A stretch of DNA of 64,000 nt from Cystobacter ferrugineus (GCF_001887355.1 NZ_MPIN01000001.1:1507617-1571616); one strand, 5' to 3'; positions 1 to 64,000 are shown, counted from the stretch's first letter. Numbers and translations are program-made. The notes: generated by a model from the letters alone, not told the origin.

Positions 1-1
1 C

Positions 2-895
2 GCCGACGACTACTTCCCGGCGCTCTACGGCCACACCCGCGACATGGCGGGCGCGAAGGCATTCAACGCCCGGTTGAAGGCGTTCATGCCGGATGACCCC
101 TCCACCCTGACCGCGGTTCCCACCAACCCGGTGGAGCGAGGCCTGGCCGACCTGTGGGCCCGGACGGCCGGCCCCATGTCCCCGAGCTGGCGGAATCTCT
201 TCCGCAAGGCCGTCCAGGACATGACCGAGAGCTGGCTGTGGGAACTCGCCAATCAGATACAGAACCGCATCCCGGATCCGGTCGACTACGTGGAGATGCG
301 CCGGAAGACGTTCGGCGCGGATGTCACCATGAGCCTCTCCCGGCTGTCCCAGGGCAGCGGAATCCCCCCCGAGGTGTTCTACTCCCGGCCGATCCGGGGA
401 CTCGAGAACTCCGTCGCCGACTACGCCTGCCTGACCAACGACATCTTCTCCTATCAGAAGGAGCTCGAGTTCGAGGGCGAGCTCAACAACGGCGTGCTCG
501 TCATCCAGCGCTTCCTGGATCTCGACAAGGCGGGAGCCGTCGAGGTCGTCAACAAGCTGATGACGGCCCGGATGCAGCAGTTCGAACACACCGTCGCCCT
601 CGAACTGCCGGCTCTCGCCGACAACTTCGGCCTGGACGCGAGCGCGCGGGAGAAGCTGCACGGCTACGTCAAGAAGATGCAGCAGTACATGGCCGGAGTG
701 CTCCGTTGGCATCAGGCCGTGGATCGCTACAAGGAATTCGAATTGCGCAACACCCGGAAGCTCGGTCAGCCATCCCTTCGCCCCACCGGCCTGGGGACGT
801 CCGCCGCGCGCATCGCCTCGCTGTTCGGAGGCACCCGGTCTGACGTCGACACACGTGAAAAGAACGCTGTTCTTCAGCTCGAGAGGAAAGGGTAG
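2..895 (+). CDS. Class I terpene synthase, geosmin/germacradienol synthase N-domain type (5' truncated by window edge)
   Basis: The reading frame is open from base 2, so the gene starts outside the window. The first visible residues include DDYFPA, the place of the Asp-rich metal-binding motif (DDHFLE in geosmin synthases). The second metal motif, NDIFSYQKE, lies about 145 residues further on. Family knowledge: these motifs bind Mg2+ and the diphosphate of farnesyl or geranyl diphosphate. The C-terminal stretch RPTGLGTSAAR resembles the end of the N-terminal half of bifunctional geosmin synthase, and the gene stops about 35 residues later, so the second cyclase half is absent. The product could be a germacradienol-type sesquiterpene alcohol or another volatile terpenoid; the sequence does not decide. 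It ends 3 bp before an encapsulin shell gene, which suggests it is the packaged cargo. The upstream part, where a cargo-loading segment would be expected, is not visible. Confidence 0.88.
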   Translation, partial: ADDYFPALYGHTRDMAGAKAFNARLKAFMPDDPSTLTAVPTNPVERGLADLWARTAGPMSPSWRNLFRKAVQDMTESWLWELANQIQNRIPDPVDYVEMRRKTFGADVTMSLSRLSQGSGIPPEVFYSRPIRGLENSVADYACLTNDIFSYQKELEFEGELNNGVLVIQRFLDLDKAGAVEVVNKLMTARMQQFEHTVALELPALADNFGLDASAREKLHGYVKKMQQYMAGVLRWHQAVDRYKEFELRNTRKLGQPSLRPTGLGTSAARIASLFGGTRSDVDTREKNAVLQLERKG

Positions 896-898
896 GTC

Positions 899-2311
899 AT
901 GACGGATCCTGTGAAGCCGGGTAATGGGGAAGAGAAGCAGCAGCTGAGCCTCGCGACGATCGCGGCTCGCCAGCTCACGACGACGACCAAGTCCGTTCCG
1001 CAGATGCAGGGGATTTCGTCCCGGTGGCTGCTCAAGCTGCTGCCGTGGGTGCAGGTCTCGGGCGGCACGTTCCGCCTCAACCGCCGCTTGAGCTACACCG
1101 TGGGCGACGGCCGGGTGACCTTCTTCAGCACGGGCGCGAAGGTCCAGGTCATTCCCCAGGAACTCCAGGAGCTGCCACTGCTGCGCGGCTTCGAGGACAA
1201 CGAGGTGTTGACCGCCCTGGCCAACCGCTTCGAGCAGAGGGAGTTCAAGCCCGGTGAGGTGATCACCGAGGCCGGCAAGGAGGCCGACTCGATCTGCCTC
1301 ATCGCCCACGGCAAGGTGAACAAGATTGGCAAGGGCAAGTACGGTGATGACACCGTGCTCGAGACGCTGGCGGACGGCGACCACTACAGCTACGAGGTGC
1401 TGCTGGAGTCGCAGGACTACTGGCAGTTCACGGCCAGGGCCGTCACCGCCTGCACCGTGCTGATCCTCAAGCAGTCCGACTTCGAGGCGGTGCTCGCCCT
1501 GTCTCCGTCGCTCCAGAAGCACGTCGAGAGATTCAAGGCCCGGCTGAAGAAGAAGGCGGACTCGACGGGCGAGGCCGCCATCGAGCTGTCCGCGGGCCAC
1601 CACGGCGAGCCGACGCTGCCGGGCACCTTCGTCGACTACGAGACCCATCCTCGTGAGTATGAGCTGAGCGTGGCCCAGACCGTGCTCCAGATCCATAGCC
1701 GTGTCGCCGACCTCTTCAACGACCCGATGAACCAGACCGAGCAGCAGTTGCGTCTGACCGTCGAGGCCCTCAAGGAGCGCAAGGAGCACGAACTCATCAA
1801 CAACCGGGAGTTCGGACTGCTGCACAACGCCGATCTCAAGCAGCGCATCCACACCCGCGGCGGGCCTCCGACGCCGGATGACATGGACGAGCTGCTGGCG
1901 ACGGTGTGGAAGGAGCCCTCGTTCTTCCTGGCCCACCCCCGCGCCATCGCCGCGTTCGGCCAGGAGTGCAGCCGCCGGGGAATCTACCCGACCAGCATTG
2001 ACGTGGGCGGCAACATGGTCCCCGCCTGGCGCGGCATCCCCATGTTCACGAGCAACAAGATCCCCATCAGCGAGACACGGACCAGCTCCATCCTCCTGAT
2101 GCGCGTGGGTGAGAAGAACCAGGGCGTCGTCGGCCTGCATCAGGCGGGCATCCCGGACGAGATCGAGCCCAGCTTCAATGTCCGGTTCATGGGCATCAAC
2201 GAGAAGGCGATCATCTCATACCTCGTCAGCACCTACTTCTCCGCGGCCGTGCTGGTCCCCGACGCGCTGGGCATCCTGGAGAGCGTCGAGATCGGCCGCG
2301 CCCACGAGTAG
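899..2311 (+). CDS. Family 2B encapsulin shell protein with cyclic-nucleotide-binding-like domain (copy A)
   Basis: A 470-aa protein of the family 2B encapsulin type: an HK97-fold capsid protein that self-assembles into a protein nanocompartment. A CNB-type domain is inserted at about residues 90-215 ([16 protein letters not shown] to the helix [15 protein letters not shown]). The HK97-like part follows, with segments such as [38 protein letters not shown] and [13 protein letters not shown]. The ATG at 899 is preceded by GAGAGGAAAGGG. In the CNB phosphate-binding cassette the usual FGE-like stretch reads YSYE, so nucleotide binding is doubtful in this copy. The gene follows the terpene cyclase by 3 bp and precedes a paralogous shell gene by 41 bp, implying one transcript. 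Known family 2B cargos include terpene cyclases and polyprenyl transferases. Confidence 0.9.
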
Positions 2312-2352
2312 GCGATTCATCCACAGCTCAGACACGATCCAAGGGACACCTC

Positions 2353-3762
2353 ATGGCGAATACGACGAATCCGGCGGGCGGTGGCGACGCGGAGCAACAG
2401 CAGTTGAGTCTGGCGACGGCCGCTGCCCGCCAGTTGGCGACGACGACCAAGTCACAGCCACAGATGGAGGAAATCACTCCCCGGTGGCTGCTGCGGATAT
2501 TGCCCTGGGTCGAGGTGTCCGGCGTGTATCGCGTCAACCGCCGGTTGACCTATACGGCGGGTGATGACCGCCTCCAGTTCAGCAACATCGGCGCCAAGGT
2601 GCAGATCATTCCCCAGGAGCTGAACAAGCTGCCGCTGCTGCGCGGCTTCGAGGACGTCGACAACCTGGTGGTGGGAACCCTGGCCAACCACTTCGTCCAG
2701 AAGGAGTTCAAGGCCGGTGAGCTCATCGTCGAGGCGGGCCAGCCCGCCGAACACGTGGTCCTGCTCGCCCATGGCAAGGCCCACAAGCTGGGCTTGGGCA
2801 AGTATGGCGATCAAGTCATCCTCGACTCACTGGCCGACGGCGACCACTTCGGGGATGAGGCCGTGGTGGAGTCGAACGACCGGTGGCCCTTCACGGTCAA
2901 GGCCATCACCCCCTGCATCGTGATGATGCTGCCGCAGCGGGTGTTCGAGACGGTGATCAACCAATCCCCCGTCCTGAACGCGCACGTCGAGCGCTACAAG
3001 GCGCGCTTGAAGAAGCCTCAGGACAAGCAGGGGCAGGCAGCCATCGAGCTGTCCGCGGGCCACCACGGCGAGCCGACGCTTCCCCAGACGTTCGTCGACT
3101 ACGAACTCAAGCCCCGCGAGTACGAGCTGAGCGTGGCCCAGACCATTCTCCGGGTGCACACCCGCGTGTCGGATCTGTTCAACGATCCGATGAACCAGGT
3201 GGCGGAGCAGCTCCGGTTGACCGTGGAGGCCATCCGCGAGCGGCAGGAATACGAGATGATCAACAACCGGGAGTTCGGGCTACTGCACAACGCCGACCTC
3301 AAGCAGCGCATCAATCCCCGCAGCGGGCCTCCCACTCCGGACGATCTGGACGAGCTGATCAGCCGGCGCAGGAAGTCTCGCTTCCTCCTGGCCCACCCGC
3401 GCACCATCGCCGCGTTCAGCCAGGAGTGCAACCGCCGTGGCATCTACCCGACGTGTGTCGAGGTGCAGGGCAGACCGGTCATCGGCTGGCGCGGTGTTCC
3501 CCTCCTGCCCTGCGACAAGATTCCCATCACCAAGGAGCGCACCAGCTCCATCATCGTGATGCGCACGGGAGTGGACGATCAAGGCGTCGTCGGCCTGCAC
3601 CAGACCGGCATCCCGGACGAGCTCCAACCCAGCCTCTCGGCCCGGCGCATGGAGGTCAACGACAAGGCCATCACGTCCTATCTCGTCAGCGCCTACTACT
3701 CGGTGGCGCCCCTCGTCCCCGACGCGCTCGGAGTGCTCGAGAACGTCCAGCTCGGGCGCTGA
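2353..3762 (+). CDS. Family 2B encapsulin shell protein with cyclic-nucleotide-binding-like domain (copy B)
   Basis: A 469-aa paralogue of the preceding gene, collinear over its whole length ([39 protein letters not shown] and [13 protein letters not shown] are shared). The CNB segment keeps a more canonical cassette, [12 protein letters not shown], where copy A has [12 protein letters not shown]. The shell loop [16 protein letters not shown] of copy A is [14 protein letters not shown] here, a two-residue shorter and more basic version. Its position 41 bp downstream of copy A, with an AAGGGAC ribosome site before the ATG, indicates co-expression. The two proteins could form one mixed two-component shell or two separate shells. 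A hairpin terminator follows the stop codon. Confidence 0.9.
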
Positions 3763-3775
3763 ATTCTCCCGTCGA

Positions 3776-3802
3776 GCGGACGCGGGAATCCCCCGCGTCC
3801 GC
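3776..3802 (+). terminator. GC-rich hairpin after the encapsulin operon
   Basis: A perfect 11-bp stem (GCGGACGCGGG pairing with CCCGCGTCCGC) around a 5-nt loop lies 14 bp after the shell B stop codon, between convergent genes. No T-tract follows, so it may act as an RNA-end stabiliser or a factor-assisted terminator for either direction. Confidence 0.55.
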
Positions 3803-3829
3803 CCCCCGCCCTCGTTCCGGGCGCGTCCC

Positions 3830-4447
3830 TCACCTCCGCCGGTCGGGCGCCATCGCGCCCGCGAGGAGCAGGTCGACCAACTGAACGAGAAAGCCCTCGT
3901 CGATCTCCTGGCGCTCCATGAAGAGCCGATGCTGGAGCGCACCCGCGAGGGTTTTGAAGATCAGCACGCAGTCGAAGCCTGGCGCGAACTCGCCCCGTGC
4001 CTTCGCGGCCTCGATGACCGGCAGCGGTAAGGCATCCATCGATTCACGCAACTGCTGGGCGATGTCCGTGAACTCCGGGTTGCGCTCCTCGGCGATGAGG
4101 ATGCGCCGGAGCGCCTGCCCTTGCGCTGAACCCATGACCTCGGCCATGTGGCGCCCCGTCTCCAGCAGATCACCCCGGAGCGAGCCCGTGTTCGGCGGAA
4201 CGATCCGCTCGGCGGTGACCGACCGGAGCGCCGCCGCCACCAGCTCCTGCTTCGTCGGCCAGCGCCGGTAGATGGTGGTCTTGTTGACCCCGGCACGCGC
4301 GGCCACGTCCTCGATCCGCAGAGCACCGTAGCCCACGGAGGCAAGCTCCTCGAGCGTGGCCTCGAGAATGCCTCGCACCACGGGTTCCCCGCGCACGAGA
4401 ATTCGCTTTTTGCAAGCTTTTCGTTTTGCTCCCACTTGACCGCTCAC
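3830..4447 (-). CDS. TetR/AcrR-family transcriptional regulator
   Basis: About 205 aa from a GTG at 4447; a second in-frame GTG at 4435 is equally possible. The N-terminal helix-turn-helix reads LRIEDVAARAGVNKTTIYRR, the classic TetR DNA-binding helix ending in TTIYRRW. The ligand-binding part resembles TetR_C domains (RGDLLETGRHMAEVM, LPLPVIEAAKARGEFAPG). A longer reading frame upstream is rejected because it would run through the palindromic operators at 4509-4575. The gene is divergent from the glycosyltransferase/exporter/UDP-glucose dehydrogenase operon. By family behaviour it should repress that operon and itself until a small hydrophobic ligand binds, plausibly the exported or glycosylated compound. 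Confidence 0.88.
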   Translation of the reverse strand: MSGQVGAKRKACKKRILVRGEPVVRGILEATLEELASVGYGALRIEDVAARAGVNKTTIYRRWPTKQELVAAALRSVTAERIVPPNTGSLRGDLLETGRHMAEVMGSAQGQALRRILIAEERNPEFTDIAQQLRESMDALPLPVIEAAKARGEFAPGFDCVLIFKTLAGALQHRLFMERQEIDEGFLVQLVDLLLAGAMAPDRRR

Positions 4448-4508
4448 TCGGTGACCACTGCACCACACCGCTCCACCTTCGGCAACCCTGGTTTCCAAGA
4501 GGTTGAGA

Positions 4509-4531
4509 CATCGCAACTTCGAGTTGCGATG
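4509..4531. promoter_or_regulatory. Candidate TetR operator O1 (perfect palindrome)
   Basis: A perfect inverted repeat with 10-bp arms CATCGCAACT and AGTTGCGATG and a 3-bp centre lies between the divergent regulator and the glycosyltransferase. Size and position are typical of a TetR dimer site. Its right arm overlaps the proposed -35 element. Confidence 0.75.
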
Positions 4532-4552
4532 CATCAGTGGGGAGTCTATATC
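4524..4552 (+). promoter_or_regulatory. Candidate promoter of the glycosyltransferase operon
   Basis: TTGCGA at 4524-4529 and TATATC at 4547-4552 are separated by 17 bp and could be -35 and -10 elements read towards the glycosyltransferase. The -35 lies inside operator O1 and the expected start site lies in operator O2, an arrangement suited to repression. Motif match only. Confidence 0.4.
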
Positions 4553-4575
4553 CATCGCAACTGGAAGTTGCGGTT
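4553..4575. promoter_or_regulatory. Candidate TetR operator O2 (imperfect palindrome)
   Basis: A second copy of the site: CATCGCAACT, three bases, AGTTGCGGTT. The inner CGCAACT/AGTTGCG arms are intact and the outer right arm is degenerate. Its centre is 44 bp from that of O1, close to four helical turns, so two dimers would sit on the same DNA face. Confidence 0.68.
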
Positions 4576-4629
4576 TATCGCGTGCAACGCGCGATTCATC
4601 CCTCCCCCTGATTCCAAGACGGAACGAGC

Positions 4630-5940
4630 ATGACCTCGACGACTGATGCTTCCCGAAAGCCCGCGACATTCCTGCTGACGAGCACGACCGCGCCAGGACA
4701 CTTCCTGCGTGTTCTCGACCTCGCACAGCAGCTCACCTCCCGGGGCCACCGGGTGCTGTTCAAGGCGAAGGCCACCATGGCGGCCGAGGTGAAGGCTGCT
4801 GGAGCCGAGCACCTGCCCTACGAGCACGTGCTCGATATCCAGGACCTCGGGACGCTCTTCCCGCACGCCAGCCTGCCGGCCTGGATGCCGACGATTCCGT
4901 TCGGCTTCGCGCACGTCCGCCGCCTCGTCATAGCGAACAACGTCCAGCTCGCGATGGAGCTCGAGCCCGTCCTGCGGCGGGAGCAGGTGGACTGCGTGGT
5001 CTACGACTTCTTCGAGGTGGGCGCGGCCTGGGCCGCGGAGCGCGTCGGCATCCCCTTCGTGAGCGCCGGAAACATGGGCACCACCCTCACCCGGGACGAG
5101 TTGCCACTGATGTTCAACGTGTTGCCGAAGATGCGGCACTTCAGCCGGATCCCCGCGCTGGCGCACGGGTTGCTCGGCCAGCTTCTCTCCCTGCGTGAAC
5201 CCCGGGAGAAGCTCGGCCTGCCCCCCTACAAGGGCCGGACGGCGGAGCTGGTCCAGGGGATGATCTCCCCCCGGCTCCACATCATCATGAGCCACCAGGG
5301 CCTGGCCGGCGACATCCCGCTGCGAGACCGTCAGCTCTTCGTCGGGCCCACGACGTTCAACGTGCCCGCCAAGGGTCAGCAGCCGAGGGAGGCGCCGCGC
5401 GTGGCGCCCGGCACGGTGGTCATCAGCACGACGACGACGCCCGGGGACAACGGCCTGTTCCGGCGCGTGCTGGAGGCCGTCGCGCCGATGAACGTCCCCG
5501 TGCTCGCCACGTCCGCGGGCGCCCAGGACATCCCCGCCGGGCTCGGTTCCCACATCCGCATCGAGCGCTACGTCCCTCACGACGACGTGTTCCCCCAGGC
5601 CCATGCGCTCGTCACCCACGGTGGCTGGGGCACGGTGGGGCGCGCCCTGACCTACGGGCTGCCCATGCTGGTCATCCCCCTGTTCGGCGACCAGCCGTTG
5701 AACGCGTCGCTGGTGGAGCGCGCGGGGCTCGGGCGCTACCTGCCCCTGGACAAGGCGACACCCGAGACGATCCGCGCCGAGCTCCAGAAGCTCCTGGCGG
5801 ACGAGGGCATCCGCAACCGCATGCGGAAGATCTCCGCGGAGATCAGGCAACTCAAGAGCGAGCAGGTCGCCGCCCAGGCGCTCGAGAAGATCGCCTTCGA
5901 GGGGAAGGTGGACGCCAGGGCCCGCGCCAACGCGGCCTAG
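4630..5940 (+). CDS. MGT/UGT-like (GT1 family) glycosyltransferase
   Basis: A 436-aa GT-B glycosyltransferase. The N-terminal acceptor domain starts with LLTSTTAPGHFLRVLDLAQQ, the usual GHxxP-like glycine/histidine start where the His is the likely base. The C-terminal donor domain carries the GT1 signature as THGGWGTVGRAL, then PLFGDQPLNA, where the DQ pair contacts the sugar. GT1 enzymes move a sugar from a UDP- or dTDP-sugar to a small lipophilic acceptor (macrolide, flavonoid, xenobiotic). It is the first gene of an operon with an exporter and UDP-glucose dehydrogenase, so UDP-glucuronate is a reasonable donor guess. The acceptor cannot be read from sequence. The gene lies behind a two-operator promoter. 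Confidence 0.88.
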   Translation: MTSTTDASRKPATFLLTSTTAPGHFLRVLDLAQQLTSRGHRVLFKAKATMAAEVKAAGAEHLPYEHVLDIQDLGTLFPHASLPAWMPTIPFGFAHVRRLVIANNVQLAMELEPVLRREQVDCVVYDFFEVGAAWAAERVGIPFVSAGNMGTTLTRDELPLMFNVLPKMRHFSRIPALAHGLLGQLLSLREPREKLGLPPYKGRTAELVQGMISPRLHIIMSHQGLAGDIPLRDRQLFVGPTTFNVPAKGQQPREAPRVAPGTVVISTTTTPGDNGLFRRVLEAVAPMNVPVLATSAGAQDIPAGLGSHIRIERYVPHDDVFPQAHALVTHGGWGTVGRALTYGLPMLVIPLFGDQPLNASLVERAGLGRYLPLDKATPETIRAELQKLLADEGIRNRMRKISAEIRQLKSEQVAAQALEKIAFEGKVDARARANAA

Positions 5941-5971
5941 CGCCCCCCATCCCTCCCTGGACACATCACCC

Positions 5972-7711
5972 ATGAGCACCCTGACCGCCACCTCCCCCGC
6001 GGCGATGCCCGGCGAGCGCATCGACTACGCGAGTACACTCACCCCACGCACCAAGGCGCTCGTCCTGGCCGGCGTGATGCTGGCCCTGTTCCTGGCCGCG
6101 CTCGATCAGACGATCGTCTCCACGGCCCTGCCGCGCATCGTCTCCGAACTCCACGGCATGGAGTTCTTCGCGTGGACCTCGACGTCCTACCTGCTCGCCA
6201 GCACCACCCTGATACCCATCTACGGCAAGCTCTCGGACAGCCTCGGCCGGAAGACCGTCATCCTCGCGGGCATCGCCATCTTCCTCGTGGGCTCGGTGCT
6301 GTGCGGCCTGGCCGACTCCATGCTCGCGCTGGTGGTGTACCGGGGCATCCAGGGCATGGGAGCGGCGGCCATCACCTCCACCGCCTTCGCCGTCCCGGCG
6401 GACCTGTTCGTTCCCTCCGAGCGGGCCCGCTACCAGGGCATCTTCGGCACGGTGTTCGCCGTGTCCAGCATCGTCGGCCCGCTGCTCGGGGGCACGCTCA
6501 CCGACACGGTGGGCTGGCGCTGGGTGTTCTTCATCAACCTGCCGCTCGGCGCCATCGCGGTCGCGTTCATCTGGACCAAGATGCCGCGCCTGCACAGTGG
6601 CGTGACCAGCAAGGTGGACTGGCTCGGCGCCCTGCTGCTCGTCGTCGCGACGGTGCCCTTCCTGCTCACGCTCCGGGGGGATCGCCCGCTCGCGGCGTGG
6701 CTGTCACCCGAGGTGCTCGGGATGCTCGCCGTGTCGCTCGTGGGGCTCGTGTTGTTCGTCCTCGTGGAGCGGCGCACCCCGCATGCCATCATCCCGTTCA
6801 CGCTGTTCCGCAACCCCGTCTTCTCGCTGGTGAGCCTGACGTCGGTGTGCAACGGCGCGGCGTTCTTCTCCGCCCTGCTCTTCCTGTCGGTCCTCGCCGT
6901 CAATGGACTGGGGGCCACGGCGAGGGAGGCGGGCATCGCGATGATACCGCTCACCGCCGCCGTGGTGCCGACGTCGCTCGTGACGGCGCGCTGGGTGAGC
7001 CGCACGGGACGCTACAAGGTGGTCATCGTGAGCGGCTTCGTGTTGATGTGCCTGAGCCTGTTCCTGCTCAGCCGGCTCACCGCGGAGAGCACCCTCTGGG
7101 ACATCGGCGTGTGCACCTTCATCTTCGGCTGCGGCATGGGCCCCCTGCAGCCGATGCTCACCCTGTCCGTCCAGAACGCCGTGGCCCCCCACCAGGTGGG
7201 CACCGCCACGGCGGGACGGCAGTTCTTCCAGCAGCTCGGTCAGGCCATGGGCAGCGCCGTCTTCGGCCTCATCCTCACCGCCTCGGTGACGCATTCGCTC
7301 ACGGACTCGCTCCGGCCCGTGCGTGAGCAGGTCCCCGCGGCCATGCAGCAGCGGTTCGATACCTGGTTCGACGCGGAGCGCATCCGCAAGGGCGGCGGCA
7401 CACAGGAGGGCGCCAGCCAGGACCAGGGCCCGGCGGGTGGGGGCCTCACGGCCGAAGTGAAGGCCCACTACGACGCCCTCCGGCGGGAGCCCGGCGCCGA
7501 CCAGGCGGCGCTCGCGCGGGAGGAAGCCCAGGTGCTCGAGGCCAGCCACGCGGGAGAGCGCGCGGTCCGCGTCTCGTTCGCCAAGGCCGTGACCCACGTC
7601 TTCGACTGGTCGCTGCTCGTGGGCGTGTTCGCGCTGCTGCTCGCCTTGTTCACCCGGGAGATTCCCCTGCGCAAGACGAACCGTCCCGAGACTCCGCTGG
7701 CGAGCGAATAG
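5972..7711 (+). CDS. DHA2-family (EmrB/QacA-like) MFS exporter, 14 TM
   Basis: A 579-aa inner-membrane protein. TM1 contains LDQTIVSTALPRIVSEL, the DHA2 signature, and the next helices carry the loop GKLSDSLGRKTVILAG, the MFS motif A. About 14 hydrophobic segments can be counted, with a charged hydrophilic loop at roughly residues 450-530 before the last helix. This family uses proton exchange to expel lipophilic drugs or secondary metabolites. It starts 31 bp after the glycosyltransferase and shares its TetR-controlled promoter, so it probably exports the glycosylated compound or its parent. Confidence 0.9.
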   Translation: MSTLTATSPAAMPGERIDYASTLTPRTKALVLAGVMLALFLAALDQTIVSTALPRIVSELHGMEFFAWTSTSYLLASTTLIPIYGKLSDSLGRKTVILAGIAIFLVGSVLCGLADSMLALVVYRGIQGMGAAAITSTAFAVPADLFVPSERARYQGIFGTVFAVSSIVGPLLGGTLTDTVGWRWVFFINLPLGAIAVAFIWTKMPRLHSGVTSKVDWLGALLLVVATVPFLLTLRGDRPLAAWLSPEVLGMLAVSLVGLVLFVLVERRTPHAIIPFTLFRNPVFSLVSLTSVCNGAAFFSALLFLSVLAVNGLGATAREAGIAMIPLTAAVVPTSLVTARWVSRTGRYKVVIVSGFVLMCLSLFLLSRLTAESTLWDIGVCTFIFGCGMGPLQPMLTLSVQNAVAPHQVGTATAGRQFFQQLGQAMGSAVFGLILTASVTHSLTDSLRPVREQVPAAMQQRFDTWFDAERIRKGGGTQEGASQDQGPAGGGLTAEVKAHYDALRREPGADQAALAREEAQVLEASHAGERAVRVSFAKAVTHVFDWSLLVGVFALLLALFTREIPLRKTNRPETPLASE

Positions 7712-7782
7712 CGCCGCGCCACCTCTTCAACCCCCACGCGCTGACGGGAAGCCGCCACGCGCTCAGCAGTGAAGGAAGTCAT

Positions 7783-9084
7783 ATGAAACTCACAGTCATT
7801 GGAACGGGTTATGTCGGTCTCGTGGCCGGCGTGGGGTTCGCCGACGTCGGCAACGACGTCGCCTGCGTCGACGTGGATGCGTCCAAGATCGCGCGCCTGG
7901 AGCGCGGCGAGGTCCCCATCTACGAGCCGGGGCTCGACACCCTCATCGCCTCCAACGTCAAGGCCGGGCGCCTGACCTTCTCGACGGACATCGCCGCGGC
8001 GATTCGCGCCGCCGAGGTCGTCATCATCGCCGTGGGCACGCCACCCCGAGCGGATGGCTCCGCGGATTTGTCCGCCGTCTTCGCGGTCGCCGAGACGATC
8101 GGCCAGAACATGAATGGCTTCAAGGTGGTGGTCACCAAGAGCACCGTGCCCGTGGGCACCGCCGACCGCATCGAGCAGATCATCGGCCGCTACACGGATC
8201 AGCTCTTCGGCGTCGCGTCCAACCCCGAGTTCCTCAAGGAGGGGGCGGCGATCAACGACTTCATGAAGCCCGACCGCGTGGTGATTGGCTCGAACAGCGC
8301 GCGCGCGCTCGAGGTGCTGCGCACGCTGTACACCCCGCTCGTGCGCACCAGCGACGGCCTCCACACGATGGACGCGCGCTCGGCCGAGCTGACCAAGTAC
8401 GCGGCCAACGCCATGCTCGCCACGCGCATCTCGTTCATGAACGACCTGGCCGTGCTCAGCGAGAAGCTGGGCGCGGACATCGAGCAGGTGCGCAAGGCCG
8501 TGGGCGCGGATCCCCGCGTGGGACCCAAGTTCCTGTACCCGGGCGCGGGCTTCGGCGGCTCGTGCTTCCCCAAGGACATCGCGGCGCTGCAGCACATCGC
8601 CAAGGGCGTGGGGCACGAGCTCGAGGTGGTGCGCGCGGTCGAGTCCGTGAACCACCGGCAGAAGCGGCTGCTGTTCGAGAAGCTCCGCCGCCACCTGGAC
8701 GGCGAGCTCAAGGGCCGGACGGTGGCGGTGTGGGGGCTCGCCTTCAAGCCCAAGACGGACGACATCCGCGAGTCCCCCGCGCTCGTGCTCATCCACGATC
8801 TGCTCGAGGCCGGCGCCCGGGTGCGCGCGCATGATCCGGTGGCCATGGACAACGTGCGCGCGCAGCTCGGCGAGCGCATCACGTACTGCAAGGACATGTA
8901 CGAGGCCGCCGAGGGCGCCGACGCCGCCGTGCTCGTCACCGAGTGGCAGGACTACCGGCAGCCGGACTTCGCCCGCCTCAAGGGCCTCATGCGCGCCCCC
9001 GTGCTGCTCGACGGCCGCAACATCTGGGAGCCCCAGGAGCCGCGCTCCTTCGGCTTCTGGTACAGCGCCATCGGGCGGCCGTAG
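7783..9084 (+). CDS. ugd: UDP-glucose 6-dehydrogenase
   Basis: A 433-aa enzyme oxidising UDP-glucose to UDP-glucuronate with two NAD+. The N-terminal Rossmann fold begins MKLTVIGTGYVGLVAG. The catalytic cysteine lies in GFGGSCFPKDI at Cys261. Other family features are the STVPVGT and NPEFLKEG segments and the C-terminal WGLAFKPKTDDIRESPA motif. It follows the exporter by 71 bp on the same strand, so it is probably the third gene of the TetR-controlled unit and would supply donor sugar to the glycosyltransferase. It could equally serve capsule or exopolysaccharide synthesis. Confidence 0.93.
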   Translation: MKLTVIGTGYVGLVAGVGFADVGNDVACVDVDASKIARLERGEVPIYEPGLDTLIASNVKAGRLTFSTDIAAAIRAAEVVIIAVGTPPRADGSADLSAVFAVAETIGQNMNGFKVVVTKSTVPVGTADRIEQIIGRYTDQLFGVASNPEFLKEGAAINDFMKPDRVVIGSNSARALEVLRTLYTPLVRTSDGLHTMDARSAELTKYAANAMLATRISFMNDLAVLSEKLGADIEQVRKAVGADPRVGPKFLYPGAGFGGSCFPKDIAALQHIAKGVGHELEVVRAVESVNHRQKRLLFEKLRRHLDGELKGRTVAVWGLAFKPKTDDIRESPALVLIHDLLEAGARVRAHDPVAMDNVRAQLGERITYCKDMYEAAEGADAAVLVTEWQDYRQPDFARLKGLMRAPVLLDGRNIWEPQEPRSFGFWYSAIGRP

Positions 9085-9096
9085 CCACGGGACACG

Positions 9097-10113
9097 TCAG
9101 TGCAAGGTCTCCAGGACGCGATCCTGCTCCCGTCGGATCTCCTGGACCTTCTCCACCGTCTCCTTCGCTTCGTTGATGAGCTTCGAAGGCGGCACGAGCT
9201 GGGGGGGAACTCCCGGGAGCTCCTTCGCGAGCTCGGGCGGAAGCGCCTCCTTCGCGGGCTCCTCCTTCGCGGACGGCGGAGGAGCCTGGGGCTTGGGGGC
9301 GGGCCGCACGGTGACCTCGCCCCTCACCCTCGCGGCCCGGGAGCGGTAGCGCTCGGGAATGTCGTCCACCGAGTTCACGACCCGCACCGTCCCCTGCTCG
9401 TCCGTGTACCGGTACATGCCCTCCTCGGCCATGAAGACGCGCGCCTCCTCGGCCGGCGGAGGAAACCCGGCACCATCGAAGCCCAACCGGAACATCTGCC
9501 CGTCCACGGTCTCGAACTCGATCGCTCCCCCGTCATCGGTGTACTTCGGAGGGGTTCCCGGCAGGCCCGCCGTCCCCTTCACCCAGGCGAGACCGGAGAA
9601 AGGCTCGCGGCGGACCTCCGGAGTGCGCACGGCGGTCTGGGCCCGGAGGAACTTCAGGCGCAGCCCCTGCTCATAGAGCGTGACCAGCTCCAGTCCCCGC
9701 CACTCCTGTCCGACGAGCCCGGGCAGGGCATCGAGCACGATCACGCGCTGGCCGTCCGGGGAGACGAACTTGAGCTGCTCCCGGGTCGCCACGCAGGTGT
9801 CCCACTTCCACATCACCTCGGTCCGCTCGAACGGAGTGGACACCGTCGAGCTGGCCGTACACCCCTTGCCCCCGAGTGACCGCGTCTGCCGCACCTCCGC
9901 GCGCCCATCCGCGGACAGGGCGGTCCACGACAGCTCGGGCTTTTCCTCCGCCGGGGCGGCCGTGTCCTTCCCCTCCACCGCGTGCGGGGAGGCGGTCGCC
10001 TCCTCCGGGCCGCCATCCAACGACAGCTCGATCACGTCCACTGGAGCAGCGGGCGAGGGAGAGCGCTGACAGCCCACGAAGACCAACATCACCGCCAGGT
10101 ACTTCCCTCGCAC
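9097..10113 (-). CDS. Putative lipoprotein with DUF4124-like segment
   Basis: About 338 aa from a GTG at 10113 preceded by AAGGGGG; an ATG at 10131 is the alternative. The N-terminus reads RGKYLAVMLVFVGC, a short lipoprotein signal with the lipobox cysteine. The middle part is beta-rich. Near residues 245-275 the stretch MYRYTDEQGTVRVVNSVDDI resembles DUF4124, found in envelope proteins. The C-terminal third is Pro/Ala/Glu-rich (PKPQAPPPSAKEE) and then predicted helical (INEAKETVEKVQEIRREQ). Function unknown. It converges on the UDP-glucose dehydrogenase gene with 12 bp between stops. Confidence 0.7.
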   Translation of the reverse strand: MRGKYLAVMLVFVGCQRSPSPAAPVDVIELSLDGGPEEATASPHAVEGKDTAAPAEEKPELSWTALSADGRAEVRQTRSLGGKGCTASSTVSTPFERTEVMWKWDTCVATREQLKFVSPDGQRVIVLDALPGLVGQEWRGLELVTLYEQGLRLKFLRAQTAVRTPEVRREPFSGLAWVKGTAGLPGTPPKYTDDGGAIEFETVDGQMFRLGFDGAGFPPPAEEARVFMAEEGMYRYTDEQGTVRVVNSVDDIPERYRSRAARVRGEVTVRPAPKPQAPPPSAKEEPAKEALPPELAKELPGVPPQLVPPSKLINEAKETVEKVQEIRREQDRVLETLH

Positions 10114-10131
10114 ACTGCCCCCTTTTGGCAT

Positions 10132-10447
10132 TTCGGGCCGAACGGGGAGGGAGCGTACCCGAACAGCCGCCTGGGACGGGGAGCAACCCGGCGAATCCGG
10201 GCCCGGCCCCCTGGCCGTGCCTGGGGGGAGCGGCTTTCCCTTGGGGGAGTAGTCCGCCATCTCGGGTGTTGTGGGCATCGCACCCGCGTCATCGCGGGCT
10301 CCCGTGTGGGGAAATTCCGGGCCCGTCGGGCCTGGACGCCACGGGGAAGGGCCAGACCCCCTGATAACCTCTGGACGAAACCCCTCCGGGTCTGGGAGAG
10401 GGGCGGGAGCAGTTGAGGAGGGATTCTTCGCCCCTCCCCGAGGTCTC
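10132..10447. other. Intergenic region between divergent lipoprotein and ABC-F genes
   Basis: No gene is supported here. The stretch is G/C-rich and must contain the promoters of both flanking genes, but I cannot pick convincing -35/-10 elements. Confidence 0.5.
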
Positions 10448-12070
10448 ATGATCCGTCTCGACAACATCGGCAAGCAGCACGGCCAGCAGATCCTCTTCGT
10501 GGAGGCCTCCGCTCAGCTCAACAAGGGCGAGAAGGTGGGCCTGGTGGGCCCCAACGGCGCGGGCAAGTCCACCCTCTTCCGCATGATCGTCCAGCGCGAG
10601 CACCCGGACGAGGGCCAGGTGTCCGTCGACCGCGGCGTCACCATCGGCTACTTCGACCAGGACGTGGGTGAGATGTCCGGCCAGAGCGCGGTGGCCGCGG
10701 TGATGGACGGCGCGGGGCCGGTGTCGGAGATCGCCACGGAGCTCAAGGCGCTGGAAGCGGCCATGGCGGACCCCGAGCGCATGGACGAAATGGACAAGCT
10801 CGTGGAGCGCTTCGGCGTCGTGCAGGGCCGCTACGAGGAGCTGGGCGGCTACGCGCTGGAGGGCAGGGCGAGGGAGATCCTCGCGGGCCTGGGCTTCACC
10901 GAGGAGATGATGGATGGGGACGTGGGCGCGCTGTCGGGCGGATGGAAGATGCGCGTGGCGCTCGCCCGCATCCTGCTCATGCGTCCGGACGTGATGCTGC
11001 TCGACGAGCCGAGCAACCACCTGGACCTCGAGTCCCTCATCTGGCTGGAGAGCTTCCTCAAGAACTTCGAGGGCGCCCTGCTGATGACGAGCCACGACCG
11101 CGAGTTCATGAACCGCATCGTGACGAAGATCGTCGAGATCGACGGTGGCGAGCTCACCACGTACTCGGGCAACTACGACTTCTACGAGCAGCAGCGCGCG
11201 CAGAACGAGAAGCAGCAGCAGGCGCAGTTCGACCGCCAGCAGGCGATGCTCGCCAAGGAGCTGAAGTTCATCGAGCGCTTCAAGGCGCGCGCCTCGCACG
11301 CCGCCCAGGTGCAGAGCCGGGTGAAGAAGCTGGAGAAGATCGAGAAGGTGGAGCCGCCCAAACGCCGCCAGACGATGCTGTTCGAGTTCCAGCCGCCGCC
11401 GCGCTCGGGTGACGACGTGGCGAAGCTGGAGCGCGTGGTGAAGGGCTACGGCAAGCGCCGCATCTACAACGGCCTGGACTTCCTCGTGCGCCGCGGCGAG
11501 CGCTGGTGCGTCATGGGCGTCAACGGCGCGGGCAAGTCCACCCTGCTCAAGCTCATCGCCGGGGACTCCAAGCCGGACGATGGCGCGGTGACGATCGGCG
11601 GCAGCGTGAAGATGGGCTACTTCGCCCAGCACGCCATGGAGATCCTCAAGCCCGAGCAGACCGTGTTCGACTCGCTGGTGGACAAGTTCCCCCGCGCGTC
11701 CCAGGGCTCGCTGCGCGCGCTCGCCGGGTGCTTCGGCTTCTCCGGAGAGGAAATCGAGAAGAAGTGCCGCGTGCTCTCCGGTGGCGAGAAGGCCCGGCTG
11801 GTGCTGGCGCAGATGCTCTTCGATCCGCCCAACTTCCTGGTGCTGGACGAGCCCACCAACCACCTGGACATGGCCACCAAGCAGATGATGATCACCGCGC
11901 TCTCCAACTACGAGGGCACCATGCTCTTCGTGAGCCACGATCGGCACTTCCTCGGGGCGCTGTCCAACCGGGTGCTGGAGCTGACGCCCGAGGGCCCCCA
12001 CCTGTACGGCGGCGGCTACACCGAGTACGTGGCGCGCACCGGCCACGAGGCCCCGGGCCTGCGGAGCTGA
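10448..12070 (+). CDS. ABC-F family ATPase, YbiT-like
   Basis: A 540-aa soluble protein with two ABC cassettes and no membrane segments. Walker A motifs are GPNGAGKST (about residues 34-42) and GVNGAGKST (about 358). Signatures are LSGGWKMRVALAR and LSGGEKARLVLAQ, and both Walker B regions end in DEPSNHLD/DEPTNHLD. Between the cassettes is the charged P-site linker, QQRAQNEKQQQAQFDRQQAM. ABC-F proteins bind the ribosomal E site and relieve stalling; YbiT is the closest match by length and linker. The ATG at 10448 is chosen because the cassette begins there with MIRLDNIGKQ. It is not in an antibiotic-resistance context. Confidence 0.92.
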   Translation: MIRLDNIGKQHGQQILFVEASAQLNKGEKVGLVGPNGAGKSTLFRMIVQREHPDEGQVSVDRGVTIGYFDQDVGEMSGQSAVAAVMDGAGPVSEIATELKALEAAMADPERMDEMDKLVERFGVVQGRYEELGGYALEGRAREILAGLGFTEEMMDGDVGALSGGWKMRVALARILLMRPDVMLLDEPSNHLDLESLIWLESFLKNFEGALLMTSHDREFMNRIVTKIVEIDGGELTTYSGNYDFYEQQRAQNEKQQQAQFDRQQAMLAKELKFIERFKARASHAAQVQSRVKKLEKIEKVEPPKRRQTMLFEFQPPPRSGDDVAKLERVVKGYGKRRIYNGLDFLVRRGERWCVMGVNGAGKSTLLKLIAGDSKPDDGAVTIGGSVKMGYFAQHAMEILKPEQTVFDSLVDKFPRASQGSLRALAGCFGFSGEEIEKKCRVLSGGEKARLVLAQMLFDPPNFLVLDEPTNHLDMATKQMMITALSNYEGTMLFVSHDRHFLGALSNRVLELTPEGPHLYGGGYTEYVARTGHEAPGLRS

Positions 12071-12100
12071 AGCGGAGCGCTCCTCCCCCGGCCCCCCTCG

Positions 12101-13471
12101 TCAGAGGAGCTTGCCGGGGTTGAGGATGCCGAGCGGATCCATCGCGGCCTTGAGCGTGTGATGGAGCCGCGTGGTCTCGGCGCCGAGTTGCCGGGCGAGG
12201 AAGGGGCGCTTGAGCAGGCCCACCCCGTGCTCGCCGGTGATGGTGCCGCCCAGGTCGAGCACGGCGCGCAGGATGTCGTCGAACGCCGCCTGGGCCCGCG
12301 CCACCTCGTCCGCGTCGTTCCGGTCGAAGACGAGCGTGGGGTGCATGTTGCCATCCCCCGCGTGACCGAACGTGCCGATGATGACCCGGCGCTCCGCGGC
12401 GATGTGCTCGACCGCCGCGAGCAGCTCCGCCAGGCGCGACACGGGCACGCAGACGTCGTCGAGCAGCGTCGTCCCCTGCTTCTCCAGGGCGAGGAAGGCG
12501 AAGCGGCGCGCGGCGAGCAGGGACTCCCCCTCGGCCTCGTCGGAGGACTGGATGACGAAGGTGGCTCCGGCGGCCTCGCAGACGGCGGCCATGCGCGCGC
12601 ACTCCGCCACGCCCTGCTCTCCCCCCGCGTCCGAGCGCGCCAGGAGCAGCGCCGCCGCGTCCACGTCCAACCCCAGGGGCATGTGGGCCTCGACGGCGCG
12701 CACGGTGGCGCGGTCCATCAACTCCAGGAGCGAGGGCCGGGTGTCCGCCACGATGTCGATGACGGCCGCGCCCGCCGCGACGAGCGTGGGGAACGAGGCC
12801 ACCAGGGTCGTCGCCTTGGGCGGGCGGGGACGCAGCCGCAGCGTGGCCTCGGTGATGATGCCGAGCGTGCCCTCGGAGCCGACGAACAGTCGGGTGAGAT
12901 CGTAGCCCGCCACGTTCTTCACCGTGCGGCCCCCGGTGCGCACGACGGAGCCATCCGCGAGCACCACCTCCAGCCCGAGCACGGCGTCTCCCGTCACGCC
13001 GTACTTCACGCAGCACAGGCCCCCGGCGTTGGTGGCCAGGTTGCCGCCCAGGGTGGAGAACTCCCAGCTCGCCGGATCCGGCGCGTACCAGAGCCCCACC
13101 TCCGCCGCGGCCATCTTGAGCGCGCCATTGAGGACACCGGGCTGGACGACGGCGAACAGGCTCTTCCGGTCCAGCTCCAGGATGCGGTTCATCCGCGTGA
13201 GCGACAGGATGAGGCACCCCTCCACGGCGTTGGCGCCACCCGACAGGCCCGAACCCGCTCCCCGGGCGACCACCGGGACGCGGTGGGCCGAGGCCACCCG
13301 GAGCACCGCCTGCACCTCGGCCGTCGTCGAGGGGCGGACGAGGGCACGCGCCACGCCCGCGGGAGCCCAATCGGCTTGATCCCTCCGGTGGGCCTCGAGC
13401 ACATCCGCATCGGTGACGAGTCCCTCGGGCGGCAACACGGCCGCGAGTTGCTTCAACCAATCCACGCTCAT
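12101..13471 (-). CDS. FAD-linked oxidase, glycolate oxidase GlcD / D-lactate dehydrogenase type
   Basis: A 456-aa flavoenzyme with an N-terminal PCMH FAD-binding domain ([33 protein letters not shown], where the diphosphate loop binds) and a C-terminal FAD-oxidase domain with [15 protein letters not shown] and GEHGVGLLK. Members oxidise 2-hydroxy acids such as glycolate or D-lactate and pass electrons to quinone or cytochrome. No GlcE or GlcF partner lies beside it, so a single-subunit D-lactate or 2-hydroxyglutarate dehydrogenase is also possible. It is divergent from hflX with only 44 bp between start codons. Confidence 0.88.
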
Positions 13472-13515
13472 GGGCGTGACGCTACATCGTCCAAGCTCCG
13501 TGGTAGGAGGGAAGC

Positions 13516-14943
13516 ATGTCGCAATCCCCTCCGGAGCGCCCACTCGCCGTGTTGGTGGGCGTCCAGCTCCCCAACGTCTCGGACACCGACCACGCCGCCG
13601 ACCTCGCCGAGCTCGGACGACTGGTGCATACCCTTGGGTACGAGGTCGTCGCGACCGTGACCCAGCGCCGCGACGGCATCGCCGCGGGAACGGTCCTCGG
13701 AACCGGAAAGCTCGAGGAGCTGGCCCGGCTCACCGGAGGCCGCGGCACCGTGCCGTCGGGGGCACGGGCACACAAGTCGAAGGCCCGCGAGCGCTGGGAA
13801 GCCGAAGCACAAGAGGCGGCGGAGGCGGCGGCGGAGGCCACCCCCGAGCCACCACCGGAAGCCGAGGCCGATGAGGCCGACGACGCCACCGAGGTCGAGG
13901 AAGCCGGGGAGGAGCACGCCGGGCCGAGGCCCACCGTGGTGGTGGTCGACCACGAGCTGACGCCCAGCCAGTTGAGCAACCTCGAGCGGGCCACCGGCGC
14001 CCAGGTGCTCGACCGCACCGGCGTCATCGTGGACATCTTCCATCGCCACGCGCGCAGCCGTGAGGCGCGGATGCAGGTGGAGATCGCACGGCTCAACTAC
14101 CTCGCCCCGCGCATGCGCGAGTCGACGGGAAGCCGTGAGCGCCAGCAAGGCCGGGGCTCGGGTGATTCGGCCATGGAGCTGGATCGCCGCAGGATTCGCG
14201 ACCGGCTCGCCGAGCTGCGCGCGGGGCTCGCGACCATCCAGCAGGACCAGGAGAACCGGCGCTATGCCCGGAGGGATCAACTCCGGGTGGCGCTGGTGGG
14301 GTACACCAACGCGGGCAAGTCCTCGCTCATGCGCGCCCTGACGGGCAGCGAGGTCCTGGTGGCCGACCAGCTCTTCGCCACGCTCGACACCACCGTGCGG
14401 GCGCTGAAACCGGAGACCCGGCCGCGGATCCTGGTCTCGGACACCGTGGGCTTCATCCAGAAGCTGCCGCACGATCTCGTGGCCTCCTTCCGCTCGACGC
14501 TCGACGAGGCGCTGGAGGCCTCGCTGCTGCTCTATGTGGTGGATGCCTCCGATCCCACCTGGCCCGCCCAGCTCGAGGTCACCCGCTCCGTGCTCCGCGA
14601 GATTGGAGCGCAGGGCGTTCCGAGCCTGCTGTTGTTCAACAAGGCGGACCGGCTCTCGTCCGAGGAGCGCGAGGCCCTGCTCCAGCAGCACCCCGAGGCG
14701 CGCGTCCTCTCGGCGCACTCGCCCGACGACGTCGCGGCGTTGCGGCAGGGCATCCTGGAGTTCTTCGAGCGCGCCATGATCGAAGCGGACCTGGTGATTC
14801 CCTACGCGCGCCAGGGACGCATCAGCGAGGTGTACGAACATGCCCGGGTCCTCTCCGAGTCCTTCGATGAGAACGGTCGGACACTGAGGATCCGCGCGCT
14901 CCCGGCGGCGATCGCCCGGCTCACCCATGCCTTCGGGACGTGA
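13516..14943 (+). CDS. hflX: Ribosome-associated GTPase HflX
   Basis: A 475-aa GTPase that splits stalled or hibernating 70S ribosomes. G1 is [11 protein letters not shown]3 is [10 protein letters not shown] and G4 is NKAD. The N-terminal HflX domain is interrupted at about residues 75-135 by a low-complexity Ala/Glu/Pro stretch ([20 protein letters not shown]), which lengthens the protein compared with the usual ~430 aa; this is probably a surface insertion. The start is supported by AGGAGGG directly upstream. It is divergent from the FAD oxidase gene. Confidence 0.93.
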
Positions 14944-15038
14944 GCCGCGCGGCGCTTCCGGCCGCCTTCGTTGACAGCCCAGACCGCGCCCACTTAGCTC
15001 CGGACCGAGCGTTCCCCCACCCCATCGGAGCAAGTGCC

Positions 15039-15545
15039 ATGTCCCTGTCCATGTACCAGGCGTCCGTCCCCGTCTTCATCCACATGCTGGACAACCTGTC
15101 GGCGATTCTCGGCAAGGCCGCCTCCCATGCCGAGACGAAGAAGATCGAGCCCGACGTCCTCCTCAATGCCCGGCTGGCGCCCGACATGCTTCCCCTGTCC
15201 TTCCAGCTACGGATGGCCTGTGAGTCCGCGAAGTACTGTGCCACCCAGCTCGCGGGGATGGAGCCCACCCAGCAGCCCGACACCGAGACGACCTTCGCCG
15301 ACTGGCAGGCGCGCATCACCAAGACGATCGACTTCCTGAAGAGCCTGGACGCGGCGCAGATCGACGGCAGCGAGGAGCGCACCGTCATCATCAAAATGCG
15401 CACCCAGGAGATGCGGTTCCAGGGGCAGCCCTTCCTGCTCACCTTCTCGCTGCCCAACTTCTATTTCCACCTCACCACGGCGTACGCCATCCTGCGACAC
15501 AACGGGCTGGACATCGGCAAGATGGACTTCCTCGGCCGCCGCTGA
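15039..15545 (+). CDS. DUF1993 family protein
   Basis: A 168-aa protein recognisable as DUF1993: MYQASVPVFIHMLDNLSAIL at the start, the central FADWQARITKTIDFL, and a C-terminal NFYFHLTTAYAILRHNG. The family is predicted to form a DinB-like four-helix bundle; its biochemical role is unknown. The ATG at 15039 is chosen because similarity starts at MSLSMYQ. It stands alone downstream of hflX (95 bp). A GGCCGC/GCGGCC hairpin overlaps its stop codon. Confidence 0.85.
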   Translation: MSLSMYQASVPVFIHMLDNLSAILGKAASHAETKKIEPDVLLNARLAPDMLPLSFQLRMACESAKYCATQLAGMEPTQQPDTETTFADWQARITKTIDFLKSLDAAQIDGSEERTVIIKMRTQEMRFQGQPFLLTFSLPNFYFHLTTAYAILRHNGLDIGKMDFLGRR

Positions 15546-16041
15546 GCGCGGCCCGACTCCCAACACCGTCAATCCAATACAGTCGCCGGCGCGACCCGAC
15601 GTGAAGCGCATCCACGCGGGCCGCCGCCCAGGGAAACAGGGGCACGCCCAACCACCTGGAGAGCCGTCACACCGCGAAGCTCCGCTGCCGCTGAAAGGGT
15701 TGCTCCCTGGAGCGAAGAAGCGGAAGGCCCCCGTGTCGTGTGCGCCCCCCTCGAAGGCCCTGCATTGTTATCTCCGTGTCAGTGACAAACACTGGGCTGC
15801 TGCGTGGACACGCTCCACTTCCCACTCCTGTAGAATGAAGGACAGAAGAGGGGGAGCCCATGAGACGCCATGACAGGCCAGGGAATCAAGGGACTGTCGA
15901 TGGGCCTCGGCTGGTGACTGGCGCCATGAGGGACGCGACGGAGCTCTGGCTTCGGACGCGACGCCCCCGCGCGAGCGTTCCCCCGCATTCCGTCCCCTGA
16001 GCCAGGAGCGAACTCCTCCAGAAACACGGAGCCCCCCCGAC
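15546..16041. other. 496-bp intergenic region upstream of the hybrid kinase
   Basis: No confident gene. It contains a perfect palindrome TGTCA-G-TGACA at 15777-15787, a TAGAAT hexamer at 15831, and a GGGGGAG before an ATG at 15860 that opens a reading frame of about 47 codons without recognisable features. These may be regulatory elements of the kinase gene. Confidence 0.4.
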
Positions 16042-19000
16042 ATGCTGACCATCCCTGGATACACGCTACGAGGGGCCCTCAAGGCCACCGGGACCAACCT
16101 GCTCTTCCACGCCCTGCGGGATGCCGATGGCCTGCCGCTCATCCTCAAGACGCCCGTGGCCGCCGTCGGACCGAGGGAGAGCGAGCGCTATCGCCGGGAG
16201 TTCAACATCCTCCAGCGCATCCGCGACGTGCGAGGCGTCCTTCGGGCCCATGCCTGCGAGCAGCTCCAGGATCGGCCGAGTCTGTTGTTGGAGGCGGTGG
16301 AAGGCGAGGTGCTGTCCGCGCTCACGGGCAAACCCTTCCCCGTGCTCAGCGTGCTGGACATCGCCATCACCCTGACGGCCACCCTGGCCGAGATCCATCG
16401 CCGCGGCGTCATCCACAAGGACATCAAACCCTCCAACATCATCCTCACGCCCACGGGGGAGGCGCGCCTCATCGACTTCGGCACCGCCACCCTCCAGATG
16501 ATCGAGCACGTGGACGCGGCGTCGACCACGCTCATCGAGGGAACCCTGGCCTACATGTCGCCCGAGCAGACCGGGCGGATGAACCGCTCGGTGGACTACC
16601 GCACCGACTTCTACTCGCTGGGCATCACCCTCTACGAGCTGCTGGCGGGCATCCGCCCCTTCCATGGGCGTGACGCGCTCGAGTGGTTCCACGTCCACAT
16701 GGCGGTGGAGCCCCAGCCGCTCACCGAGCGTGTCGCGGACATTCCTCCCGTCCTGTCCGCCATCGTGCTCAAGCTGCTGGCCAAGGTGGCCGAGGAGCGC
16801 TACCAGAGCGCCGATGGACTGAAGGCGGACCTGGAGCGCTGCCGGGACAACCTGCTCCGGGGCCAGCACGAGGACTTCCCCCCGGGGATGTATGACTTCC
16901 CCACCCGTTTCCAACTCCCCCAGCGCCTCTATGGGCGCGACGCCCACGCCGCCGCGCTGCTCCAGGGCTTCGAGCGCGTCGCCCGGAGCGGGTGGCCCGA
17001 GTTCATCCTGGTGCGCGGCTACTCCGGCAGCGGCAAGTCCGCGGTGGTGCACGAGCTGCACAAGCCCGTGGTGCGCCACCGGAGCTTCTTCCTGCGCGGC
17101 AAGTTCGAGCAGTTCCAGCAGGCCACGCCCTACTTCACCCTGGCACAGGCCATCCGCGGGCTGACGCAACAACTGCTCGCGGGCAGCGACGAGTCCCTGG
17201 CGAGCTGGCGCGAACGCCTCCTGGAGGCCTGGGAGGGACAGGGCCAGGTGCTCGTGGACGTGGTACCCCAGCTCGAGCTCGTCGCGGGCAAGCAATCCCC
17301 CGTCACGGAGCTGTCTTCCTCCGAGGCCCAACACCGCTTCAACCGGGTGTTCCGCAAGTTCCTCGGCCTCTTCGCCACCTCGGAGCACCCGCTCGTCCTC
17401 TTCCTGGACGACCTGCAGTGGGCCGACCCCGCCAGCCTCCAGTTGCTTCATCACCTGCTCACCCACGCGGACACGCCGCCCATCCTGCTCATCGGCGCCT
17501 ACCGCGACAACGAGGTGGGCCCCTCCCATCCCCTGGCGCGCGCGATCGAGGAGATGCGCGCGGCTGGCGCGCGCATGCGGGACCTCCACCTCGAGCCACT
17601 GGAGCTCGAGGAGGTGCGGCAGCTCGTCACGGACGCACTGCCGGGAGCGGGCGAGGAGCTCATCGCTCCGCTCTCGGCGCTGGCCACCGAGAAGACCGGA
17701 GGCAACCCCTTCTTCCTCCTGCAGTTCCTGCTGACGCTCCACCAGGATGGACTCCTGGTGCACGCCTCCGACGGCACCTGGCGATGGGACGAGGACGGCG
17801 TCCGGGCCCGGGGCTACTCGGACAACGTCGTCGACTTCATGGTGGGCAAGCTGCGTCAATTCCCCGCCGGGACCCAACACCTGCTGCGGCTGGCCGCCTG
17901 CGTGGGCAACTCCTTCCCGCTCCAGATGCTGAGCGTGCTGTGCGGCGACACGCAGGCCGCCGAGCTGGAGGGGGATCTGGAGCCCGCCTTCCAGCACAAC
18001 CTGCTGGTACGCACCGGCGGGGATCAAGGCCGGTTCAGCCATGACCGCATCCAGCAGGCCGCCTATGCCCTCATCGACGAGCAGGAGCGCAAGCTCGTCC
18101 ACCTGCGGATCGGCCGCATGCTGCTGGCGAACCTGTCTCCGGAGGTCCTGCAGGAGAAGCTCTTCGATGTCGTGGGCCAGCTCAACGCCGGGGCGGAGTT
18201 CATCGTCGACGACGCGGAACGCCTGCGCGTGGCCCACCTGAACGCCGAGGCGGGCCGGCGCGCCAAGGCCTCCATCGCGCTGCGCTCCGCCATCACCTAC
18301 TTCACCAATGCCTTCCAGTTGCTCCCCGGAGACCCCTGGCGGACGGAGCCCGCGCTCGCCTTCAGAATCCGGTTGGAGCACGCGAGCTGCAAGTTCATGA
18401 GCGGCAACGCCGCCGGGGCCCTGCAACTGGTGAATGGGTTCCTGGGCCATGCCCGTACCCGAGGGGATATCGCGGCGGTGTATTGCCTGAAGACCGACAT
18501 CCTCATCGGCATGGGCGACATCCAGACCGCCGTGACCTGCCTGCTGGAAGGACTGGCCCTGCTGGGCATGCCCATGTCCCCACACCCCACCTGGGAGGAG
18601 GTGGAGGCCGCCAACGCGGAGGTGTGGGCCCTGTTGGGAGACCGCCCCATCGAGAGCCTCGTCACGCTGCCCCCCATGACGGATCCGGACATGGAGGCGG
18701 TGATGAACCTGCTGGGCGCCATGTATGCGCCCGCGTTCGTCACGGACACCCACCTGCTCATCCTTCACCTCTGCCGGATGACCGCTTTCAGCCTCCGCCA
18801 TGGCAATACGGCCGCCTCCGTGCACGGCTACTCCTGGTATGGGCTGGTGCTCGGCTCCGCCTTCAAGCGCTACCCGGAGAGCCTCGCCTTCGGCCAGCTC
18901 GCGTGCGATCTCGTCGAGAGCCGGAGGTTCACCGCCCTGCGGGGCAAGGCGCTCTACGGCCTGGAGATGATCAGCTCCTGGACCCAGCCCCTGTCCATCG

Positions 19001-21318
19001 CGCTGGGGCTCGTCCGCGAGGCCTTCCAACAGGCACTCCAGAGCAGTGACAGCCAGGTCGCCGGCTACTGCTGCAACCACATCGTCACGGACTGCTTCCT
19101 CCTGGGGCGCGATCTGGAAGAGGTCTACCGGGAATCGGTGGCGAACCTGCACTTCACCCGGGGTGCCGATTTCCTGGACTCGGGCGACATCATCCACTTC
19201 ACCCAACGCCATGTGCAGCAGCTGCGCGGTCTCACGGCCTCGTTCGGCACGATGAGTGGCGAGGACTTCGACGAGGAGACCTTCGAGGCCGGGCTGACGC
19301 CGCAGCGCATGAGCACCATGCGCTGCTGGTATTGGCTCATCAAGGCGCAGTCGCGCTACATGAGCGGCGCGTACCAGGAAGCACTCGAGTGCGCCAACAA
19401 GAGCGAGGAGCTGAGCTGGTCCTCGCTCGGACACATCCAGCTCATGGACCTGAACCTCTTCCGCGCCCTGGCCCTGGCCGCCTGCTGCGCGAGGATGACA
19501 CCCGACAAGCGGCAACAGGCCCTCGAGGAGATGCGGCGGCACCAGCGGCAACTGGCGGAGTGGGCCCAGCACTGCCCCTCGACCTTCCTCGCCCCCGAGC
19601 GGCTCGTCGCCGCGGAGCTCGCGCGGCTCACGGGCCAGCGGGACGAGGCGATCCAGGCCTACGAGCACGCCGTCCAGTCCGCGCGCGAGCACGGCTTCCT
19701 CCAGCGGACCGCCCTCGCGTACGAACTGGCCGCCCGCTTCTGGCGCGAGCAGCGCATCCCCACCGTCGCCGAGGCCTACGCCCGCAAGGCGCGCGAGGCC
19801 TACCTGCGCTGGGGGGCGCGGGGCAAGGTGCAGCACCTGGAGTCGGAATGGCCTTTCCTGGCCACTCCCGAGGCCGGCGCGCAGAACGTCTCGGACACCA
19901 GCTCGACGCAGATCGACGCACTCACCCTGGTGAAGGCCCAGCAGGCCATCTCCGAGGAAATCGTCTTGGAGCGGTTGGTGGCCTCGCTGCTGCGCATCGC
20001 CATGGAGAACGCCGGGGCGCAGCGCGGCGCCTTGCTGCTGCCGCAAGGCGACAAGCTCGCGATCGCGGCACTGTCGGGCACCGTCTCCGGACAACCCACC
20101 ACCGGCAGCACCGGGTCCTACCTTCCGTGGACCGTCATCTCCTACGTCAAGCGCACGCGCGAGCACGTGCTCATCGGAGACGCCTCCCAACCCCATCCCT
20201 TCTCGGCCGACGCCTGGCTCGAACAAAGCCATGCCCGCTCGGTGCTCTGCCTGCCATTGCTGCGCCGGGAGGAGTTCCGCGGGGTGCTGTACCTGGAGAA
20301 CACGCTCGCCACCAATGCCTTCACCCCGGGCCGCATCGCGCTGCTCGGCCACCTCGCCTCCCAGGCCGCCATCTCCATCGAGAACGCGCGGCTGTACGCC
20401 GACGTCCAGAACGTCGAGGCCGCCCTGCGCCGCTCCAACGACGAGTTGGAGAAGCACGTGGAGGAGCGCACGCGCGAGCTCAAGCGCGCCCAGGTGCGCC
20501 TGGTGGACGCCGCGCGCGCGGCGGGCATGGCCGAGATCGCCGCCAACGTGCTGCACAACGTGGGCAACGTCCTCACCAGCGCCGTCATCAATCTCCAGAT
20601 GGTGCGCGAGATGATGAATGCCTCCCGCCTGGGACGACTCGAGCAGGTCACCCAGCTCATCGACGAGCATCACGACGACCTCGGGGGCTTCTTCACCCGG
20701 GATGCTCGCGGCGTGCAGCTCCCCGGCTACCTCTCCGCGCTCTCCGACGAACTGCAACGCGAGCGCGCCTCGCTCCAGGAGGGCATGGCGGCCATGGACA
20801 AGCACCTCGAACACATCCGGGCCATCGTCCAGGTGCAACAGACCTATGCCCACAGCACCCTCCTCACCGAGGAGTGCGACCTCGCGCGGCTCGTCGAGGA
20901 TGCCCTGAGCCTCCAGGGGGCCTCGCTCCAGCGCCACGGCATCACCGTCACCAAGGAGCTATCCCCCGTCCCCAGGGTCTGTCTGGACAAGCACAAGGTG
21001 TTGCAGATCCTCATCAACCTCATCAGCAACGCCAAACACGCCATGAATCCCATGCCCGAGCCCCAGCGCCACCTGCGCGTGCGGCTGGACACGGAGGGCA
21101 ATACCGCGCGCATCCAGATCGCGGACAACGGCATGGGCATCGTGCCGGAGATCCGCGACCGGCTCTTCGGCCAGGGTTTCACCACGCGTGCCGGTGGACA
21201 TGGGCTGGGCCTGCACTCCAGCGCGCTGGAGGCGCGGATCCTCGGGGGCAGCATCAGCCTGGAAAGCGAAGGGCCCGGCAAGGGCGCCACGGCCATCCTC
21301 ACGATTCCCCTCTCCTGA
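16042..21318 (+). CDS. Trifunctional Ser/Thr kinase / AAA-type ATPase / GAF / histidine kinase hybrid
   Basis: A 1758-aa cytoplasmic signalling protein. Residues 1-270 are a Hanks-type kinase (Lys36 of LILK, catalytic HKDIKPSN with Asp127, DFG at 145-147). Residues about 300-560 are an AAA_16/STAND-like ATPase (GYSGSGKSAV near 330; LVLFLDDLQWADP near 455). A long helical repeat region of about 700 residues follows, then a GAF domain (about 1300-1450). The C-terminal transmitter has an atypical dimerisation box, LHNVGNVLTS near 1504, and an HATPase domain with NAKHAM, DNGMGI and GHGLGLHS. Such proteins are common in myxobacteria and cyanobacteria. No response regulator is adjacent, so the output partner is elsewhere. 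Confidence 0.93.
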   Translation: MLTIPGYTLRGALKATGTNLLFHALRDADGLPLILKTPVAAVGPRESERYRREFNILQRIRDVRGVLRAHACEQLQDRPSLLLEAVEGEVLSALTGKPFPVLSVLDIAITLTATLAEIHRRGVIHKDIKPSNIILTPTGEARLIDFGTATLQMIEHVDAASTTLIEGTLAYMSPEQTGRMNRSVDYRTDFYSLGITLYELLAGIRPFHGRDALEWFHVHMAVEPQPLTERVADIPPVLSAIVLKLLAKVAEERYQSADGLKADLERCRDNLLRGQHEDFPPGMYDFPTRFQLPQRLYGRDAHAAALLQGFERVARSGWPEFILVRGYSGSGKSAVVHELHKPVVRHRSFFLRGKFEQFQQATPYFTLAQAIRGLTQQLLAGSDESLASWRERLLEAWEGQGQVLVDVVPQLELVAGKQSPVTELSSSEAQHRFNRVFRKFLGLFATSEHPLVLFLDDLQWADPASLQLLHHLLTHADTPPILLIGAYRDNEVGPSHPLARAIEEMRAAGARMRDLHLEPLELEEVRQLVTDALPGAGEELIAPLSALATEKTGGNPFFLLQFLLTLHQDGLLVHASDGTWRWDEDGVRARGYSDNVVDFMVGKLRQFPAGTQHLLRLAACVGNSFPLQMLSVLCGDTQAAELEGDLEPAFQHNLLVRTGGDQGRFSHDRIQQAAYALIDEQERKLVHLRIGRMLLANLSPEVLQEKLFDVVGQLNAGAEFIVDDAERLRVAHLNAEAGRRAKASIALRSAITYFTNAFQLLPGDPWRTEPALAFRIRLEHASCKFMSGNAAGALQLVNGFLGHARTRGDIAAVYCLKTDILIGMGDIQTAVTCLLEGLALLGMPMSPHPTWEEVEAANAEVWALLGDRPIESLVTLPPMTDPDMEAVMNLLGAMYAPAFVTDTHLLILHLCRMTAFSLRHGNTAASVHGYSWYGLVLGSAFKRYPESLAFGQLACDLVESRRFTALRGKALYGLEMISSWTQPLSIALGLVREAFQQALQSSDSQVAGYCCNHIVTDCFLLGRDLEEVYRESVANLHFTRGADFLDSGDIIHFTQRHVQQLRGLTASFGTMSGEDFDEETFEAGLTPQRMSTMRCWYWLIKAQSRYMSGAYQEALECANKSEELSWSSLGHIQLMDLNLFRALALAACCARMTPDKRQQALEEMRRHQRQLAEWAQHCPSTFLAPERLVAAELARLTGQRDEAIQAYEHAVQSAREHGFLQRTALAYELAARFWREQRIPTVAEAYARKAREAYLRWGARGKVQHLESEWPFLATPEAGAQNVSDTSSTQIDALTLVKAQQAISEEIVLERLVASLLRIAMENAGAQRGALLLPQGDKLAIAALSGTVSGQPTTGSTGSYLPWTVISYVKRTREHVLIGDASQPHPFSADAWLEQSHARSVLCLPLLRREEFRGVLYLENTLATNAFTPGRIALLGHLASQAAISIENARLYADVQNVEAALRRSNDELEKHVEERTRELKRAQVRLVDAARAAGMAEIAANVLHNVGNVLTSAVINLQMVREMMNASRLGRLEQVTQLIDEHHDDLGGFFTRDARGVQLPGYLSALSDELQRERASLQEGMAAMDKHLEHIRAIVQVQQTYAHSTLLTEECDLARLVEDALSLQGASLQRHGITVTKELSPVPRVCLDKHKVLQILINLISNAKHAMNPMPEPQRHLRVRLDTEGNTARIQIADNGMGIVPEIRDRLFGQGFTTRAGGHGLGLHSSALEARILGGSISLESEGPGKGATAILTIPLS

Positions 21319-21553
21319 CTGGCGGGGGGCCCGCCGGACCCGGGCGCCCCCAGCCACGGAGAAAGGGAAAACCTTTCCTGTTCGGAAATCGCTCCAGCCC
21401 ACGGGTTCCAGCATCCGCGCGAGCAATCCGCGCTCCTCCGTCATTCCTGAAGCCATGTCTGGAGTTCGGGCCGGGGCCGGTCCAGAACGTGGAGTCTTTC
21501 TTATGTTCATGGTATGGTTTGACGACTCCCGCATACACCACATGGAGAGGATT

Positions 21554-22282
21554 ATGGGCTCACTGGAAGGAAAGACCGCCATCATCACGGGCGGCGGCTC
21601 GGGTATTGGCTTTGCCATCGCGGAGCGCTACGCGCGTGAGGGAGCACAGGTGGTGCTCGCCGGGCGGAGCCCGCAGCGGCTGGAGCAGGCGGTGGAAAAG
21701 ATTGGCCGGGCCGCACGTGGCGTCGTGACGGACGTCGCCGACGAGGCCCAGGTCGAGCGGCTCATCGACTCCGTGCCCCGGATCGATCTGCTGGTGACGT
21801 GCGCCGGAGGCGCGGTGTTCGGACCGGTGGAGCAGGTGCCGCGCAAGTCGTGGCGAGACCTGTTCGACGCGCGCTTCTTCGGCCAGCTCTCCGCCTGCCA
21901 CCACGCCGTCCCGAAGATGCCACCGGGCAGCGCCATCGTGCTGTGCTCGGGCGTGGCGGGCCGTGCCGCCCTGGTGAACTACTCCGGGGGAGCGGCCCTG
22001 TGCGGCGCGGTCAACGCCATGGGGCGTTCGCTGGCGGTCGAGCTGGCCCCCAAGGGCATCCGGGTGAACGTCCTGTCGCCTGGGCTGACACGTGGCACGG
22101 ACATTGACTGGCAGGTGCCCCCCGAGAAGATCGACGCCTTCATGTCCAGCCTCATGGAGCGCATCCCCATGAAGCGCACGGCGACGGCGCGTGAAATGGC
22201 GGATGCCGCCTTCTTCCTGGCGACGAATGCCTACGCCACCGGCGTGGTGCTCGACATCGATGGAGGCTGGACGGCGGTCTGA
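21554..22282 (+). CDS. SDR-family oxidoreductase with degenerate active site
   Basis: A 242-aa classical-type short-chain dehydrogenase. The cofactor loop is GGGSGIG and the structural NAG-like motif is CAGG. It ends with DIDGGWTAV as SDRs usually do. The catalytic YxxxK appears as YSGGA near residue 141, so the active-site lysine is replaced by alanine; the Ser (CSGVAG) is present. It may be a poor dehydrogenase, a binding protein, or use another residue. The ATG at 21554 is chosen because GGAGAGG precedes it and MGSLEGKTAIITGGGSGIG is a canonical start. Confidence 0.82.
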   Translation: MGSLEGKTAIITGGGSGIGFAIAERYAREGAQVVLAGRSPQRLEQAVEKIGRAARGVVTDVADEAQVERLIDSVPRIDLLVTCAGGAVFGPVEQVPRKSWRDLFDARFFGQLSACHHAVPKMPPGSAIVLCSGVAGRAALVNYSGGAALCGAVNAMGRSLAVELAPKGIRVNVLSPGLTRGTDIDWQVPPEKIDAFMSSLMERIPMKRTATAREMADAAFFLATNAYATGVVLDIDGGWTAV

Positions 22283-22354
22283 GCCTCACAGAGGCTCCGA
22301 GGATGCCAGTCGTTTCCCAGTCACGCGGGAGGTGGTATCCACGGCGCCCCCATC

Positions 22355-23485
22355 ATGAAGAACACGAATTCCGTTCAACCCTTTCGTCCCCGGAGAAAGT
22401 GGACGGGCCTGCTCGGCCCGGCGCTCCTGGGCCTTGGAATGCAGGGCTGCGCCCCGGAGGATGCGTCCGGGACGGTGATGGCGTACGTCTTCGCGCGTGA
22501 CGAGGCCACGGGCCAGTACGCGCTCGGCCGGCACCCGGTGGAGAACCTGGAGTCGCTGCGGGAGCTGCGCGGCCGCGACGTCGACTTCCGCAGGGGCTCC
22601 GAGCTGAAGTCCTCCAGCTACGAGCGCGGCTCGCCCTTCGCGCTGGAGTACACGCGCGAAGCGGACGGCACCCTCGTCCCGGCGGACATGCACTCCCTGT
22701 ATGCCCTCAGCCTGTACCGGAGCATGGACAAGACGGCCACGCTGCTGCGCGCCCACGGCCACGTGCCACGGCGCCGCCTGGACGTCCTCTACTACCCCCG
22801 CCTGGACAACCTCCTCACCGGAGATGGCCGCCCGGAGCTCACCGACAACGCGGCCTACTTCTCCGTGGGGCCGTCCTTCCTGATCGTCCCCTCCTTCCTG
22901 CTCAACGGCCTGCCCATGATGCTCAACGAGGGCGTGGTGGCGCACGAGTTCGGGCACGCCGTCATCCATCAGGAGATGTTCGGCGACCTGGAGAACATCC
23001 CCGGCGAGGGCGACTCCTCCTGGGACATCACCCGCCGCGACCTGTCCGCCATGCACGAGGGCGTGGCGGATCTGTTCGGAATGATTGTCACGGGAGACCC
23101 GGACTACGTGCTCGCCACCGCCGACGCCGACCGCGACATGGCCGAGCCACGGGACTACACCCCGACGAAGCGGCAGGAGCTCTTCCTGGGAGAGGGCTTC
23201 GAACCCCATGCGCACGGCTCGCTGCTGGCCCGGGCCGTCTACGAGCTGTGGCCCAAGGATGCCCAGGGCCGCATCACCCCGGAGGGCCGCTCGCGGCTGC
23301 TCACGGCCACGCTCGCCACGCTGCGTGAGCTGAAGTTCGAGAAGAACACCTTCACCCTCGCCTCCTTCCCCAACACGCTGGTGACGCACCTGAGCGCCGA
23401 GGAGCGCGAGGCCGCGTGCGCCGTCCTCCGCAAGCGGATGGAGCCCCTGACCGACACCCTCACCTCCTGCGAGGTGGCGCCATGA
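22355..23485 (+). CDS. Lipoprotein zinc metallopeptidase (gluzincin-like)
   Basis: A 376-aa predicted lipoprotein: basic N-terminus, hydrophobic LLGPALLGLGMQGC with the lipobox Cys. The zinc motif is HEFGH (His197-His201). A likely third ligand, Glu235, lies in HEGVADLFG, the spacing expected of M4/M36-like gluzincins. Substrate unknown. The stop overlaps the start of the next gene (ATGA), and that gene overlaps the next in the same way, so three envelope genes are translationally coupled. The peptidase may process or assemble the two downstream barrel-like proteins; this is inference. Confidence 0.78.
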   Translation: MKNTNSVQPFRPRRKWTGLLGPALLGLGMQGCAPEDASGTVMAYVFARDEATGQYALGRHPVENLESLRELRGRDVDFRRGSELKSSSYERGSPFALEYTREADGTLVPADMHSLYALSLYRSMDKTATLLRAHGHVPRRRLDVLYYPRLDNLLTGDGRPELTDNAAYFSVGPSFLIVPSFLLNGLPMMLNEGVVAHEFGHAVIHQEMFGDLENIPGEGDSSWDITRRDLSAMHEGVADLFGMIVTGDPDYVLATADADRDMAEPRDYTPTKRQELFLGEGFEPHAHGSLLARAVYELWPKDAQGRITPEGRSRLLTATLATLRELKFEKNTFTLASFPNTLVTHLSAEEREAACAVLRKRMEPLTDTLTSCEVAP

Positions 23486-24003
23486 GCCGCTGGTTCTTGC
23501 TCGGCGGGGTGCTGCTGGCAGGACAGGCCGGTGCCGTCCCCCTGCGCGCGGGCGTGGACGTGGCCCTGTTGCTGCGCCAGGAGGCCCCGGGCCATCGCAC
23601 GGGGCTGCTCAGCGGGGGCCCGCGTGTCGTGTTCGATCTGGGGCGCTACCTGGCGTTGTCCGGCGACTACCGCTTCGCCTGGTCCTCCGAGGGCACCCTG
23701 GCCACCGTCGTCACGCGCTACCACCGATTCAGCGTGCGTCCGGAGCTCCACCTGCCCGTGCGCACCACGGACTTCGTGCTCGCCGCTGGCCCGGCCCTCA
23801 CCGTGTCCCACTCCTCGCTCGGCGGCGGTGGCACGCACGTGTCCACCACCGTCACGCGGCTCGGCATCTCCGGCGGTGCCGCGGTGGACATCCACCTCGA
23901 CCCCCTCACCCTGCGCACCGGCCTGGATCTGGTGTGGGCCTCCCAGCGCATGGATGTCTCCGTGGGCATCGGCGCGCTCTTCACCTTCGGAGGGCAACCA
24001 TGA
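23482..24003 (+). CDS. Predicted outer-membrane beta-barrel-like protein (small)
   Basis: A 173-aa protein with a signal peptide (MSRWFLLGGVLLAGQAGA) followed by alternating hydrophobic/polar stretches such as LALSGDYRFAW, FSVRPELHLPV, FVLAAGPALTVS and LRTGLDLVWA, as in an eight-strand barrel. There is no terminal aromatic, so insertion as a full barrel is uncertain. No family recognised. Coupled by ATGA overlaps to the metallopeptidase upstream and to a second barrel-like protein downstream. Confidence 0.6.
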   Translation: MSRWFLLGGVLLAGQAGAVPLRAGVDVALLLRQEAPGHRTGLLSGGPRVVFDLGRYLALSGDYRFAWSSEGTLATVVTRYHRFSVRPELHLPVRTTDFVLAAGPALTVSHSSLGGGGTHVSTTVTRLGISGGAAVDIHLDPLTLRTGLDLVWASQRMDVSVGIGALFTFGGQP

Positions 24004-24731
24004 AGGCCCTCGCACTCGTCCTGCTGCTCCTGTGCTCGCCCGCGCTCGCCGCCACCCCACGCAACGCCCTGCTGGACGTGAGCGCGGACGTGCTCGAGCC
24101 CGGAGAGTCCCAGATCGATCTCTTCTTCGGCCAGCTCGCGTTCGGCGTCCTGCCGCGCGTTCAGCTCTCCAGCCAGATCGCGCCCTATCTCCTCACCCTG
24201 ATCAACCTGTCCGCCAAGGTGCAGGTGTTGGATCGGCCGGAGTTGCGCGTGTCCGTGGAGGGCGGGGCGTACTGGCTGGCCATCGGCCGGCTCGTCGACG
24301 CCAACGTGCTCTCCATTCCCGTGGCCGTGCGCGGCACGGTGCCCCTCTCGGACAACCTGAACCTCCACCTGGGGGCGGGCTACCATCGCTTCGCCTTCGA
24401 CTTCGAGGGCACCGCGACCGATAGCAACGCGCTGCACGTGGAGACCACGCTGGCACGTCACGACTCGCGTGGTGCTTTCCTGCTCACCGCGAAGGCCCCC
24501 CTGCTCAACATCCAGCACGCGCGCTCCCAGAGTGGAATCGACAACCGGCCGCTGGAGGGCACGCTCGCGCTCGACGGCATCTCCTCCTGGAGCGTGATGC
24601 TCGCGCGCGATCACCTCTTCGGGAAGACGGGCCACGTGCGCTTCGGCATCGGCTATCGCCACCGGCCCGGCATCCTCCTGGTCGAGTCGATCGGACCCGT
24701 CGTGGTGAACTTCAACCTCTACTGGCGCTGA
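24000..24731 (+). CDS. Predicted outer-membrane beta-barrel protein
   Basis: A 243-aa protein with signal peptide MKALALVLLLLCSPALAA, beta-rich mature part (LSSQIAPYLLTLINLSAKV, LNLHLGAGYHRFAFDFEG) and a C-terminal strand VVVNFNLYWR ending in an aromatic-rich segment, resembling barrel-assembly signals. Third gene of the metallopeptidase cassette. A 33-bp stretch at 29911-29943 encodes a near copy of this C-terminus (ALVNFNIDWR), so a relative of this gene once stood there. Confidence 0.65.
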   Translation: MKALALVLLLLCSPALAATPRNALLDVSADVLEPGESQIDLFFGQLAFGVLPRVQLSSQIAPYLLTLINLSAKVQVLDRPELRVSVEGGAYWLAIGRLVDANVLSIPVAVRGTVPLSDNLNLHLGAGYHRFAFDFEGTATDSNALHVETTLARHDSRGAFLLTAKAPLLNIQHARSQSGIDNRPLEGTLALDGISSWSVMLARDHLFGKTGHVRFGIGYRHRPGILLVESIGPVVVNFNLYWR

Positions 24732-24873
24732 GCCGCGCCTCGGGCCCGGGCCTCGAAGGCGCCGGGCGGCAGCGCGTCCAGGAAGGCGAGCAGCCGGGTG
24801 AGAAGGCCCCTCGCGAGGTCCAGGTCAGGGGGAAGGCGCGGACATACCCTGCGCGGTAGGCTGGGCCGCCTCC

Positions 24874-25026
24874 ATGACGAAGCCCTCCGAAACCCCCGCC
24901 CTGCCCCTGTCCTTGAACGAACTGTGGGAGCGGGTGCGCGCGCTCGAGGCGGAGCGGGAGGATCTCGACGCGCTCCTCGTGGAGATGACGCGGCCCGTCC
25001 GGCCCGAAGAGGATCTTTCGCGCTGA
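24874..25026 (+). CDS. Small protein of unknown function, 50 aa, helical
   Basis: A 50-aa reading frame with strong GC3 bias and a heptad-like helix (LNELWERVRALEAEREDLDA) that could form a coiled coil. It ends in an ATGATG overlap with a second tiny frame. No good ribosome site is visible. It could be a real micro-protein or a remnant. Confidence 0.4.
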   Translation: MTKPSETPALPLSLNELWERVRALEAEREDLDALLVEMTRPVRPEEDLSR

Positions 25027-25115
25027 TGATGCTGGCGGGCTCGCTGGTGCGCCTCGGCGTGGTGGGCGGACTGGTCGCGGAGGAGTTCGCGCCCGCGCCG
25101 CCCGAGCCCGAGTGA
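25026..25115 (+). CDS. Possible 29-aa micro-protein overlapping the preceding small gene
   Basis: It starts at an ATG overlapping the upstream TGA and reads MMLAGSLVRLGVVGGLVAEE then a Pro/Glu tail. GC3 is near maximal. It may instead be the frameshifted end of the 50-aa frame. The region from 25116 to 25311 is clearly AT-richer than its surroundings and holds no gene, only the likely promoter of the next lipoprotein. Confidence 0.25.
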   Translation: MMLAGSLVRLGVVGGLVAEEFAPAPPEPE

Positions 25116-25311
25116 GTCCTGTCAGATGGCGGTGTGAGCCGCAAGCGCGTGGCCCGCCTGATGAACGAGCCAAACAATGAAGTCAAGTTGAAATTCAAAA
25201 TCCAGTATTATACGACCAATAGGACCACCTTGTCGATTCCGATGACCCAGATTCAGCCGCAAGAGTCTCTGTAGGCGTGAGGGCAAACTTCAGTCAAACA
25301 AGGCAGGATTC

Positions 25312-26334
25312 ATGCTCCATTTCAAACGTTCAAAGCTGTTCCTTCGTGGCGCGTGCTCGGCTCTGTTGCTCACGGGCGCGTGCTCTCCGGTGAGCGGTTC
25401 GCCTGACGGGCAGGACGACGTAACAGAGGCCGCCTCGAGTGCGTTGCTCATCTCCGGTGTGAGCTTCAAGACGGTGCTCGGCAATCGATACGTGGGCGCG
25501 CAAAACAACGGCGGCGGCGCGGTGATCGCGACGGCGACAGCCGCGCAAGCGTGGGAGAAGTTCACGATCGATGACATCAACGGCGGGGCCCTCGAGAGTG
25601 GAGACTCGATCTTCATCAGCGCGGGCACCGGGCAGTACTTTCAGGCCGCGAACGGCGGCGGCTCGACGCTGAACGCCGCCAGCTGGAATCGCCAGGGATG
25701 GGAGACGTTCCGCATCGTCAAGCAGAGCGGGAGCGGCCCGATCGCCAACGGCGACATCGTCGGCCTGCAGGCGGTAACGACTGGCCATTGGGTGTCGGCG
25801 GAGAACGGCGGCGGCAGCACGGTGTTCGCGTATGGCGCCGCGTTCGACACGTGGGAGCAATTGACGATCTCTGGCTTGTCCGGAGGCACGACGCCGCCTC
25901 CTTCCGGTACGGGCTGTGACGCTCCCGGCCTCGTCTGGAAGACCGCCAACAAGACCAACTACACGTCGTACCCGGATCCGGGCAGCGAGGAGTGCACCAA
26001 GTACAACGGCTGCACGTGGGCAGGGCAGTTCGCGGCGTGCTCGGGGAAGAAGTCGGAGGCGTGGGTGGCGGCGCACAACATCGCCGCGGTGTTCCCCAAC
26101 ATGAACGCGCTCAAGCTCCATGACATCTGCTTGAAGTCCGGCTCGAAGACCATGGTGGTCACCGTGCTCGACACGTGCGCCGACTCGGACTGCAGTGGTT
26201 GCTGCACCCAGAACAAGGGGAACGCCGACGCGCTGATCGACCTCGAGAGCTATACCAACGAGCGCTGGGGCCTCCCCGACGGCAGGATCCAATGGGCGGA
26301 CCTCGGTCCGACGAAGGGTAGCGGCTGCGACTGA
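25312..26334 (+). CDS. Lipoprotein: fascin-like beta-trefoil plus expansin-like DPBB domain
   Basis: A 340-aa predicted lipoprotein (lipobox LLLTGAC near residue 24). Residues about 45-190 contain three related blocks ending in WEKF, WETF and WEQL, with GNRYVGAQNNGGG, GQYFQAANGGG and GHWVSAENGGG, a fascin-like beta-trefoil pattern. After a TPPPSGTG linker, residues about 205-340 are Cys-rich and resemble a barwin/expansin double-psi barrel (NGCTWAGQFAACSGK; VVTVLDTCADSDCSGCC; DLESYTNERWGLPDGRIQW). Such barrels bind or loosen polysaccharide without hydrolysis. The trefoil may add carbohydrate or actin-like binding. Monocistronic, with a long hairpin after the stop. Confidence 0.72.
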   Translation: MLHFKRSKLFLRGACSALLLTGACSPVSGSPDGQDDVTEAASSALLISGVSFKTVLGNRYVGAQNNGGGAVIATATAAQAWEKFTIDDINGGALESGDSIFISAGTGQYFQAANGGGSTLNAASWNRQGWETFRIVKQSGSGPIANGDIVGLQAVTTGHWVSAENGGGSTVFAYGAAFDTWEQLTISGLSGGTTPPPSGTGCDAPGLVWKTANKTNYTSYPDPGSEECTKYNGCTWAGQFAACSGKKSEAWVAAHNIAAVFPNMNALKLHDICLKSGSKTMVVTVLDTCADSDCSGCCTQNKGNADALIDLESYTNERWGLPDGRIQWADLGPTKGSGCD

Positions 26335-26357
26335 TTCCCACTCGGGTTGAAGTTGCT

Positions 26358-26392
26358 GGTCGCCGAGCAGCCAGCCCTGGTGCTCGGCGACC
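26358..26392 (+). terminator. Long hairpin after the expansin-like gene
   Basis: A perfect 12-bp stem (GGTCGCCGAGCA pairing with TGCTCGGCGACC) with a further CCAG/CTGG pairing inside the loop starts 24 bp after the stop codon. No T-run follows. It probably acts as a terminator or 3'-end stabiliser. Confidence 0.55.
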
Positions 26393-26589
26393 CACTCCGA
26401 AGGGCACCGCACACCGCTCGACCCACCCGGAGGAGTTTCCCCCAAGCAGGTGAGGCGATGAGCGTGGCGCATGAGGCAGCGGCCACGTGACGGCGAATGC
26501 GCTCCATGCGAGCTTTCGTCCAAGGTCAGACAGGCTTTGTATACGTCTCGTGCTCATCCAGAGAGCCCATCTGTCCAAGGACGGAATAC

Positions 26590-29500
26590 ATGCGCACGGA
26601 ATGCCGATGTGCCGTTGTCCTGTGTCTCATGTCGTTGCTGGCCGTGGCTTGCGGCCAGCCGGGTGAGGCGGAATCTCCCGCCGCCGGACCACCGCCCGGG
26701 AGGTTATCAGCCGCCGTGACGCTGCCGGGAACCGAGCTGAAGGACGCTGTCCCCGTCACGGTCTCCGGCGCCCAGAACTCGCTGACGCAGTTCTTCGTCA
26801 ATGTCCCGGCGGGCCTGCAGGAAATCTCCTTCGCATTGATGGGAGGCTCGGATGTCTCGGGGTCCGCGGAGTTGCTGATCAAGCGGGGCGCGGTTCCCAC
26901 CACCTCGAGCTACGACTGCCGCTCGCGGGAGTCCGACGAGGCGCGATGCAACGTGCAGTCGCCCGCCAGTGACACCTGGGGCGTGGTGGTCCGTGGCATG
27001 ACGGACTACGCCAACGTGAAGCTGGTCGTCTACTTCAACCTTCCCAACCCGCTTCCCCTCAACAGCGTGCTGTGGGTCCGCACCAGCCAGCCGACGATGT
27101 ACTTCGTCGACATCCCGGCGGGGAAAGGCCGGCTGAAGTTCGAAAACTCGCGCGGCACGGTGAAGGTCCGGCTCGGCGCGCGGCCGACCGACACCCTGTT
27201 CGATTGCAGCGGGACGTGCGACATCCTCGCGCCCACCGGGGGCCGCTACTACGTCCTGCTTTCCAACCAGACGTCGGGGACGCAGCTCAGTGCCTGGGTG
27301 ACGGGAGCCGCGAGAGCTGGCGGTGCGCTCACGAACGGGCAGACCGTGACGGGCCTCTCCATCAACAGGGATGACGTGGTGTACTACACGCTCAATGTCC
27401 CCACCGGCCAGGCGCGGCTGGTGATGGAGACCTCCGTGGGAGGCCTTCCGCACTTCGTCCAGCGCGGCAACCCTTTCCCCGGCAAGCCGGTGAGCTGTCT
27501 CCCCTCGGGGCTGAGCGGGTCCGGCGCCTGCACGTTCTCCAATCCCCAGGCGGGGACCTGGTACGTGGCGGTCCATTCGCCCACCAGCACCATCTCCAGC
27601 ATGAGCCTGACGGTCCGCGCGGTGGCCTCCACGTGGAACGGCACGGTGACGCCCCTGTCGAACTACCAGCAGGTGACGGGGCTGTCCGGAAGCCCCATCG
27701 AGGATCGCTACTATTCGATCCAGGTTCCCGAGGGGATGCCGAAGCTGAGCGTCAAGGTGACGCAGCAGACGGGGAGCGCGGAGGTCTACGTCCAGCATGG
27801 AACCCGGCCCCTCCCGGGTCAGGGCACGGCCTGCCACGGCGGCTGCACCCTCCAGGCGCCAGCCGCGGGGACCTGGTACATCCTGATTCGTGGCTTCACG
27901 ACCTTCTCGGGCCTGAGCTTCTCGGCGGGCTACCCCCCCGTGGCGGCACTGACCCCAGGCCAGCCGGTGACGTACGGCAGCAGTCTGCTGCACTACTACA
28001 TCGATATTCCCGAGGGGCAGTTGGAGGCCAACTTCACGCTCGCGACGGAGCAATACAATTCCGCCTCGGTGAAGTACGGCACCTGGTCCACCGGGGGCGG
28101 CGACGGTTGCTCGATGCCCTGCAGGCTGTACCGGCCGCAGGCGGGCCGCTACTACGTCACCGTGTATTACGTGAGCGGTATCGTCTTCGGAACGCTGGAG
28201 GCCTGGTACGCGGGAGGCCCCGTCGGCACGCTGGAGGATGGTGCTCCCGCGGCCTTCACCTCCGGTTCTGGGAGGGAGCTTCGGTACTGGAGGATCGACG
28301 TTCCGGAGGGACAGGCGCAGCTACGCGTGGACCTGGCATTCCAGCGCTCGACGCAGGTCCAGCTCTACGTCCGGCGCGGTGATGTTCCCGCGACGTTCCA
28401 GTCCGACTGCCAGGGAGCCGCGTGGGCGTACAACTTCGATCCCCCGGGGCGCACCTGCATCATCAACCAGCCGCAGGCCGGCCCCTGGTACGTCCTCGCG
28501 TACAGCGACGCGGAGCTGGATGCCGTGCTCCGGGCGACAACGTCGTCTGGCGTTCCCACGCTGACGCCGGGCTTTGACGAGAAGCCCTCCGTGGGGAGCG
28601 CGGGTGAGGAGCAGTTGTGGAAGATGGAAGTCCCCGCGGGCGTCAGCGACCTCCGGGTGAAGCTCAGTGGTGGAACGGGTAACGCCGATCTGTACATGCG
28701 GTACGGGGAGCGGCCGGATGCCACGCTGTTCGACTGCGCGTCGGCCAATCCCAACAACGAGGAGAACTGCGAGCTGGTGAACCCGCGGCCGGGGACCTGG
28801 TACGTGGCCGTCCGCGGAGCCGCGGCCTGGTCGGGTGCGCGCATGGTGGCGACTCTCGCCAGCACGCCGGGAGAGGGCATCCGGGCGCTGGCCAGCGGAG
28901 AGAACGCGGTGGGACTCAAGGGCGCGCCGGGCTCCATCCAGTACTTCAAGGTGGAGGTGCCGCAGGGCCAGGCCCGGCTGGTGGTTGGTCTCTCGGGAGG
29001 CCGTGGCAACGCGGACCTCTCGGTCCGCCGGGAGGCGCGCCCGACGCTGTCGGTGGCGGATTGCCGGAGCCAGGACCCCAGCAACAGCGAGGTCTGCGTG
29101 TTCGAGAACCCGGCGCCGGGAACGTGGCTGATTCGTGTCGATGGGACGGGCAGCTTCGCGGAGGCCGTGCTGACGGCGCGGTACAATCTGGCCAACGAGG
29201 CCATCGTCCTGACGCCGGGGGTGCCGGCCGCCAACATCTACATCGGCCCCAACGAGGTCGAGCGCTTCACCTTCTACATTCCGACGACCATCACCCGGAT
29301 GCGGATCGACGTGCAGGCGGGCGTGAACTCGCCGGGCTCCGTGCAGATGTCCGGGTCGGCGCTCACGTGCGACCGGGCGACCCCCAGCTACTTCACGCTG
29401 TGCCCCTACTACTTCTTTGGCGGTGGCGGAGTCACTCGGACCGTGAGCATCGCCCCGAAGGTGCCTTCGTCGGCGTCCTGGGGCAACACCGTCACCCTGG

Positions 29501-29847
29501 TCACCGGGGTCGACGGATGGGATGACGACGTCACCCATCCGTCCCTGCTGAACGGAGTGGCCCTGGTCGACCTGTCCGAGAATGTCAGGCTCAAGATTGA
29601 CGTGCCGGAGGGAGCCAGGAAGCTGACCGTCATCACCCAGGGCCCGACGGGGACCTCGAGCGACCCGGGTGAGGTGGACCTGTACATCCTGAACCTCAAG
29701 CCTCCCACGACAACGAAGTACACCTGCCGGTCGGATTACGTGGGCATCAAGCAGAGCTGCACCATCACCAACCCGTCCCCGGGTAGCTGGTACATCCAGA
29801 CCTACCTGACCTCCGGCACCTACGACGTGAAGGCCACGTACGAATAG
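26590..29847 (+). CDS. Surface lipoprotein made of tandem PPC-like repeats
   Basis: A 1085-aa predicted lipoprotein with signal CAVVLCLMSLLAVAC at the N-terminus. The rest is built of about ten repeats of roughly 100 residues, each with a 'VPxGxxxLxV' strand, a short Cys-containing loop and an ending like NPQAGTWYVAVHS, NPRPGTWYVAVRG, NPAPGTWLIRVDG or NPSPGSWYIQTYL. This is the pattern of bacterial pre-peptidase C-terminal (PPC) domains, which bind matrix or carbohydrate and usually accompany secreted peptidases. No peptidase domain is present, so it is a free-standing adhesin-like protein. An upstream in-frame start at 26497 is rejected because the signal peptide begins at 26590. Confidence 0.82.
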   Translation: MRTECRCAVVLCLMSLLAVACGQPGEAESPAAGPPPGRLSAAVTLPGTELKDAVPVTVSGAQNSLTQFFVNVPAGLQEISFALMGGSDVSGSAELLIKRGAVPTTSSYDCRSRESDEARCNVQSPASDTWGVVVRGMTDYANVKLVVYFNLPNPLPLNSVLWVRTSQPTMYFVDIPAGKGRLKFENSRGTVKVRLGARPTDTLFDCSGTCDILAPTGGRYYVLLSNQTSGTQLSAWVTGAARAGGALTNGQTVTGLSINRDDVVYYTLNVPTGQARLVMETSVGGLPHFVQRGNPFPGKPVSCLPSGLSGSGACTFSNPQAGTWYVAVHSPTSTISSMSLTVRAVASTWNGTVTPLSNYQQVTGLSGSPIEDRYYSIQVPEGMPKLSVKVTQQTGSAEVYVQHGTRPLPGQGTACHGGCTLQAPAAGTWYILIRGFTTFSGLSFSAGYPPVAALTPGQPVTYGSSLLHYYIDIPEGQLEANFTLATEQYNSASVKYGTWSTGGGDGCSMPCRLYRPQAGRYYVTVYYVSGIVFGTLEAWYAGGPVGTLEDGAPAAFTSGSGRELRYWRIDVPEGQAQLRVDLAFQRSTQVQLYVRRGDVPATFQSDCQGAAWAYNFDPPGRTCIINQPQAGPWYVLAYSDAELDAVLRATTSSGVPTLTPGFDEKPSVGSAGEEQLWKMEVPAGVSDLRVKLSGGTGNADLYMRYGERPDATLFDCASANPNNEENCELVNPRPGTWYVAVRGAAAWSGARMVATLASTPGEGIRALASGENAVGLKGAPGSIQYFKVEVPQGQARLVVGLSGGRGNADLSVRREARPTLSVADCRSQDPSNSEVCVFENPAPGTWLIRVDGTGSFAEAVLTARYNLANEAIVLTPGVPAANIYIGPNEVERFTFYIPTTITRMRIDVQAGVNSPGSVQMSGSALTCDRATPSYFTLCPYYFFGGGGVTRTVSIAPKVPSSASWGNTVTLVTGVDGWDDDVTHPSLLNGVALVDLSENVRLKIDVPEGARKLTVITQGPTGTSSDPGEVDLYILNLKPPTTTKYTCRSDYVGIKQSCTITNPSPGSWYIQTYLTSGTYDVKATYE

Positions 29848-29910
29848 CTCGCGGCTGTACTGCCGCCAGCAACGCCCGGTGCCCGCGACGAGGGCGACCG
29901 CGCCATGGGC

Positions 29911-29943
29911 GCCCTCGTGAACTTCAACATCGACTGGCGCTGA
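29911..29943 (+). pseudogene. C-terminal scrap of a beta-barrel gene
   Basis: Eleven codons, ALVNFNIDWR plus stop, nearly repeat the end of the gene at 24000-24731 (VVVNFNLYWR plus stop). Nothing upstream continues the similarity, so this is a remnant left by deletion or recombination. A CACGCCG/CGGCGTG inverted repeat follows at 29946-29992. Confidence 0.5.
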
Positions 29944-30011
29944 ACCCACGCCGCGCCCCGCTCTCCGCTCCATGGGAGCAGGGCACGGCGTGATCCAGGC
30001 GCGCCATGCGC

Positions 30012-30911
30012 TCAGGCGGGGGTTGGCCGGACGGACGCGAGGATGCGCCGCAACGCCTCCACCTCGGCCTTGGGGAGCGGAAGGAGCGGAGCGCGCAGCG
30101 GCCCCACTTCCGTCCCGAGCAGCTCCAGGCCCGCGGACACCGTGCGAGGCAGCCCTCCCTTCACGATGAACTGGAGAAGGGGGAGCTGCTTCTGGAACAC
30201 CTCGCGCGCGCCCACGAGGTTGGCCTTCTCCACCACCTCCCGGTACAGCTCCAGGGTGAGCTCGGGGATGAGGTGCGCCGCGGCGGTGCACCAGCCCCGG
30301 GCTCCCGCCGAGAAGGCCGCGAGGGCGAGCGGGTTGGAGCCGTTGAAGAAGGCCACCTCCTCACCCGCCACCTGCCGCAGGCGGTGCATCCTTCCGATGT
30401 CTCCCGTGCTCTCCTTCACCATGGTGACGTTCGGAATCTCCAGCAGCCGCGCGAGGAACTCCGGCGTCATGTCCAGCCCCCCGGTAGCCGGGTTGTTGTA
30501 GGCCATGATGGGGAGCGAGGTGGCTCGGGCCACCGTGTCGAAGTGCCGGAAGATTTCCTCCTCGGTGAGCTTCCAGTAGCTCATCGGGATGATCATCACG
30601 GCATTCGCGCCCACGCGCTCGGCGAAGCGGGCGTGGTGGAGGGTGCGCTCGGTGGTGAGGCTCGAGACGCCGACCATCACCGGGACGCGGCCCCTCACGG
30701 CCTTCACGGTCGCCTCGGCGATGGCCTCGCGCTCCTCATCGTCCAGGTAGGGCAGGCAGCCCGTGCTCCCGAGCGGAGCGATGGCATGGACGCCCGAGGC
30801 CACCATGCGCTCGGTGAGCGTCTGGAGCTTGTCGAGGTCCACCTTCCCATCGGTGCGGAAGGGCGTGAGGGTGTAGCCGATGATGCCGCGCAGCGGAACG
30901 TGGCGGTTCAT
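30012..30911 (-). CDS. Dihydrodipicolinate synthase/N-acetylneuraminate lyase family protein
   Basis: A 299-aa TIM-barrel class I aldolase of the DapA/NanA superfamily. The Schiff-base lysine is Lys166 in TMVKESTGD and the conserved tyrosine is Tyr138 in MAYNNPA. The substrate loop has PLGSTGCLPYL, where true DapA has GTTGE-type residues, so a function other than lysine synthesis is likely. Family members cleave or form pyruvate-containing adducts (keto-sugar acids, hydroxyproline derivatives). It lies 1 bp after a cupin gene and divergent from a MocR-type regulator, so it probably belongs to a small catabolic operon. Confidence 0.87.
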   Translation of the reverse strand: MNRHVPLRGIIGYTLTPFRTDGKVDLDKLQTLTERMVASGVHAIAPLGSTGCLPYLDDEEREAIAEATVKAVRGRVPVMVGVSSLTTERTLHHARFAERVGANAVMIIPMSYWKLTEEEIFRHFDTVARATSLPIMAYNNPATGGLDMTPEFLARLLEIPNVTMVKESTGDIGRMHRLRQVAGEEVAFFNGSNPLALAAFSAGARGWCTAAAHLIPELTLELYREVVEKANLVGAREVFQKQLPLLQFIVKGGLPRTVSAGLELLGTEVGPLRAPLLPLPKAEVEALRRILASVRPTPA

Positions 30912-30912
30912 G

Positions 30913-31422
30913 TCAGGCCTCCTCCTCGTCCCCACCGGCCAGCTTCTGGCCCTTCTCCGGAACCTCCTCGCGCAGGGCGATGCCTCCCATGTTCTGGAGC
31001 ATGGGCGCGTTCTCGCAGGCCAGGTAGCGCGCGCGCTGGGTGGGGTGGGTGTTGACGTGGTTGTGCCAGGCCCACACGGGGATGTAGAGGGCGTCCCCCT
31101 GCTTCCAGGGGATGCGCTTGCCGTGGATGTCCGAGTACCCCTCGCCCTCGAGCACGTAGAGGATGGTCTCGTAGGTGTGGCGGTGCCTGTTGGAGGACTG
31201 GCCCGGCTCCAGCCAGCCAATCGTCATGCTGAGGGCGTGCGAGGGCAGGTCCACGAAGAAGACGGGGTGCTTGCGCTCCTTCGAGTAGCCCTCGTTCCGA
31301 CCGGCATCCTCCACGGCGGGGTGGAAGAGCTTGTCGGGTATCACCACGCGCGGGCGCGGTGGCGTCTTGTCGAAATCGGCGGAGTGGAACTTCGTGCTGG
31401 GGGTGCGCTCGGTCTGGCTCAT
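30913..31422 (-). CDS. Cupin-domain protein
   Basis: A 169-aa single cupin. Motif 1 is seen as NRHRHTYETILYVLEGEGY and motif 2 as GDALYIPVWAWHNHVNT, giving the His/Glu/His set for one divalent metal. Length and sequence fit the small gentisate-dioxygenase-like or sugar-acid-isomerase-like cupins. First gene of a two-gene operon with the DapA-like aldolase. The ATG at 31422 is preceded by AAGGAGG. Confidence 0.85.
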   Translation of the reverse strand: MSQTERTPSTKFHSADFDKTPPRPRVVIPDKLFHPAVEDAGRNEGYSKERKHPVFFVDLPSHALSMTIGWLEPGQSSNRHRHTYETILYVLEGEGYSDIHGKRIPWKQGDALYIPVWAWHNHVNTHPTQRARYLACENAPMLQNMGGIALREEVPEKGQKLAGGDEEEA

Positions 31423-31450
31423 GGATTGGGCCTCCTTGTGTGGGACGGAA

Positions 31451-31464
31451 GGTAGAGATCTACC
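31451..31464. promoter_or_regulatory. Candidate operator between MocR and cupin/aldolase operon
   Basis: An inverted repeat GGTAGA-GA-TCTACC lies in the 84-bp divergent intergenic region. The half-site GTAGA recurs at 31495, and ACCGGC/GCCGGT arms overlap it. MocR-type regulators typically bind such closely spaced repeats. Motif evidence only. Confidence 0.4.
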
Positions 31465-31506
31465 GGCACCCTCGAAAGAGCCGGTTTCGCGAAGTAGACT
31501 GGGCCG

Positions 31507-32982
31507 GTGCTGCGTACCTGGAAGCTCACCCTGGAAGTCGATCCGTCCTCGTCCGTGCCGCTCTTCGTGCAGCTCGCACGCGCGGTCATCCGCGACATCG
31601 AACGGGGACGGTTGTCCCCAGGAGATGCACTCCCCGGGACGCGGGCACTGGCCGTCTCGTTGGGGATTCACCGCAACACGGTGGACGCCGCCTATCGCGA
31701 GCTCATCCACCAGGGCTGGGCGTGCGCCGAACCTTCCCGCGGCACCTTCATCTCCCAGGCGCTTCCCGTGGCGGCGCCGAAGGGGTTTGGTGGCTCACCG
31801 CGGCAGCGGATGCCCGCGCGGCCGGGCTTCTCCCTTCCGCAAGAGGAGCTGTCCGTCGAGTCGAGGGCTCACGCGTCCAGAGGGGCATTGGTGTTCAACG
31901 ATGGCGCCCCCGACGTGCGTCTGGCGCCAGCGACGGCCCTCGCGCGTGCCTTCCGGCGGGTCCTCATGGGCCGCGCGCGAACGGCACTGAGCGTGGGAGA
32001 TGCACGTGGAGATCCCGGACTGCGCGAGGCACTCGCTGGGATGCTCAGCCGCACACGGGGCCTCGCCGCGGGAGCGGACGACGTGCTCGTCACGCGGGGA
32101 AGCCAGATGGCCCTCTTCCTCGTGGCACGAGCCCTGCTCCGCCCGGGAGATGTCGTGGCCGTTGAGGCGCTCGGGTATCGGCCCGCGTGGGACGCGCTGC
32201 GGCTGGCGGGCGCCCGGCTCGTGGGTCTTCCGGTGGATGCTCAGGGCATGCGGGTGGATGCGCTCCAAGCACTGATGGCGAAACAACCGGTGCGCGCCGT
32301 CTATGTAACGCCCCATCACCAATACCCCACCACGGTTCCCCTCACCGCTGCCCGGAGGCTGGAGCTGCTGCGCCTGGCCACCGAGGCCCGCATGGCGGTG
32401 GTGGAGGACGACTATGACCATGAGTTCCATTACGAGGGCAGGCCCGTCCTGCCCCTGGCGAGCACGGACCGCGCGGGGTGTGTCGTCTACGTGGGCTCGC
32501 TCTCCAAGCTGATCGCTCCGGGGTTGAGGCTCGGTTATGTGGTGGCTCCCGCGCCGCTGGTGCGTGCCCTGTCGGCCCTGCGGGCGGTGGTGGACCGCCA
32601 GGGGGATGCGCCGCTGGAGAGGGCCCTGGTGGAGTTGCTGGAGGAGGGGGAGTTGCAGCGGCATGCCCGCCGGGCCCGCCGGGAGTACCACGCCCGGCGG
32701 GATGCGCTGGCGGAAGCGCTGCGCGCGGAGCTGGGAGGCGCCGTGGACTTCGAGGTGCCAGCGGGAGGGCTCGCGATCTGGGCACGGGTGGACGAGGCGC
32801 TCGACGCGGGCGCCTGGGCGGAGCGCGCGGCCTCGCACGGCGTACACGTCACCCCGGGTCATGCCTTCGCGCTCGAGGGGCGGGGCCCGGCGGCCTTCCG
32901 GTTGGGCTTCGCCTCGCTGACGCGCCAGGAGCTACGTGAAGGCGTGCGGCGCATGGCCCTCGCTCGTCCGCGGCGCGGCTGA
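31507..32982 (+). CDS. MocR/PdxR-type regulator: GntR HTH fused to PLP aminotransferase domain
   Basis: A 491-aa regulator starting at GTG 31507. Residues about 10-85 are a winged helix of the GntR class (VPLFVQLARAVIRDIERGRL; LPGTRALAVSLGIHRNTV). Residues about 115-490 are a fold-type I aminotransferase domain with YVTPHHQYPTT, the acidic VVEDDYDHEF and the PLP lysine in VGSLSKLIAPGLRLGY. MocR proteins sense PLP or an amino compound bound to it and activate a neighbouring operon. Divergence from the cupin/aldolase pair makes these the likely targets, suggesting an amino-acid-derived substrate. Confidence 0.9.
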   Translation: MLRTWKLTLEVDPSSSVPLFVQLARAVIRDIERGRLSPGDALPGTRALAVSLGIHRNTVDAAYRELIHQGWACAEPSRGTFISQALPVAAPKGFGGSPRQRMPARPGFSLPQEELSVESRAHASRGALVFNDGAPDVRLAPATALARAFRRVLMGRARTALSVGDARGDPGLREALAGMLSRTRGLAAGADDVLVTRGSQMALFLVARALLRPGDVVAVEALGYRPAWDALRLAGARLVGLPVDAQGMRVDALQALMAKQPVRAVYVTPHHQYPTTVPLTAARRLELLRLATEARMAVVEDDYDHEFHYEGRPVLPLASTDRAGCVVYVGSLSKLIAPGLRLGYVVAPAPLVRALSALRAVVDRQGDAPLERALVELLEEGELQRHARRARREYHARRDALAEALRAELGGAVDFEVPAGGLAIWARVDEALDAGAWAERAASHGVHVTPGHAFALEGRGPAAFRLGFASLTRQELREGVRRMALARPRRG

Positions 32983-33010
32983 TAAGGACTTCAAACCGTG
33001 CATCGCCCGG

Positions 33011-34168
33011 CTACCTCACGCGAAGCACCGTGAGCCCCTGCTCGGTGAGCGCGAGCACCATCGCGGGACGGAGGCCGTCGTCCACCACCAGTTGCAGCAC
33101 CCGCTCACCCGCGACGCCCTCCACGCGCGCGAGCGTGCCGTCCGGCACGCGACGCCACAGGCCCCGGTCCTCGGTGCCCACCAGCAGCGCGCCGTCCGGG
33201 GTGGCGGCGAGTGCTCGGATGCGCTGGGTGGGCAGGCCCTCGAGCCGCTCGTACGCGCGCGGGGAGGGGGTGAGCCGCCAGACGCCGTACTTCGCGCTGC
33301 CCAGCCAGTAGGCGCCGTCCTTCGTCTGCACGAAGCCGCGCCACAGGTCCATGTCCTCCTGGCTCCCCAGCGCCTCCACGTAGGTGTCCAGCTTCCAGGG
33401 CACCTTCGCGAGGTCGTCCCAGTCGCCGAGCGCGGCGGGCGGGGTGACGATGCCCACCTTCCACTCGTTGCCCACCAGCACGTCGCCGTCCCGCGCGAGC
33501 CCCACCGCGTACGTGTACCCGATGCGCAAGGAGCCGCTCGCGTTCTCGAAGACGGGGTGGCGGTGCGCGTTGTAGTCGAGCCCGCGCACGCGCGTGACGC
33601 CGTGGTTGGTGCCCAGGTAGAGCTCGCCGCGGAAGTCCCCGCGCGTCACGCGCACGCAGGCGAGCACCGAGCGGTCCTCGTCGTAGTGCGGGTCGTTCGT
33701 GTTGCGGATGACCAGGTGCTGCTCCAGCGCCACGCCGCCGTCCGGCCGCAGGCGCACCACGTCCAGGTCGCCCTCGAGGAAGACGGGATCGTCCAGGTCG
33801 TCGCGGCGCGGCTGCGCGAGATCCTCGGCGAGGTAGCCCACGTAGGCGCGCCCCGCGCCGCCGCCGCACACCACGCTGGAGCGGAAGCCCTTGCCCGCCT
33901 GGCCCACGCCCGAGGTCCAGGTGGGCTTGCTGTCCCCGGGGCGCAGCACGCCCACGCGCGCGCCGTCCAGGAGCCAGAGGTTGCCGCCCTCGTCCAGGCC
34001 CACCGACTGGGGCGTGCCCACGGCGAACTGCTTCGAGTAGTCGAGCACCGCCTCCTGGCTCCAGGGCCCCGCGCTGTCCACCGGCAGCGCGCCCTCGCCG
34101 CTGCCGTCCCCCGCGCCGCAGGCGCACAGCCACACGCCCAGCAGCAGTCTCCACACGCCCTCTCGCAT
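33011..34168 (-). CDS. Lipoprotein with beta-propeller-like repeats
   Basis: A 385-aa predicted lipoprotein (signal WRLLLGVWLCAC). The mature part has repeats of the type VGLDEGGNLWLLDGARVGVL, VGLARDGDVLVGNEWKVGI, QTKDGAYWLGSAKYGVWRL and ATPDGALLVGTEDRGLWR, the pattern of two-component-regulator-type beta-propeller blades. No kinase domain is fused. A much longer upstream extension in the same frame belongs to a separate decayed gene, so the start is placed at 34168. Confidence 0.72.
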   Translation of the reverse strand: MREGVWRLLLGVWLCACGAGDGSGEGALPVDSAGPWSQEAVLDYSKQFAVGTPQSVGLDEGGNLWLLDGARVGVLRPGDSKPTWTSGVGQAGKGFRSSVVCGGGAGRAYVGYLAEDLAQPRRDDLDDPVFLEGDLDVVRLRPDGGVALEQHLVIRNTNDPHYDEDRSVLACVRVTRGDFRGELYLGTNHGVTRVRGLDYNAHRHPVFENASGSLRIGYTYAVGLARDGDVLVGNEWKVGIVTPPAALGDWDDLAKVPWKLDTYVEALGSQEDMDLWRGFVQTKDGAYWLGSAKYGVWRLTPSPRAYERLEGLPTQRIRALAATPDGALLVGTEDRGLWRRVPDGTLARVEGVAGERVLQLVVDDGLRPAMVLALTEQGLTVLRVR

Positions 34169-34263
34169 CCCGCCCTCCCTTTCCGCGCGCAAGAGGGTCT
34201 GCACGCGGCGCCAGCACGCCCAGGGAAGTAGAGGCGGGAGTTTCCAGCACAGGACAGGCGCTA

Positions 34264-34456
34264 ATCCCACCCCAGCTCCCTGTCCCAAGCCGCCAACTGT
34301 ATGGTCACCGTGTACATGTAGGCGCTGGAGACATCCTCGAAGTCCTCCCGGGGGAAGCGCGGCGAGGCGCTCACGCAGGAAGCCCGGGTCGCCGAGCACC
34401 TCGCGGTGCTTGAATTCGGCGTCCACCGCTACCAGGGCAGGAATCACGCGGAGCAC
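34264..34456 (-). pseudogene. Frameshifted gene remnant, unknown family
   Basis: Two minus-strand frames are complementary pieces of one protein. The first reads VDAEFKHREVLGDPGFLRER. After a shift near the C-rich run at about 34352, the second continues FPREDFEDVSSAYMYT and ends WDRELGWD at a stop at 34264. One indel would restore a continuous C-terminus. Family not recognised; it may have belonged to the mobile element next to it. Confidence 0.5.
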
Positions 34457-34489
34457 AGCCGCCAGGAGCAGCGGCCAGGGAGGAGCCGC

Positions 34490-34655
34490 AGAAGGAGAGG
34501 ACGCCGCGAGTGGACTGGAAGGAACTCCTGAGGAAGACGTTCGACTTCGACGTGTTCGCCTGCGTGAGGTGAGGAGAGGCAGGCAGCGAGTGCTGGCGTA
34601 CGTGAAGCAAGTCCCCCGTCCGGTACTCCCGCGGCCTGAGCTGCGCCATCAGTAA
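34490..34655 (+). mobile_element. Transposase 3' remnant
   Basis: Plus-strand codons give VDWKELLRKTFDFDVFACVR and, after a frameshift, RGRQRVLAYVKQ. Together they match the common transposase end 'WxxLLxRxFxxDVxxCxRCGGRxRVLAxV' seen in IS91-like and related elements. The Cys pair and frame are disrupted, so it is a dead fragment. Part of it runs into the 3' end of the next gene. Confidence 0.55.
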
Positions 34656-35713
34656 TCCGTCGTGCCGGTGCTGTTGTCGGGCCGCAGGAACTGGTTCGCG
34701 TAGGGACCGTCCGCCCAGCGATTGTTCGACCAGACGTTCCCACCGGTCTCGTAGTTCGCCGTCCCGGAGCCTCTGTAGATGGCCGGCGTGTAGTCCGGGT
34801 CGTCGAAGTCAGAGCTCCACGCCCAGCGGTTTCCAGTCACAAGCATGTTCGTGGTCGGCACCCCCATCGGCGCGTGCAGAGCGATTCCGCCGCCCGACCC
34901 AATCACGAAGTAATTGTCCTGCACGGTGACCCGGTCATAGCCCTCGGACCCGCTCTGCGAGCCGTCGGAATACATCGCAATCAATCCGGACTGCGTGCTG
35001 TTCCAGGTGCCGGTCCACTGCAGGCGATTGCGAGAGAAGTTCAAAGCCGACTGGCCACCCCAGGTCTGGATGCCATCCACATGGTCGCCAGAGCGACCGG
35101 GCGCCACGGCAATCCACGATTCGGTGATGGTGACGTTATTGGAATAGACGTTCTCCAACCCACTATTCGGGAAGTAGCAGCGGTGGCAAATCGTCCTGGC
35201 GGGCTGCCGGCCGTCCTTCGCCCCCGCCGCGTTGAACGAGCCCATCTGGCTGTACAGCGCCGCGGCGCCGCCTCCGTTTCCGGACGGGTGGTTGAGGAGG
35301 AGACTGCCCTTGCAGCCTCGCAGCACCAGCCATCCGGAGTTGACGGTGATGAGCGAAGTGACGTTCGCGCCCTGGAGGACGACGGTGCCCTGCGGGAAGG
35401 TGAAGCCGTCGATGGTCTCACCCTCGGCGCCAATGGTGCGCGCGAGCGCGCCCCAGCTGCTCAGCGCTGTCCCGGTGAAGGTTCCTCCAGAGACGTCCGT
35501 GAAGGAGGAGATGCCAATTCCCGCCGGGCCGACGTCCGAGACGGTGAGCTGTGAGCCGTGGGTGAGGGTGATACTGCCCGCATCCAGCGGGGTGATGGTC
35601 TCACGCCCCCCGGCGTCAAGCTCCGAAGTGTCTGGCGAGGAAGGCTCACTCGAACAGCCCGGGACGAAGAAAGCCACCAGCAGACCTGCGAGGGGTATCG
35701 TAACAGAACGCAT
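34649..35713 (-). CDS. Lipoprotein with right-handed beta-helix fold
   Basis: A 354-aa predicted lipoprotein (signal TIPLAGLLVAFFVPGC). The mature part has the Asn/Gly/Val-rich ladder of pectate-lyase-like beta-helices: ENVYSNNVTITESWIAV, ALNFSRNRLQWTG, DRVTVQDNYFVIGSGG and NMLVTGNRWAW, with a His/Asp-containing turn GDHVDGIQTWGG. Such proteins bind or cleave polysaccharides; no catalytic set can be assigned. A second beta-helix gene lies in ruins at 37.8-38.2 kb. Confidence 0.72.
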   Translation of the reverse strand: MRSVTIPLAGLLVAFFVPGCSSEPSSPDTSELDAGGRETITPLDAGSITLTHGSQLTVSDVGPAGIGISSFTDVSGGTFTGTALSSWGALARTIGAEGETIDGFTFPQGTVVLQGANVTSLITVNSGWLVLRGCKGSLLLNHPSGNGGGAAALYSQMGSFNAAGAKDGRQPARTICHRCYFPNSGLENVYSNNVTITESWIAVAPGRSGDHVDGIQTWGGQSALNFSRNRLQWTGTWNSTQSGLIAMYSDGSQSGSEGYDRVTVQDNYFVIGSGGGIALHAPMGVPTTNMLVTGNRWAWSSDFDDPDYTPAIYRGSGTANYETGGNVWSNNRWADGPYANQFLRPDNSTGTTDY

Positions 35714-35832
35714 CCAGTCTCCTCTGGAGTGTTGACTCCGGAATACCGCACAAGGGTGCGCGAGAAGAATAGGGCCTTTCCGGAGGGCCACCTCAAAGAA
35801 GAGTCGAGGCCCGGGCATACACAGGGCTCACA

Positions 35833-36171
35833 TCAGGACTCGGCGTCGGGCGTGCTGGGGACGGCGAGGGTGTGGACCCGAGTGTGCAACGCCTTCGCCA
35901 CGTCCTCGATGAGGCCGGCGATGAGCTCAGTGTCGACAGGGACCGCCTTCGAGGTGTCGGCCAGGTCATGCGTGGCGCTGGAGATCTCCGCGATGCCCAG
36001 GAGGAACGGGTCAACGCGGCTGTCATCCGCAGGCTCGTCCACCCTGTGCTCGAGAAGAGGTCCGAGCTGAGCCTTGCGCCGCTCGTACGCCGTGATGACC
36101 GCCCGGGCCCCATCGGCAGTGGACGCTCGGCGTTGCAGGTGACGCCGCACTCGAACCTTGAGGGGCCGCAC
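35833..36171 (-). CDS. Hypothetical protein, about 112 aa
   Basis: The frame has strong GC3 bias and reads as a mostly helical, charged protein (ARAVITAYERRKAQLGPLLE; DTELIAGLIEDVAKALHTRV). The GTG start at 36171 is arbitrary because the frame stays open further upstream with similar codon use. It may be the 3' part of a decayed larger gene. No family recognised. Confidence 0.4.
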   Translation of the reverse strand: MRPLKVRVRRHLQRRASTADGARAVITAYERRKAQLGPLLEHRVDEPADDSRVDPFLLGIAEISSATHDLADTSKAVPVDTELIAGLIEDVAKALHTRVHTLAVPSTPDAES

Positions 36172-36370
36172 GGCCGGCCGTACATGTGCTTGGACGCCCG
36201 GCTCCCCTTCGGCTCGCGCATGCGTCAGTACCCAGCCAGAGCGGGAGGCGTGAGGTGCCTGGAGAGATGGCGGGCGACCTCAGCCGAGGACGTGTTGTCT
36301 TCCCCATGTACCCACTAGCTGGGTGATGCGCTCACCGCATATTGCCCTGAGGCTCAACAGGGGGGACAGC

Positions 36371-37702
36371 ATGACCATGACGCGGGTAACACATTTCGGC
36401 TGGCTTCTGGTGGGGGGACTCTGTGCACTGACGGGCTCCGCCCACGCATTCGATGAGGAGAAGGCGGATCACGCGCTTCGGTTCGCCCAGGAGCAGGTGA
36501 GCCGGACGGCTTCTCGCCCGGACATTCCCCCCAACCTCTACCCCAAGACGAGCACGGACGAGGGAAACTGGACCCTGGTCCGCGATGACGACCGGGTTGG
36601 CTGGACCCAGGGATTCTTCCCCGGGTTGCTCTGGCTCATGTACGAGCAGACCGACGACCCTTCCTTCAAGGAGAAGGCCGACGCCTGGACGCGCGGTCTC
36701 GAGGTCCAGAAGACCAGTACCGAGTCGCACGATGTCGGCTTCAAGTTCTTTCCCAGCTATGGTCAGGCGTATCGGTTGACCGAAGACCCGTACTACCGGG
36801 ACGTGCTGCTCACGGCCGCCAGCTCGCTCGCGAAGCGCTTCGACTCCACCGTGGGCATCATCAACTGCTGTGACTGGAACGCCCCCGAGTGGCAGGTCCC
36901 CCTCGTCACCGACACGATGATGAACCTGGAACTGCTCTTCTGGGGTGCCCAGAACGGCGGCGACCCGGTCTGGCGCGACATGGCGCTCAGCCACGCCATG
37001 AAGACCCTGACGGACATGGTCCGCCCGGATGGAGGCACCTTCCACGTGGTGGACTACGACCACGCGGGCAACATCCGCTCGCGCAAGACGTTCCAGGGCT
37101 ATTCCGACGACTCCACCTGGTCGCGAGGTCAGGCCTGGGCCATCTATGGCTACACCATGGCCTACCGGTATACGCGTGATCCGCGCATGCTGGAGGCCGC
37201 CCAGAAGGTCACCAACTACTATCTGGACCGGCTGCCCCCGGACTTCGTCCCCTACTGGGACTTCGACGCGCCTCCGGATCAACAGGTGAAGGACTCGTCG
37301 GCCGCCGCCGTCGTCGCCTCGGCGCTCCAGGAGTTGAGCACCTTCGTCACGGACCCCGGCGTGGCCCAGCGCTATCAGAACGCGGCGCTTTCCATGCTCG
37401 ACAGCCTCAGCTCTCCGGACTACCTGGCGGAAGGGACCCGCAGCCCCGGCATCCTCCTGCATGGCGTGGCGTTCTTCCGGACGCCCATCAAGCCGACGGG
37501 GGACGCCATCGACAAGAGCCTCATCTACGGGGACTACTACTTCGTGGAGGCCCTGCTCCGCTTCAAGCAGGCGCAGAAGCCGGAAGCGCCCCCGGAGGAA
37601 GAGGAACGTGGCTGCGCCGCGGTTCCTGGTGGCGCCCTGGCGGTGGCGGGGCTCATGCTCTGGCTGCTGCGGCCACGTCGCCGCGCACCCGTCGGCGCCT
37701 GA
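36371..37702 (+). CDS. Glycoside hydrolase family 88 (unsaturated uronyl hydrolase) with MYXO-CTERM-like tail
   Basis: A 443-aa secreted enzyme: signal peptide VTHFGWLLVGGLCALTGSAHA, then an (alpha/alpha)6 barrel. GH88 features are VGWTQGFFPGLLWLMYE, VTDTMMNLELLFW, SRGQAWAIYGYTMAYRYT, PYWDFDAP and KDSSAAAVVASALQEL. Family members remove the 4,5-unsaturated uronic acid left by polysaccharide lyases. The C-terminus is ERGCAAVPGGALAVAGL plus an Arg-rich end: a Gly-Cys start, one TM helix and basic residues. This is the MYXO-CTERM layout for sorting to the cell surface. The ATG at 36371 has AGGGGGG upstream. No lyase is adjacent. Confidence 0.88.
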   Translation: MTMTRVTHFGWLLVGGLCALTGSAHAFDEEKADHALRFAQEQVSRTASRPDIPPNLYPKTSTDEGNWTLVRDDDRVGWTQGFFPGLLWLMYEQTDDPSFKEKADAWTRGLEVQKTSTESHDVGFKFFPSYGQAYRLTEDPYYRDVLLTAASSLAKRFDSTVGIINCCDWNAPEWQVPLVTDTMMNLELLFWGAQNGGDPVWRDMALSHAMKTLTDMVRPDGGTFHVVDYDHAGNIRSRKTFQGYSDDSTWSRGQAWAIYGYTMAYRYTRDPRMLEAAQKVTNYYLDRLPPDFVPYWDFDAPPDQQVKDSSAAAVVASALQELSTFVTDPGVAQRYQNAALSMLDSLSSPDYLAEGTRSPGILLHGVAFFRTPIKPTGDAIDKSLIYGDYYFVEALLRFKQAQKPEAPPEEEERGCAAVPGGALAVAGLMLWLLRPRRRAPVGA

Positions 37703-37779
37703 GCCACCGACGGCGTCTTGGTGCCGCAGGAGGGGGGGGAGGCGCTTCGCGGCGTTGCCCTCACCCAAGCAAGGGAAGC

Positions 37780-38207
37780 GCTCTTTCCGCGGCAGTGTTT
37801 GCTCTGTTTGGTTGTCCCGGGCCAGCCAGGCCCGCACCGACCGGGTGCTGCCCCACAACCGCACCACCTCGGAGTGGTGGCGCTGAAGGGTGACGTTGTC
37901 GCGTGTCACCGACAACTCGCCCTCGCGGTACGTGCCCGCCCCGAGCACGAGGGTCCAGGTCGGTCTCGCGGGTTTGGGCGTGTTTGAGCGTCTTGAATGG
38001 CGCGGTGAGGCCCCCACTGTTGGTGTCATTGCCCGTGGGGCTGACGGTGCTGGCACTGAGAAGAGGGATGGGGGCCCTGTTGAGGGGGAGGGAGGGTGCA
38101 GAGGCCGCCCGAGCTGTGCGTCGAGCCGGTGGAGAGGCGGTGCAACCCCATTCGGGCCCCCCACCCAGGTGTTCTATCGAGAAACACCTACGGCAGCTTC
38201 CGCACAA
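37780..38207 (-). pseudogene. Frameshifted beta-helix protein remnant
   Basis: One frame gives VSPTGNDTNSGGLTAPFKTL, the typical N-terminal block of secreted parallel beta-helix proteins. The sequence continues in another frame from about 37975 with TWTLVLGAGTYREGELSVT and DNVTLQRHHSEVVRLWGS. After about 37800 the similarity ends. So it carries both a frameshift and a 3' deletion. Confidence 0.6.
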
Positions 38208-38232
38208 TCAACGTCCCGGCACCAGGGTTCGT

Positions 38233-38570
38233 CGTACGAAGTAGCGTCCATCGAAGCCACGGCACACGCTTTCAACGCGTGGGCCGACGGCGTGGATGTT
38301 CCAGGAGGAGGGTCTCTATTTCGTCACCTCCAGGTGCTTCCAGGGGCGGCTGTTGCTGCGTCCCAGCGCGGAGATGAACGAGAGGGCTGGGGGAGGAAGA
38401 GAGGCAGCGTGCGGCAGGCGCTGCGGGAGTTGCGCGAGCAATACCGGGCCTTCGTCGCAGCATTCCGAGAGGCGGCAGTTCGCTGGGCGCGGGGGGACTT
38501 CTCAGCACCCTTTCCGCCTTTCTCCTTCCCGCCACCTGCCGTGCCAGGTCGCGTCGCTCAAGTTCTTTGA
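38233..38570 (+). mobile_element. Internally deleted REP-associated-tyrosine-transposase-like remnant
   Basis: After an in-frame stop (a TAG where CAG is expected) the frame reads PTAWMFQEEGLYFVTSRCFQ then GRLLLRPSAEMNE, like the N-terminus of Y1/IS200-type REP-associated transposases. It is then fused directly to a C-terminal piece, LREQYRAFVAAFREAAVRWA and ARGDFSAPFPPFSFPPP. The central catalytic part (HUH and Tyr) is missing. The C-terminal piece recurs at 42075. Confidence 0.55.
38436..38538 (+). repeat. 103-bp dispersed repeat, copy 1
   Basis: Differs from copy 2 at 42075-42177 at two positions only. It encodes the C-terminal segment of the transposase-like remnant. Both copies end at the same base (after CCGCCACCTG), which suggests insertion or recombination at a fixed end. 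Confidence 0.85.
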
Positions 38571-38619
38571 CACCCTCGCCAGGGTCGCGTCGCTCAAGTT
38601 CTTTGACACCCTCGCCAGG
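38548..38619 (+). repeat. Perfect 36-bp tandem duplication
   Basis: Two adjacent identical 36-bp units, each starting GTCGCGTCGCTCAAG. On the minus strand they encode a doubled PGEGVKELERRD at the broken end of the opine-dehydrogenase-like gene. Only two units, with no spacer, so not a CRISPR. Confidence 0.9.
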
Positions 38620-38958
38620 GCTGCCGCACAGCTTGCTGGAGAAGAGCACGAGGGCATGGTGCTCGCGCAGGTAGGGCGCCAGGGCCGCCGCCACGTCCAG
38701 GTAGGCGGTGGTGACGTTGGCCACGAAGAGAGTCCCGCACTGGCGCGCCAGGCGCTCCGGCTCGCTCGTCACCTCCTCGATGGGAAACATCCCCTCGAGC
38801 AGGCCCGTGGCCTCGATGTGGCCCCGGCGGCGGATGGTTTCGAGCTTCTCCGGGTGGCGTGTGTAGACGCAGACGGAATGTCCCTGGTGCGACAAGTAGG
38901 CCGCGAGAGCCCTCGCGGTGTTGCCAGAACCGATGATGCCGATGCGGTCGGAGCCCAT
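38620..38958 (-). pseudogene. Truncated opine/octopine-type NAD(P) dehydrogenase (N-terminal domain only)
   Basis: From ATG 38958 the protein begins with a Rossmann fold, SDRIGIIGSGNTARALAAYL, followed by HSVCVYTRHPEKLETIRRRG and SEPERLARQCGTLFVANVTT. This resembles the NAD-binding half of octopine/opine dehydrogenases. After about 113 residues (LVLFSSKLCG) it runs into the 36-bp duplication and the transposase remnant. The substrate domain is absent, so the gene is dead or yields only a short protein. Confidence 0.6.
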
Positions 38959-39056
38959 GCCTTCCCCCCTGGAAGCGATGGCCGCTTTTCGTAGCAAGCG
39001 CGGCTCCGTACACGGAATGCGGCACGGTGTCGCACGCGGCCCTCGTCTGCTCCGCC

Positions 39057-39869
39057 CTACCGGTCGGCCGTCCCCACCCAGAAGCCCCACCGCAGGCCCT
39101 CGGCGAGCCATGTGCCGATGTGCGCCACGAGCGCCTCGTGTTCCGAGAGCGGCAGGGACGCCTCTACCTCCGCGAGCGCGGCGCCGAACGTCTTCGTGCG
39201 CAGGGCCCACAGCAGGCGCGCCCTCACCGGGGACAACGGCACCTGGACCAGGGCCTCCCCGTGGCGCAGCAACATCCAGTGCTGGCGCGTGGGGAGGGGG
39301 GGCGGCAGGGGCTGGCGCCGCGCGTCCGCGTCCGGCCCCAGCGCCCGCCGGAGCGACACCAGGGGCCAACTCTCCTCCAGCAGGCGGCACGCGGGGGAGG
39401 CTCGCAGGAACCGCTCCTCGAGCGTCGCGAGCTCTTCTTGAGAGGGAGCCCAGGCGGGCACCTCCGGCGCCATCCACACCTCGCTCCAGGCCGTGTCGAT
39501 GTCCGCCGCCTCGGCGAGGGCCGCGGCGGGCAGCCCCGCGGGCAGCGAGGACACCTGCGTCCGGAGCCAGATTCCAAAGCCCCGGCCCGCCAGCCGCAGG
39601 TCCCACTCCCGGGGGGGATGCTCGCGCGCGAAGCGCTGGACGAGCAGGTTGAATGGGAACAGCCCGAGGAGTCGGGCCGTGAGCGGGTACTCGCCCTGGA
39701 GCACCTCGAAGAGCCGGAACCAGTATTGCCGGTTGTAGAGCCCCCGCCCCGTGCCCTGCTCCACCGGGCGCAGCGTGCCCGACGAGGCATCGAGTGGCGT
39801 CCGCAGTGTGGCACCGAACCGCTCCTGGAAACCGGCAAGCCAGTCGGGGGGCGCACGAGAGGGGCTCAC
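39057..39869 (-). CDS. DUF2063 (BufC/HvfC-type) partner of MNIO enzyme
   Basis: A 270-aa protein starting at GTG 39869, overlapping the MNIO stop codon (GTGA). The N-terminal part WLAGFQERFGATLRTPLD and GLYNRQYWFRLFEVLQGEYP is the DUF2063 domain. It was once described as DNA-binding but is now understood as the partner protein that recruits precursor peptides to DUF692/MNIO enzymes. The C-terminal half (about residues 150-265) is a winged-helix-like region with LPTRQHWMLLRHGEALVQVP. Third gene of the precursor-MNIO-DUF2063 operon. Confidence 0.8.
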   Translation of the reverse strand: MSPSRAPPDWLAGFQERFGATLRTPLDASSGTLRPVEQGTGRGLYNRQYWFRLFEVLQGEYPLTARLLGLFPFNLLVQRFAREHPPREWDLRLAGRGFGIWLRTQVSSLPAGLPAAALAEAADIDTAWSEVWMAPEVPAWAPSQEELATLEERFLRASPACRLLEESWPLVSLRRALGPDADARRQPLPPPLPTRQHWMLLRHGEALVQVPLSPVRARLLWALRTKTFGAALAEVEASLPLSEHEALVAHIGTWLAEGLRWGFWVGTADR

Positions 39870-40696
39870 GCGCGAACCCCGGCGGCGCGCTCCAGCTCCT
39901 CTACCGCGCGAGCCAGAGGCGGCACGTTCGTGTCCCACTCCAGCAGCGTCGGGAAGGGCCCTCCCCGGCGCCACGCATGGGCGTAGAGCTCCCACACCGC
40001 CCCGTCCACGGGCTGGCCGTGGGTGTCCACGAGCGTTCCGTCCGGCTCGGGCTCGTGCCCCGCGAGGTGCACCTGGAGGACCCGGCCGAAGTCGATGGCG
40101 TCCAGGTAGCCGCGGGGGTCGAAGCCGTGATTCCTCCCCGAAACGTAGACGTTGTTCAGGTCGAGCATGAAGTAGCACCCCGCCTCCCGGACGACAGAGG
40201 CGTAGAACTCCCACTCGGTCAGGTCCGACTCGGGAAAGGAAACGTACGAGGAGAGGTTCTCCAGCCCGAAGGGCCTGCCCAGCCGGCGCTGCACCCACGC
40301 GGCCCGCTCGGCGGCGAAGTCGATCAGATCCGCCCGGAAGGGCGTTGGAAGCAGGTCATGGTGCGACAGTCCTCCGGCGCGCACCCAGCACAGGTGGTCG
40401 CTCACGAAGGGAGCGTCCAGCGCGTCCGCCAACCGGCACACCTCGTCGAGGTAGGCCTCGTCCAGCGGCTCATGGCCCAGCAGGTTCAGGCCCACGCCAT
40501 GGAGCACCACGGGCACGCGCTCGCGCACCCACGCGAGGTGCCGCCGGGGGGGCGCCGCCGCCCCCAGGTAGTTCTCGCTGATGATTTCCACGTAGGCCAC
40601 CGATTCCGGCCACGCCTGCTCGAGTGCTTCCAGGTGGGGCAGGCGCAGCCCGAGCCCCAGGGCATCCGCCCTCAGCGTGGGGATCGGACGGCTCAT
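39866..40696 (-). CDS. MNIO family (DUF692) multinuclear non-haem iron oxidative enzyme
   Basis: A 276-aa TIM-barrel protein of the DUF692 family. Likely iron ligands and neighbours are visible as VVLHGVGLN (His), FVSDHLCW (Asp-His), GLENLSSY (Glu), MLDLNNVYVSGRNHG (Asp-Asn), LQVHLAGHE (His) and LLEWD (Glu). MNIO enzymes hold two or three irons and oxidatively remodel Cys (and some Asp/Asn) residues in peptides: MbnB in methanobactin, TglH in thiaglutamate, bufferin enzymes. Translationally coupled by ATGA overlaps to a Cys-rich lipoprotein upstream, the presumed substrate, and to DUF2063 downstream. Confidence 0.9.
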   Translation of the reverse strand: MSRPIPTLRADALGLGLRLPHLEALEQAWPESVAYVEIISENYLGAAAPPRRHLAWVRERVPVVLHGVGLNLLGHEPLDEAYLDEVCRLADALDAPFVSDHLCWVRAGGLSHHDLLPTPFRADLIDFAAERAAWVQRRLGRPFGLENLSSYVSFPESDLTEWEFYASVVREAGCYFMLDLNNVYVSGRNHGFDPRGYLDAIDFGRVLQVHLAGHEPEPDGTLVDTHGQPVDGAVWELYAHAWRRGGPFPTLLEWDTNVPPLARAVEELERAAGVRA

Positions 40697-41421
40697 GGGA
40701 CCGGGGCGGCGGGCCCCATGACCTCATAGGCCTCGACCTCGAGCTCCAACTGGCGCACGTAGTCGACGACGCGCTCGATTTCCTTGCGCGAGTACTTCTC
40801 GTGGAACGCGGGCATGTTGGCGGACAGGACCCCGTCGGCGCTCATCCCGTGGAGTCCAAAGGCCACGATGGACTGCTGGTAGAGCCGGGAACGGTTGAGG
40901 AATTGCTGTCGGGCGGTGTCTGGATTGGTGCCCGGTGCCACGTAGTACACGAATGCCGTGGTGTTGGTATGACTGTGGCACACAGGGCCGCACGAGTTCT
41001 TGTAGACCTCCTCGCCCGTCTTGCCCGAGTCCGCGGGGAGCTCGACGCAGCTCATGCCACCGCAGGAGTTGATTGCCTTACAGGTGTGCTCAATGAGCGA
41101 GTAGTCGAAGCGGTTGTAGGAGACGCCTTTGCAGGAGTTGTTGCCAGAACACACGGCATGCGTCTGCACGAAGCCGCCCCGCTGCTCGCAGTCAGCGGAG
41201 AAGCGCTCGAAGGTCAGCCCTCCCTCGACGGTACTCCGGCTCACGACGTGGGGCCCCTGCGGCTCCGGATCGGGTACGCCCTGGGAGGGAGGCGGCTCGT
41301 CGGGCTGGCCGCAGCCAGCGGAGCCGAGCCCCATGAGGCCGGCCACGGCGGCCAGCAGGAGCTTCCGGGATGGCCGTCCAGGGCTGGCGTTGGGGGCGGA
41401 GGAGGTGTCATTCGGCGTCAT
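40693..41421 (-). CDS. Cys-rich lipoprotein with cytochrome-c-like C-terminus, candidate MNIO substrate
   Basis: A 242-aa protein: basic N-terminus, signal LLLAAVAGLMGLGSAGC (lipobox Cys37), Pro-rich linker, then a Cys-rich region with Cys78, 91, 97, 114, 120 and 125 (CSGNNSCKGVSYN and HTCKAINSCGGMSC). The C-terminal part looks like a class I cytochrome c: a haem-like motif CGPVCH at 144-149, which is CX3CH rather than CX2CH, and NMPAFHEKYSRKEIERVVDY with Met203 as a candidate axial ligand. Direct coupling to MNIO and DUF2063 genes suggests the NSCKG/SCGG cysteines are modified. A plain dihaem-less cytochrome unrelated to MNIO is the alternative. Confidence 0.72.
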   Translation of the reverse strand: MTPNDTSSAPNASPGRPSRKLLLAAVAGLMGLGSAGCGQPDEPPPSQGVPDPEPQGPHVVSRSTVEGGLTFERFSADCEQRGGFVQTHAVCSGNNSCKGVSYNRFDYSLIEHTCKAINSCGGMSCVELPADSGKTGEEVYKNSCGPVCHSHTNTTAFVYYVAPGTNPDTARQQFLNRSRLYQQSIVAFGLHGMSADGVLSANMPAFHEKYSRKEIERVVDYVRQLELEVEAYEVMGPAAPVP

Positions 41422-41502
41422 GGCTTCTCCTTGGGATATATGGAAGGACAGTCACCCTACGTCAGCGGCTCGGGCGTGGCGCCGCGACAAAACGTCACAC
41501 GC

Positions 41503-41916
41503 TCACGGGGCTTCCACGGATAACTCGAGGGTGTCGCTGCGCCCCTCCGTGTCCACCTGGATGGTGACGGTCCACGTGCCCGGCATGGTGAAGTCCACAG
41601 TGGCCAGGTAGTCCCCGCGCGCCTCGCGGGTGACGGCGGGCGCGGGCGCACCATGGCCGTGTCCGGGCATCCACAAGCTGACAGAGACCCGCGTGGCCTC
41701 CACCGGTGTCCCGGCGGTGTCCGTCACGTGGATGCGGAGCATGTTGCCACGCAGTTGCAGCGTCCCCTCGAAGCCCGCCTCGAGCCGCACCAGCCCGCTC
41801 GCGGTGTCTCTTCCGGCATCGGGAGAGGTCCCCTGCTCGGACCCGGGAGAGCACGCGCAGGCGAGTAGGACGGAGAGCAGGACATTGGCGAGGCGAGCGG
41901 GAAGACGCATGGCCAT
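41503..41916 (-). CDS. YtkA/FixH-like lipoprotein
   Basis: A 137-aa predicted lipoprotein (signal LANVLLSVLLACAC). The mature part is an Ig-like beta-sandwich of the YtkA type: LQLRGNMLRIHVTDTAGTPV, SLWMPGHGHG, GDYLATVDFTMPGTWTVTI. The MPGHGHG loop could bind copper; YtkA-like domains often occur in copper-handling proteins. It lies 81 bp upstream of the MNIO operon on the same strand and may be part of the same transcript, which would fit a role in metal homeostasis. Confidence 0.7.
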   Translation of the reverse strand: MAMRLPARLANVLLSVLLACACSPGSEQGTSPDAGRDTASGLVRLEAGFEGTLQLRGNMLRIHVTDTAGTPVEATRVSVSLWMPGHGHGAPAPAVTREARGDYLATVDFTMPGTWTVTIQVDTEGRSDTLELSVEAP

Positions 41917-42074
41917 GGCCCGCAGACTAGCCCGGATGATTCACCAGGGCTCGGAGAGGAGACGCAAAGCCGGGCAGGTGTCAGACTCGAAACAGCTCGC
42001 CGCGCTCCGTCCAGACGGGGCGCGGCGAGCTGTTTGAGCTTGCCCCGGTTACATGGCTCTCCCGCGCTTTGTGT

Positions 42075-42177
42075 GAGCAGTACCGGGCCTTCGTCGCGGC
42101 ATTCCGAGAGGCGGCAGTTCGCTGGGCGCGGGGGGACTTCTCAGCACCCTTTCCGCCTTTCTCCTTCCCGCCACCTG
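42075..42177 (+). repeat. 103-bp dispersed repeat, copy 2
   Basis: Second copy of the transposase-derived repeat at 38436-38538, with two differences. It encodes YRAFVAAFREAAVRWARGDF and is joined at its 3' end to a glutathione-transferase-like scrap. Confidence 0.85.
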
Positions 42178-42330
42178 GCTGCGTCACGTGCGTGCCCACC
42201 CGGAGTTCCTCGAGGAGTCGCGCCGCCTCTCCCCGCTCAAGACGACCCCCGTCCTCGTCGAGGAGGATGGACGTGTCCTCGGGGACTCGACCGCGATCTC
42301 CCACTACCGCGATCGGGGTGAGCGCACTCG
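42178..42330 (+). pseudogene. Glutathione-S-transferase-like N-terminal fragment
   Basis: The plus strand reads HPEFLEESRRLSPLKTTPVL and VEEDGRVLGDSTAISHYRDR, the thioredoxin-fold end of a GST (P-V-L cis-proline loop and D/E-S-x-A-I motif). It starts at the repeat boundary and stops abruptly, so it is a remnant. Confidence 0.5.
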
Positions 42331-42331
42331 G

Positions 42332-42669
42332 CTAGCGGTTCCCGGGGAGGTAGTTGAAGAAGTGCCCCAGCCGGAGCTCGCCCCGGTGGTACCAGGCCGT
42401 GAGCATGCCCCCCCGCCACCAGGCCGAGCCCCACGCCGGTGGCGGTGGTCGCGTCGCGCGGGGCGAAGTACAGGTAGAACCAGAGGCAGGTGAGGTGGCA
42501 GATGTTGTCGAAGGTGATGATGGCGTTGAGGCGGGGTGTCTTGTGGGAGGGCTGTAGAACCGGCCTCGGCCGTCACCTCGCGGGCGCCCGCCTGGAAGCG
42601 CAGCAACTTCAGCCATTGGTAGGCGGCGAACGACAGGATGGCCAGACCCGGAATCAACAGACAATACAT
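42332..42669 (-). pseudogene. Small membrane-protein gene with two frameshifts
   Basis: Three frames complement each other. MYCLLIPGLAILSFAAYQWL starts at ATG 42669. RLNAIITFDNICHLTCLWFY and YFAPRDATTA lie in a second frame. GGMLTAWYHRGELRLGHFFN, ending at the stop at 42332, lies in a third. Together they form a two-helix membrane protein of unknown family. Two indels have destroyed it. Confidence 0.55.
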
Positions 42670-42697
42670 CTCGAGCGCCTCCAGGGCGGACCGGCAC

Positions 42698-43921
42698 TCA
42701 CCCGGGCGCACTGGCCTGTTGCTTCAAGGGCAGGAGGAACGTGAACTGGGTGCCGCGGCCCGGCTCCGACTCGACCGAAATGGACCCATGGTGGTTCTCC
42801 ACCACCTTGCGGCAGATGGCGAGCCCGACACCTATCCCGGGAGTGTCCGGGTTCAGCTTCCTGAGCACTTCGAACACATGGGCGCGGTGGAGGGGGTCGA
42901 AGCCAATCCCATTGTCCGTGAAGGTGATCCGCGCGAAGTCCGTGTAGTGATACTTGTCCTTGATGGACCGGAAGCTGTTGTGCTCGATGAGCTGGCACCC
43001 GATGTCGAGCCGCGCTTCCCCGCGGGGTTTGCGGAACTTCGCCGCGTTGTCGAGCAGGTGGAAGAAGAGCTGCATCAACTGACGCCGCCGGCCCTGGATG
43101 ACGGGGAGAGGATCGCACCGCAGCGTCAACGTGGAGGGCCCGCCCGTCTCCAATACCCGGTGCCGGGCACTGCCCAGGATCTCGAGCAGATCCACGTCCT
43201 CGATGGGCTCGTCGAGCACGTCCAGCGCCATGAATTGATGCAGCCCCATCACGAGCTGCTCCATCTTCACGCTGACGGTCTTGATGCGCTCGAGCGAATG
43301 CTGGCCCGTCACCGACAGCCCCTCCTGGTCCTCCCGGGTGAAGAGACAGGCGAACATGGCGAGCTGCCGGGCGGGCTGCCGCAGATCCTGCGCCAGGGCG
43401 GTGCTCACGCGGGTGAGATCCTGGTTGCGCTGCTCCAACTGGCTGATCTTCTGGTCGAGTTCCAGGGCGTGCATCTCCAGGGTTTGCTGGACCTGGTTCA
43501 GCACATCGTTGTTCCGCAGCGCCTCTTCCGCCTTCCGCTTCGACTTCAGCAGCTCGTCTTCGTACTTGCCGCGCTCGCGCACCGACATGAACGCGCAGTG
43601 ATGGAGGACACCGTCCTCATGCTCCTTGCGGACGGCATTGAGGAGCACGGGGATGGATTCGCCGCCCTTGGAGCGCAACGGGAGATGGATCTCGTCCGCC
43701 CGGCCCTGCATGCGCAGCAACGGGAAGACGTGGGTCTCGCAGAACATGCGGCCCGCGAGCGTCAGGAGCGCCGTCATGGGAAGGCCCAGCAGCTCGTCGC
43801 GGGTATAGCCCAGCAGGTCCAGCAGCGCGTCGTTGACGGCCACGAGCGAGCCATCGCCGTCATACGAGAAGAGGCCGCACGGCGCGCAACGCAGCAATTC
43901 CTCCATGGGGAAGGTGGGCAT
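42698..43921 (-). CDS. PAS-domain sensor kinase-like protein lacking the phospho-acceptor His
   Basis: A 407-aa protein from ATG 43921; a GTG at 43939 overlapping the upstream gene is possible. The N-terminal PAS domain (about 1-120) has LFSYDGDGSLVAVNDALLDL and HHCAFMSVRERGKYEDEL. A coiled coil follows (LEMHALELDQKISQLEQRNQ), then a transmitter. The H-box, normally SHDLRxPL, reads AQDLRQPARQ, so glutamine (about residue 178) replaces the histidine. The HATPase boxes are intact: LLDNAAKFR, DNGIGFDP, GIGVGLAICRKVV. It should bind ATP but not autophosphorylate in the usual place. Coupled to an RsbQ-like hydrolase, recalling the RsbQ-RsbP(PAS) pair of Bacillus. Confidence 0.85.
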   Translation of the reverse strand: MPTFPMEELLRCAPCGLFSYDGDGSLVAVNDALLDLLGYTRDELLGLPMTALLTLAGRMFCETHVFPLLRMQGRADEIHLPLRSKGGESIPVLLNAVRKEHEDGVLHHCAFMSVRERGKYEDELLKSKRKAEEALRNNDVLNQVQQTLEMHALELDQKISQLEQRNQDLTRVSTALAQDLRQPARQLAMFACLFTREDQEGLSVTGQHSLERIKTVSVKMEQLVMGLHQFMALDVLDEPIEDVDLLEILGSARHRVLETGGPSTLTLRCDPLPVIQGRRRQLMQLFFHLLDNAAKFRKPRGEARLDIGCQLIEHNSFRSIKDKYHYTDFARITFTDNGIGFDPLHRAHVFEVLRKLNPDTPGIGVGLAICRKVVENHHGSISVESEPGRGTQFTFLLPLKQQASAPG

Positions 43922-43926
43922 GGGCT

Positions 43927-44733
43927 TCACGCCGAGCACAGGTATTCCTTGATGAGTCCGGTGGTCTCCTCCGGCTCACTCATGTGGGGGCAGTGTCCCG
44001 TCGCCCGCATGATGCGCAGGGTACTCCGGGGCACGTGGCGGTGGACATACTCGCCCACCGAGACGGGCGCGAGCAGATCATCCGAGCACTGGAGGATGAG
44101 CGAGGGAACCGTCAGCTTGGGCAGATCCCGCCGGTTGTCCGCGAAGAACGTCACCTCCGCGAACCGCCGGGCGATGATCGGATCCGTGGAGCAGAAGCTC
44201 TCGTTGAGCTCCGAGGTGAGCCACGGCCGGTCCGGGTTCCTCATGACGAGGGGAGCCAGGAAGCTGGCCCAGCCGATGTAATTCCTGTCCATCGTGTCCA
44301 GGAGTTCCTCGAGGTCCTTGCGATCGAAGCCGCCCACATAGTCGGGCGCATCGTTGACGTAGCGGGGCGAAGGGCACACGAGGACGAGGCGGTGGAAGCG
44401 CTGGGGCTCCTTGACGGCGGCCAGCAGGGCGATCATGGCACTGACCGAGTGCCCGACGAGGATGACGTCCTTCAGGTCGAGCGCCGCGCAGATGTCGAGG
44501 ATGTCCTGCGCGTAGCCGTTCAGGTTGGAGTACCGCTCGGGATTGTAGGCCCGGAGATCCGAGCGGCCCGAGCCGACGTAGTCGAACAGGACGACCCGGT
44601 GGTCCTTCGCGAAGGAGGGGGCAACGAAGCGCCACATGTTCTGGTCGCAACCGAAACCATGGGCGAACAACATCGGGCGCGACCCCTGGCCCATGAGCAT
44701 GACGTTGTTCCTGACGAGAATGCTCGAGTTCAT
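43927..44733 (-). CDS. RsbQ-like alpha/beta hydrolase (RsbQ/KAI2/D14 clan)
   Basis: A 268-aa hydrolase closely resembling Bacillus subtilis RsbQ. The nucleophile is Ser96 in GHSVSA, the acid Asp219 in CSDDLLAP and the base His247 in GHCPHMS: the same residue numbers as RsbQ. Shared blocks include FAHGFGCDQNMWR, RVVLFDYVGSGRSDLRAYNP and NYIGWASF. In Bacillus RsbQ delivers or generates a small ligand for the PAS domain of the RsbP phosphatase in the energy-stress pathway; plant relatives are the strigolactone and karrikin receptors. Here the next gene is a PAS sensor kinase, so the same ligand-to-PAS logic probably feeds a different output. Confidence 0.9.
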   Translation of the reverse strand: MNSSILVRNNVMLMGQGSRPMLFAHGFGCDQNMWRFVAPSFAKDHRVVLFDYVGSGRSDLRAYNPERYSNLNGYAQDILDICAALDLKDVILVGHSVSAMIALLAAVKEPQRFHRLVLVCPSPRYVNDAPDYVGGFDRKDLEELLDTMDRNYIGWASFLAPLVMRNPDRPWLTSELNESFCSTDPIIARRFAEVTFFADNRRDLPKLTVPSLILQCSDDLLAPVSVGEYVHRHVPRSTLRIMRATGHCPHMSEPEETTGLIKEYLCSA

Positions 44734-45139
44734 GTCGTTCGAGGCCCAGGTGAGTGCTCCCCTTCATGGGGGGAGAGAATGCTTGTGCTGCAATCCGGCC
44801 ACGCTGTGAACCCGAGGCGGAGAAAACTGTGCGATAGGGAGCATTCTCGCTTCAACGCGAGTTCAGACCATCCCGCAGAGCTGGACTCCATACGAGAGAT
44901 GACCTGCCGCTGACGATGTCTCTCTGGGTATGCTTGTGTCCAGGCTGCCATCAGAGCGCCGGCTCCGGCCCCTCTTGTTCTTTGCCCTGCGTCACCCCGT
45001 CCCCCTCCTCGTTCCCATCCCCGTCTTCCCCTCGGACAAGCCCTTTTCAGTTGGCCTCTTACTGTTCTGCCTTTTCCGCAGACCCTAGATCTCGAGTGCG
45101 GCCAATTTCGGCTGCGTCATCAGACAAGGAGGCAGGGAC
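44734..45139. other. 406-bp intergenic region between rsbQ-like and RGG-peptide genes
   Basis: No gene is supported. It holds a GAGAATGCT/AGCATTCTC inverted repeat (44775-44783 and 44840-44848) near the rsbQ-like start, and a CTCGC/GCGAG repeat beside it. A long pyrimidine-rich stretch lies at 44965-45080 before the RGG-peptide gene. These may be control sites of the two divergent units. Confidence 0.4.
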
Positions 45140-45340
45140 ATGAACGAGAACGAAAAGAACCAGAAGCAGCCCAGCAAGAACAGAGAGACCATCCGGAATC
45201 TTTCGGATGAGAGCCTGACACAGGTCGCTGGTGGCTACGGATGGGGCCGCGGTGGTCGGGGCGGGCGAGGCGGGCGAGGCAGGCGAGGTGGGCGAGGCGG
45301 GCGAGGCGGGCGAGGCGGCAGGGGGTATTTCGACGACTAG
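45140..45340 (+). CDS. RiPP-like peptide: double-Gly leader with RGG-repeat core
   Basis: A 66-aa peptide with a strong ribosome site (AAGGAGG, 7 nt before the ATG). Residues 1-32 look like a RiPP or bacteriocin leader: charged start, then NRETIRNLSDESLTQVAGG, with the LSDExLxxVAGG pattern that transporter peptidases cleave after Gly-Gly. Residues 33-66 form an Arg/Gly core, YGWGRGG followed by GGR triplets and ending GYFDD. There is no Cys, Ser or Thr, so lanthionine or thiazole chemistry is excluded; arginine or tyrosine/tryptophan modification remains possible. The core is encoded by a 9-bp tandem repeat (GGCGAGGCG-like). A strong terminator follows, so it is transcribed alone, 430 bp before a radical-SAM operon. 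Confidence 0.75.
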   Translation: MNENEKNQKQPSKNRETIRNLSDESLTQVAGGYGWGRGGRGGRGGRGRRGGRGGRGGRGGRGYFDD

Positions 45341-45413
45341 CGGCTGGGCCATCGCCTGCCGGTGCCGTGACCGCCCGCGGATTGAGGCGCAGTGCGGCAC
45401 ATAGCCGGAAGTG

Positions 45414-45450
45414 CCCCCGAACGCAGCTCCTGGCGTTCGGGGGATTTCTT
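45414..45450 (+). terminator. Rho-independent terminator of the RGG-peptide gene
   Basis: A perfect 11-bp stem CCCCCGAACGC/GCGTTCGGGGG with an 8-nt loop is followed by ATTTCTT. It lies 73 bp after the peptide stop codon and is the best-formed intrinsic terminator in the window. Confidence 0.85.
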
Positions 45451-45768
45451 CGCGAGAGGGAGGCTCCGGCCTTGGGTGTGTCCAACCCAGCCCGCGCCAG
45501 CGACAGTGCTCAGCCGGTGGGCACTCACGATTCATGTGCACTCGAGGGTTGCCAGCGCCTGGTGAAGCTGGTGGCCTCGTCCATCAGCGGAATGGCGGGC
45601 TTGCGGACCAGCGGCCGCGAGCGCGTGCCCTCCACCCCCGCCTGGTGGGTGGAAGAATTCCCCAACGGTTGCATCCTCCTGGTCACGTGGCCCATTGGTG
45701 AGCCTGCCTGTTTGAGTGGATCTCCTGGCGGCGTATCCTGGGCCTCCCCAGCGGGAGGAGCGACACTG
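45451..45768. other. Region upstream of the HAD gene, possible gene remnant
   Basis: No intact gene. One plus-strand frame (CQRLVKLVASSISGMAGLRT, WWVEEFPNGCILLVTWPIG) looks protein-like but lacks a start and runs into the HAD gene, so it may be a scrap of a decayed gene. The promoter of the HAD/radical-SAM operon must also lie here. Confidence 0.35.
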
Positions 45769-46431
45769 ATGCGGCCCCGGGCCGTCTTTTTCGATCTCGA
45801 TGACACCCTCATCGACCGTGCCGGTGCCTTCGCGCGCTACCTCGAGGATCTCCTCTCCCGCCACCCGGCCGCCTTTCCCCCGGAGCGCCGGAACCAGGAC
45901 GTGGCCACCCTGCACGCGCTCGATGCGCGCGGCTACACCGAACGGACCCTCTTCTTCCGCCAGGTCACCCTCGCCTTCCCGGCCCTCCCCCTCTCCGCGG
46001 AGGCACTCTGGGAAGACTTCGCCCGCCGGCTGCCCTCCTTCATCCAACCCCAGCCCGGCATCCGTCCGCTCGTGGAGTGGGTGAAGTCCCGCTTCACGGT
46101 GGCCGTGGTGTCCAACGGCTCCTCGCGCATGCAGCGCGCCAAGCTCGCGCGCGCGGGGCTCGAGGACGTGCTGCCCGATGTCTTCCTCTCCGGCGAGGTG
46201 GGCGCGAGCAAGCCGGACCCGCGCATCTTCGCCGCGGCGCTCGCGCACGTCGGCTGTGCACCCGAAGAGGTGCTCCACGTCGGGGATGATCCGGTGCGCG
46301 ACATCGCCGGGGCGGCCAGCGTGGGCATGGCCTCCTGCTGGATCTCCGGCGGGCGCGACTGGCCCGGCGAGCAGCCCTCCCCCACCTTCACCGTGAGCCG
46401 TGTCGAGGCGCTCACCCAGGTGCTCTCGTGA
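45769..46431 (+). CDS. HAD-superfamily hydrolase, first gene of the STM4011-4013-type operon
   Basis: A 220-aa haloacid-dehalogenase-type phosphatase. Motif I is FFDLDDTLID (nucleophile and acid Asp), motif II is VVSNGS, motif III Lys lies in GASKPDPRIF and motif IV is HVGDDPVRDIAGA. The cap is alpha-helical, as in the phosphoglycolate-phosphatase-like subfamily. The substrate is probably a small phosphate ester. ATG 45769 has GGGAGGAG upstream, and the stop overlaps the next start (GTGA). It is coupled to two radical SAM enzymes and a second hydrolase, so it likely dephosphorylates an intermediate of that pathway. Confidence 0.85.
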   Translation: MRPRAVFFDLDDTLIDRAGAFARYLEDLLSRHPAAFPPERRNQDVATLHALDARGYTERTLFFRQVTLAFPALPLSAEALWEDFARRLPSFIQPQPGIRPLVEWVKSRFTVAVVSNGSSRMQRAKLARAGLEDVLPDVFLSGEVGASKPDPRIFAAALAHVGCAPEEVLHVGDDPVRDIAGAASVGMASCWISGGRDWPGEQPSPTFTVSRVEALTQVLS

Positions 46432-47240
46432 CGGACATGAACGTCCTGGTCGGCACCCACGATCTGCTCTTCCTCACCCTCGACACCCTGCGCCTCGACG
46501 TGGCCGAGGAGACGCTCGCCCAGGGCAGGACGCCCCACCTCGCCGCCCTCCTCCCCGGCGGACGCTGGGAGCGGCGGCACTCGCCCGCCAGCTTCACCTA
46601 CGCCGCCCACCACGCCTTCTTCGCCGGCTTCCTGCCCACCCCCGCCGAGCCCGGCCGCCACTCCCGCCTCTTCGCCGCCCGCTTCCAGGGCAGCGAGACC
46701 ACCGACTCCGGCACCTGCGTCTTCGATGCCCCGGACATCGTCTCCGGGCTCGCCGGGCGCGGCTACCACACCGTCTGCATCGGCGGCGTGGGCTTCTTCA
46801 ACAAGCTCAACCCCCTGGGCAGCGTCCTCCCCAGCCTCTTCGCCGAGAGCCACTGGAGCCCCGAGCTGGGCGTGCGCGACCCCCGCTCCACCGAGCACCA
46901 GGTCCGCCTCGCCGTGCGGCTGCTCGACGCCCTGCCACGCGAGCGCCGGGTGTTCCTCTTCCTCAACGTCTCCGCCCTGCACCAGCCCAATTACTTCTAC
47001 CTGCCGGGCGCCACCGGGGACTCGCGCGACTCGCACGCGGCCGCGCTCGCCTACGTGGACAGCCAACTGCCTCCCCTCTTCGCCGCCCTGCGCCGCCGGG
47101 GGCCCTCCTTCTGCATCGTCTGCTCGGACCACGGCACGGCGTACGGGGACGACGGCTACTCCGGTCACCGGATCGGCCATCCGGTGGTATGGACGGTGCC
47201 CTACGCGGAGTTTCCGCTGCCGGGAGAGCCCGAGTCATGA
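46428..47240 (+). CDS. STM4013/SEN3800-family hydrolase (alkaline-phosphatase superfamily)
   Basis: A 270-aa protein starting at GTG 46428 (or ATG 46437). The metal/nucleophile region is LLFLTLDTLRLDVAEETL, and the C-terminal metal ligands are in CIVCSDHGTAYGDDGYSGH and RIGHPVVWTVPYAEF. This is the sulfatase/phosphopentomutase/alkaline phosphatase fold. It matches the STM4013 family, always found beside the radical SAM families STM4011 and STM4012 in Salmonella and many other genomes; the pathway is unknown. ATGA overlap with the next gene. Confidence 0.85.
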   Translation: MTDMNVLVGTHDLLFLTLDTLRLDVAEETLAQGRTPHLAALLPGGRWERRHSPASFTYAAHHAFFAGFLPTPAEPGRHSRLFAARFQGSETTDSGTCVFDAPDIVSGLAGRGYHTVCIGGVGFFNKLNPLGSVLPSLFAESHWSPELGVRDPRSTEHQVRLAVRLLDALPRERRVFLFLNVSALHQPNYFYLPGATGDSRDSHAAALAYVDSQLPPLFAALRRRGPSFCIVCSDHGTAYGDDGYSGHRIGHPVVWTVPYAEFPLPGEPES

Positions 47241-48553
47241 CGCGCCTGGAGACGATGCTCGGAGGATCGCCCTACGTGGCGTACCTCTATGGCTATCCGC
47301 ACAAGACGGCCTACCGTCCCCTCTCGCCAGCCCCCTCGCTGGAGTCCGTCTGGGCCCGGGAGCGGCGCGAGGCCCTCTTCCTCTACCTGCACATCCCCTT
47401 CTGCGAGATGCGCTGCGGCTTCTGCAACCTCTTCACCGCCGCCGGGCCCAGGGAGGACGTCGTCCAGGGCTACCTCCAGGCCCTCACGCGAGAAGCGCGC
47501 CGGGTGAAGGAGGCGCTCGGGCCCACCACCTTCGCGCGCATCGCCGTGGGCGGAGGCACCCCCACCCTGCTCGACGTGGCCGGGCTGCACACCGTCTTCG
47601 ACCTCGCCGAGCAGGTCATGGGCGCCGACCCCCACCGTCTCCCCGTCTCCGTGGAGGTCTCTCCCGAGACGGTGGACGCCGCCAAGGTGGCCGCCCTGCG
47701 CTCGCGCGGCGTGGACCGGGTGAGCATCGGCGTGCAGAGCTTCCTCGAGTCCGAGGTGGCCTCGGTGAAGCGGCCCCAGAAGACGGCCCAGGTGGAGTCC
47801 ACGCTCGATCTGCTGCGCTCCGCCGGCTTCCCCACGCTCAACATCGATCTCATCTACGGCATGGAGGCCCAGACAGAGGAGACGTGGCTCGCCTCGCTGC
47901 GCGCCGCCCTCCGCTTCGCCCCCGAGGAACTCTACCTCTACCCCCTCTACGTCCGGCCCCTCACCTTCCTCGGCAAGAAGGCCCGGGCCTGGGATGATCA
48001 GCGGCTCGCCCTCTACCGCGCCGGCCGCGACTTCCTGCGCTCCGAGGGCTACACCCAGGTCTCCATGCGCATGTTCCGCGCCCGCCACGCCCCCGCCGTG
48101 GACGGGCCCGTGTACCGCTGCCAGGAGGATGGAATGGTGGGGCTCGGGTGCGGGGCACGCTCGTACACCGAGCGCGTGCACTACTCGTCCGAGTACGCCG
48201 TGGGCTCGCGCGAGGTGCGCTCCATCATCGCCTCCTACAGCGAGCGGACCGAGGCCTCCTTCGGCGAGGTGGGCTACGGCTTCGTCCTCGACGAGGCGGA
48301 GCAGCGCAGGCGCCACATGATCCTGTCCCTGCTCGCCGAGGGTGTGGAGCTCGCCGCCTACCGCCAGCGCTTCGGCACCGAGGCGCTCGCGGACTTCCCG
48401 GAGCTGGCCGAGTTGGAGACCCACGGCCTCGCGCGGCGCACCCCGGAGGCGCTGCGCCTCACGGACGCGGGCGTGGAGCGCTCGGATCTCATCGGCCCGT
48501 GGCTGCACTCCGAGCCGGTGCGCGCGTTGATGGAGGGGTACTCGTGGCGATGA
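47237..48553 (+). CDS. STM4012-family radical SAM protein (HemW-like)
   Basis: A 438-aa radical SAM enzyme. The cluster motif CEMRCGFC has Cys56, Cys60 and Cys63. It is followed by the SAM-binding GGGTPTLLD, the VSVEVSPETVD strand, RVSIGVQSFLESEVASVKRP and NIDLIYGMEAQTEETW. The overall plan is that of HemW/coproporphyrinogen-oxidase-like enzymes, with a C-terminal winged-helix part (about 350-430). The substrate is unknown; HemW relatives transfer haem or modify tetrapyrroles, so an unusual tetrapyrrole or peptide substrate is conceivable. Overlaps both neighbours by 4 bp. Confidence 0.9.
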   Translation: MTRLETMLGGSPYVAYLYGYPHKTAYRPLSPAPSLESVWARERREALFLYLHIPFCEMRCGFCNLFTAAGPREDVVQGYLQALTREARRVKEALGPTTFARIAVGGGTPTLLDVAGLHTVFDLAEQVMGADPHRLPVSVEVSPETVDAAKVAALRSRGVDRVSIGVQSFLESEVASVKRPQKTAQVESTLDLLRSAGFPTLNIDLIYGMEAQTEETWLASLRAALRFAPEELYLYPLYVRPLTFLGKKARAWDDQRLALYRAGRDFLRSEGYTQVSMRMFRARHAPAVDGPVYRCQEDGMVGLGCGARSYTERVHYSSEYAVGSREVRSIIASYSERTEASFGEVGYGFVLDEAEQRRRHMILSLLAEGVELAAYRQRFGTEALADFPELAELETHGLARRTPEALRLTDAGVERSDLIGPWLHSEPVRALMEGYSWR

Positions 48554-49443
48554 AGCTCACCGTGCTCTACCGGGGTCCGCTGTCGAGCTGCAACTTCGGC
48601 TGCGAGTATTGCCCCTTCGGCAAGTGGAAGCAGGACGACGCGGAGCTGGCCGAGGATCGCGCGGGCGTCGAGCGCTTCGTCGGCTGGGTCGAGTCCCGGC
48701 CCTATCCCGTGTCGGTGTTCTTCACCCCGTGGGGCGAGGGCCTCATCCGCCCCTGGTACCAGGAGGCCCTGGTACGCCTCACGCACATGCCCCACGTCGA
48801 GCGGGCCGCCATCCAGACGAACCTCTCCTGCACCCTGGAGTGGGTGGAGCGCTGCCAGCCGGAGAAGCTCGGCATCTGGGCCACCTTCCATCCCGAGTGG
48901 ATGAAGCGGCGGCGCTTCGTGGCGCAGTGCGAGCGGCTGAGCGCCCTGGGCGTGCGCTACAGCGCGGGCATGGTGGGCTTCCGCCGCTTCGCCGAGGAGG
49001 CCGAGGCCCTGCGCCGCGAGCTGCCCGCGGACGTGTACCTGTGGATCAACGCCGTCAAGGACGGCAAGGAGGAGCGCTACACCTCCGAGGACGTGGAGCG
49101 CTTCTCCCGAGTCGATCCGCTCTTCGCCCTCAACAACACCCACCACCCGAGCCTCGGCAAGGCGTGCCGCACCGGGGAGAGTGTCATTTCCGTGGACGGG
49201 GCGGGCTCGGCGCGCCGGTGCCACTTCGTGCGTGAGTTCCTCGGCAACATCTACGAGCCCGGCTTCGAGCAGGTCCTCCGTCCGCGTCCCTGCGCCAAGG
49301 AGACGTGCGGGTGTCACATCGGCTACGTGCACCTGGACTACCTGGAGCTGGAGCGGGTGTTCGGCTCGGGCATTCTCGAGCGCGTGCCAGTGGAGCCCCT
49401 CTGGCGGGCTCAGCGCAGCGCCTCGCGGATCTCCCACTCGTAG
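48550..49443 (+). CDS. STM4011-family radical SAM protein
   Basis: A 297-aa radical SAM enzyme with the cluster motif CNFGCEYC near the N-terminus (Cys14, 18, 21). Cysteines in the C-terminal part (RRCHFVREF; CAKETCGCHIGY) could hold an auxiliary Fe-S cluster, a SPASM-like feature that suggests peptide or protein modification. The ATG at 48550 overlaps the upstream TGA; a GTG at 48544 is possible. Last gene of the plus-strand operon. Its 3' end overlaps by 34 bp the 3' end of the convergent ATP-grasp gene of the same system. Confidence 0.88.
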   Translation: MKLTVLYRGPLSSCNFGCEYCPFGKWKQDDAELAEDRAGVERFVGWVESRPYPVSVFFTPWGEGLIRPWYQEALVRLTHMPHVERAAIQTNLSCTLEWVERCQPEKLGIWATFHPEWMKRRRFVAQCERLSALGVRYSAGMVGFRRFAEEAEALRRELPADVYLWINAVKDGKEERYTSEDVERFSRVDPLFALNNTHHPSLGKACRTGESVISVDGAGSARRCHFVREFLGNIYEPGFEQVLRPRPCAKETCGCHIGYVHLDYLELERVFGSGILERVPVEPLWRAQRSASRISHS

Positions 49444-50534
49444 ACGGAGAGCCCGTCGCGCCGCAGGTTGGGCAGCAGATCTCCGAAGGCGTTGGCCTCC
49501 AGGACGTAATGGTTCTGGAAGTGCGCCTCGTACATGAGATCGATGCCCACGTGCAGGCAGTCATGGGACCGCGCCACCTGGCGGCACGTCTCCATCGCCG
49601 CCTCCAGCTCGCGCGGAGGCACCGCCTCGAGGAAGGCCTTCATGTCGCCGCGCTTGCCCCCCAGGTGCAGGTTGGTGATGGGGTGGCGGCTCTGACGGAT
49701 GACGGTGAAGGCCGGCTCGCCCCGCACCATCAGCACCCGGCAGTCGAAGAAGTCCCCGCGCAGCCTCGCCTTGGGCAGGGCCCGCTCCACTTGCGAGCCC
49801 TCGCGCAGGAGGAACTCCAGGGCCGCCTCCACCCGCCCAGGCTCCCGCAGGCGGCGCACATTGAGCGAGTTGTACCAGCCGGTGTCCGTCTGCTCGAGGG
49901 TGGTGAACAGGGACTCGTCCGAGCGGCCCAGCCGGAAGATGCCCAGGCACGACGCCGAGGAGCCACACGAGAGCTTCACGAACGCCTCGCGCCAGCCCTC
50001 CTCCCGCATCCGCGTCCGCAGCGACTCCACGTCCGTGATGCCCTCCAGCGACGGCGGCACCGGAATGCCCCGCGCCGCGTACTTCCGCGAGGTAATGCGC
50101 TTGTCGAAAAGCTCCGCGATGCTGGCGGGTGAGGAGAGCACCCGCCAGCGGGGGTGCTCGGCGAAGATGGCCTCCAACTGGCGCAGCGTCCGCAGGAAGC
50201 CCAGGTGGTACTGCCTCGGGCAGAGGATGCGCCCGTGGTCCTCCGGGAGGGCGTCGATCTGCTCGGGCGTGAGCACGGCGCACCCGAGCGCCCGCGCTTC
50301 CTCGTGGCCCCGCTTCAGCAGCGCCTTCTCCACCTCGAAGCTCTCGCCCGCGGCGTCGATGCGCACGAGCCGCTCGGTGTCCGGCAGGTCCCCGAGCGCG
50401 GCCGGGTCTCGCAGCAGCTCCCGCCAGGGCACCACGTGCGCGGGAGGAAGGCCCTGGGAGGCCAGGGCCGCCTGGAAGAGCGTGACGCGCCGGTTCTCCG
50501 GATTGCCGATGAGCAGGAAAGGCGGCGCGCCCAC
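49410..50534 (-). CDS. STM4014-like ATP-grasp ligase family protein
   Basis: A 374-aa protein of ATP-grasp type: a central domain with FDKRITSRKYAARGIPVPPS (the ATP-lid start), EAFVKLSCGSSASCLGIF, and the Mg-binding end CLHVGIDLMYEAHFQNHYVL then EANAFGDLLPNL (Glu and Asn ligands). ATP-grasp enzymes join a carboxylate to an amine or thiol through an acyl-phosphate, often making peptide bonds or modifying RiPPs. Gene order beside STM4011-4013 families identifies it as the STM4014 type. It is downstream of the WGR-LRR gene (12 bp) and convergent with the radical SAM operon. Confidence 0.85.
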   Translation of the reverse strand: MGAPPFLLIGNPENRRVTLFQAALASQGLPPAHVVPWRELLRDPAALGDLPDTERLVRIDAAGESFEVEKALLKRGHEEARALGCAVLTPEQIDALPEDHGRILCPRQYHLGFLRTLRQLEAIFAEHPRWRVLSSPASIAELFDKRITSRKYAARGIPVPPSLEGITDVESLRTRMREEGWREAFVKLSCGSSASCLGIFRLGRSDESLFTTLEQTDTGWYNSLNVRRLREPGRVEAALEFLLREGSQVERALPKARLRGDFFDCRVLMVRGEPAFTVIRQSRHPITNLHLGGKRGDMKAFLEAVPPRELEAAMETCRQVARSHDCLHVGIDLMYEAHFQNHYVLEANAFGDLLPNLRRDGLSVYEWEIREALR

Positions 50535-50546
50535 CCGGAACTCCCG

Positions 50547-51911
50547 CTACTCGCCCACCGCCACGTAGCGGTAGTCGTCGTCCTCGTCGTAGTCGTCACG
50601 CTGGTTGCCGTGAGCCACGTGCTCGCCCAGCTTCGCCACCTGCTTCTGGGCCTCGTCCGACAAGAGGTTCTCCGTCACGTCCAGGCGCTTGAGGTGCTTG
50701 AAGGCCGCCGCGTTCGCCACCAGCGCCTCCGCGCCCTCCTTCGTCATCGTGCCCATGGACAGATCCAGCGTCTCGAGCTGGGGGAGGATCTTCGCCCGCG
50801 GCAGCGCCTTGCACAGCTCGTTGGTGAACTCCGCGTTGCGCAGCCCCAGGTGCTTGAGCGCCGGCACGCCCTTGCCGTCGAGCAGGGGCTGGATGTCGTC
50901 CACGCCGCCTCCCGCGCCGTAGTTCTCCGAGCCGAACCACACCTCCAGCCGCTCCAGCTTCGGCCAGTTCGCCTTCACGATGGACTTGACCGCATCCAGC
51001 GGCAACCCACCCGTCTCCACGGTGAACTCACGCAGCTCCGGCAGGTTCACCTCGCCCAGCTCCAGCTCGCCTCCGCGCACCTTCAACGAGCGCAGGCGGG
51101 GGAACGCCTTGTACACCGGCGAGATGTCTTGCAGGTGCGTCCAGGAGATCTCCGTCTCGTCCGGATACTCGAAGTCGCCGATGAAGAGCGTCTCCAGCGT
51201 GGGGCACGTCGTCCCCGCCAGCGCCTCGATGGCCTCGCTGTAGTCGTTCTCCTCGTAATCCGCCATGCCGAAGGTGAGCTCGCGCAGGAAGCGGGCCGAG
51301 GGCAGCGCCATCAGGTGCTTCACCGCCTCGGCGGAATCGAACTCCGAGTCGAAGTCTCCCCGGGCCAGGCGGGCGCTCTGGATGAAGCCGAAGCGCCACC
51401 CCACTTCCACCTCGTTGTCCTCCTTGTCCGCCAGCGCCCCCAGCAGGTACTTCTTGTACTTGCGCACCAGCGCCGACGCCTGACGCTTGAGCTTCGTGGC
51501 CTCCTCGCCCGACGCCTGATGCGCCGCGCACTGCAGGGCGATCAGCTCGCCGCGAGGGTCTCCCTGGCTCTGCAGCCAGTCGCCATAGACGAGGTAGCCC
51601 TCCACGTTGTCCGGGTCCTTCTCGATGGCCGCCTCGAGCTCCGGATTGCGTTTGGCCAGGTTCGCCGAGTCACCGCCGTCCTCGTCCTCCTCGGGCGCCT
51701 CCTGGCCCTCGGCCAGCTCGTAGCCCTTCTTCGTCTTCTCGGCGACGAGCTTGTCGTACTCGCGCTTGGCCTCGATAGGGTTGGAGAAGTTCTGCGTCTT
51801 CTCCTGGCCCTTCGTGCCGATCTTCCCCCAGCGCGTGGTGAAGCTGTTTCCCGAGAGGGTGATCTCCCAGAACTTGCTGGAGCTGCCCTCCTTGAACTCG
51901 TAAAGCGGCAT
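50547..51911 (-). CDS. WGR domain plus leucine-rich repeats, STM4015-like
   Basis: A 454-aa protein. Residues 1-75 are a WGR domain (WEITLSGNSFTTRWGKIGTK), found in PARPs and some bacterial stand-alone proteins. Residues about 95-140 match the TIGR02996 segment (NPELEAAIEKDPDNVEGYLV, YGDWLQSQGDPRGELIALQ). Residues about 200-430 are leucine-rich repeats (LRSLKVRGGELELGEVNLPE; PALKHLGLRNAEFTNELC; QLETLDLSMGTMTKEGAEAL). The tail is acidic and ends DDYRYVAVGE, similar to my memory of STM4015-family tails. It may be a scaffold or the protein substrate of the radical SAM/ATP-grasp set. It starts 24 bp after the vWA gene of the upstream operon, with AAGGGG before the ATG. Confidence 0.82.
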   Translation of the reverse strand: MPLYEFKEGSSSKFWEITLSGNSFTTRWGKIGTKGQEKTQNFSNPIEAKREYDKLVAEKTKKGYELAEGQEAPEEDEDGGDSANLAKRNPELEAAIEKDPDNVEGYLVYGDWLQSQGDPRGELIALQCAAHQASGEEATKLKRQASALVRKYKKYLLGALADKEDNEVEVGWRFGFIQSARLARGDFDSEFDSAEAVKHLMALPSARFLRELTFGMADYEENDYSEAIEALAGTTCPTLETLFIGDFEYPDETEISWTHLQDISPVYKAFPRLRSLKVRGGELELGEVNLPELREFTVETGGLPLDAVKSIVKANWPKLERLEVWFGSENYGAGGGVDDIQPLLDGKGVPALKHLGLRNAEFTNELCKALPRAKILPQLETLDLSMGTMTKEGAEALVANAAAFKHLKRLDVTENLLSDEAQKQVAKLGEHVAHGNQRDDYDEDDDYRYVAVGE

Positions 51912-51935
51912 GTGGTTCCCCTTGGCCTGGCGACG

Positions 51936-53357
51936 CTAGAGGAGCCCCCGCGCAAGCTCAAGCGTTGCTCCACGCCATGTGGCCCACAGCTCCTCGCCGG
52001 GTGGCTCGGAGGACGAGGAGGGCAAGAGCCGAGGCACCGGCTGGGAGACATCGAGCAGCGACAGGCCCACCTGGGAGGGAGCGGGAGGCACCTCCTGGCC
52101 CCCCAGGAGGAGCACGTCCGCGCGGGCCCGCTTCGCGTCCTCCGCGGCCTGGGCGAGGACCGTCTCCACGCGGTCCGCCACCGTTACCTCGGCGTTACCT
52201 CGCGCGAGCCACTCGCGCAGCAGCAGCTCGCACAGGCCCCGTTCCGCCTCCAGCCCCTCCCCCACCACCACCACCCGGAAGCGCAGCTCCTCCTCCCCCA
52301 GCCACACGGACAGCCGCCGCACCAGGCTCAACACCAGCCCCAGCACCAGCACCCCCCGCTGCCAGCGCAACCCCGCGTCCTTGACGCGTGCCTCCGTCAG
52401 CCCCGGCAGCAGCGCGAACGTCACCCGCCGCCGCCGCCGCACGACGAGGCTCTCGTCCCGCGTGTAGTAGAGCAGCTCGCCCTCCACATAGCGCAGGTCG
52501 AACAAGTCCAGCCCCGCGTCGTCCTCCATGTAGACGAGCTCCGAGGTGACCAGGTTCTCCAGACTCCCCACGTTGGACACCGAGGAGAAGCCGCCCTGGG
52601 GAAACGCCGCGTCATCCTCCAGGTGCGAGGGCGTCTGGCCCGAGGCGGGCTTCCGCGGACGCATCCGCTTGGGCAGGGCCTCGGCGAGCGCCTCCGCCGC
52701 CTCCACCGCCTGCTCCAGCGCCAGCCGCCGCGCCCGGCCCTGGAGCCGCTCCAGGTTCTCCAGGGTGAACACCTCCGCGTCACCCAACAGCACCCGCGCC
52801 CTCCGGGCCGCGCCGCCCAGGGACTCGTAGGACTCGACCAGCCGCTCCACCTCCGCGCCCCGCTCGCGCAGCGCCGCGTGGCCCGTCTGGAGCAGCTCGG
52901 CGGGAGGATGTTCGAGCACCCGCCGCGCGAGCCCGGGATTCACCGCCGCGCCCCCCGTGAACCCGAGCCGCGTGAGCACCCGGGCCACCAGGAAGGCCAC
53001 GCCGCGAGGACGGAGCTCCACCGGCATGCGGGCCAGCGCGTTCACCACCGCCTCCAGCCGCGGCTCGGCGGCCAGCCGCGCGAGCAGGTGGTCCTCATAG
53101 GCACGCACCGCGGCACGCAGGGAGGGCACGGTGTCCGGCACCGGCCGCGAGGACTCGAGCGGCGCGCCCAGGGCCAGCCGCCCGAGGTCCACCACCACGC
53201 CCAGCGGAGGCAGCGCCGGAAGCTCGGCGTGGGTCGCCAGCAGCCAGGGCACGGCTTCCGCCATGGCCTCGGGGGAGGTGCCCCCCAGCCTCGCGAGGCA
53301 CAGCCCCGCGCACAGCCACCGCTCCGCTTCCCCGGGTCCAAGCGGCTCCGTCGTCAT
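51936..53357 (-). CDS. vWA-like protein of the FtsH/MoxR ternary system (degenerate MIDAS)
   Basis: A 473-aa protein. The N-terminal half is helical (LLATHAELPALPPLGVVVDL; LARMPVELRPRGVAFLVARV). The C-terminal part (about 310-470) has the strand/helix order of a von Willebrand A domain: RRVTFALLPGLTEARVKDAG, LRFRVVVVGEGLEAE, ARADVLLLGGQEV. The metal-binding DxSxS is not seen; the corresponding loop is LLPGLTE, so it is probably inactive for metal. ATGA overlap with the MoxR gene, last gene of the eight-gene operon. MoxR-vWA pairs act as chaperone-like modules that remodel partners. Confidence 0.72.
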   Translation of the reverse strand: MTTEPLGPGEAERWLCAGLCLARLGGTSPEAMAEAVPWLLATHAELPALPPLGVVVDLGRLALGAPLESSRPVPDTVPSLRAAVRAYEDHLLARLAAEPRLEAVVNALARMPVELRPRGVAFLVARVLTRLGFTGGAAVNPGLARRVLEHPPAELLQTGHAALRERGAEVERLVESYESLGGAARRARVLLGDAEVFTLENLERLQGRARRLALEQAVEAAEALAEALPKRMRPRKPASGQTPSHLEDDAAFPQGGFSSVSNVGSLENLVTSELVYMEDDAGLDLFDLRYVEGELLYYTRDESLVVRRRRRVTFALLPGLTEARVKDAGLRWQRGVLVLGLVLSLVRRLSVWLGEEELRFRVVVVGEGLEAERGLCELLLREWLARGNAEVTVADRVETVLAQAAEDAKRARADVLLLGGQEVPPAPSQVGLSLLDVSQPVPRLLPSSSSEPPGEELWATWRGATLELARGLL

Positions 53358-54409
53358 GTCAGCCCGAGCAGCCGAGGCACCTTCTCCTCCAGCAGATCGA
53401 TCTCCTCGCGCGTCTCTCCCAGGAAGGAGAGCAGCACCAGATCCTCCCGCTCGACGGCGCCTCCATGGAAGATCCACGCCCGCGTGCGCAACAGCCGGTA
53501 GAGTTTCACCAGCTTGCGATCGCTGATGAAGACGCCGTCCTCGCGGGTGAGCGTCTGCACCACGCGGCGGAACTCGCGCAGCAGCTCGTCGCGGAAGAAC
53601 AGCTCCCGGTCGCGCAGCTCTCGCCCCTCCGGCCCCGGCTCGCGCCGGCTCATCACCAGCGTCAGGTAGCGGTGGGCCTTGAGGAAGTCCTCCAGCGTGG
53701 CGTGGCCCTCCGCCCAGGGCTTCTGGTTCAGCTCGCGCTGCGTCTGCGACTCCAGGCCCGCGTCGATGAGCTCGAGGAAGTAGCGGTCCTGCACCGGGCG
53801 GCAGGCCGCCTTCAGGCAGAAGCGATCCTTGAGCGCCCCCAGCTCCGCGTGCTCGGGCAGCTCGTTGGTGGCGGCGAAGAGCACCTTGAGCCGCACTGGT
53901 TGGGGCGCGCCGTCCTGGTAGAACTTGCGCTCGTTGATGACCGTGAGCAGCGCGTTGAGGATGGCCGAGCTGGCCTTGAACACCTCGTCCAGGAAGACGA
54001 GCCGCGCCGTGGGCAGCTTGCCCCGCTCGCGCCGCATGTAGCGGCCCTGCCGCAAGAGGTTGATGTCGATGGGGCCCAGCACCTCCGAGGGCTCGGTGAA
54101 GCGCGTGAGCAGATACTCGAAGTAGTCCTCGTCCCCGATGCGCAGGGCGTCCTTGAACTTGAGCACCAGCTCGGACTTGGCCGTGCCCGGCGGACCCACC
54201 AGCAGCAGCGGCTCCTGCGCCACCGCCGCCACCGTCATCAGGTCCACCAACGTCTGCTTCCCCACGAAGTGCCGCCCCAGCGAGAGCCGGAAGCGGTTGA
54301 TGCGCTCGCGCAGCGCCTGGGACTCGCGCGAGAGCGCCTCGTGGGACAGCTCGGTGATGGGGTCGACGGCGCTCCGGCCGTCCGCGGGCTCCCGAGTGGG
54401 AACGCTCAT
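53354..54409 (-). CDS. MoxR-family AAA+ ATPase
   Basis: A 351-aa ATPase of the MoxR/RavA group. Walker A is VGPPGTAKSELVLKF, the sensor/insert region is LTRFTEPSEVLGPIDINLL, Walker B is RLVFLDEVFKASSAILNALL, and sensor 1 is LFAATNELPEHAEL followed by the arginine-finger region KDRFCLKAACRPV. MoxR ATPases work with vWA proteins, and one is encoded immediately downstream (ATGA overlap). It also overlaps the 1080-aa protein gene upstream. No membrane segments. Confidence 0.92.
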   Translation of the reverse strand: MSVPTREPADGRSAVDPITELSHEALSRESQALRERINRFRLSLGRHFVGKQTLVDLMTVAAVAQEPLLLVGPPGTAKSELVLKFKDALRIGDEDYFEYLLTRFTEPSEVLGPIDINLLRQGRYMRRERGKLPTARLVFLDEVFKASSAILNALLTVINERKFYQDGAPQPVRLKVLFAATNELPEHAELGALKDRFCLKAACRPVQDRYFLELIDAGLESQTQRELNQKPWAEGHATLEDFLKAHRYLTLVMSRREPGPEGRELRDRELFFRDELLREFRRVVQTLTREDGVFISDRKLVKLYRLLRTRAWIFHGGAVEREDLVLLSFLGETREEIDLLEEKVPRLLGLT

Positions 54410-57400
54410 GGATGCTCCTCCAGCTCCCGGTGGATGCGGCGCCGCACCAGGAATTCGTCCTCGTCCAACCACCGCCGGGTGCGCTCACCCGACCCCTGCC
54501 CCACCCCCACGTGCCCCAGCACCAGCGCGTCCGCGAACTCCACCACGGACAGGCAGAAGTGGCTGTTGGTGTTGTAGCTGTCCGTCACCCAGGGGAGCTG
54601 CTCGGACAGCCGCGCCAGCGCTGGCAGGGCCACGTCGACCGGGGCCTGGGACAGCGCCCCCGCGAGCCCCCGCGCCAGGGTGAGCCGCTCGGGCATGGGC
54701 CCCTGGAACTGGGCCAGGGTGGTGAAGGCGCGCTCGAACACGGCGCTGGCCTCTGGCAGGTGTCCGAGCAGCGCGAGCCCGGCGGCGATGCCGAGCTGGG
54801 TGGACAGGGGCACCTTCTCCGGGCGGGCGAGGAGCTGCTGACCCGGCTCGAGCAGCCCGGTGGCCTCGCGGGTCAGCCCCAGACGGCGCAGGTCGCGCAG
54901 GCACGCGCCGAGGATGCCGTGCCCCCAGGCCGCCGCCGCGGGAGGAAGCCCCACCAGCAGGGCGCGCAGCCGTCCCACCAGCGCCTTGACGTGATCCTCC
55001 CGGCCGAAGTGTCCCGCCACCGTGAGGGCATCCCCCAGGAGCAGGGCATGGGCCTCGTCGGGCAGGCCCTCCATGGACGGCACGAGCCGGGCCAGCAGCG
55101 GCAGGGCGCGGGCCGGGGGCAGTCGAGGAAGGGTGTCGAGCAGACCTTCCAACAGCCGCTGGCGCTCGGGGGCCGGCGTGAGGAGGGAGAGCGCCCGGGC
55201 GGCGAGCTGTTCCACGGCGGTGGCCAGCCGCGCCACGTCCTTCTCCTCGCGCAGGAGGGCGAACTCCTCGCCGCGTGGATCCCGCTCGCCCCGTCCGAAG
55301 GAGCGCGCCGGATCCAACCGCTCGCTCGGCTCGAGAATCGTGGAGGCCTGCCGGAGCCGGTCCACCTTGTACCGGAGGAAGGTGCCCAGGGACTGGAGCT
55401 CGGTGGCCAGCTCATGGGGAAGCGGTGTCTCGGAGGGCAGTCCCTCGAGGGCCTGCGCCACCCGCGCCGCATAGGCCCGGCCGAGGAAGCCATGCACGGG
55501 GTCCTTCCCTTCCAGGCCGGAAGTGGCGCTCGCCGTCAGCTCCCGCGCCCGGTCCGCGTGCCCGAGCCGCGCGAGTCCCCAGGCGAAGACGAAGCGCACA
55601 TAGGACCAGGTGAGGGCAACGGGGGCCTCGAGAGCGGAGCGGTGGCGGGGCGTGCGCTCGAAGCGCTCGAGCAGCGCGTCGAGCTGGGCACGCAGCCGGG
55701 AGGCATGGGTCGCATCCACGCTCGCGCGCAGGAAGGTGGGCACGTCTCGCGCCCGGGAAAGGCCCCGGTGCAGCAGGGCGAGTATCCGATCTCCAGCCTG
55801 GGCCAGCCCGAGCGCATCGCCCCCGGCGAGCCGGGCCAGCGCGGCACGGGTGAGCCAGAGCGAGCGCACGTCGAGCGCGCCTTCGTGCCGATCCAGCCAG
55901 CGATGCACCGCGGGAACATCGAGCGGTTCGCCGGAGCCATGGAACACCCGCAGCACGTGACTCGCGAGGGCGCGGACGTCCGCGTCGGAGGGCGCGGCGA
56001 GGGCCAGCCGCTCGGCGGGCGAGGCCCCTGGCGACGTGGACTCCGCCCAGCGGGCCGCGAGGGACGCCGCCTCGGCGCCCGAGGTCTCCCAGAGGGCCCG
56101 GCTCCAGCACAGGCTCGCGTCGCGCTCGCGCCCGAGCAGGCTGTTGAGCTCCGCCATGCGCACCCACGAGGGCAGGCGCTCGGGCGCGTCCGCCGGGGAC
56201 TCCAGCGCGAGGAAGCCCTTCTCCCGCGAGGTCAGCTCCTGCTCGGCCTCGCTCGTCCGCGCGGGCGTGAGGGGCACCAGGCGCATGGGCGGAGGCCGTG
56301 GCGCCTCCTCCCGGGGAATCCGTGGCGCGGCGATGGGCTCGGGGGCGGGCGCGGTGGAGGTACGGCGGCGGGAGGAGCGACGTTCGGGCTCCTCCTCCTT
56401 CACCGACGGCGGGGGCCCTTCACGCGGCCCGGTGTCCGAGGCCTCGAAAGCCGCGAAGTCGAACGTGGCGCCACGCACCCAGGGCTCGAGCGCCACGGCC
56501 CCGGTATCGAGGACATACTCCACCCACTCGTCGAGCGGCTGGAAGGCGCGCTCCGGGAGGCGCTCGGCGCGGAAGGCCCCCTGCCCCGTGGGGTGCAACC
56601 AGGTGACGGTGTCCGCGTCGGGCGTGAGCAGGGCGCGCAGCCGGTCCCCTCGCAGGGGCGGCTCCAGCAGCGCGTCACAGGGCAGGTAGAGGGTGGGAAG
56701 CTGGGGCAAGGGAGCGTAGGCCGTCGCGGACAGTCCGAGTTCCGGAGGCTTCTCCCGCCCCGGCCGGGCGCGGAGGACGACGTGGGGCGCCTCGGGAGGG
56801 CCCGAGACGGCGAAGCGCAGCTGCGCGAGCAGCGCCTCCGGCAGCGAGTGGACGAGGGACTCGACCTGAGCCACGGCGTTCTCGCGCAACACCCAGAGGC
56901 TGGCGGGCTCCACGCGCGCGGCCTGGTGGAGCCGCAGGGGCACCGAGAGGCGTCCGGGCATGGGGCGAGGCACCCAGTCCTCCGCGGGCCGGGGCAGCGA
57001 GAGGTCCACGAGCTGGTACAGGTCCAGCCAGGGCCCGTCTGGCGCGGACATCCAGCGCCCCTCCCCCGGAAGCAGCAACAGCGTCCCCGGGGGCGCCTGG
57101 AGCCCACGGGCCAATGGGTGGGTATGGCCCAGCTCCATCCACACCCCATGCAACCCGGCGGTGACGGGAGCGAAGGCGCGCAGTCCCGCGATGCGGTCGA
57201 TGGCGCGCGTGAGGGTGAAGTACGGCGGAGCCACGGCTCGCAGGAGCGCCCGGCGCTCGGAGCCACTCCCAGCAAGGCACAGCTCCTGTCGATCACACCC
57301 GAGCCGCAGCAGCTCTCCAGCCAGGGGCAGCAGCTCGCGCTCGTGCGCGGCCAGGAAGAGCACCGGACCGGTGGGCACGTCCAGCTCGGGCATCCGCCGG

Positions 57401-57648
57401 ACCGGAAGCAGCTCCGCCCAGCAGCTCACGGCCGCACCGTCCCCGGAGGCTTCCTCATCGAGGCGGATGCCAAGCTCCCCGAGCGCCTTCACCTGGGCGC
57501 GAGCCAGGGGCGCCTCGGGCGTGACGAGGAGTCCTCCCGCCCCGGTGCGCTGGACGCGCGCCCGAGCCACCTGCACCTCGGCGGGAACGAGGCCCGAGGT
57601 CAGCGCGAGCCGCAGGACTTCCTCTGTGGGGAAGACGAGCGTGGGCAT
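54406..57648 (-). CDS. 1080-aa protein of the FtsH/MoxR ternary system, unknown function
   Basis: A large soluble protein without membrane segments. The N-terminal ~400 residues are mixed alpha/beta (GPVLFLAAHERELLPLAGEL; PQLPTLYLPCDALLEPPLRG). A charged, Pro/Arg-rich linker at about 410-480 (EEEPERRSSRRRTSTAPAPE) precedes a helical-repeat C-terminal half of about 600 residues with TPR-like periodicity (LGLAQAGDRILALLHRGL; AAGLALLGHLPEASAVFERA). It corresponds by size and place to one of the uncharacterised 'X' components of FtsH-vWA-MoxR systems. Overlaps of 4 bp with the MoxR gene downstream, and one base shared with the small peptide gene's stop upstream. Confidence 0.7.
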   Translation of the reverse strand: MPTLVFPTEEVLRLALTSGLVPAEVQVARARVQRTGAGGLLVTPEAPLARAQVKALGELGIRLDEEASGDGAAVSCWAELLPVRRMPELDVPTGPVLFLAAHERELLPLAGELLRLGCDRQELCLAGSGSERRALLRAVAPPYFTLTRAIDRIAGLRAFAPVTAGLHGVWMELGHTHPLARGLQAPPGTLLLLPGEGRWMSAPDGPWLDLYQLVDLSLPRPAEDWVPRPMPGRLSVPLRLHQAARVEPASLWVLRENAVAQVESLVHSLPEALLAQLRFAVSGPPEAPHVVLRARPGREKPPELGLSATAYAPLPQLPTLYLPCDALLEPPLRGDRLRALLTPDADTVTWLHPTGQGAFRAERLPERAFQPLDEWVEYVLDTGAVALEPWVRGATFDFAAFEASDTGPREGPPPSVKEEEPERRSSRRRTSTAPAPEPIAAPRIPREEAPRPPPMRLVPLTPARTSEAEQELTSREKGFLALESPADAPERLPSWVRMAELNSLLGRERDASLCWSRALWETSGAEAASLAARWAESTSPGASPAERLALAAPSDADVRALASHVLRVFHGSGEPLDVPAVHRWLDRHEGALDVRSLWLTRAALARLAGGDALGLAQAGDRILALLHRGLSRARDVPTFLRASVDATHASRLRAQLDALLERFERTPRHRSALEAPVALTWSYVRFVFAWGLARLGHADRARELTASATSGLEGKDPVHGFLGRAYAARVAQALEGLPSETPLPHELATELQSLGTFLRYKVDRLRQASTILEPSERLDPARSFGRGERDPRGEEFALLREEKDVARLATAVEQLAARALSLLTPAPERQRLLEGLLDTLPRLPPARALPLLARLVPSMEGLPDEAHALLLGDALTVAGHFGREDHVKALVGRLRALLVGLPPAAAAWGHGILGACLRDLRRLGLTREATGLLEPGQQLLARPEKVPLSTQLGIAAGLALLGHLPEASAVFERAFTTLAQFQGPMPERLTLARGLAGALSQAPVDVALPALARLSEQLPWVTDSYNTNSHFCLSVVEFADALVLGHVGVGQGSGERTRRWLDEDEFLVRRRIHRELEEHP

Positions 57649-57917
57649 CAGGCCTTCCGCGCGACGCGTCCGGAGACGTCCTCGGACGCCGGGGTCTGCT
57701 CACCGCTCGGGCTGCTCGCGGGCGTCTCGCGCTCGACGAGGATGCGCCCCACCTCGGAGGCCTTCAGCGCGCCGCCCGCGATGAGCTTGTCCACCAGGCG
57801 GCGATGCTCCTCCTCGTGCTCCATGGGCAGGGCATCGGCATCGCTCTCGTACTTGACGAGGATGTCCTTCTTGCCCGTGGTGGGATCGATCTGCAGGCGG
57901 AGGGTGAGGCTAGCCAC
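57648..57917 (-). CDS. Small FtsH-system-associated protein, 89 aa
   Basis: Starts at GTG 57917, overlapping the protease gene by 8 bp, and ends with an ATGA overlap. It reads SLTLRLQIDPTTGKKDILVK in a beta-type N-terminus, then a helix EHEEEHRRLVDKLIAGGALK and a disordered Ser/Pro tail. Such a small conserved protein directly after the FtsH gene is a hallmark of these ternary systems; it may be an adaptor or a regulated substrate of the protease. Confidence 0.75.
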   Translation of the reverse strand: MASLTLRLQIDPTTGKKDILVKYESDADALPMEHEEEHRRLVDKLIAGGALKASEVGRILVERETPASSPSGEQTPASEDVSGRVARKA

Positions 57918-60027
57918 GGCTGGACTCCTTGGGCGCCGCGGAGGGCACCAGGTGGGCGAAGGCCTCGCGGTCGAGCACCTTGCGTTCGAGCAGCAGGTCG
58001 CGCAGCGCGAGGAGCAGGCCCCGCTCGCGCTGGAGGATGTCCCGGGCCCGCTGCCGCTGGGACTCGAGCAGGTGCCGCACCTGGGCATCCAACTGCTCGA
58101 GCGTGGCATTGGAGAGCGGGAGCGAGGGCGCTCGTGCGTCATGCGGGGCGAAGCGTTGCACCGCGAGCGTGGCATCCCCGCCCATGCCGAACTCCTGCAC
58201 GAGCGCGCGGGCGATCTCCGTGGCCTGCTCCAGGTCCTGCGCGCTGCCGATGGAGACATCCTCCAGCAGGAGCGCCTCGGCCTCGCGGCCGCCGAAGAGC
58301 ATGCAGAGGTTGTCGAGGAGCTGGCCCCGGGTGACCACATAGCGGTGGGCCCGGTCCGCGTACTGCACGAAGCCGAGCGAGCCCGCGAGGTCTCCCCGGA
58401 TGGAGATGCGATCGATGGGCGGCGCGTGGGGACAGTGCAGCGCGCAGAGGGCATGGCCGGCCTCGTGGGTGGCCACCACCTTCTCCTCGGCGGCGGTGAG
58501 CTCGGGCCGATCGAGGTACTCGGTGAGGGCCTGCTCCACGTCGATGGGCTCGGTGGGGCCCGGGTTCCCCTCGCGCAGCCGCCGCCGCGCCAGTGCGCGG
58601 CACAGCGCCTGGAGGTGATCGCCGGAGTAGCGCGAGCCGGTGCCCTCCACCAGATCCCCCGTGCGCTTCACCGCGTACTCCAGGGCGCGCTCGGACAAAC
58701 CCAGGCCGAGCTTGCGGTCATAGATGGAGAGGATGGCGCGCCGGTCCGTGCTGTTGGGATAGGGAATGCAGAGCTGGAACTCGAAGCGGCCGGGACGCAG
58801 GAGCGCGGGATCCAACGACTCGACGAAGTTGGTGGTGCCCACCACGAAGACGAGCTCCTCCTTGCGGAAGCCGTCCATCTCCGTGAGGAGCTGGTTCACC
58901 ATCGAGTGCTCCACCCCCGAGCCCGTGTACGTGCCGCGCGCCGAGGCGAAGGAATCCAGCTCGTCGAAGACGATGATGCTGGGGGCGGCCTGGCGGGCGC
59001 GCACGAAGATCTGCCGGAGGTTCTCCTCGCTCTCGCCCACCCAGCGGCTCTTGAGCTCGGGACCGCTCACCACGGTGACGGCCGCGCCGAGCGCCGAGGC
59101 CATCGCCTTGGCGAAGAGCGTCTTGCCCGTGCCAGGAGGGCCCCAGAAGATCATCCCGCGCGGCAGGAGCGACTCCACCTGCTTGACCTGCTCGGCGTCC
59201 CCGAGCGTGTCCTTGTGGGCCAGCACGTCCAGCAGCTCGCGCTGGAGCCGCTCCTTCACCTTCACGTAGCCGCCGATGTCCCGGTGCAGATCCAGGTCCG
59301 GCACGCTGAGCGAACCGGACAGGGTGGCGTTGCGCAACTGCGCATACGCGGGGCGAGCGTCCGCGGGGTAGTCCTCACCGGTGATGGCCCCGAGCAGGCG
59401 CCGCAGACGGACGGCATTCACGCCGGACACGTGCTTGTAGAGCGCGTAGGGCTGGAGTCCCCGGCCGAACTTCCGGCTCTCGCGCTGGGTGACGAGGTAG
59501 CGCAGCCGCTCGCGGCTCACGCCCAGGATGCTCTCGCGGTGGGGGAAGAGGTTCTCGATGACGCGCGGCAATGGGAAGGAGGGATCCTTGAAGCCCACCC
59601 ACACCATCTCCGGGTTCTCGTAGAGCAGGGGGATGACCTCGCGCGCCTCGGTGGTGAGCCCTCCGCTGCTGGTGGTGAGCAGATCCAGGTGGGGCAGCAC
59701 CACGATGCGCTCGCGCACGGCGCCGCGCACGGCCTCGCGCAACTGGGCGATGAGCGTGGACATGAGGCTCGGCGCCGGCATGCCCGGAGGAGGCTCCTGG
59801 GCGGCGCGGCCATCCAGGTAGAGGAACTGCTTGCCCTCGCGTTTGAGCCGATCGCGCAGGCACTTGTAGAAGAAGGGCGTCAGCTCCTTGTCGGCCTCGA
59901 CCATGACGGGGAGGCCCCGCTGCAGCGCCTCGCACACGCGGCCCAGCTCGGTGGGATAGGCCGCCTCCACCGCCGCGAAGGGGGTCAGCTCGACGGGCAG
60001 CTCCTGCTCGGGGAGGCGGGCACTCAC
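57910..60027 (-). CDS. FtsH-like AAA+ zinc metalloprotease without membrane anchor
   Basis: A 705-aa protein. Residues 1-270 form a degenerate AAA-like region (VMVEADKELTPFFYKCLRDR; RERIVVLPHLDLLTTSSGGL). The AAA+ domain (about 280-490) has Walker A FWGPPGTGKTLFAKAM, Walker B SIIVFDELDSFASA and the second region of homology LDPALLRPGRFE. The peptidase domain has the zinc motif HEAGH at His521-His525 and the third ligand region VSIGSAQDLEQATEIAR. Unlike house-keeping FtsH there are no N-terminal TM helices, so it acts in the cytosol. It is the core enzyme of the operon and presumably unfolds and degrades targets selected by the other components. Confidence 0.9.
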   Translation of the reverse strand: MSARLPEQELPVELTPFAAVEAAYPTELGRVCEALQRGLPVMVEADKELTPFFYKCLRDRLKREGKQFLYLDGRAAQEPPPGMPAPSLMSTLIAQLREAVRGAVRERIVVLPHLDLLTTSSGGLTTEAREVIPLLYENPEMVWVGFKDPSFPLPRVIENLFPHRESILGVSRERLRYLVTQRESRKFGRGLQPYALYKHVSGVNAVRLRRLLGAITGEDYPADARPAYAQLRNATLSGSLSVPDLDLHRDIGGYVKVKERLQRELLDVLAHKDTLGDAEQVKQVESLLPRGMIFWGPPGTGKTLFAKAMASALGAAVTVVSGPELKSRWVGESEENLRQIFVRARQAAPSIIVFDELDSFASARGTYTGSGVEHSMVNQLLTEMDGFRKEELVFVVGTTNFVESLDPALLRPGRFEFQLCIPYPNSTDRRAILSIYDRKLGLGLSERALEYAVKRTGDLVEGTGSRYSGDHLQALCRALARRRLREGNPGPTEPIDVEQALTEYLDRPELTAAEEKVVATHEAGHALCALHCPHAPPIDRISIRGDLAGSLGFVQYADRAHRYVVTRGQLLDNLCMLFGGREAEALLLEDVSIGSAQDLEQATEIARALVQEFGMGGDATLAVQRFAPHDARAPSLPLSNATLEQLDAQVRHLLESQRQRARDILQRERGLLLALRDLLLERKVLDREAFAHLVPSAAPKESSRG

Positions 60028-60590
60028 AGGCGGACCTTGATGGTGAGCGAGCCCGTGGCGGGATCCTCGCTGATCTCCTCCACCGTGCCGAGCTGCCGCG
60101 CCCGGACCTTGAGGGCCTCGCCCGTCACCTTGTTGGTGACCGCGTCCAGTTCCTGCTTCAGGTCGCGCAACCGGGACTCCAGGCGGCGGGTGATGTCCTC
60201 ACGCAGGACCTCCCTGGCGATGGTGGCCCGGTCCTCCAGCCGCGCACGGGCCTGTTCCCGGGCCTGATCCTGGGCCTGCTCCTTCTCATCCTCCCGGGCG
60301 TAGCCGCGCTGCGCCGTGGCCTGGAGCTCCACGGCCCGCTCGTCGGCGAGCGTGACGCTCACGTCTCCCGTCTGCACGTCGATGGCCAGCCGGACACCAT
60401 CGGCCTCGGTGCGCAGGGCGACGGGGCCCTCGCGCGTGAACCCCCGGCGCGCCAGCTCCTCGGCGAGCAGTCCCCCCAGCTCCTCCTGGGAAAGGATGGG
60501 CAACAACTCGAGCTTGGAGCAGACACCATCCTCGGCCTGCACCACGCGGTTGAGGGACTCGGAGACGGAGATGCGGTAGGCGCGGCTCAT
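60024..60590 (-). CDS. Helical protein of the FtsH/MoxR ternary system, 188 aa
   Basis: A beta-rich N-terminus (MSRAYRISVSESLNRVVQAE; LELLPILSQEELGGLLAEEL) and a long charged coiled-coil-like centre (EDEKEQAQDQAREQARARLE), then a C-terminal beta-hairpin (DPATGSLTIKVRL). The arrangement, a small fold flanking a coiled coil, suggests an adaptor. It overlaps the FtsH start by 4 bp and follows the previous gene by 12 bp. Family not recognised outside the ternary-system context. Confidence 0.72.
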   Translation of the reverse strand: MSRAYRISVSESLNRVVQAEDGVCSKLELLPILSQEELGGLLAEELARRGFTREGPVALRTEADGVRLAIDVQTGDVSVTLADERAVELQATAQRGYAREDEKEQAQDQAREQARARLEDRATIAREVLREDITRRLESRLRDLKQELDAVTNKVTGEALKVRARQLGTVEEISEDPATGSLTIKVRL

Positions 60591-60602
60591 GGAGAACGCA
60601 GG

Positions 60603-61652
60603 CTAGCTGGAAACGGCTTCGAAGGGACCGAGGGAAGAGAGGGCGCGCTCCCGCTCCGCCGCGAGCCGGAAGCCGGCCTCGCCGAACGCGCTCCACTGGG
60701 AGAGCAGGAACTGGGCCGCGTCATAGTCATCGTCGAAGAAGCGCACGGCCCGGTGCTCGGAGTCCCAGCGGGCGAGACGGGCGAGACTCCGAAGCCAGGC
60801 GCCCGCGGCCCGGGAGGCCTCGGCGCGGGCACGCAACGAGGCGAGCGGGGAGAGTCCTTCCACCCAGAGCGTGGCGGGGCGTCCCACCAGTCCCCTGCCC
60901 GCCTCCAGCAGGAAGCCGGCGAGATCCCTCCGCCGGGCGGCCTCGAGCGCCTCCAGGAAGGCGGAGAGCACCGCCTCCTGCGCCGAGCCGAGTGCCACCA
61001 TGTCTGCGGGCTCGGAGACACGGCGCTTGGACTCCTCGATGCGCAGCCAGCGCCGCGCGAGGTCCGCCTGCAAGGCCTCGAGCACGAGGCCCTTGTCCAC
61101 GAGCAGCGGGGTGAAGGCCGAGGCGTTGAAGCCGGGCGGAGGCGCGCCGAGCAGCTCGGGAAAGCCGAGCCGGCAGAGAGCGGAGTGCCGGAAGAGGGGC
61201 TGGGCGCCCACGGACGGCCCACAAGGCGTGCCCGCCACGAGGTGACAGCAGAGGTAGAGGAAAAGCTCGTCGGCGAGCGTCAGAGGCTCCACCACCTCGA
61301 GCGGCTCGCGGTCGAGCCGTCCGAGGGGTTGGGAGGTGAGCCACTGGAGGGTCCGCACGCAGGCGGACGAGAAGTGCAGCGGAGGGGCGGCGTGCCGTTG
61401 CCAGAGCCGGCCTTCCACACCTTGTCCATCGTGGAGGTGACGCTGCCGCCGCCAGCCCCCGCGCCGGACGAGGGCCAGGACGACGCCCTTGGCGAGCAGG
61501 TCGCGCAGTACGTGGAGCGCGCGGGGGCCGAGCTTCGGGGGAACCTCGCGGCGGGTGAGGAGGAGGTCCTCGACGGAGGCGTACTGCCCCGAGTCCACGA
61601 TGGCGCGGGCGAGGGAGAGGAGGGCGTGCTCGCTGGGGGAGACGGACATCAT
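60603..61652 (-). CDS. Unknown protein of the FtsH/MoxR ternary system, 349 aa
   Basis: Starts MMSVSPSEHALLSLARAIVD with an ATGA overlap to the radical SAM gene. Mostly helical: a winged-helix-like first part (LGPRALHVLRDLLAKGVVLA), then ADELFLYLCCHLVAGTPCG, a central DKGLVLEALQADLARRWLRI and a C-terminal RFFDDDYDAAQFLLSQWSAF. No catalytic motif is seen. By position it matches another 'X' component of these systems. Confidence 0.7.
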   Translation of the reverse strand: MMSVSPSEHALLSLARAIVDSGQYASVEDLLLTRREVPPKLGPRALHVLRDLLAKGVVLALVRRGGWRRQRHLHDGQGVEGRLWQRHAAPPLHFSSACVRTLQWLTSQPLGRLDREPLEVVEPLTLADELFLYLCCHLVAGTPCGPSVGAQPLFRHSALCRLGFPELLGAPPPGFNASAFTPLLVDKGLVLEALQADLARRWLRIEESKRRVSEPADMVALGSAQEAVLSAFLEALEAARRRDLAGFLLEAGRGLVGRPATLWVEGLSPLASLRARAEASRAAGAWLRSLARLARWDSEHRAVRFFDDDYDAAQFLLSQWSAFGEAGFRLAAERERALSSLGPFEAVSS

Positions 61653-62251
61653 GGCCGCAACCGGTTGGCGAGCTCGGGCCAGCCGTTGATGACGAGCTTG
61701 CCGTCCACGAAGTGGATTTCGGCGGTGTTGGGAGCGGAGAACCGAGGGTCTTCCGGAGAGTAGCGAGGAGTGAGGAAGTGCAGGACCTGGTTGCGCGAGC
61801 CAATCCAACGGCGGCGCGTGTCCGGCTGGTCCTTCTCGTAGCGGCCGTCGACGAGCAGGTCGGCGGTGGCGAGGAGCCGGTCCACCTCCGGATTCGCCTG
61901 GGCGCGCAGCTCGGCGAGGGTGTAGCCGCTGAAGATCATGATGGAAAGACCGGCCCCGCGGAGGCGCTCGCACAGGGCGGCGGCGGGGCCGGGCTGGGCG
62001 AAGGGCTCTCCCCCGAGGAGGCTGAAGCCCTCGATGTCCGGGGTGGAGAGGACGCGCCGGGCGAGCTCCTCGACGGTGACGAGAGGGCCGCGATCGGGGG
62101 CGAACATCTCCGGGTTGCAGCACCCCGGGCAGCGCAGCGGGCAGCCCTGGAGCCAGAGGGCGAAGCGGTGACCGGGACCCTCCGCCTCGGTACGGGGGAC
62201 GAACTGGGCCACCCGGAGGGCGGGCTCTGAAGGCTGCGGGACTTCGCTCAT
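61649..62251 (-). CDS. Radical SAM activase-like protein of the ternary system (NrdG-like)
   Basis: A 200-aa small radical SAM protein. The cluster motif is GCPLRCPGCCNPE (Cys37, 41, 44), followed by FSLLGGEPFAQPGPAAALCE and the strand LSIMIFSGYTLAEL. Size and motifs match the NrdG/pyruvate-formate-lyase-activase subgroup, but no glycyl-radical enzyme is nearby. It is the first gene of the eight-gene operon. GGGGGAG precedes ATG 62251 (an ATG at 62266 is an alternative), and its stop overlaps the next start. It may install a radical or modify a component of the FtsH-MoxR machine. Confidence 0.85.
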   Translation of the reverse strand: MSEVPQPSEPALRVAQFVPRTEAEGPGHRFALWLQGCPLRCPGCCNPEMFAPDRGPLVTVEELARRVLSTPDIEGFSLLGGEPFAQPGPAAALCERLRGAGLSIMIFSGYTLAELRAQANPEVDRLLATADLLVDGRYEKDQPDTRRRWIGSRNQVLHFLTPRYSPEDPRFSAPNTAEIHFVDGKLVINGWPELANRLRP

Positions 62252-62297
62252 GGGCTCCCCCAGCATGCCAGCCCGGAAGCCGCCAGACGAGGGCACC

Positions 62298-62903
62298 TCA
62301 CTCGGACCAGAGGAGCGGCAGCTCGAACTCGATGGCCTCGAACGGCTCGGCCCTCACCCGCTCTTCTCCCGCGAAGGTCTGAGCGAGCACCCACTGGCCC
62401 TCCGTCAGCCGGTAGATGTCCAGCGTGCGGGCCAGCGGCTCCACCAGCCACAGGTGCCTCACGCCTTCCCGAACGTAGATGCGCATCTTCGGGCCCTTGT
62501 CCCGGCTGCGCGTGCGGTCAGAAAGAATCTCGCAGGCCCAGTCCGGCGCCAGGCCGTAGTGCGCCGGCGCATCGTCTCCACCGACGGCACGCGGCAGACG
62601 CTCGCGCGTCCACCCAGCCACGTCCGGCACGAGCTTGTCCGGGCGTGGACCGAGGTGCAGCTCCGGCTCGGAGAGGATGACCCATCCCCCCGGCCCGCCC
62701 CTGCCGAACTTGAAGGGCCCTCCGATGAGGATGCCCAGGTTCGACGCCACGTTGGCATGAGGGCGGGCCGGACGCGGGCTGAGGTACAGCACCCCATCCA
62801 GGATCTCCGCCACCATCTCCTCGGGAGCGGCCTGGAAGGCCGCCTCCACGGACGGGTCGTTGGGCTCGGTGGACTCGGACTCGGGAGGGCGACGAGTGAC
62901 CAT
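62298..62903 (-). CDS. Uma2/DUF820-family predicted endonuclease
   Basis: A 201-aa protein of the PD-(D/E)XK fold known as Uma2 (DUF820): YLSPRPARPHANVASNLGIL, SEPELHLGPRPDKLVPDVAG (the active-site Pro-Asp), PDWACEILSDRTRSRDKGPK (the E-x-K pair) and VRHLWLVEPLARTLDIYRLT. These proteins are numerous in myxobacteria and cyanobacteria; the biological target is unknown. It lies 47 bp upstream of the ternary operon on the same strand but is probably separate. A truncated second copy lies at 63658. Confidence 0.85.
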   Translation of the reverse strand: MVTRRPPESESTEPNDPSVEAAFQAAPEEMVAEILDGVLYLSPRPARPHANVASNLGILIGGPFKFGRGGPGGWVILSEPELHLGPRPDKLVPDVAGWTRERLPRAVGGDDAPAHYGLAPDWACEILSDRTRSRDKGPKMRIYVREGVRHLWLVEPLARTLDIYRLTEGQWVLAQTFAGEERVRAEPFEAIEFELPLLWSE

Positions 62904-63000
62904 GAGAGAAGAGTTTCGCATGGCCCTCTCACGGTGCAACGTCGGGACCATTGAAGGCCGGAGCGGAAGTCCCGCCATCCCAGACGTAGACTCCCACCCC

Positions 63001-63642
63001 ATGACGACGCTTGCCGGCACCCTCGCCACCAGACCGCCCTACCGCTTACGAACGCCCCGCCTCCTCCTGCGCTGCATGGAGCCCTCCGATGCCGCGCTCC
63101 GCAAGGACGCGGTGGACTCCAGCGGAGCATTCCTCGAGCAATTCTTCCCTCTCACTCCCGAGGGACGCATGTCCCTGGATGCCCACGCCGCGCAGATCCG
63201 CAAGCTCCGGGGTAGCTTCGATCTGGACCAGGATCGCGCTCATGGCGCCTTCGAGCCGGAAACCGGCAGGATGCTCGGCGAGGGCGGGCTGCTCAAGCGC
63301 GCTGGCATCGAGGCGCTGGAGATCGCCTATTGGTTCCGCCACGACGCGACGGGCCAGGGTCTCGCCACGGAGATGGCCTCGGCGCTGGTCAAGACCGCCT
63401 TCGAATTCGACAAGGTGAAACGCCTGGACCTGTTCTGCGCGCCAGACAACGAGCGGAGCGCGGCCATGGCCCGCCGGCTGGGCTTCACCTTCGAGGGACG
63501 ACTGCGCGACCGGCAGCTCGCGCCGCACCACCCGCGCGGCGACCTGCTGAGCTTCACCCTCCTCGCCTCCGAGTACCCCCAGACCCGGGCCCACCAGCTC
63601 CCACTCGAGGCCTTCGATTTCCTCGGACGGCGGATCGCCTGA
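63001..63642 (+). CDS. GNAT-family N-acetyltransferase, RimJ/RimL type
   Basis: A 213-aa acetyltransferase. RLRTPRLLLRCMEPSDAALR is the typical start; the acetyl-CoA loop is YWFRHDATGQGLATEMASAL (R/Q-x-x-G-x-G/A), and FCAPDNERSAAMARRLGFTF is the C-terminal motif. It probably acetylates a protein N-terminus, a ribosomal protein or a small amine. The ATG at 63001 is chosen because homology starts there. Divergent from the Uma2 gene. Confidence 0.88.
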   Translation: MTTLAGTLATRPPYRLRTPRLLLRCMEPSDAALRKDAVDSSGAFLEQFFPLTPEGRMSLDAHAAQIRKLRGSFDLDQDRAHGAFEPETGRMLGEGGLLKRAGIEALEIAYWFRHDATGQGLATEMASALVKTAFEFDKVKRLDLFCAPDNERSAAMARRLGFTFEGRLRDRQLAPHHPRGDLLSFTLLASEYPQTRAHQLPLEAFDFLGRRIA

Positions 63643-63657
63643 GCCAGGTCCCGCGAC

Positions 63658-63784
63658 TCACTCGGACCAGAGCAGCGGAAGCTCGAACTCGATGGCCTCG
63701 AACGACTCGGCCCTCACCCGCTCCTCTCCCGCCAGGGAATGAGCAAGCACCCACTGGCCCTCCGTCAGCCGGTAGATGTCCAGA
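63658..63784 (-). pseudogene. 3' remnant of a second Uma2-family gene
   Basis: The minus strand encodes LDIYRLTEGQWVLAHSLAGE and ends FELPLLWSE, near-identical to the C-terminus of the Uma2 gene at 62298. Upstream the similarity stops at about 63784. So it is a truncated duplicate flanking the acetyltransferase gene. Confidence 0.75.
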
Positions 63785-64000
63785 AAGCGGCCTGGGCAGG
63801 CGTGTACCTCAAAAGGGGCTGCGCGGCCTCTCCACCCACCGGGCTCGCTGCTCGGGCGCCCCCTGTCCGCGGCCCTCCTCGGCCCCTCCGCTCCAGCCCT
63901 CCCCCTCGACACGGCCTCTCATTCGCCCTACTCCGTTGCATGGAGTCGCCAACGCATTACGAAATCAGCCCCATAGGTCATGTCAACCGAGTCCCGGGTG
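63785..64000. other. Window end, no supported gene
   Basis: Beyond the Uma2 remnant I see no convincing reading frame. The last 60 bases are less GC-rich and could belong to a feature outside the window. Confidence 0.4.

Follow-up and report, generated by a model that had tools for sequence, protein, structure and literature searches.

A simple-type FtsH ternary gene system of Cystobacter ferrugineus and its physical linkage to the STM4011-STM4015 cassette

We analysed a 64,000-nucleotide stretch of Cystobacter ferrugineus DNA (GCF_001887355.1 NZ_MPIN01000001.1:1507617-1571616; hereafter the window), which comes from a 12.05-Mb genome whose nearest relatives are Myxococcaceae. Genes were called with a codon model, which replaced a simple GC3 finder that had been misled by long antisense ORFs. 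The eight genes that a sequence-only reading of the window had placed at 51936-62251 are all found there on the minus strand (Table 1). As that reading described, neighbouring genes are linked by overlaps, here of 1 to 8 nt, with a single gap of 12 bp; it lies at 60591-60602 and separates X6 from X5. An alternative ATG at 61652 would extend X6 by one residue. The gene order radical SAM-X6-X5-FtsH-X3-analog-X7-MoxR-ivWA is found again in other Myxococcota, and it is likewise kept in Planctomycetota as far as X7 or MoxR, with X5-FtsH-X3-analog forming the most stable core among the loci compared (locus L071 comes from genome G066, a Myxococcaceae relative). Because Pfam cut-offs are exceeded widely and the gene order recurs, the eight genes are real and not chance ORFs. 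A Uma2 gene was considered as a further member and rejected: it adjoins the radical SAM gene only in the window's genus, and is missing from that place in the Myxococcus loci fetched.

Table 1. Genes of the FtsH ternary system and of the adjoining STM4011-STM4015 cassette in the window
Gene product	Coordinates	Strand	Matches
Radical SAM enzyme, 200 aa, NrdG/PFL-activase-like, single cluster motif CPLRCPGC	61649..62251	-	Pfam Fer4_12 4.9e-32, Radical_SAM 1.6e-7
X6 (fvmX6), 348 aa	60603..61649	-	Pfam PF20004 5.1e-74
X5 (fvmX5), 188 aa	60024..60590	-	Pfam PF20003 1e-47
Soluble FtsH-like protease, 705 aa, GTG start	57910..60027	-	AAA 7.3e-40, Peptidase_M41 5.5e-37
Small X3-analog, 89 aa, GTG start	57648..57917	-	Pfam PF20002 4.8e-30
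X7, 1080 aa	54406..57648	-	Pfam PF20005 2.3e-75
MoxR AAA+ ATPase, 351 aa, RavA-like	53354..54409	-	Pfam PF20030 bpMoxR 2.1e-60
Degenerate vWA protein (ivWA) with N-terminal helical domain, 473 aa	51936..53357	-	PF19997 1.6e-32, PF19996 7.5e-17
STM4015-like protein, 454 aa, WGR + TIGR02996 + LRR	50547..51911	-	NF038076 4.8e-75, WGR 9.3e-20
STM4014 family ATP-grasp-like protein	49410..50534	-	NF038074 392 bits, cut-off 175
STM4011 family radical SAM protein (convergent)	48550..49443	+	NF038073 395 bits, cut-off 200
STM4012 family HemN/HemW-like radical SAM protein	47243..48553	+	NF006067 616 bits, cut-off 380
STM4013 family hydrolase, alkaline-phosphatase-superfamily-like	46428..47240	+	NF038075 434 bits, cut-off 250

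The sequence-only reading was right about the eight genes, but its left boundary at 51936 is too short, because two further genes follow on the same strand and the operon runs on into the STM4011-STM4015 cassette. The STM4015-like gene lies 24 bp past ivWA and the STM4014 gene 12 bp further; they are probably the ninth and tenth genes of the operon. The STM4013-STM4012-STM4011 genes are convergent behind STM4014. A scan of the locus for sigma-70 promoters and terminators gave no signal exceeding shuffles. All five genes of the cassette, an NCBIfam set named after Salmonella genes, are present. Four of its families (STM4011-STM4014) score over their curated cut-offs, while the STM4015-like protein reaches 252 bits against a cut-off of 275 (NF038076); the STM4013 protein also has weak Sulfatase and Phosphodiest matches. 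The cassette differs here in that STM4015 carries extra WGR and TIGR02996 regions and in that it is joined to AAA+ genes.

Kaur, Burroughs, Iyer and Aravind 2020 (PMC7159879) distinguish two types of FtsH ternary system, the simpler of which corresponds to the subtype at this locus. Its hallmarks, as given there, are a divergent vWA carrying a fused helical domain, a standalone radical SAM enzyme, a small peptide gene and GXXXTAKS in MoxR. The locus has a TAKS MoxR, a divergent vWA with a helical domain, an FtsH-type protein with an active second AAA, radical SAM and small peptide genes, and X5, X6, X7 and the X3-analog. It also shares with the published type the deltaproteobacterial and planctomycete hosts. 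In the profile search against the X-domain families, the test by which the sequence-only reading said it could be refuted, all four X proteins match, with fvmX6 at 249.8 bits (Pfam cut-off 27), fvmX5 at 162.8 (24.2), fvmX7 at 254.6 (24) and fvmX3-analog at 104 (27). Likewise, bpMoxR scores 203.8 bits (27), PF19997 (ivWA) 113 (35) and PF19996 (ivWA-helical_N) 62 (27). Since every curated marker is far above its Pfam cut-off, the locus belongs to an already known kind of system and, judged by these profiles, is a bona fide simple-type FtsH ternary system, as the sequence-only reading had proposed from gene composition. Three things go beyond the earlier identification: the linkage to the STM genes, an intact M41 site in an anchorless protein, and an inheritance pattern that does not resemble defence.

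The FtsH-like protein resembles canonical FtsH in having AAA and M41 domains with all catalytic residues, but it has no membrane anchor, carries about 250 extra N-terminal residues and scores 267 bits against a curated 600. Hydropathy analysis detects no membrane helix in any protein of the operon; in the FtsH-like protein the highest 19-residue mean is 1.5, and this peak falls inside the AAA domain, bearing out the earlier description of the protease as anchorless. The HEAGH motif is present (H521, E522, H525). In the alignment, these residues and D598, which together make up the M41 zinc site, are intact in 51/51 relatives, and the Walker A, Walker B and SRH residues are invariant in 51 relatives. 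The predicted ATPase and zinc-protease active sites are thus both intact at the level of sequence. The term 'M41' has no occurrence in the main text of PMC7159879. The same text describes the N-terminal region of FtsH as an inactive AAA domain; here, residues 1-245 have no P-loop and include a conserved VVLPHLDLL, and hhalign of this region against the protein's own AAA domain returns nothing beyond the shared 18-residue overlap.

The MoxR protein has the P-loop GPPGTAKS at residues 72-79, which is invariant in 28 relatives. Its residues 32-345 match RavA in the PDB (6e-39), making RavA its closest solved relative, and its partner combines a helical domain with a vWA domain, in likeness to RavA-ViaA. 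The resemblance has limits: the MoxR protein scores 151.5 bits against a curated RavA cut-off of 681, below the equivalog score, the vWA lacks its MIDAS, and the locus adds a protease, a radical SAM enzyme and X proteins. Specifically, the MIDAS aspartate of ivWA is replaced (LLPGL, versus DASLS retained in the distant relative L094), so the vWA is degenerate, as had been noted from the sequence. The radical SAM enzyme is nearest in kind to NrdG and pyruvate-formate-lyase activases; its best NCBIfam match, TIGR02491 NrdG at 7.3e-26, is under the cut-off, and its cluster cysteines are invariant in 41 relatives.

The AlphaFold2 model of X5 (pLDDT 89.9) consists of a beta domain, one 68-residue helix (100-167) and a C-terminal hairpin. 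Its best PDB fold match, Z 8.7 over 111 residues, is not above noise and Foldseek gives no match at E 0.001 or better, leaving room for a known fold. X7 comprises an fvmX7 domain (residues 1-381) and a long remainder with no Pfam match; residues 1-420 were modelled at pLDDT 85.1, and of these only a ferredoxin-like sub-region matches a solved fold (Z 7.0), so that here too the fold may be a known one. Profiles of X5 and X7 against PDB sequences yield nothing convincing. The X3-analog has a folded N-terminus and a disordered tail. Its conserved region of about 60 residues includes HExxH in 49 relatives, while the tail is variable and often ends in KG or KA. We do not accept the X3-analog as a zinc protease on the strength of this motif, because the protein has only 89 aa and no third ligand was identified.

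X5 occurs in 49/96 genomes of the family and is single-copy in 48 of the 49. By genus, it is carried by 27/27 species in one, 0/16 in another and 3/4 in the window's own. Most carriers belong to lineages that are multicellular or have a complex lifestyle, in agreement with Kaur et al.; Myxococcus xanthus AM003 is one carrier. In two Myxococcus species the system has collinear flanks and the same chromosomal place. Against the two nearest relatives, dN/dS ranges from 0.05 to 0.48, lies for the most part at 0.15-0.25 and exceeds 1 in no gene, which indicates purifying selection. X5 was not found in the phage, plasmid or viral contig collections searched, and PADLOC gave no system match within the operon, only generic AAA similarity. 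This pattern, all-or-none by genus and single-copy, is not the patchy mobile distribution expected of defence. It is that of a conserved cell function, but a dispensable one, since few phyla have it and whole genera have lost it; a fixed or domesticated immune role is also compatible with it.

These observations bear on the role that the sequence-only reading assigned to the locus, phage defence or conflict. That part of the reading has a published basis: Kaur et al. 2020 predict, by inference, that FtsH ternary systems act in conflict, and argue this from their statistical enrichment in multicellular bacteria. On such an account, the MoxR-vWA-FtsH core would be held off until infection and would then release a radical-SAM-modified peptide effector (the X3-analog) or degrade an essential factor, limiting spread in a multicellular population. 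A small protein does sit beside a radical SAM enzyme, and in Myxococcus loci the STM4015 gene follows ivWA in 1 to 4 tandem copies, so that the LRR genes vary in a sensor-like manner. Distribution and selection are nevertheless unlike defence: copies are single, fixed or absent by whole genus and missing from mobile elements, PADLOC recognises no system, and purifying selection acts on all genes. Moreover, the folded part of the X3-analog is strongly conserved, unlike a variable toxin, and no effector module was recognised in the operon. The effector NEFF1, present in a subset of simple-type systems according to the main text of PMC7159879, does not appear by name among the Pfam matches of the operon, if Pfam models it at all. 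We therefore regard a defence role as unlikely, though by no means negligible.

A second question is whether the ternary system and the cassette belong together at all, or are two functionally separate operons that adjoin by chance. A complete cassette stands by itself in a Corallococcus-like genus (g6, 16/16 genomes) and in many Planctomycetota. Several carriers, such as G096 and G091, have it well away from the ternary genes, and many carriers lack it or have it elsewhere. In Myxococcus it lies within about 16-30 kb of X5 in the genomes whose contigs permit the comparison; the STM4015-like gene itself adjoins the ternary system both in the window's genus and in Myxococcus. Set against this independence are four loci outside the family in which the cassette stands beside the system in four different arrangements. 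In a gammaproteobacterial MAG (L128), ivWA is followed after 9 nt by STM4013-STM4012, and in a planctomycete MAG (L119) the cassette is divergent from radical SAM-X6-X5. The two Myxococcota loci are continuous tight operons: in L247, STM4013-STM4012-STM4011 run into radical SAM-X6-X5-FtsH-X3-analog-X7 with a 4-nt overlap, while in L251 ivWA is followed after 2 nt by STM4014-STM4015-STM4013-STM4012. A rough estimate, made as if placement were random up to 15 kb on each side and without regard to clustering, gives about 0.1 adjacent loci by chance among ~69 loci, and the four seen are far beyond this.

Co-occurrence points the same way. Within the family, the cassette is found in 9/11 genera that carry X5 versus 2/15 others (p=7.7e-4, kinship ignored); outside it, in 11/32 carrier genomes versus 10/382 Planctomycetota without X5, a comparison between differently drawn sets that likewise ignores kinship. 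The ternary system and the STM cassette are repeatedly linked physically, and chance adjacency of functionally separate operons appears improbable. The link is optional, because the cassette commonly occurs without the ternary system. STM4011-STM4015 go unmentioned in the main text of PMC7159879, and this tight linkage sets the locus apart from the simple type as described there; the composite is a variant that we did not find described in the literature searched.

Descent from, or functional analogy to, the Ycf46-Ycf35(DUF1257)-DUF2997 triad, with the FtsH-like protein as Ycf46, X5 as DUF1257 and the X3-analog as DUF2997, is suggested by a similar three-gene outline (a gene cluster in Planctomycetota, an N-terminal module without P-loop before the AAA, and proteins of ~130 aa and ~70 aa), but hhalign finds no detectable sequence homology (about 1% or less: X5 versus DUF1257 1.1%, X3-analog versus DUF2997 0.3%, N-terminal modules 0.3% probability), nothing over cut-off for DUF1257 occurs in the window's own genome, and we consider the proposal very doubtful and the homology unsupported.

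We put it at about evenly balanced that the simple-type FtsH ternary system and STM4011-STM4015 form one composite 13-gene unit, a cytosolic machine for remodelling and proteolysis that serves a task of the cell and not phage defence. Most likely, we infer, a cytosolic chaperone-protease would remodel or degrade a target processed by radical-SAM chemistry. More specifically, and more tentatively, the composite may couple radical and ATP-grasp modification of a client to a soluble two-motor chaperone-protease, in the service of radical-chemistry maturation and quality control instead of phage defence.

In such a two-motor machine, the FtsH-like protein, as a hexamer with a dead N-terminal module, a live AAA ring and an M41 chamber, would degrade or trim the target. 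Two candidate adaptors or entry tags for this protease are X5, which has a long helix, and the X3-analog, whose tail is disordered, because both flank the FtsH-like gene in nearly every locus. MoxR and the helical/degenerate-vWA protein might be a chaperone pair resembling RavA-ViaA, with the role of opening the complex or assembling it on X7 as a scaffold. The NrdG-like radical SAM enzyme would modify a component or client, with the X3-analog or X6 the likeliest candidates, and the STM cassette (two radical SAM enzymes, an ATP-grasp protein, a hydrolase and an LRR protein) would make or recognise the modified client. For example, the cell could use the unit to mature a radical- or metal-modified protein and to control its quality.

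Knowledge of FtsH ternary systems goes no further than a computational prediction that they act in conflict. We found no experiments on the simple type in the literature searched, consistent with the earlier statement that its mechanism is undescribed. Single-copy, genus-fixed inheritance questions the default phage-defence reading, and the link to STM4011-STM4015 joins two unexplained gene sets. If true, the composite reading would give the unstudied STM4011-STM4015 genes, which also occur in Salmonella, their first functional context. The two gene sets can be tested in a tractable organism, Myxococcus xanthus, which has both of them (L076).

In the alignment of the X3-analog, the HExxH motif is kept in every relative, and the tail is variable and frequently ends in KG or KA (49 relatives). 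In five loci of other Myxococcaceae (L041, L043, L053, L054 and L089), a conserved 85-aa protein lies between the X3-analog and X7, and in three of these (L041, L043 and L089) it is followed directly by an FHA-domain protein, the domain being Pfam-tested in L089.

For the X5 protein encoded at L119:10001-10570 there is a weak match, with an E-value of 0.008 and under the cut-off, to fvmX2, which belongs to the complex type of FtsH ternary system. On the basis of this sequence match, X5 and X2 may be related.

In six Gemmataceae loci (L105, L110, L114, L115, L117 and L122), X7 is doubled in tandem, and profile searches of the DNA examined found no gene for ivWA, the degenerate vWA protein. Two planctomycete loci (L097 and L104) carry X5 genes without an FtsH-like neighbour, that of L097 being directly followed by an STM4015-like gene. 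A conserved cluster of three genes, encoding a Ycf46-like AAA protein, DUF1257 and DUF2997, is present in L143-L155 (Planctomycetota).

Upstream of the radical SAM gene, at a spacing of 46 bp, lies a Uma2-type gene, found at this place only in the window's own genus. For an open frame antisense to the operon, codon bias in GC-rich DNA is the explanation.

Features of the window
Feature	Position	Strand	Remark
X3-analog	57648-57917	-	HExxH in 49/49 aligned relatives
Uma2-type endonuclease-like gene	62298-62903	as radical SAM gene	PADLOC candidate PDC-S03
Antisense open frame	54412-60267	+	1951 aa

In Myxococcus (L068-L076, L045-L052), one to four tandem STM4015-like WGR/LRR copies adjoin the FtsH ternary system. 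The STM4015-like match is single in nearly all genomes of the Corallococcus-like genus g6 and in four of genus g7, all without the system. The L071 record, titled 'Comamonas sp. KCTC 72670' and probably mislabelled, has a locus and genome of the Myxococcus type.
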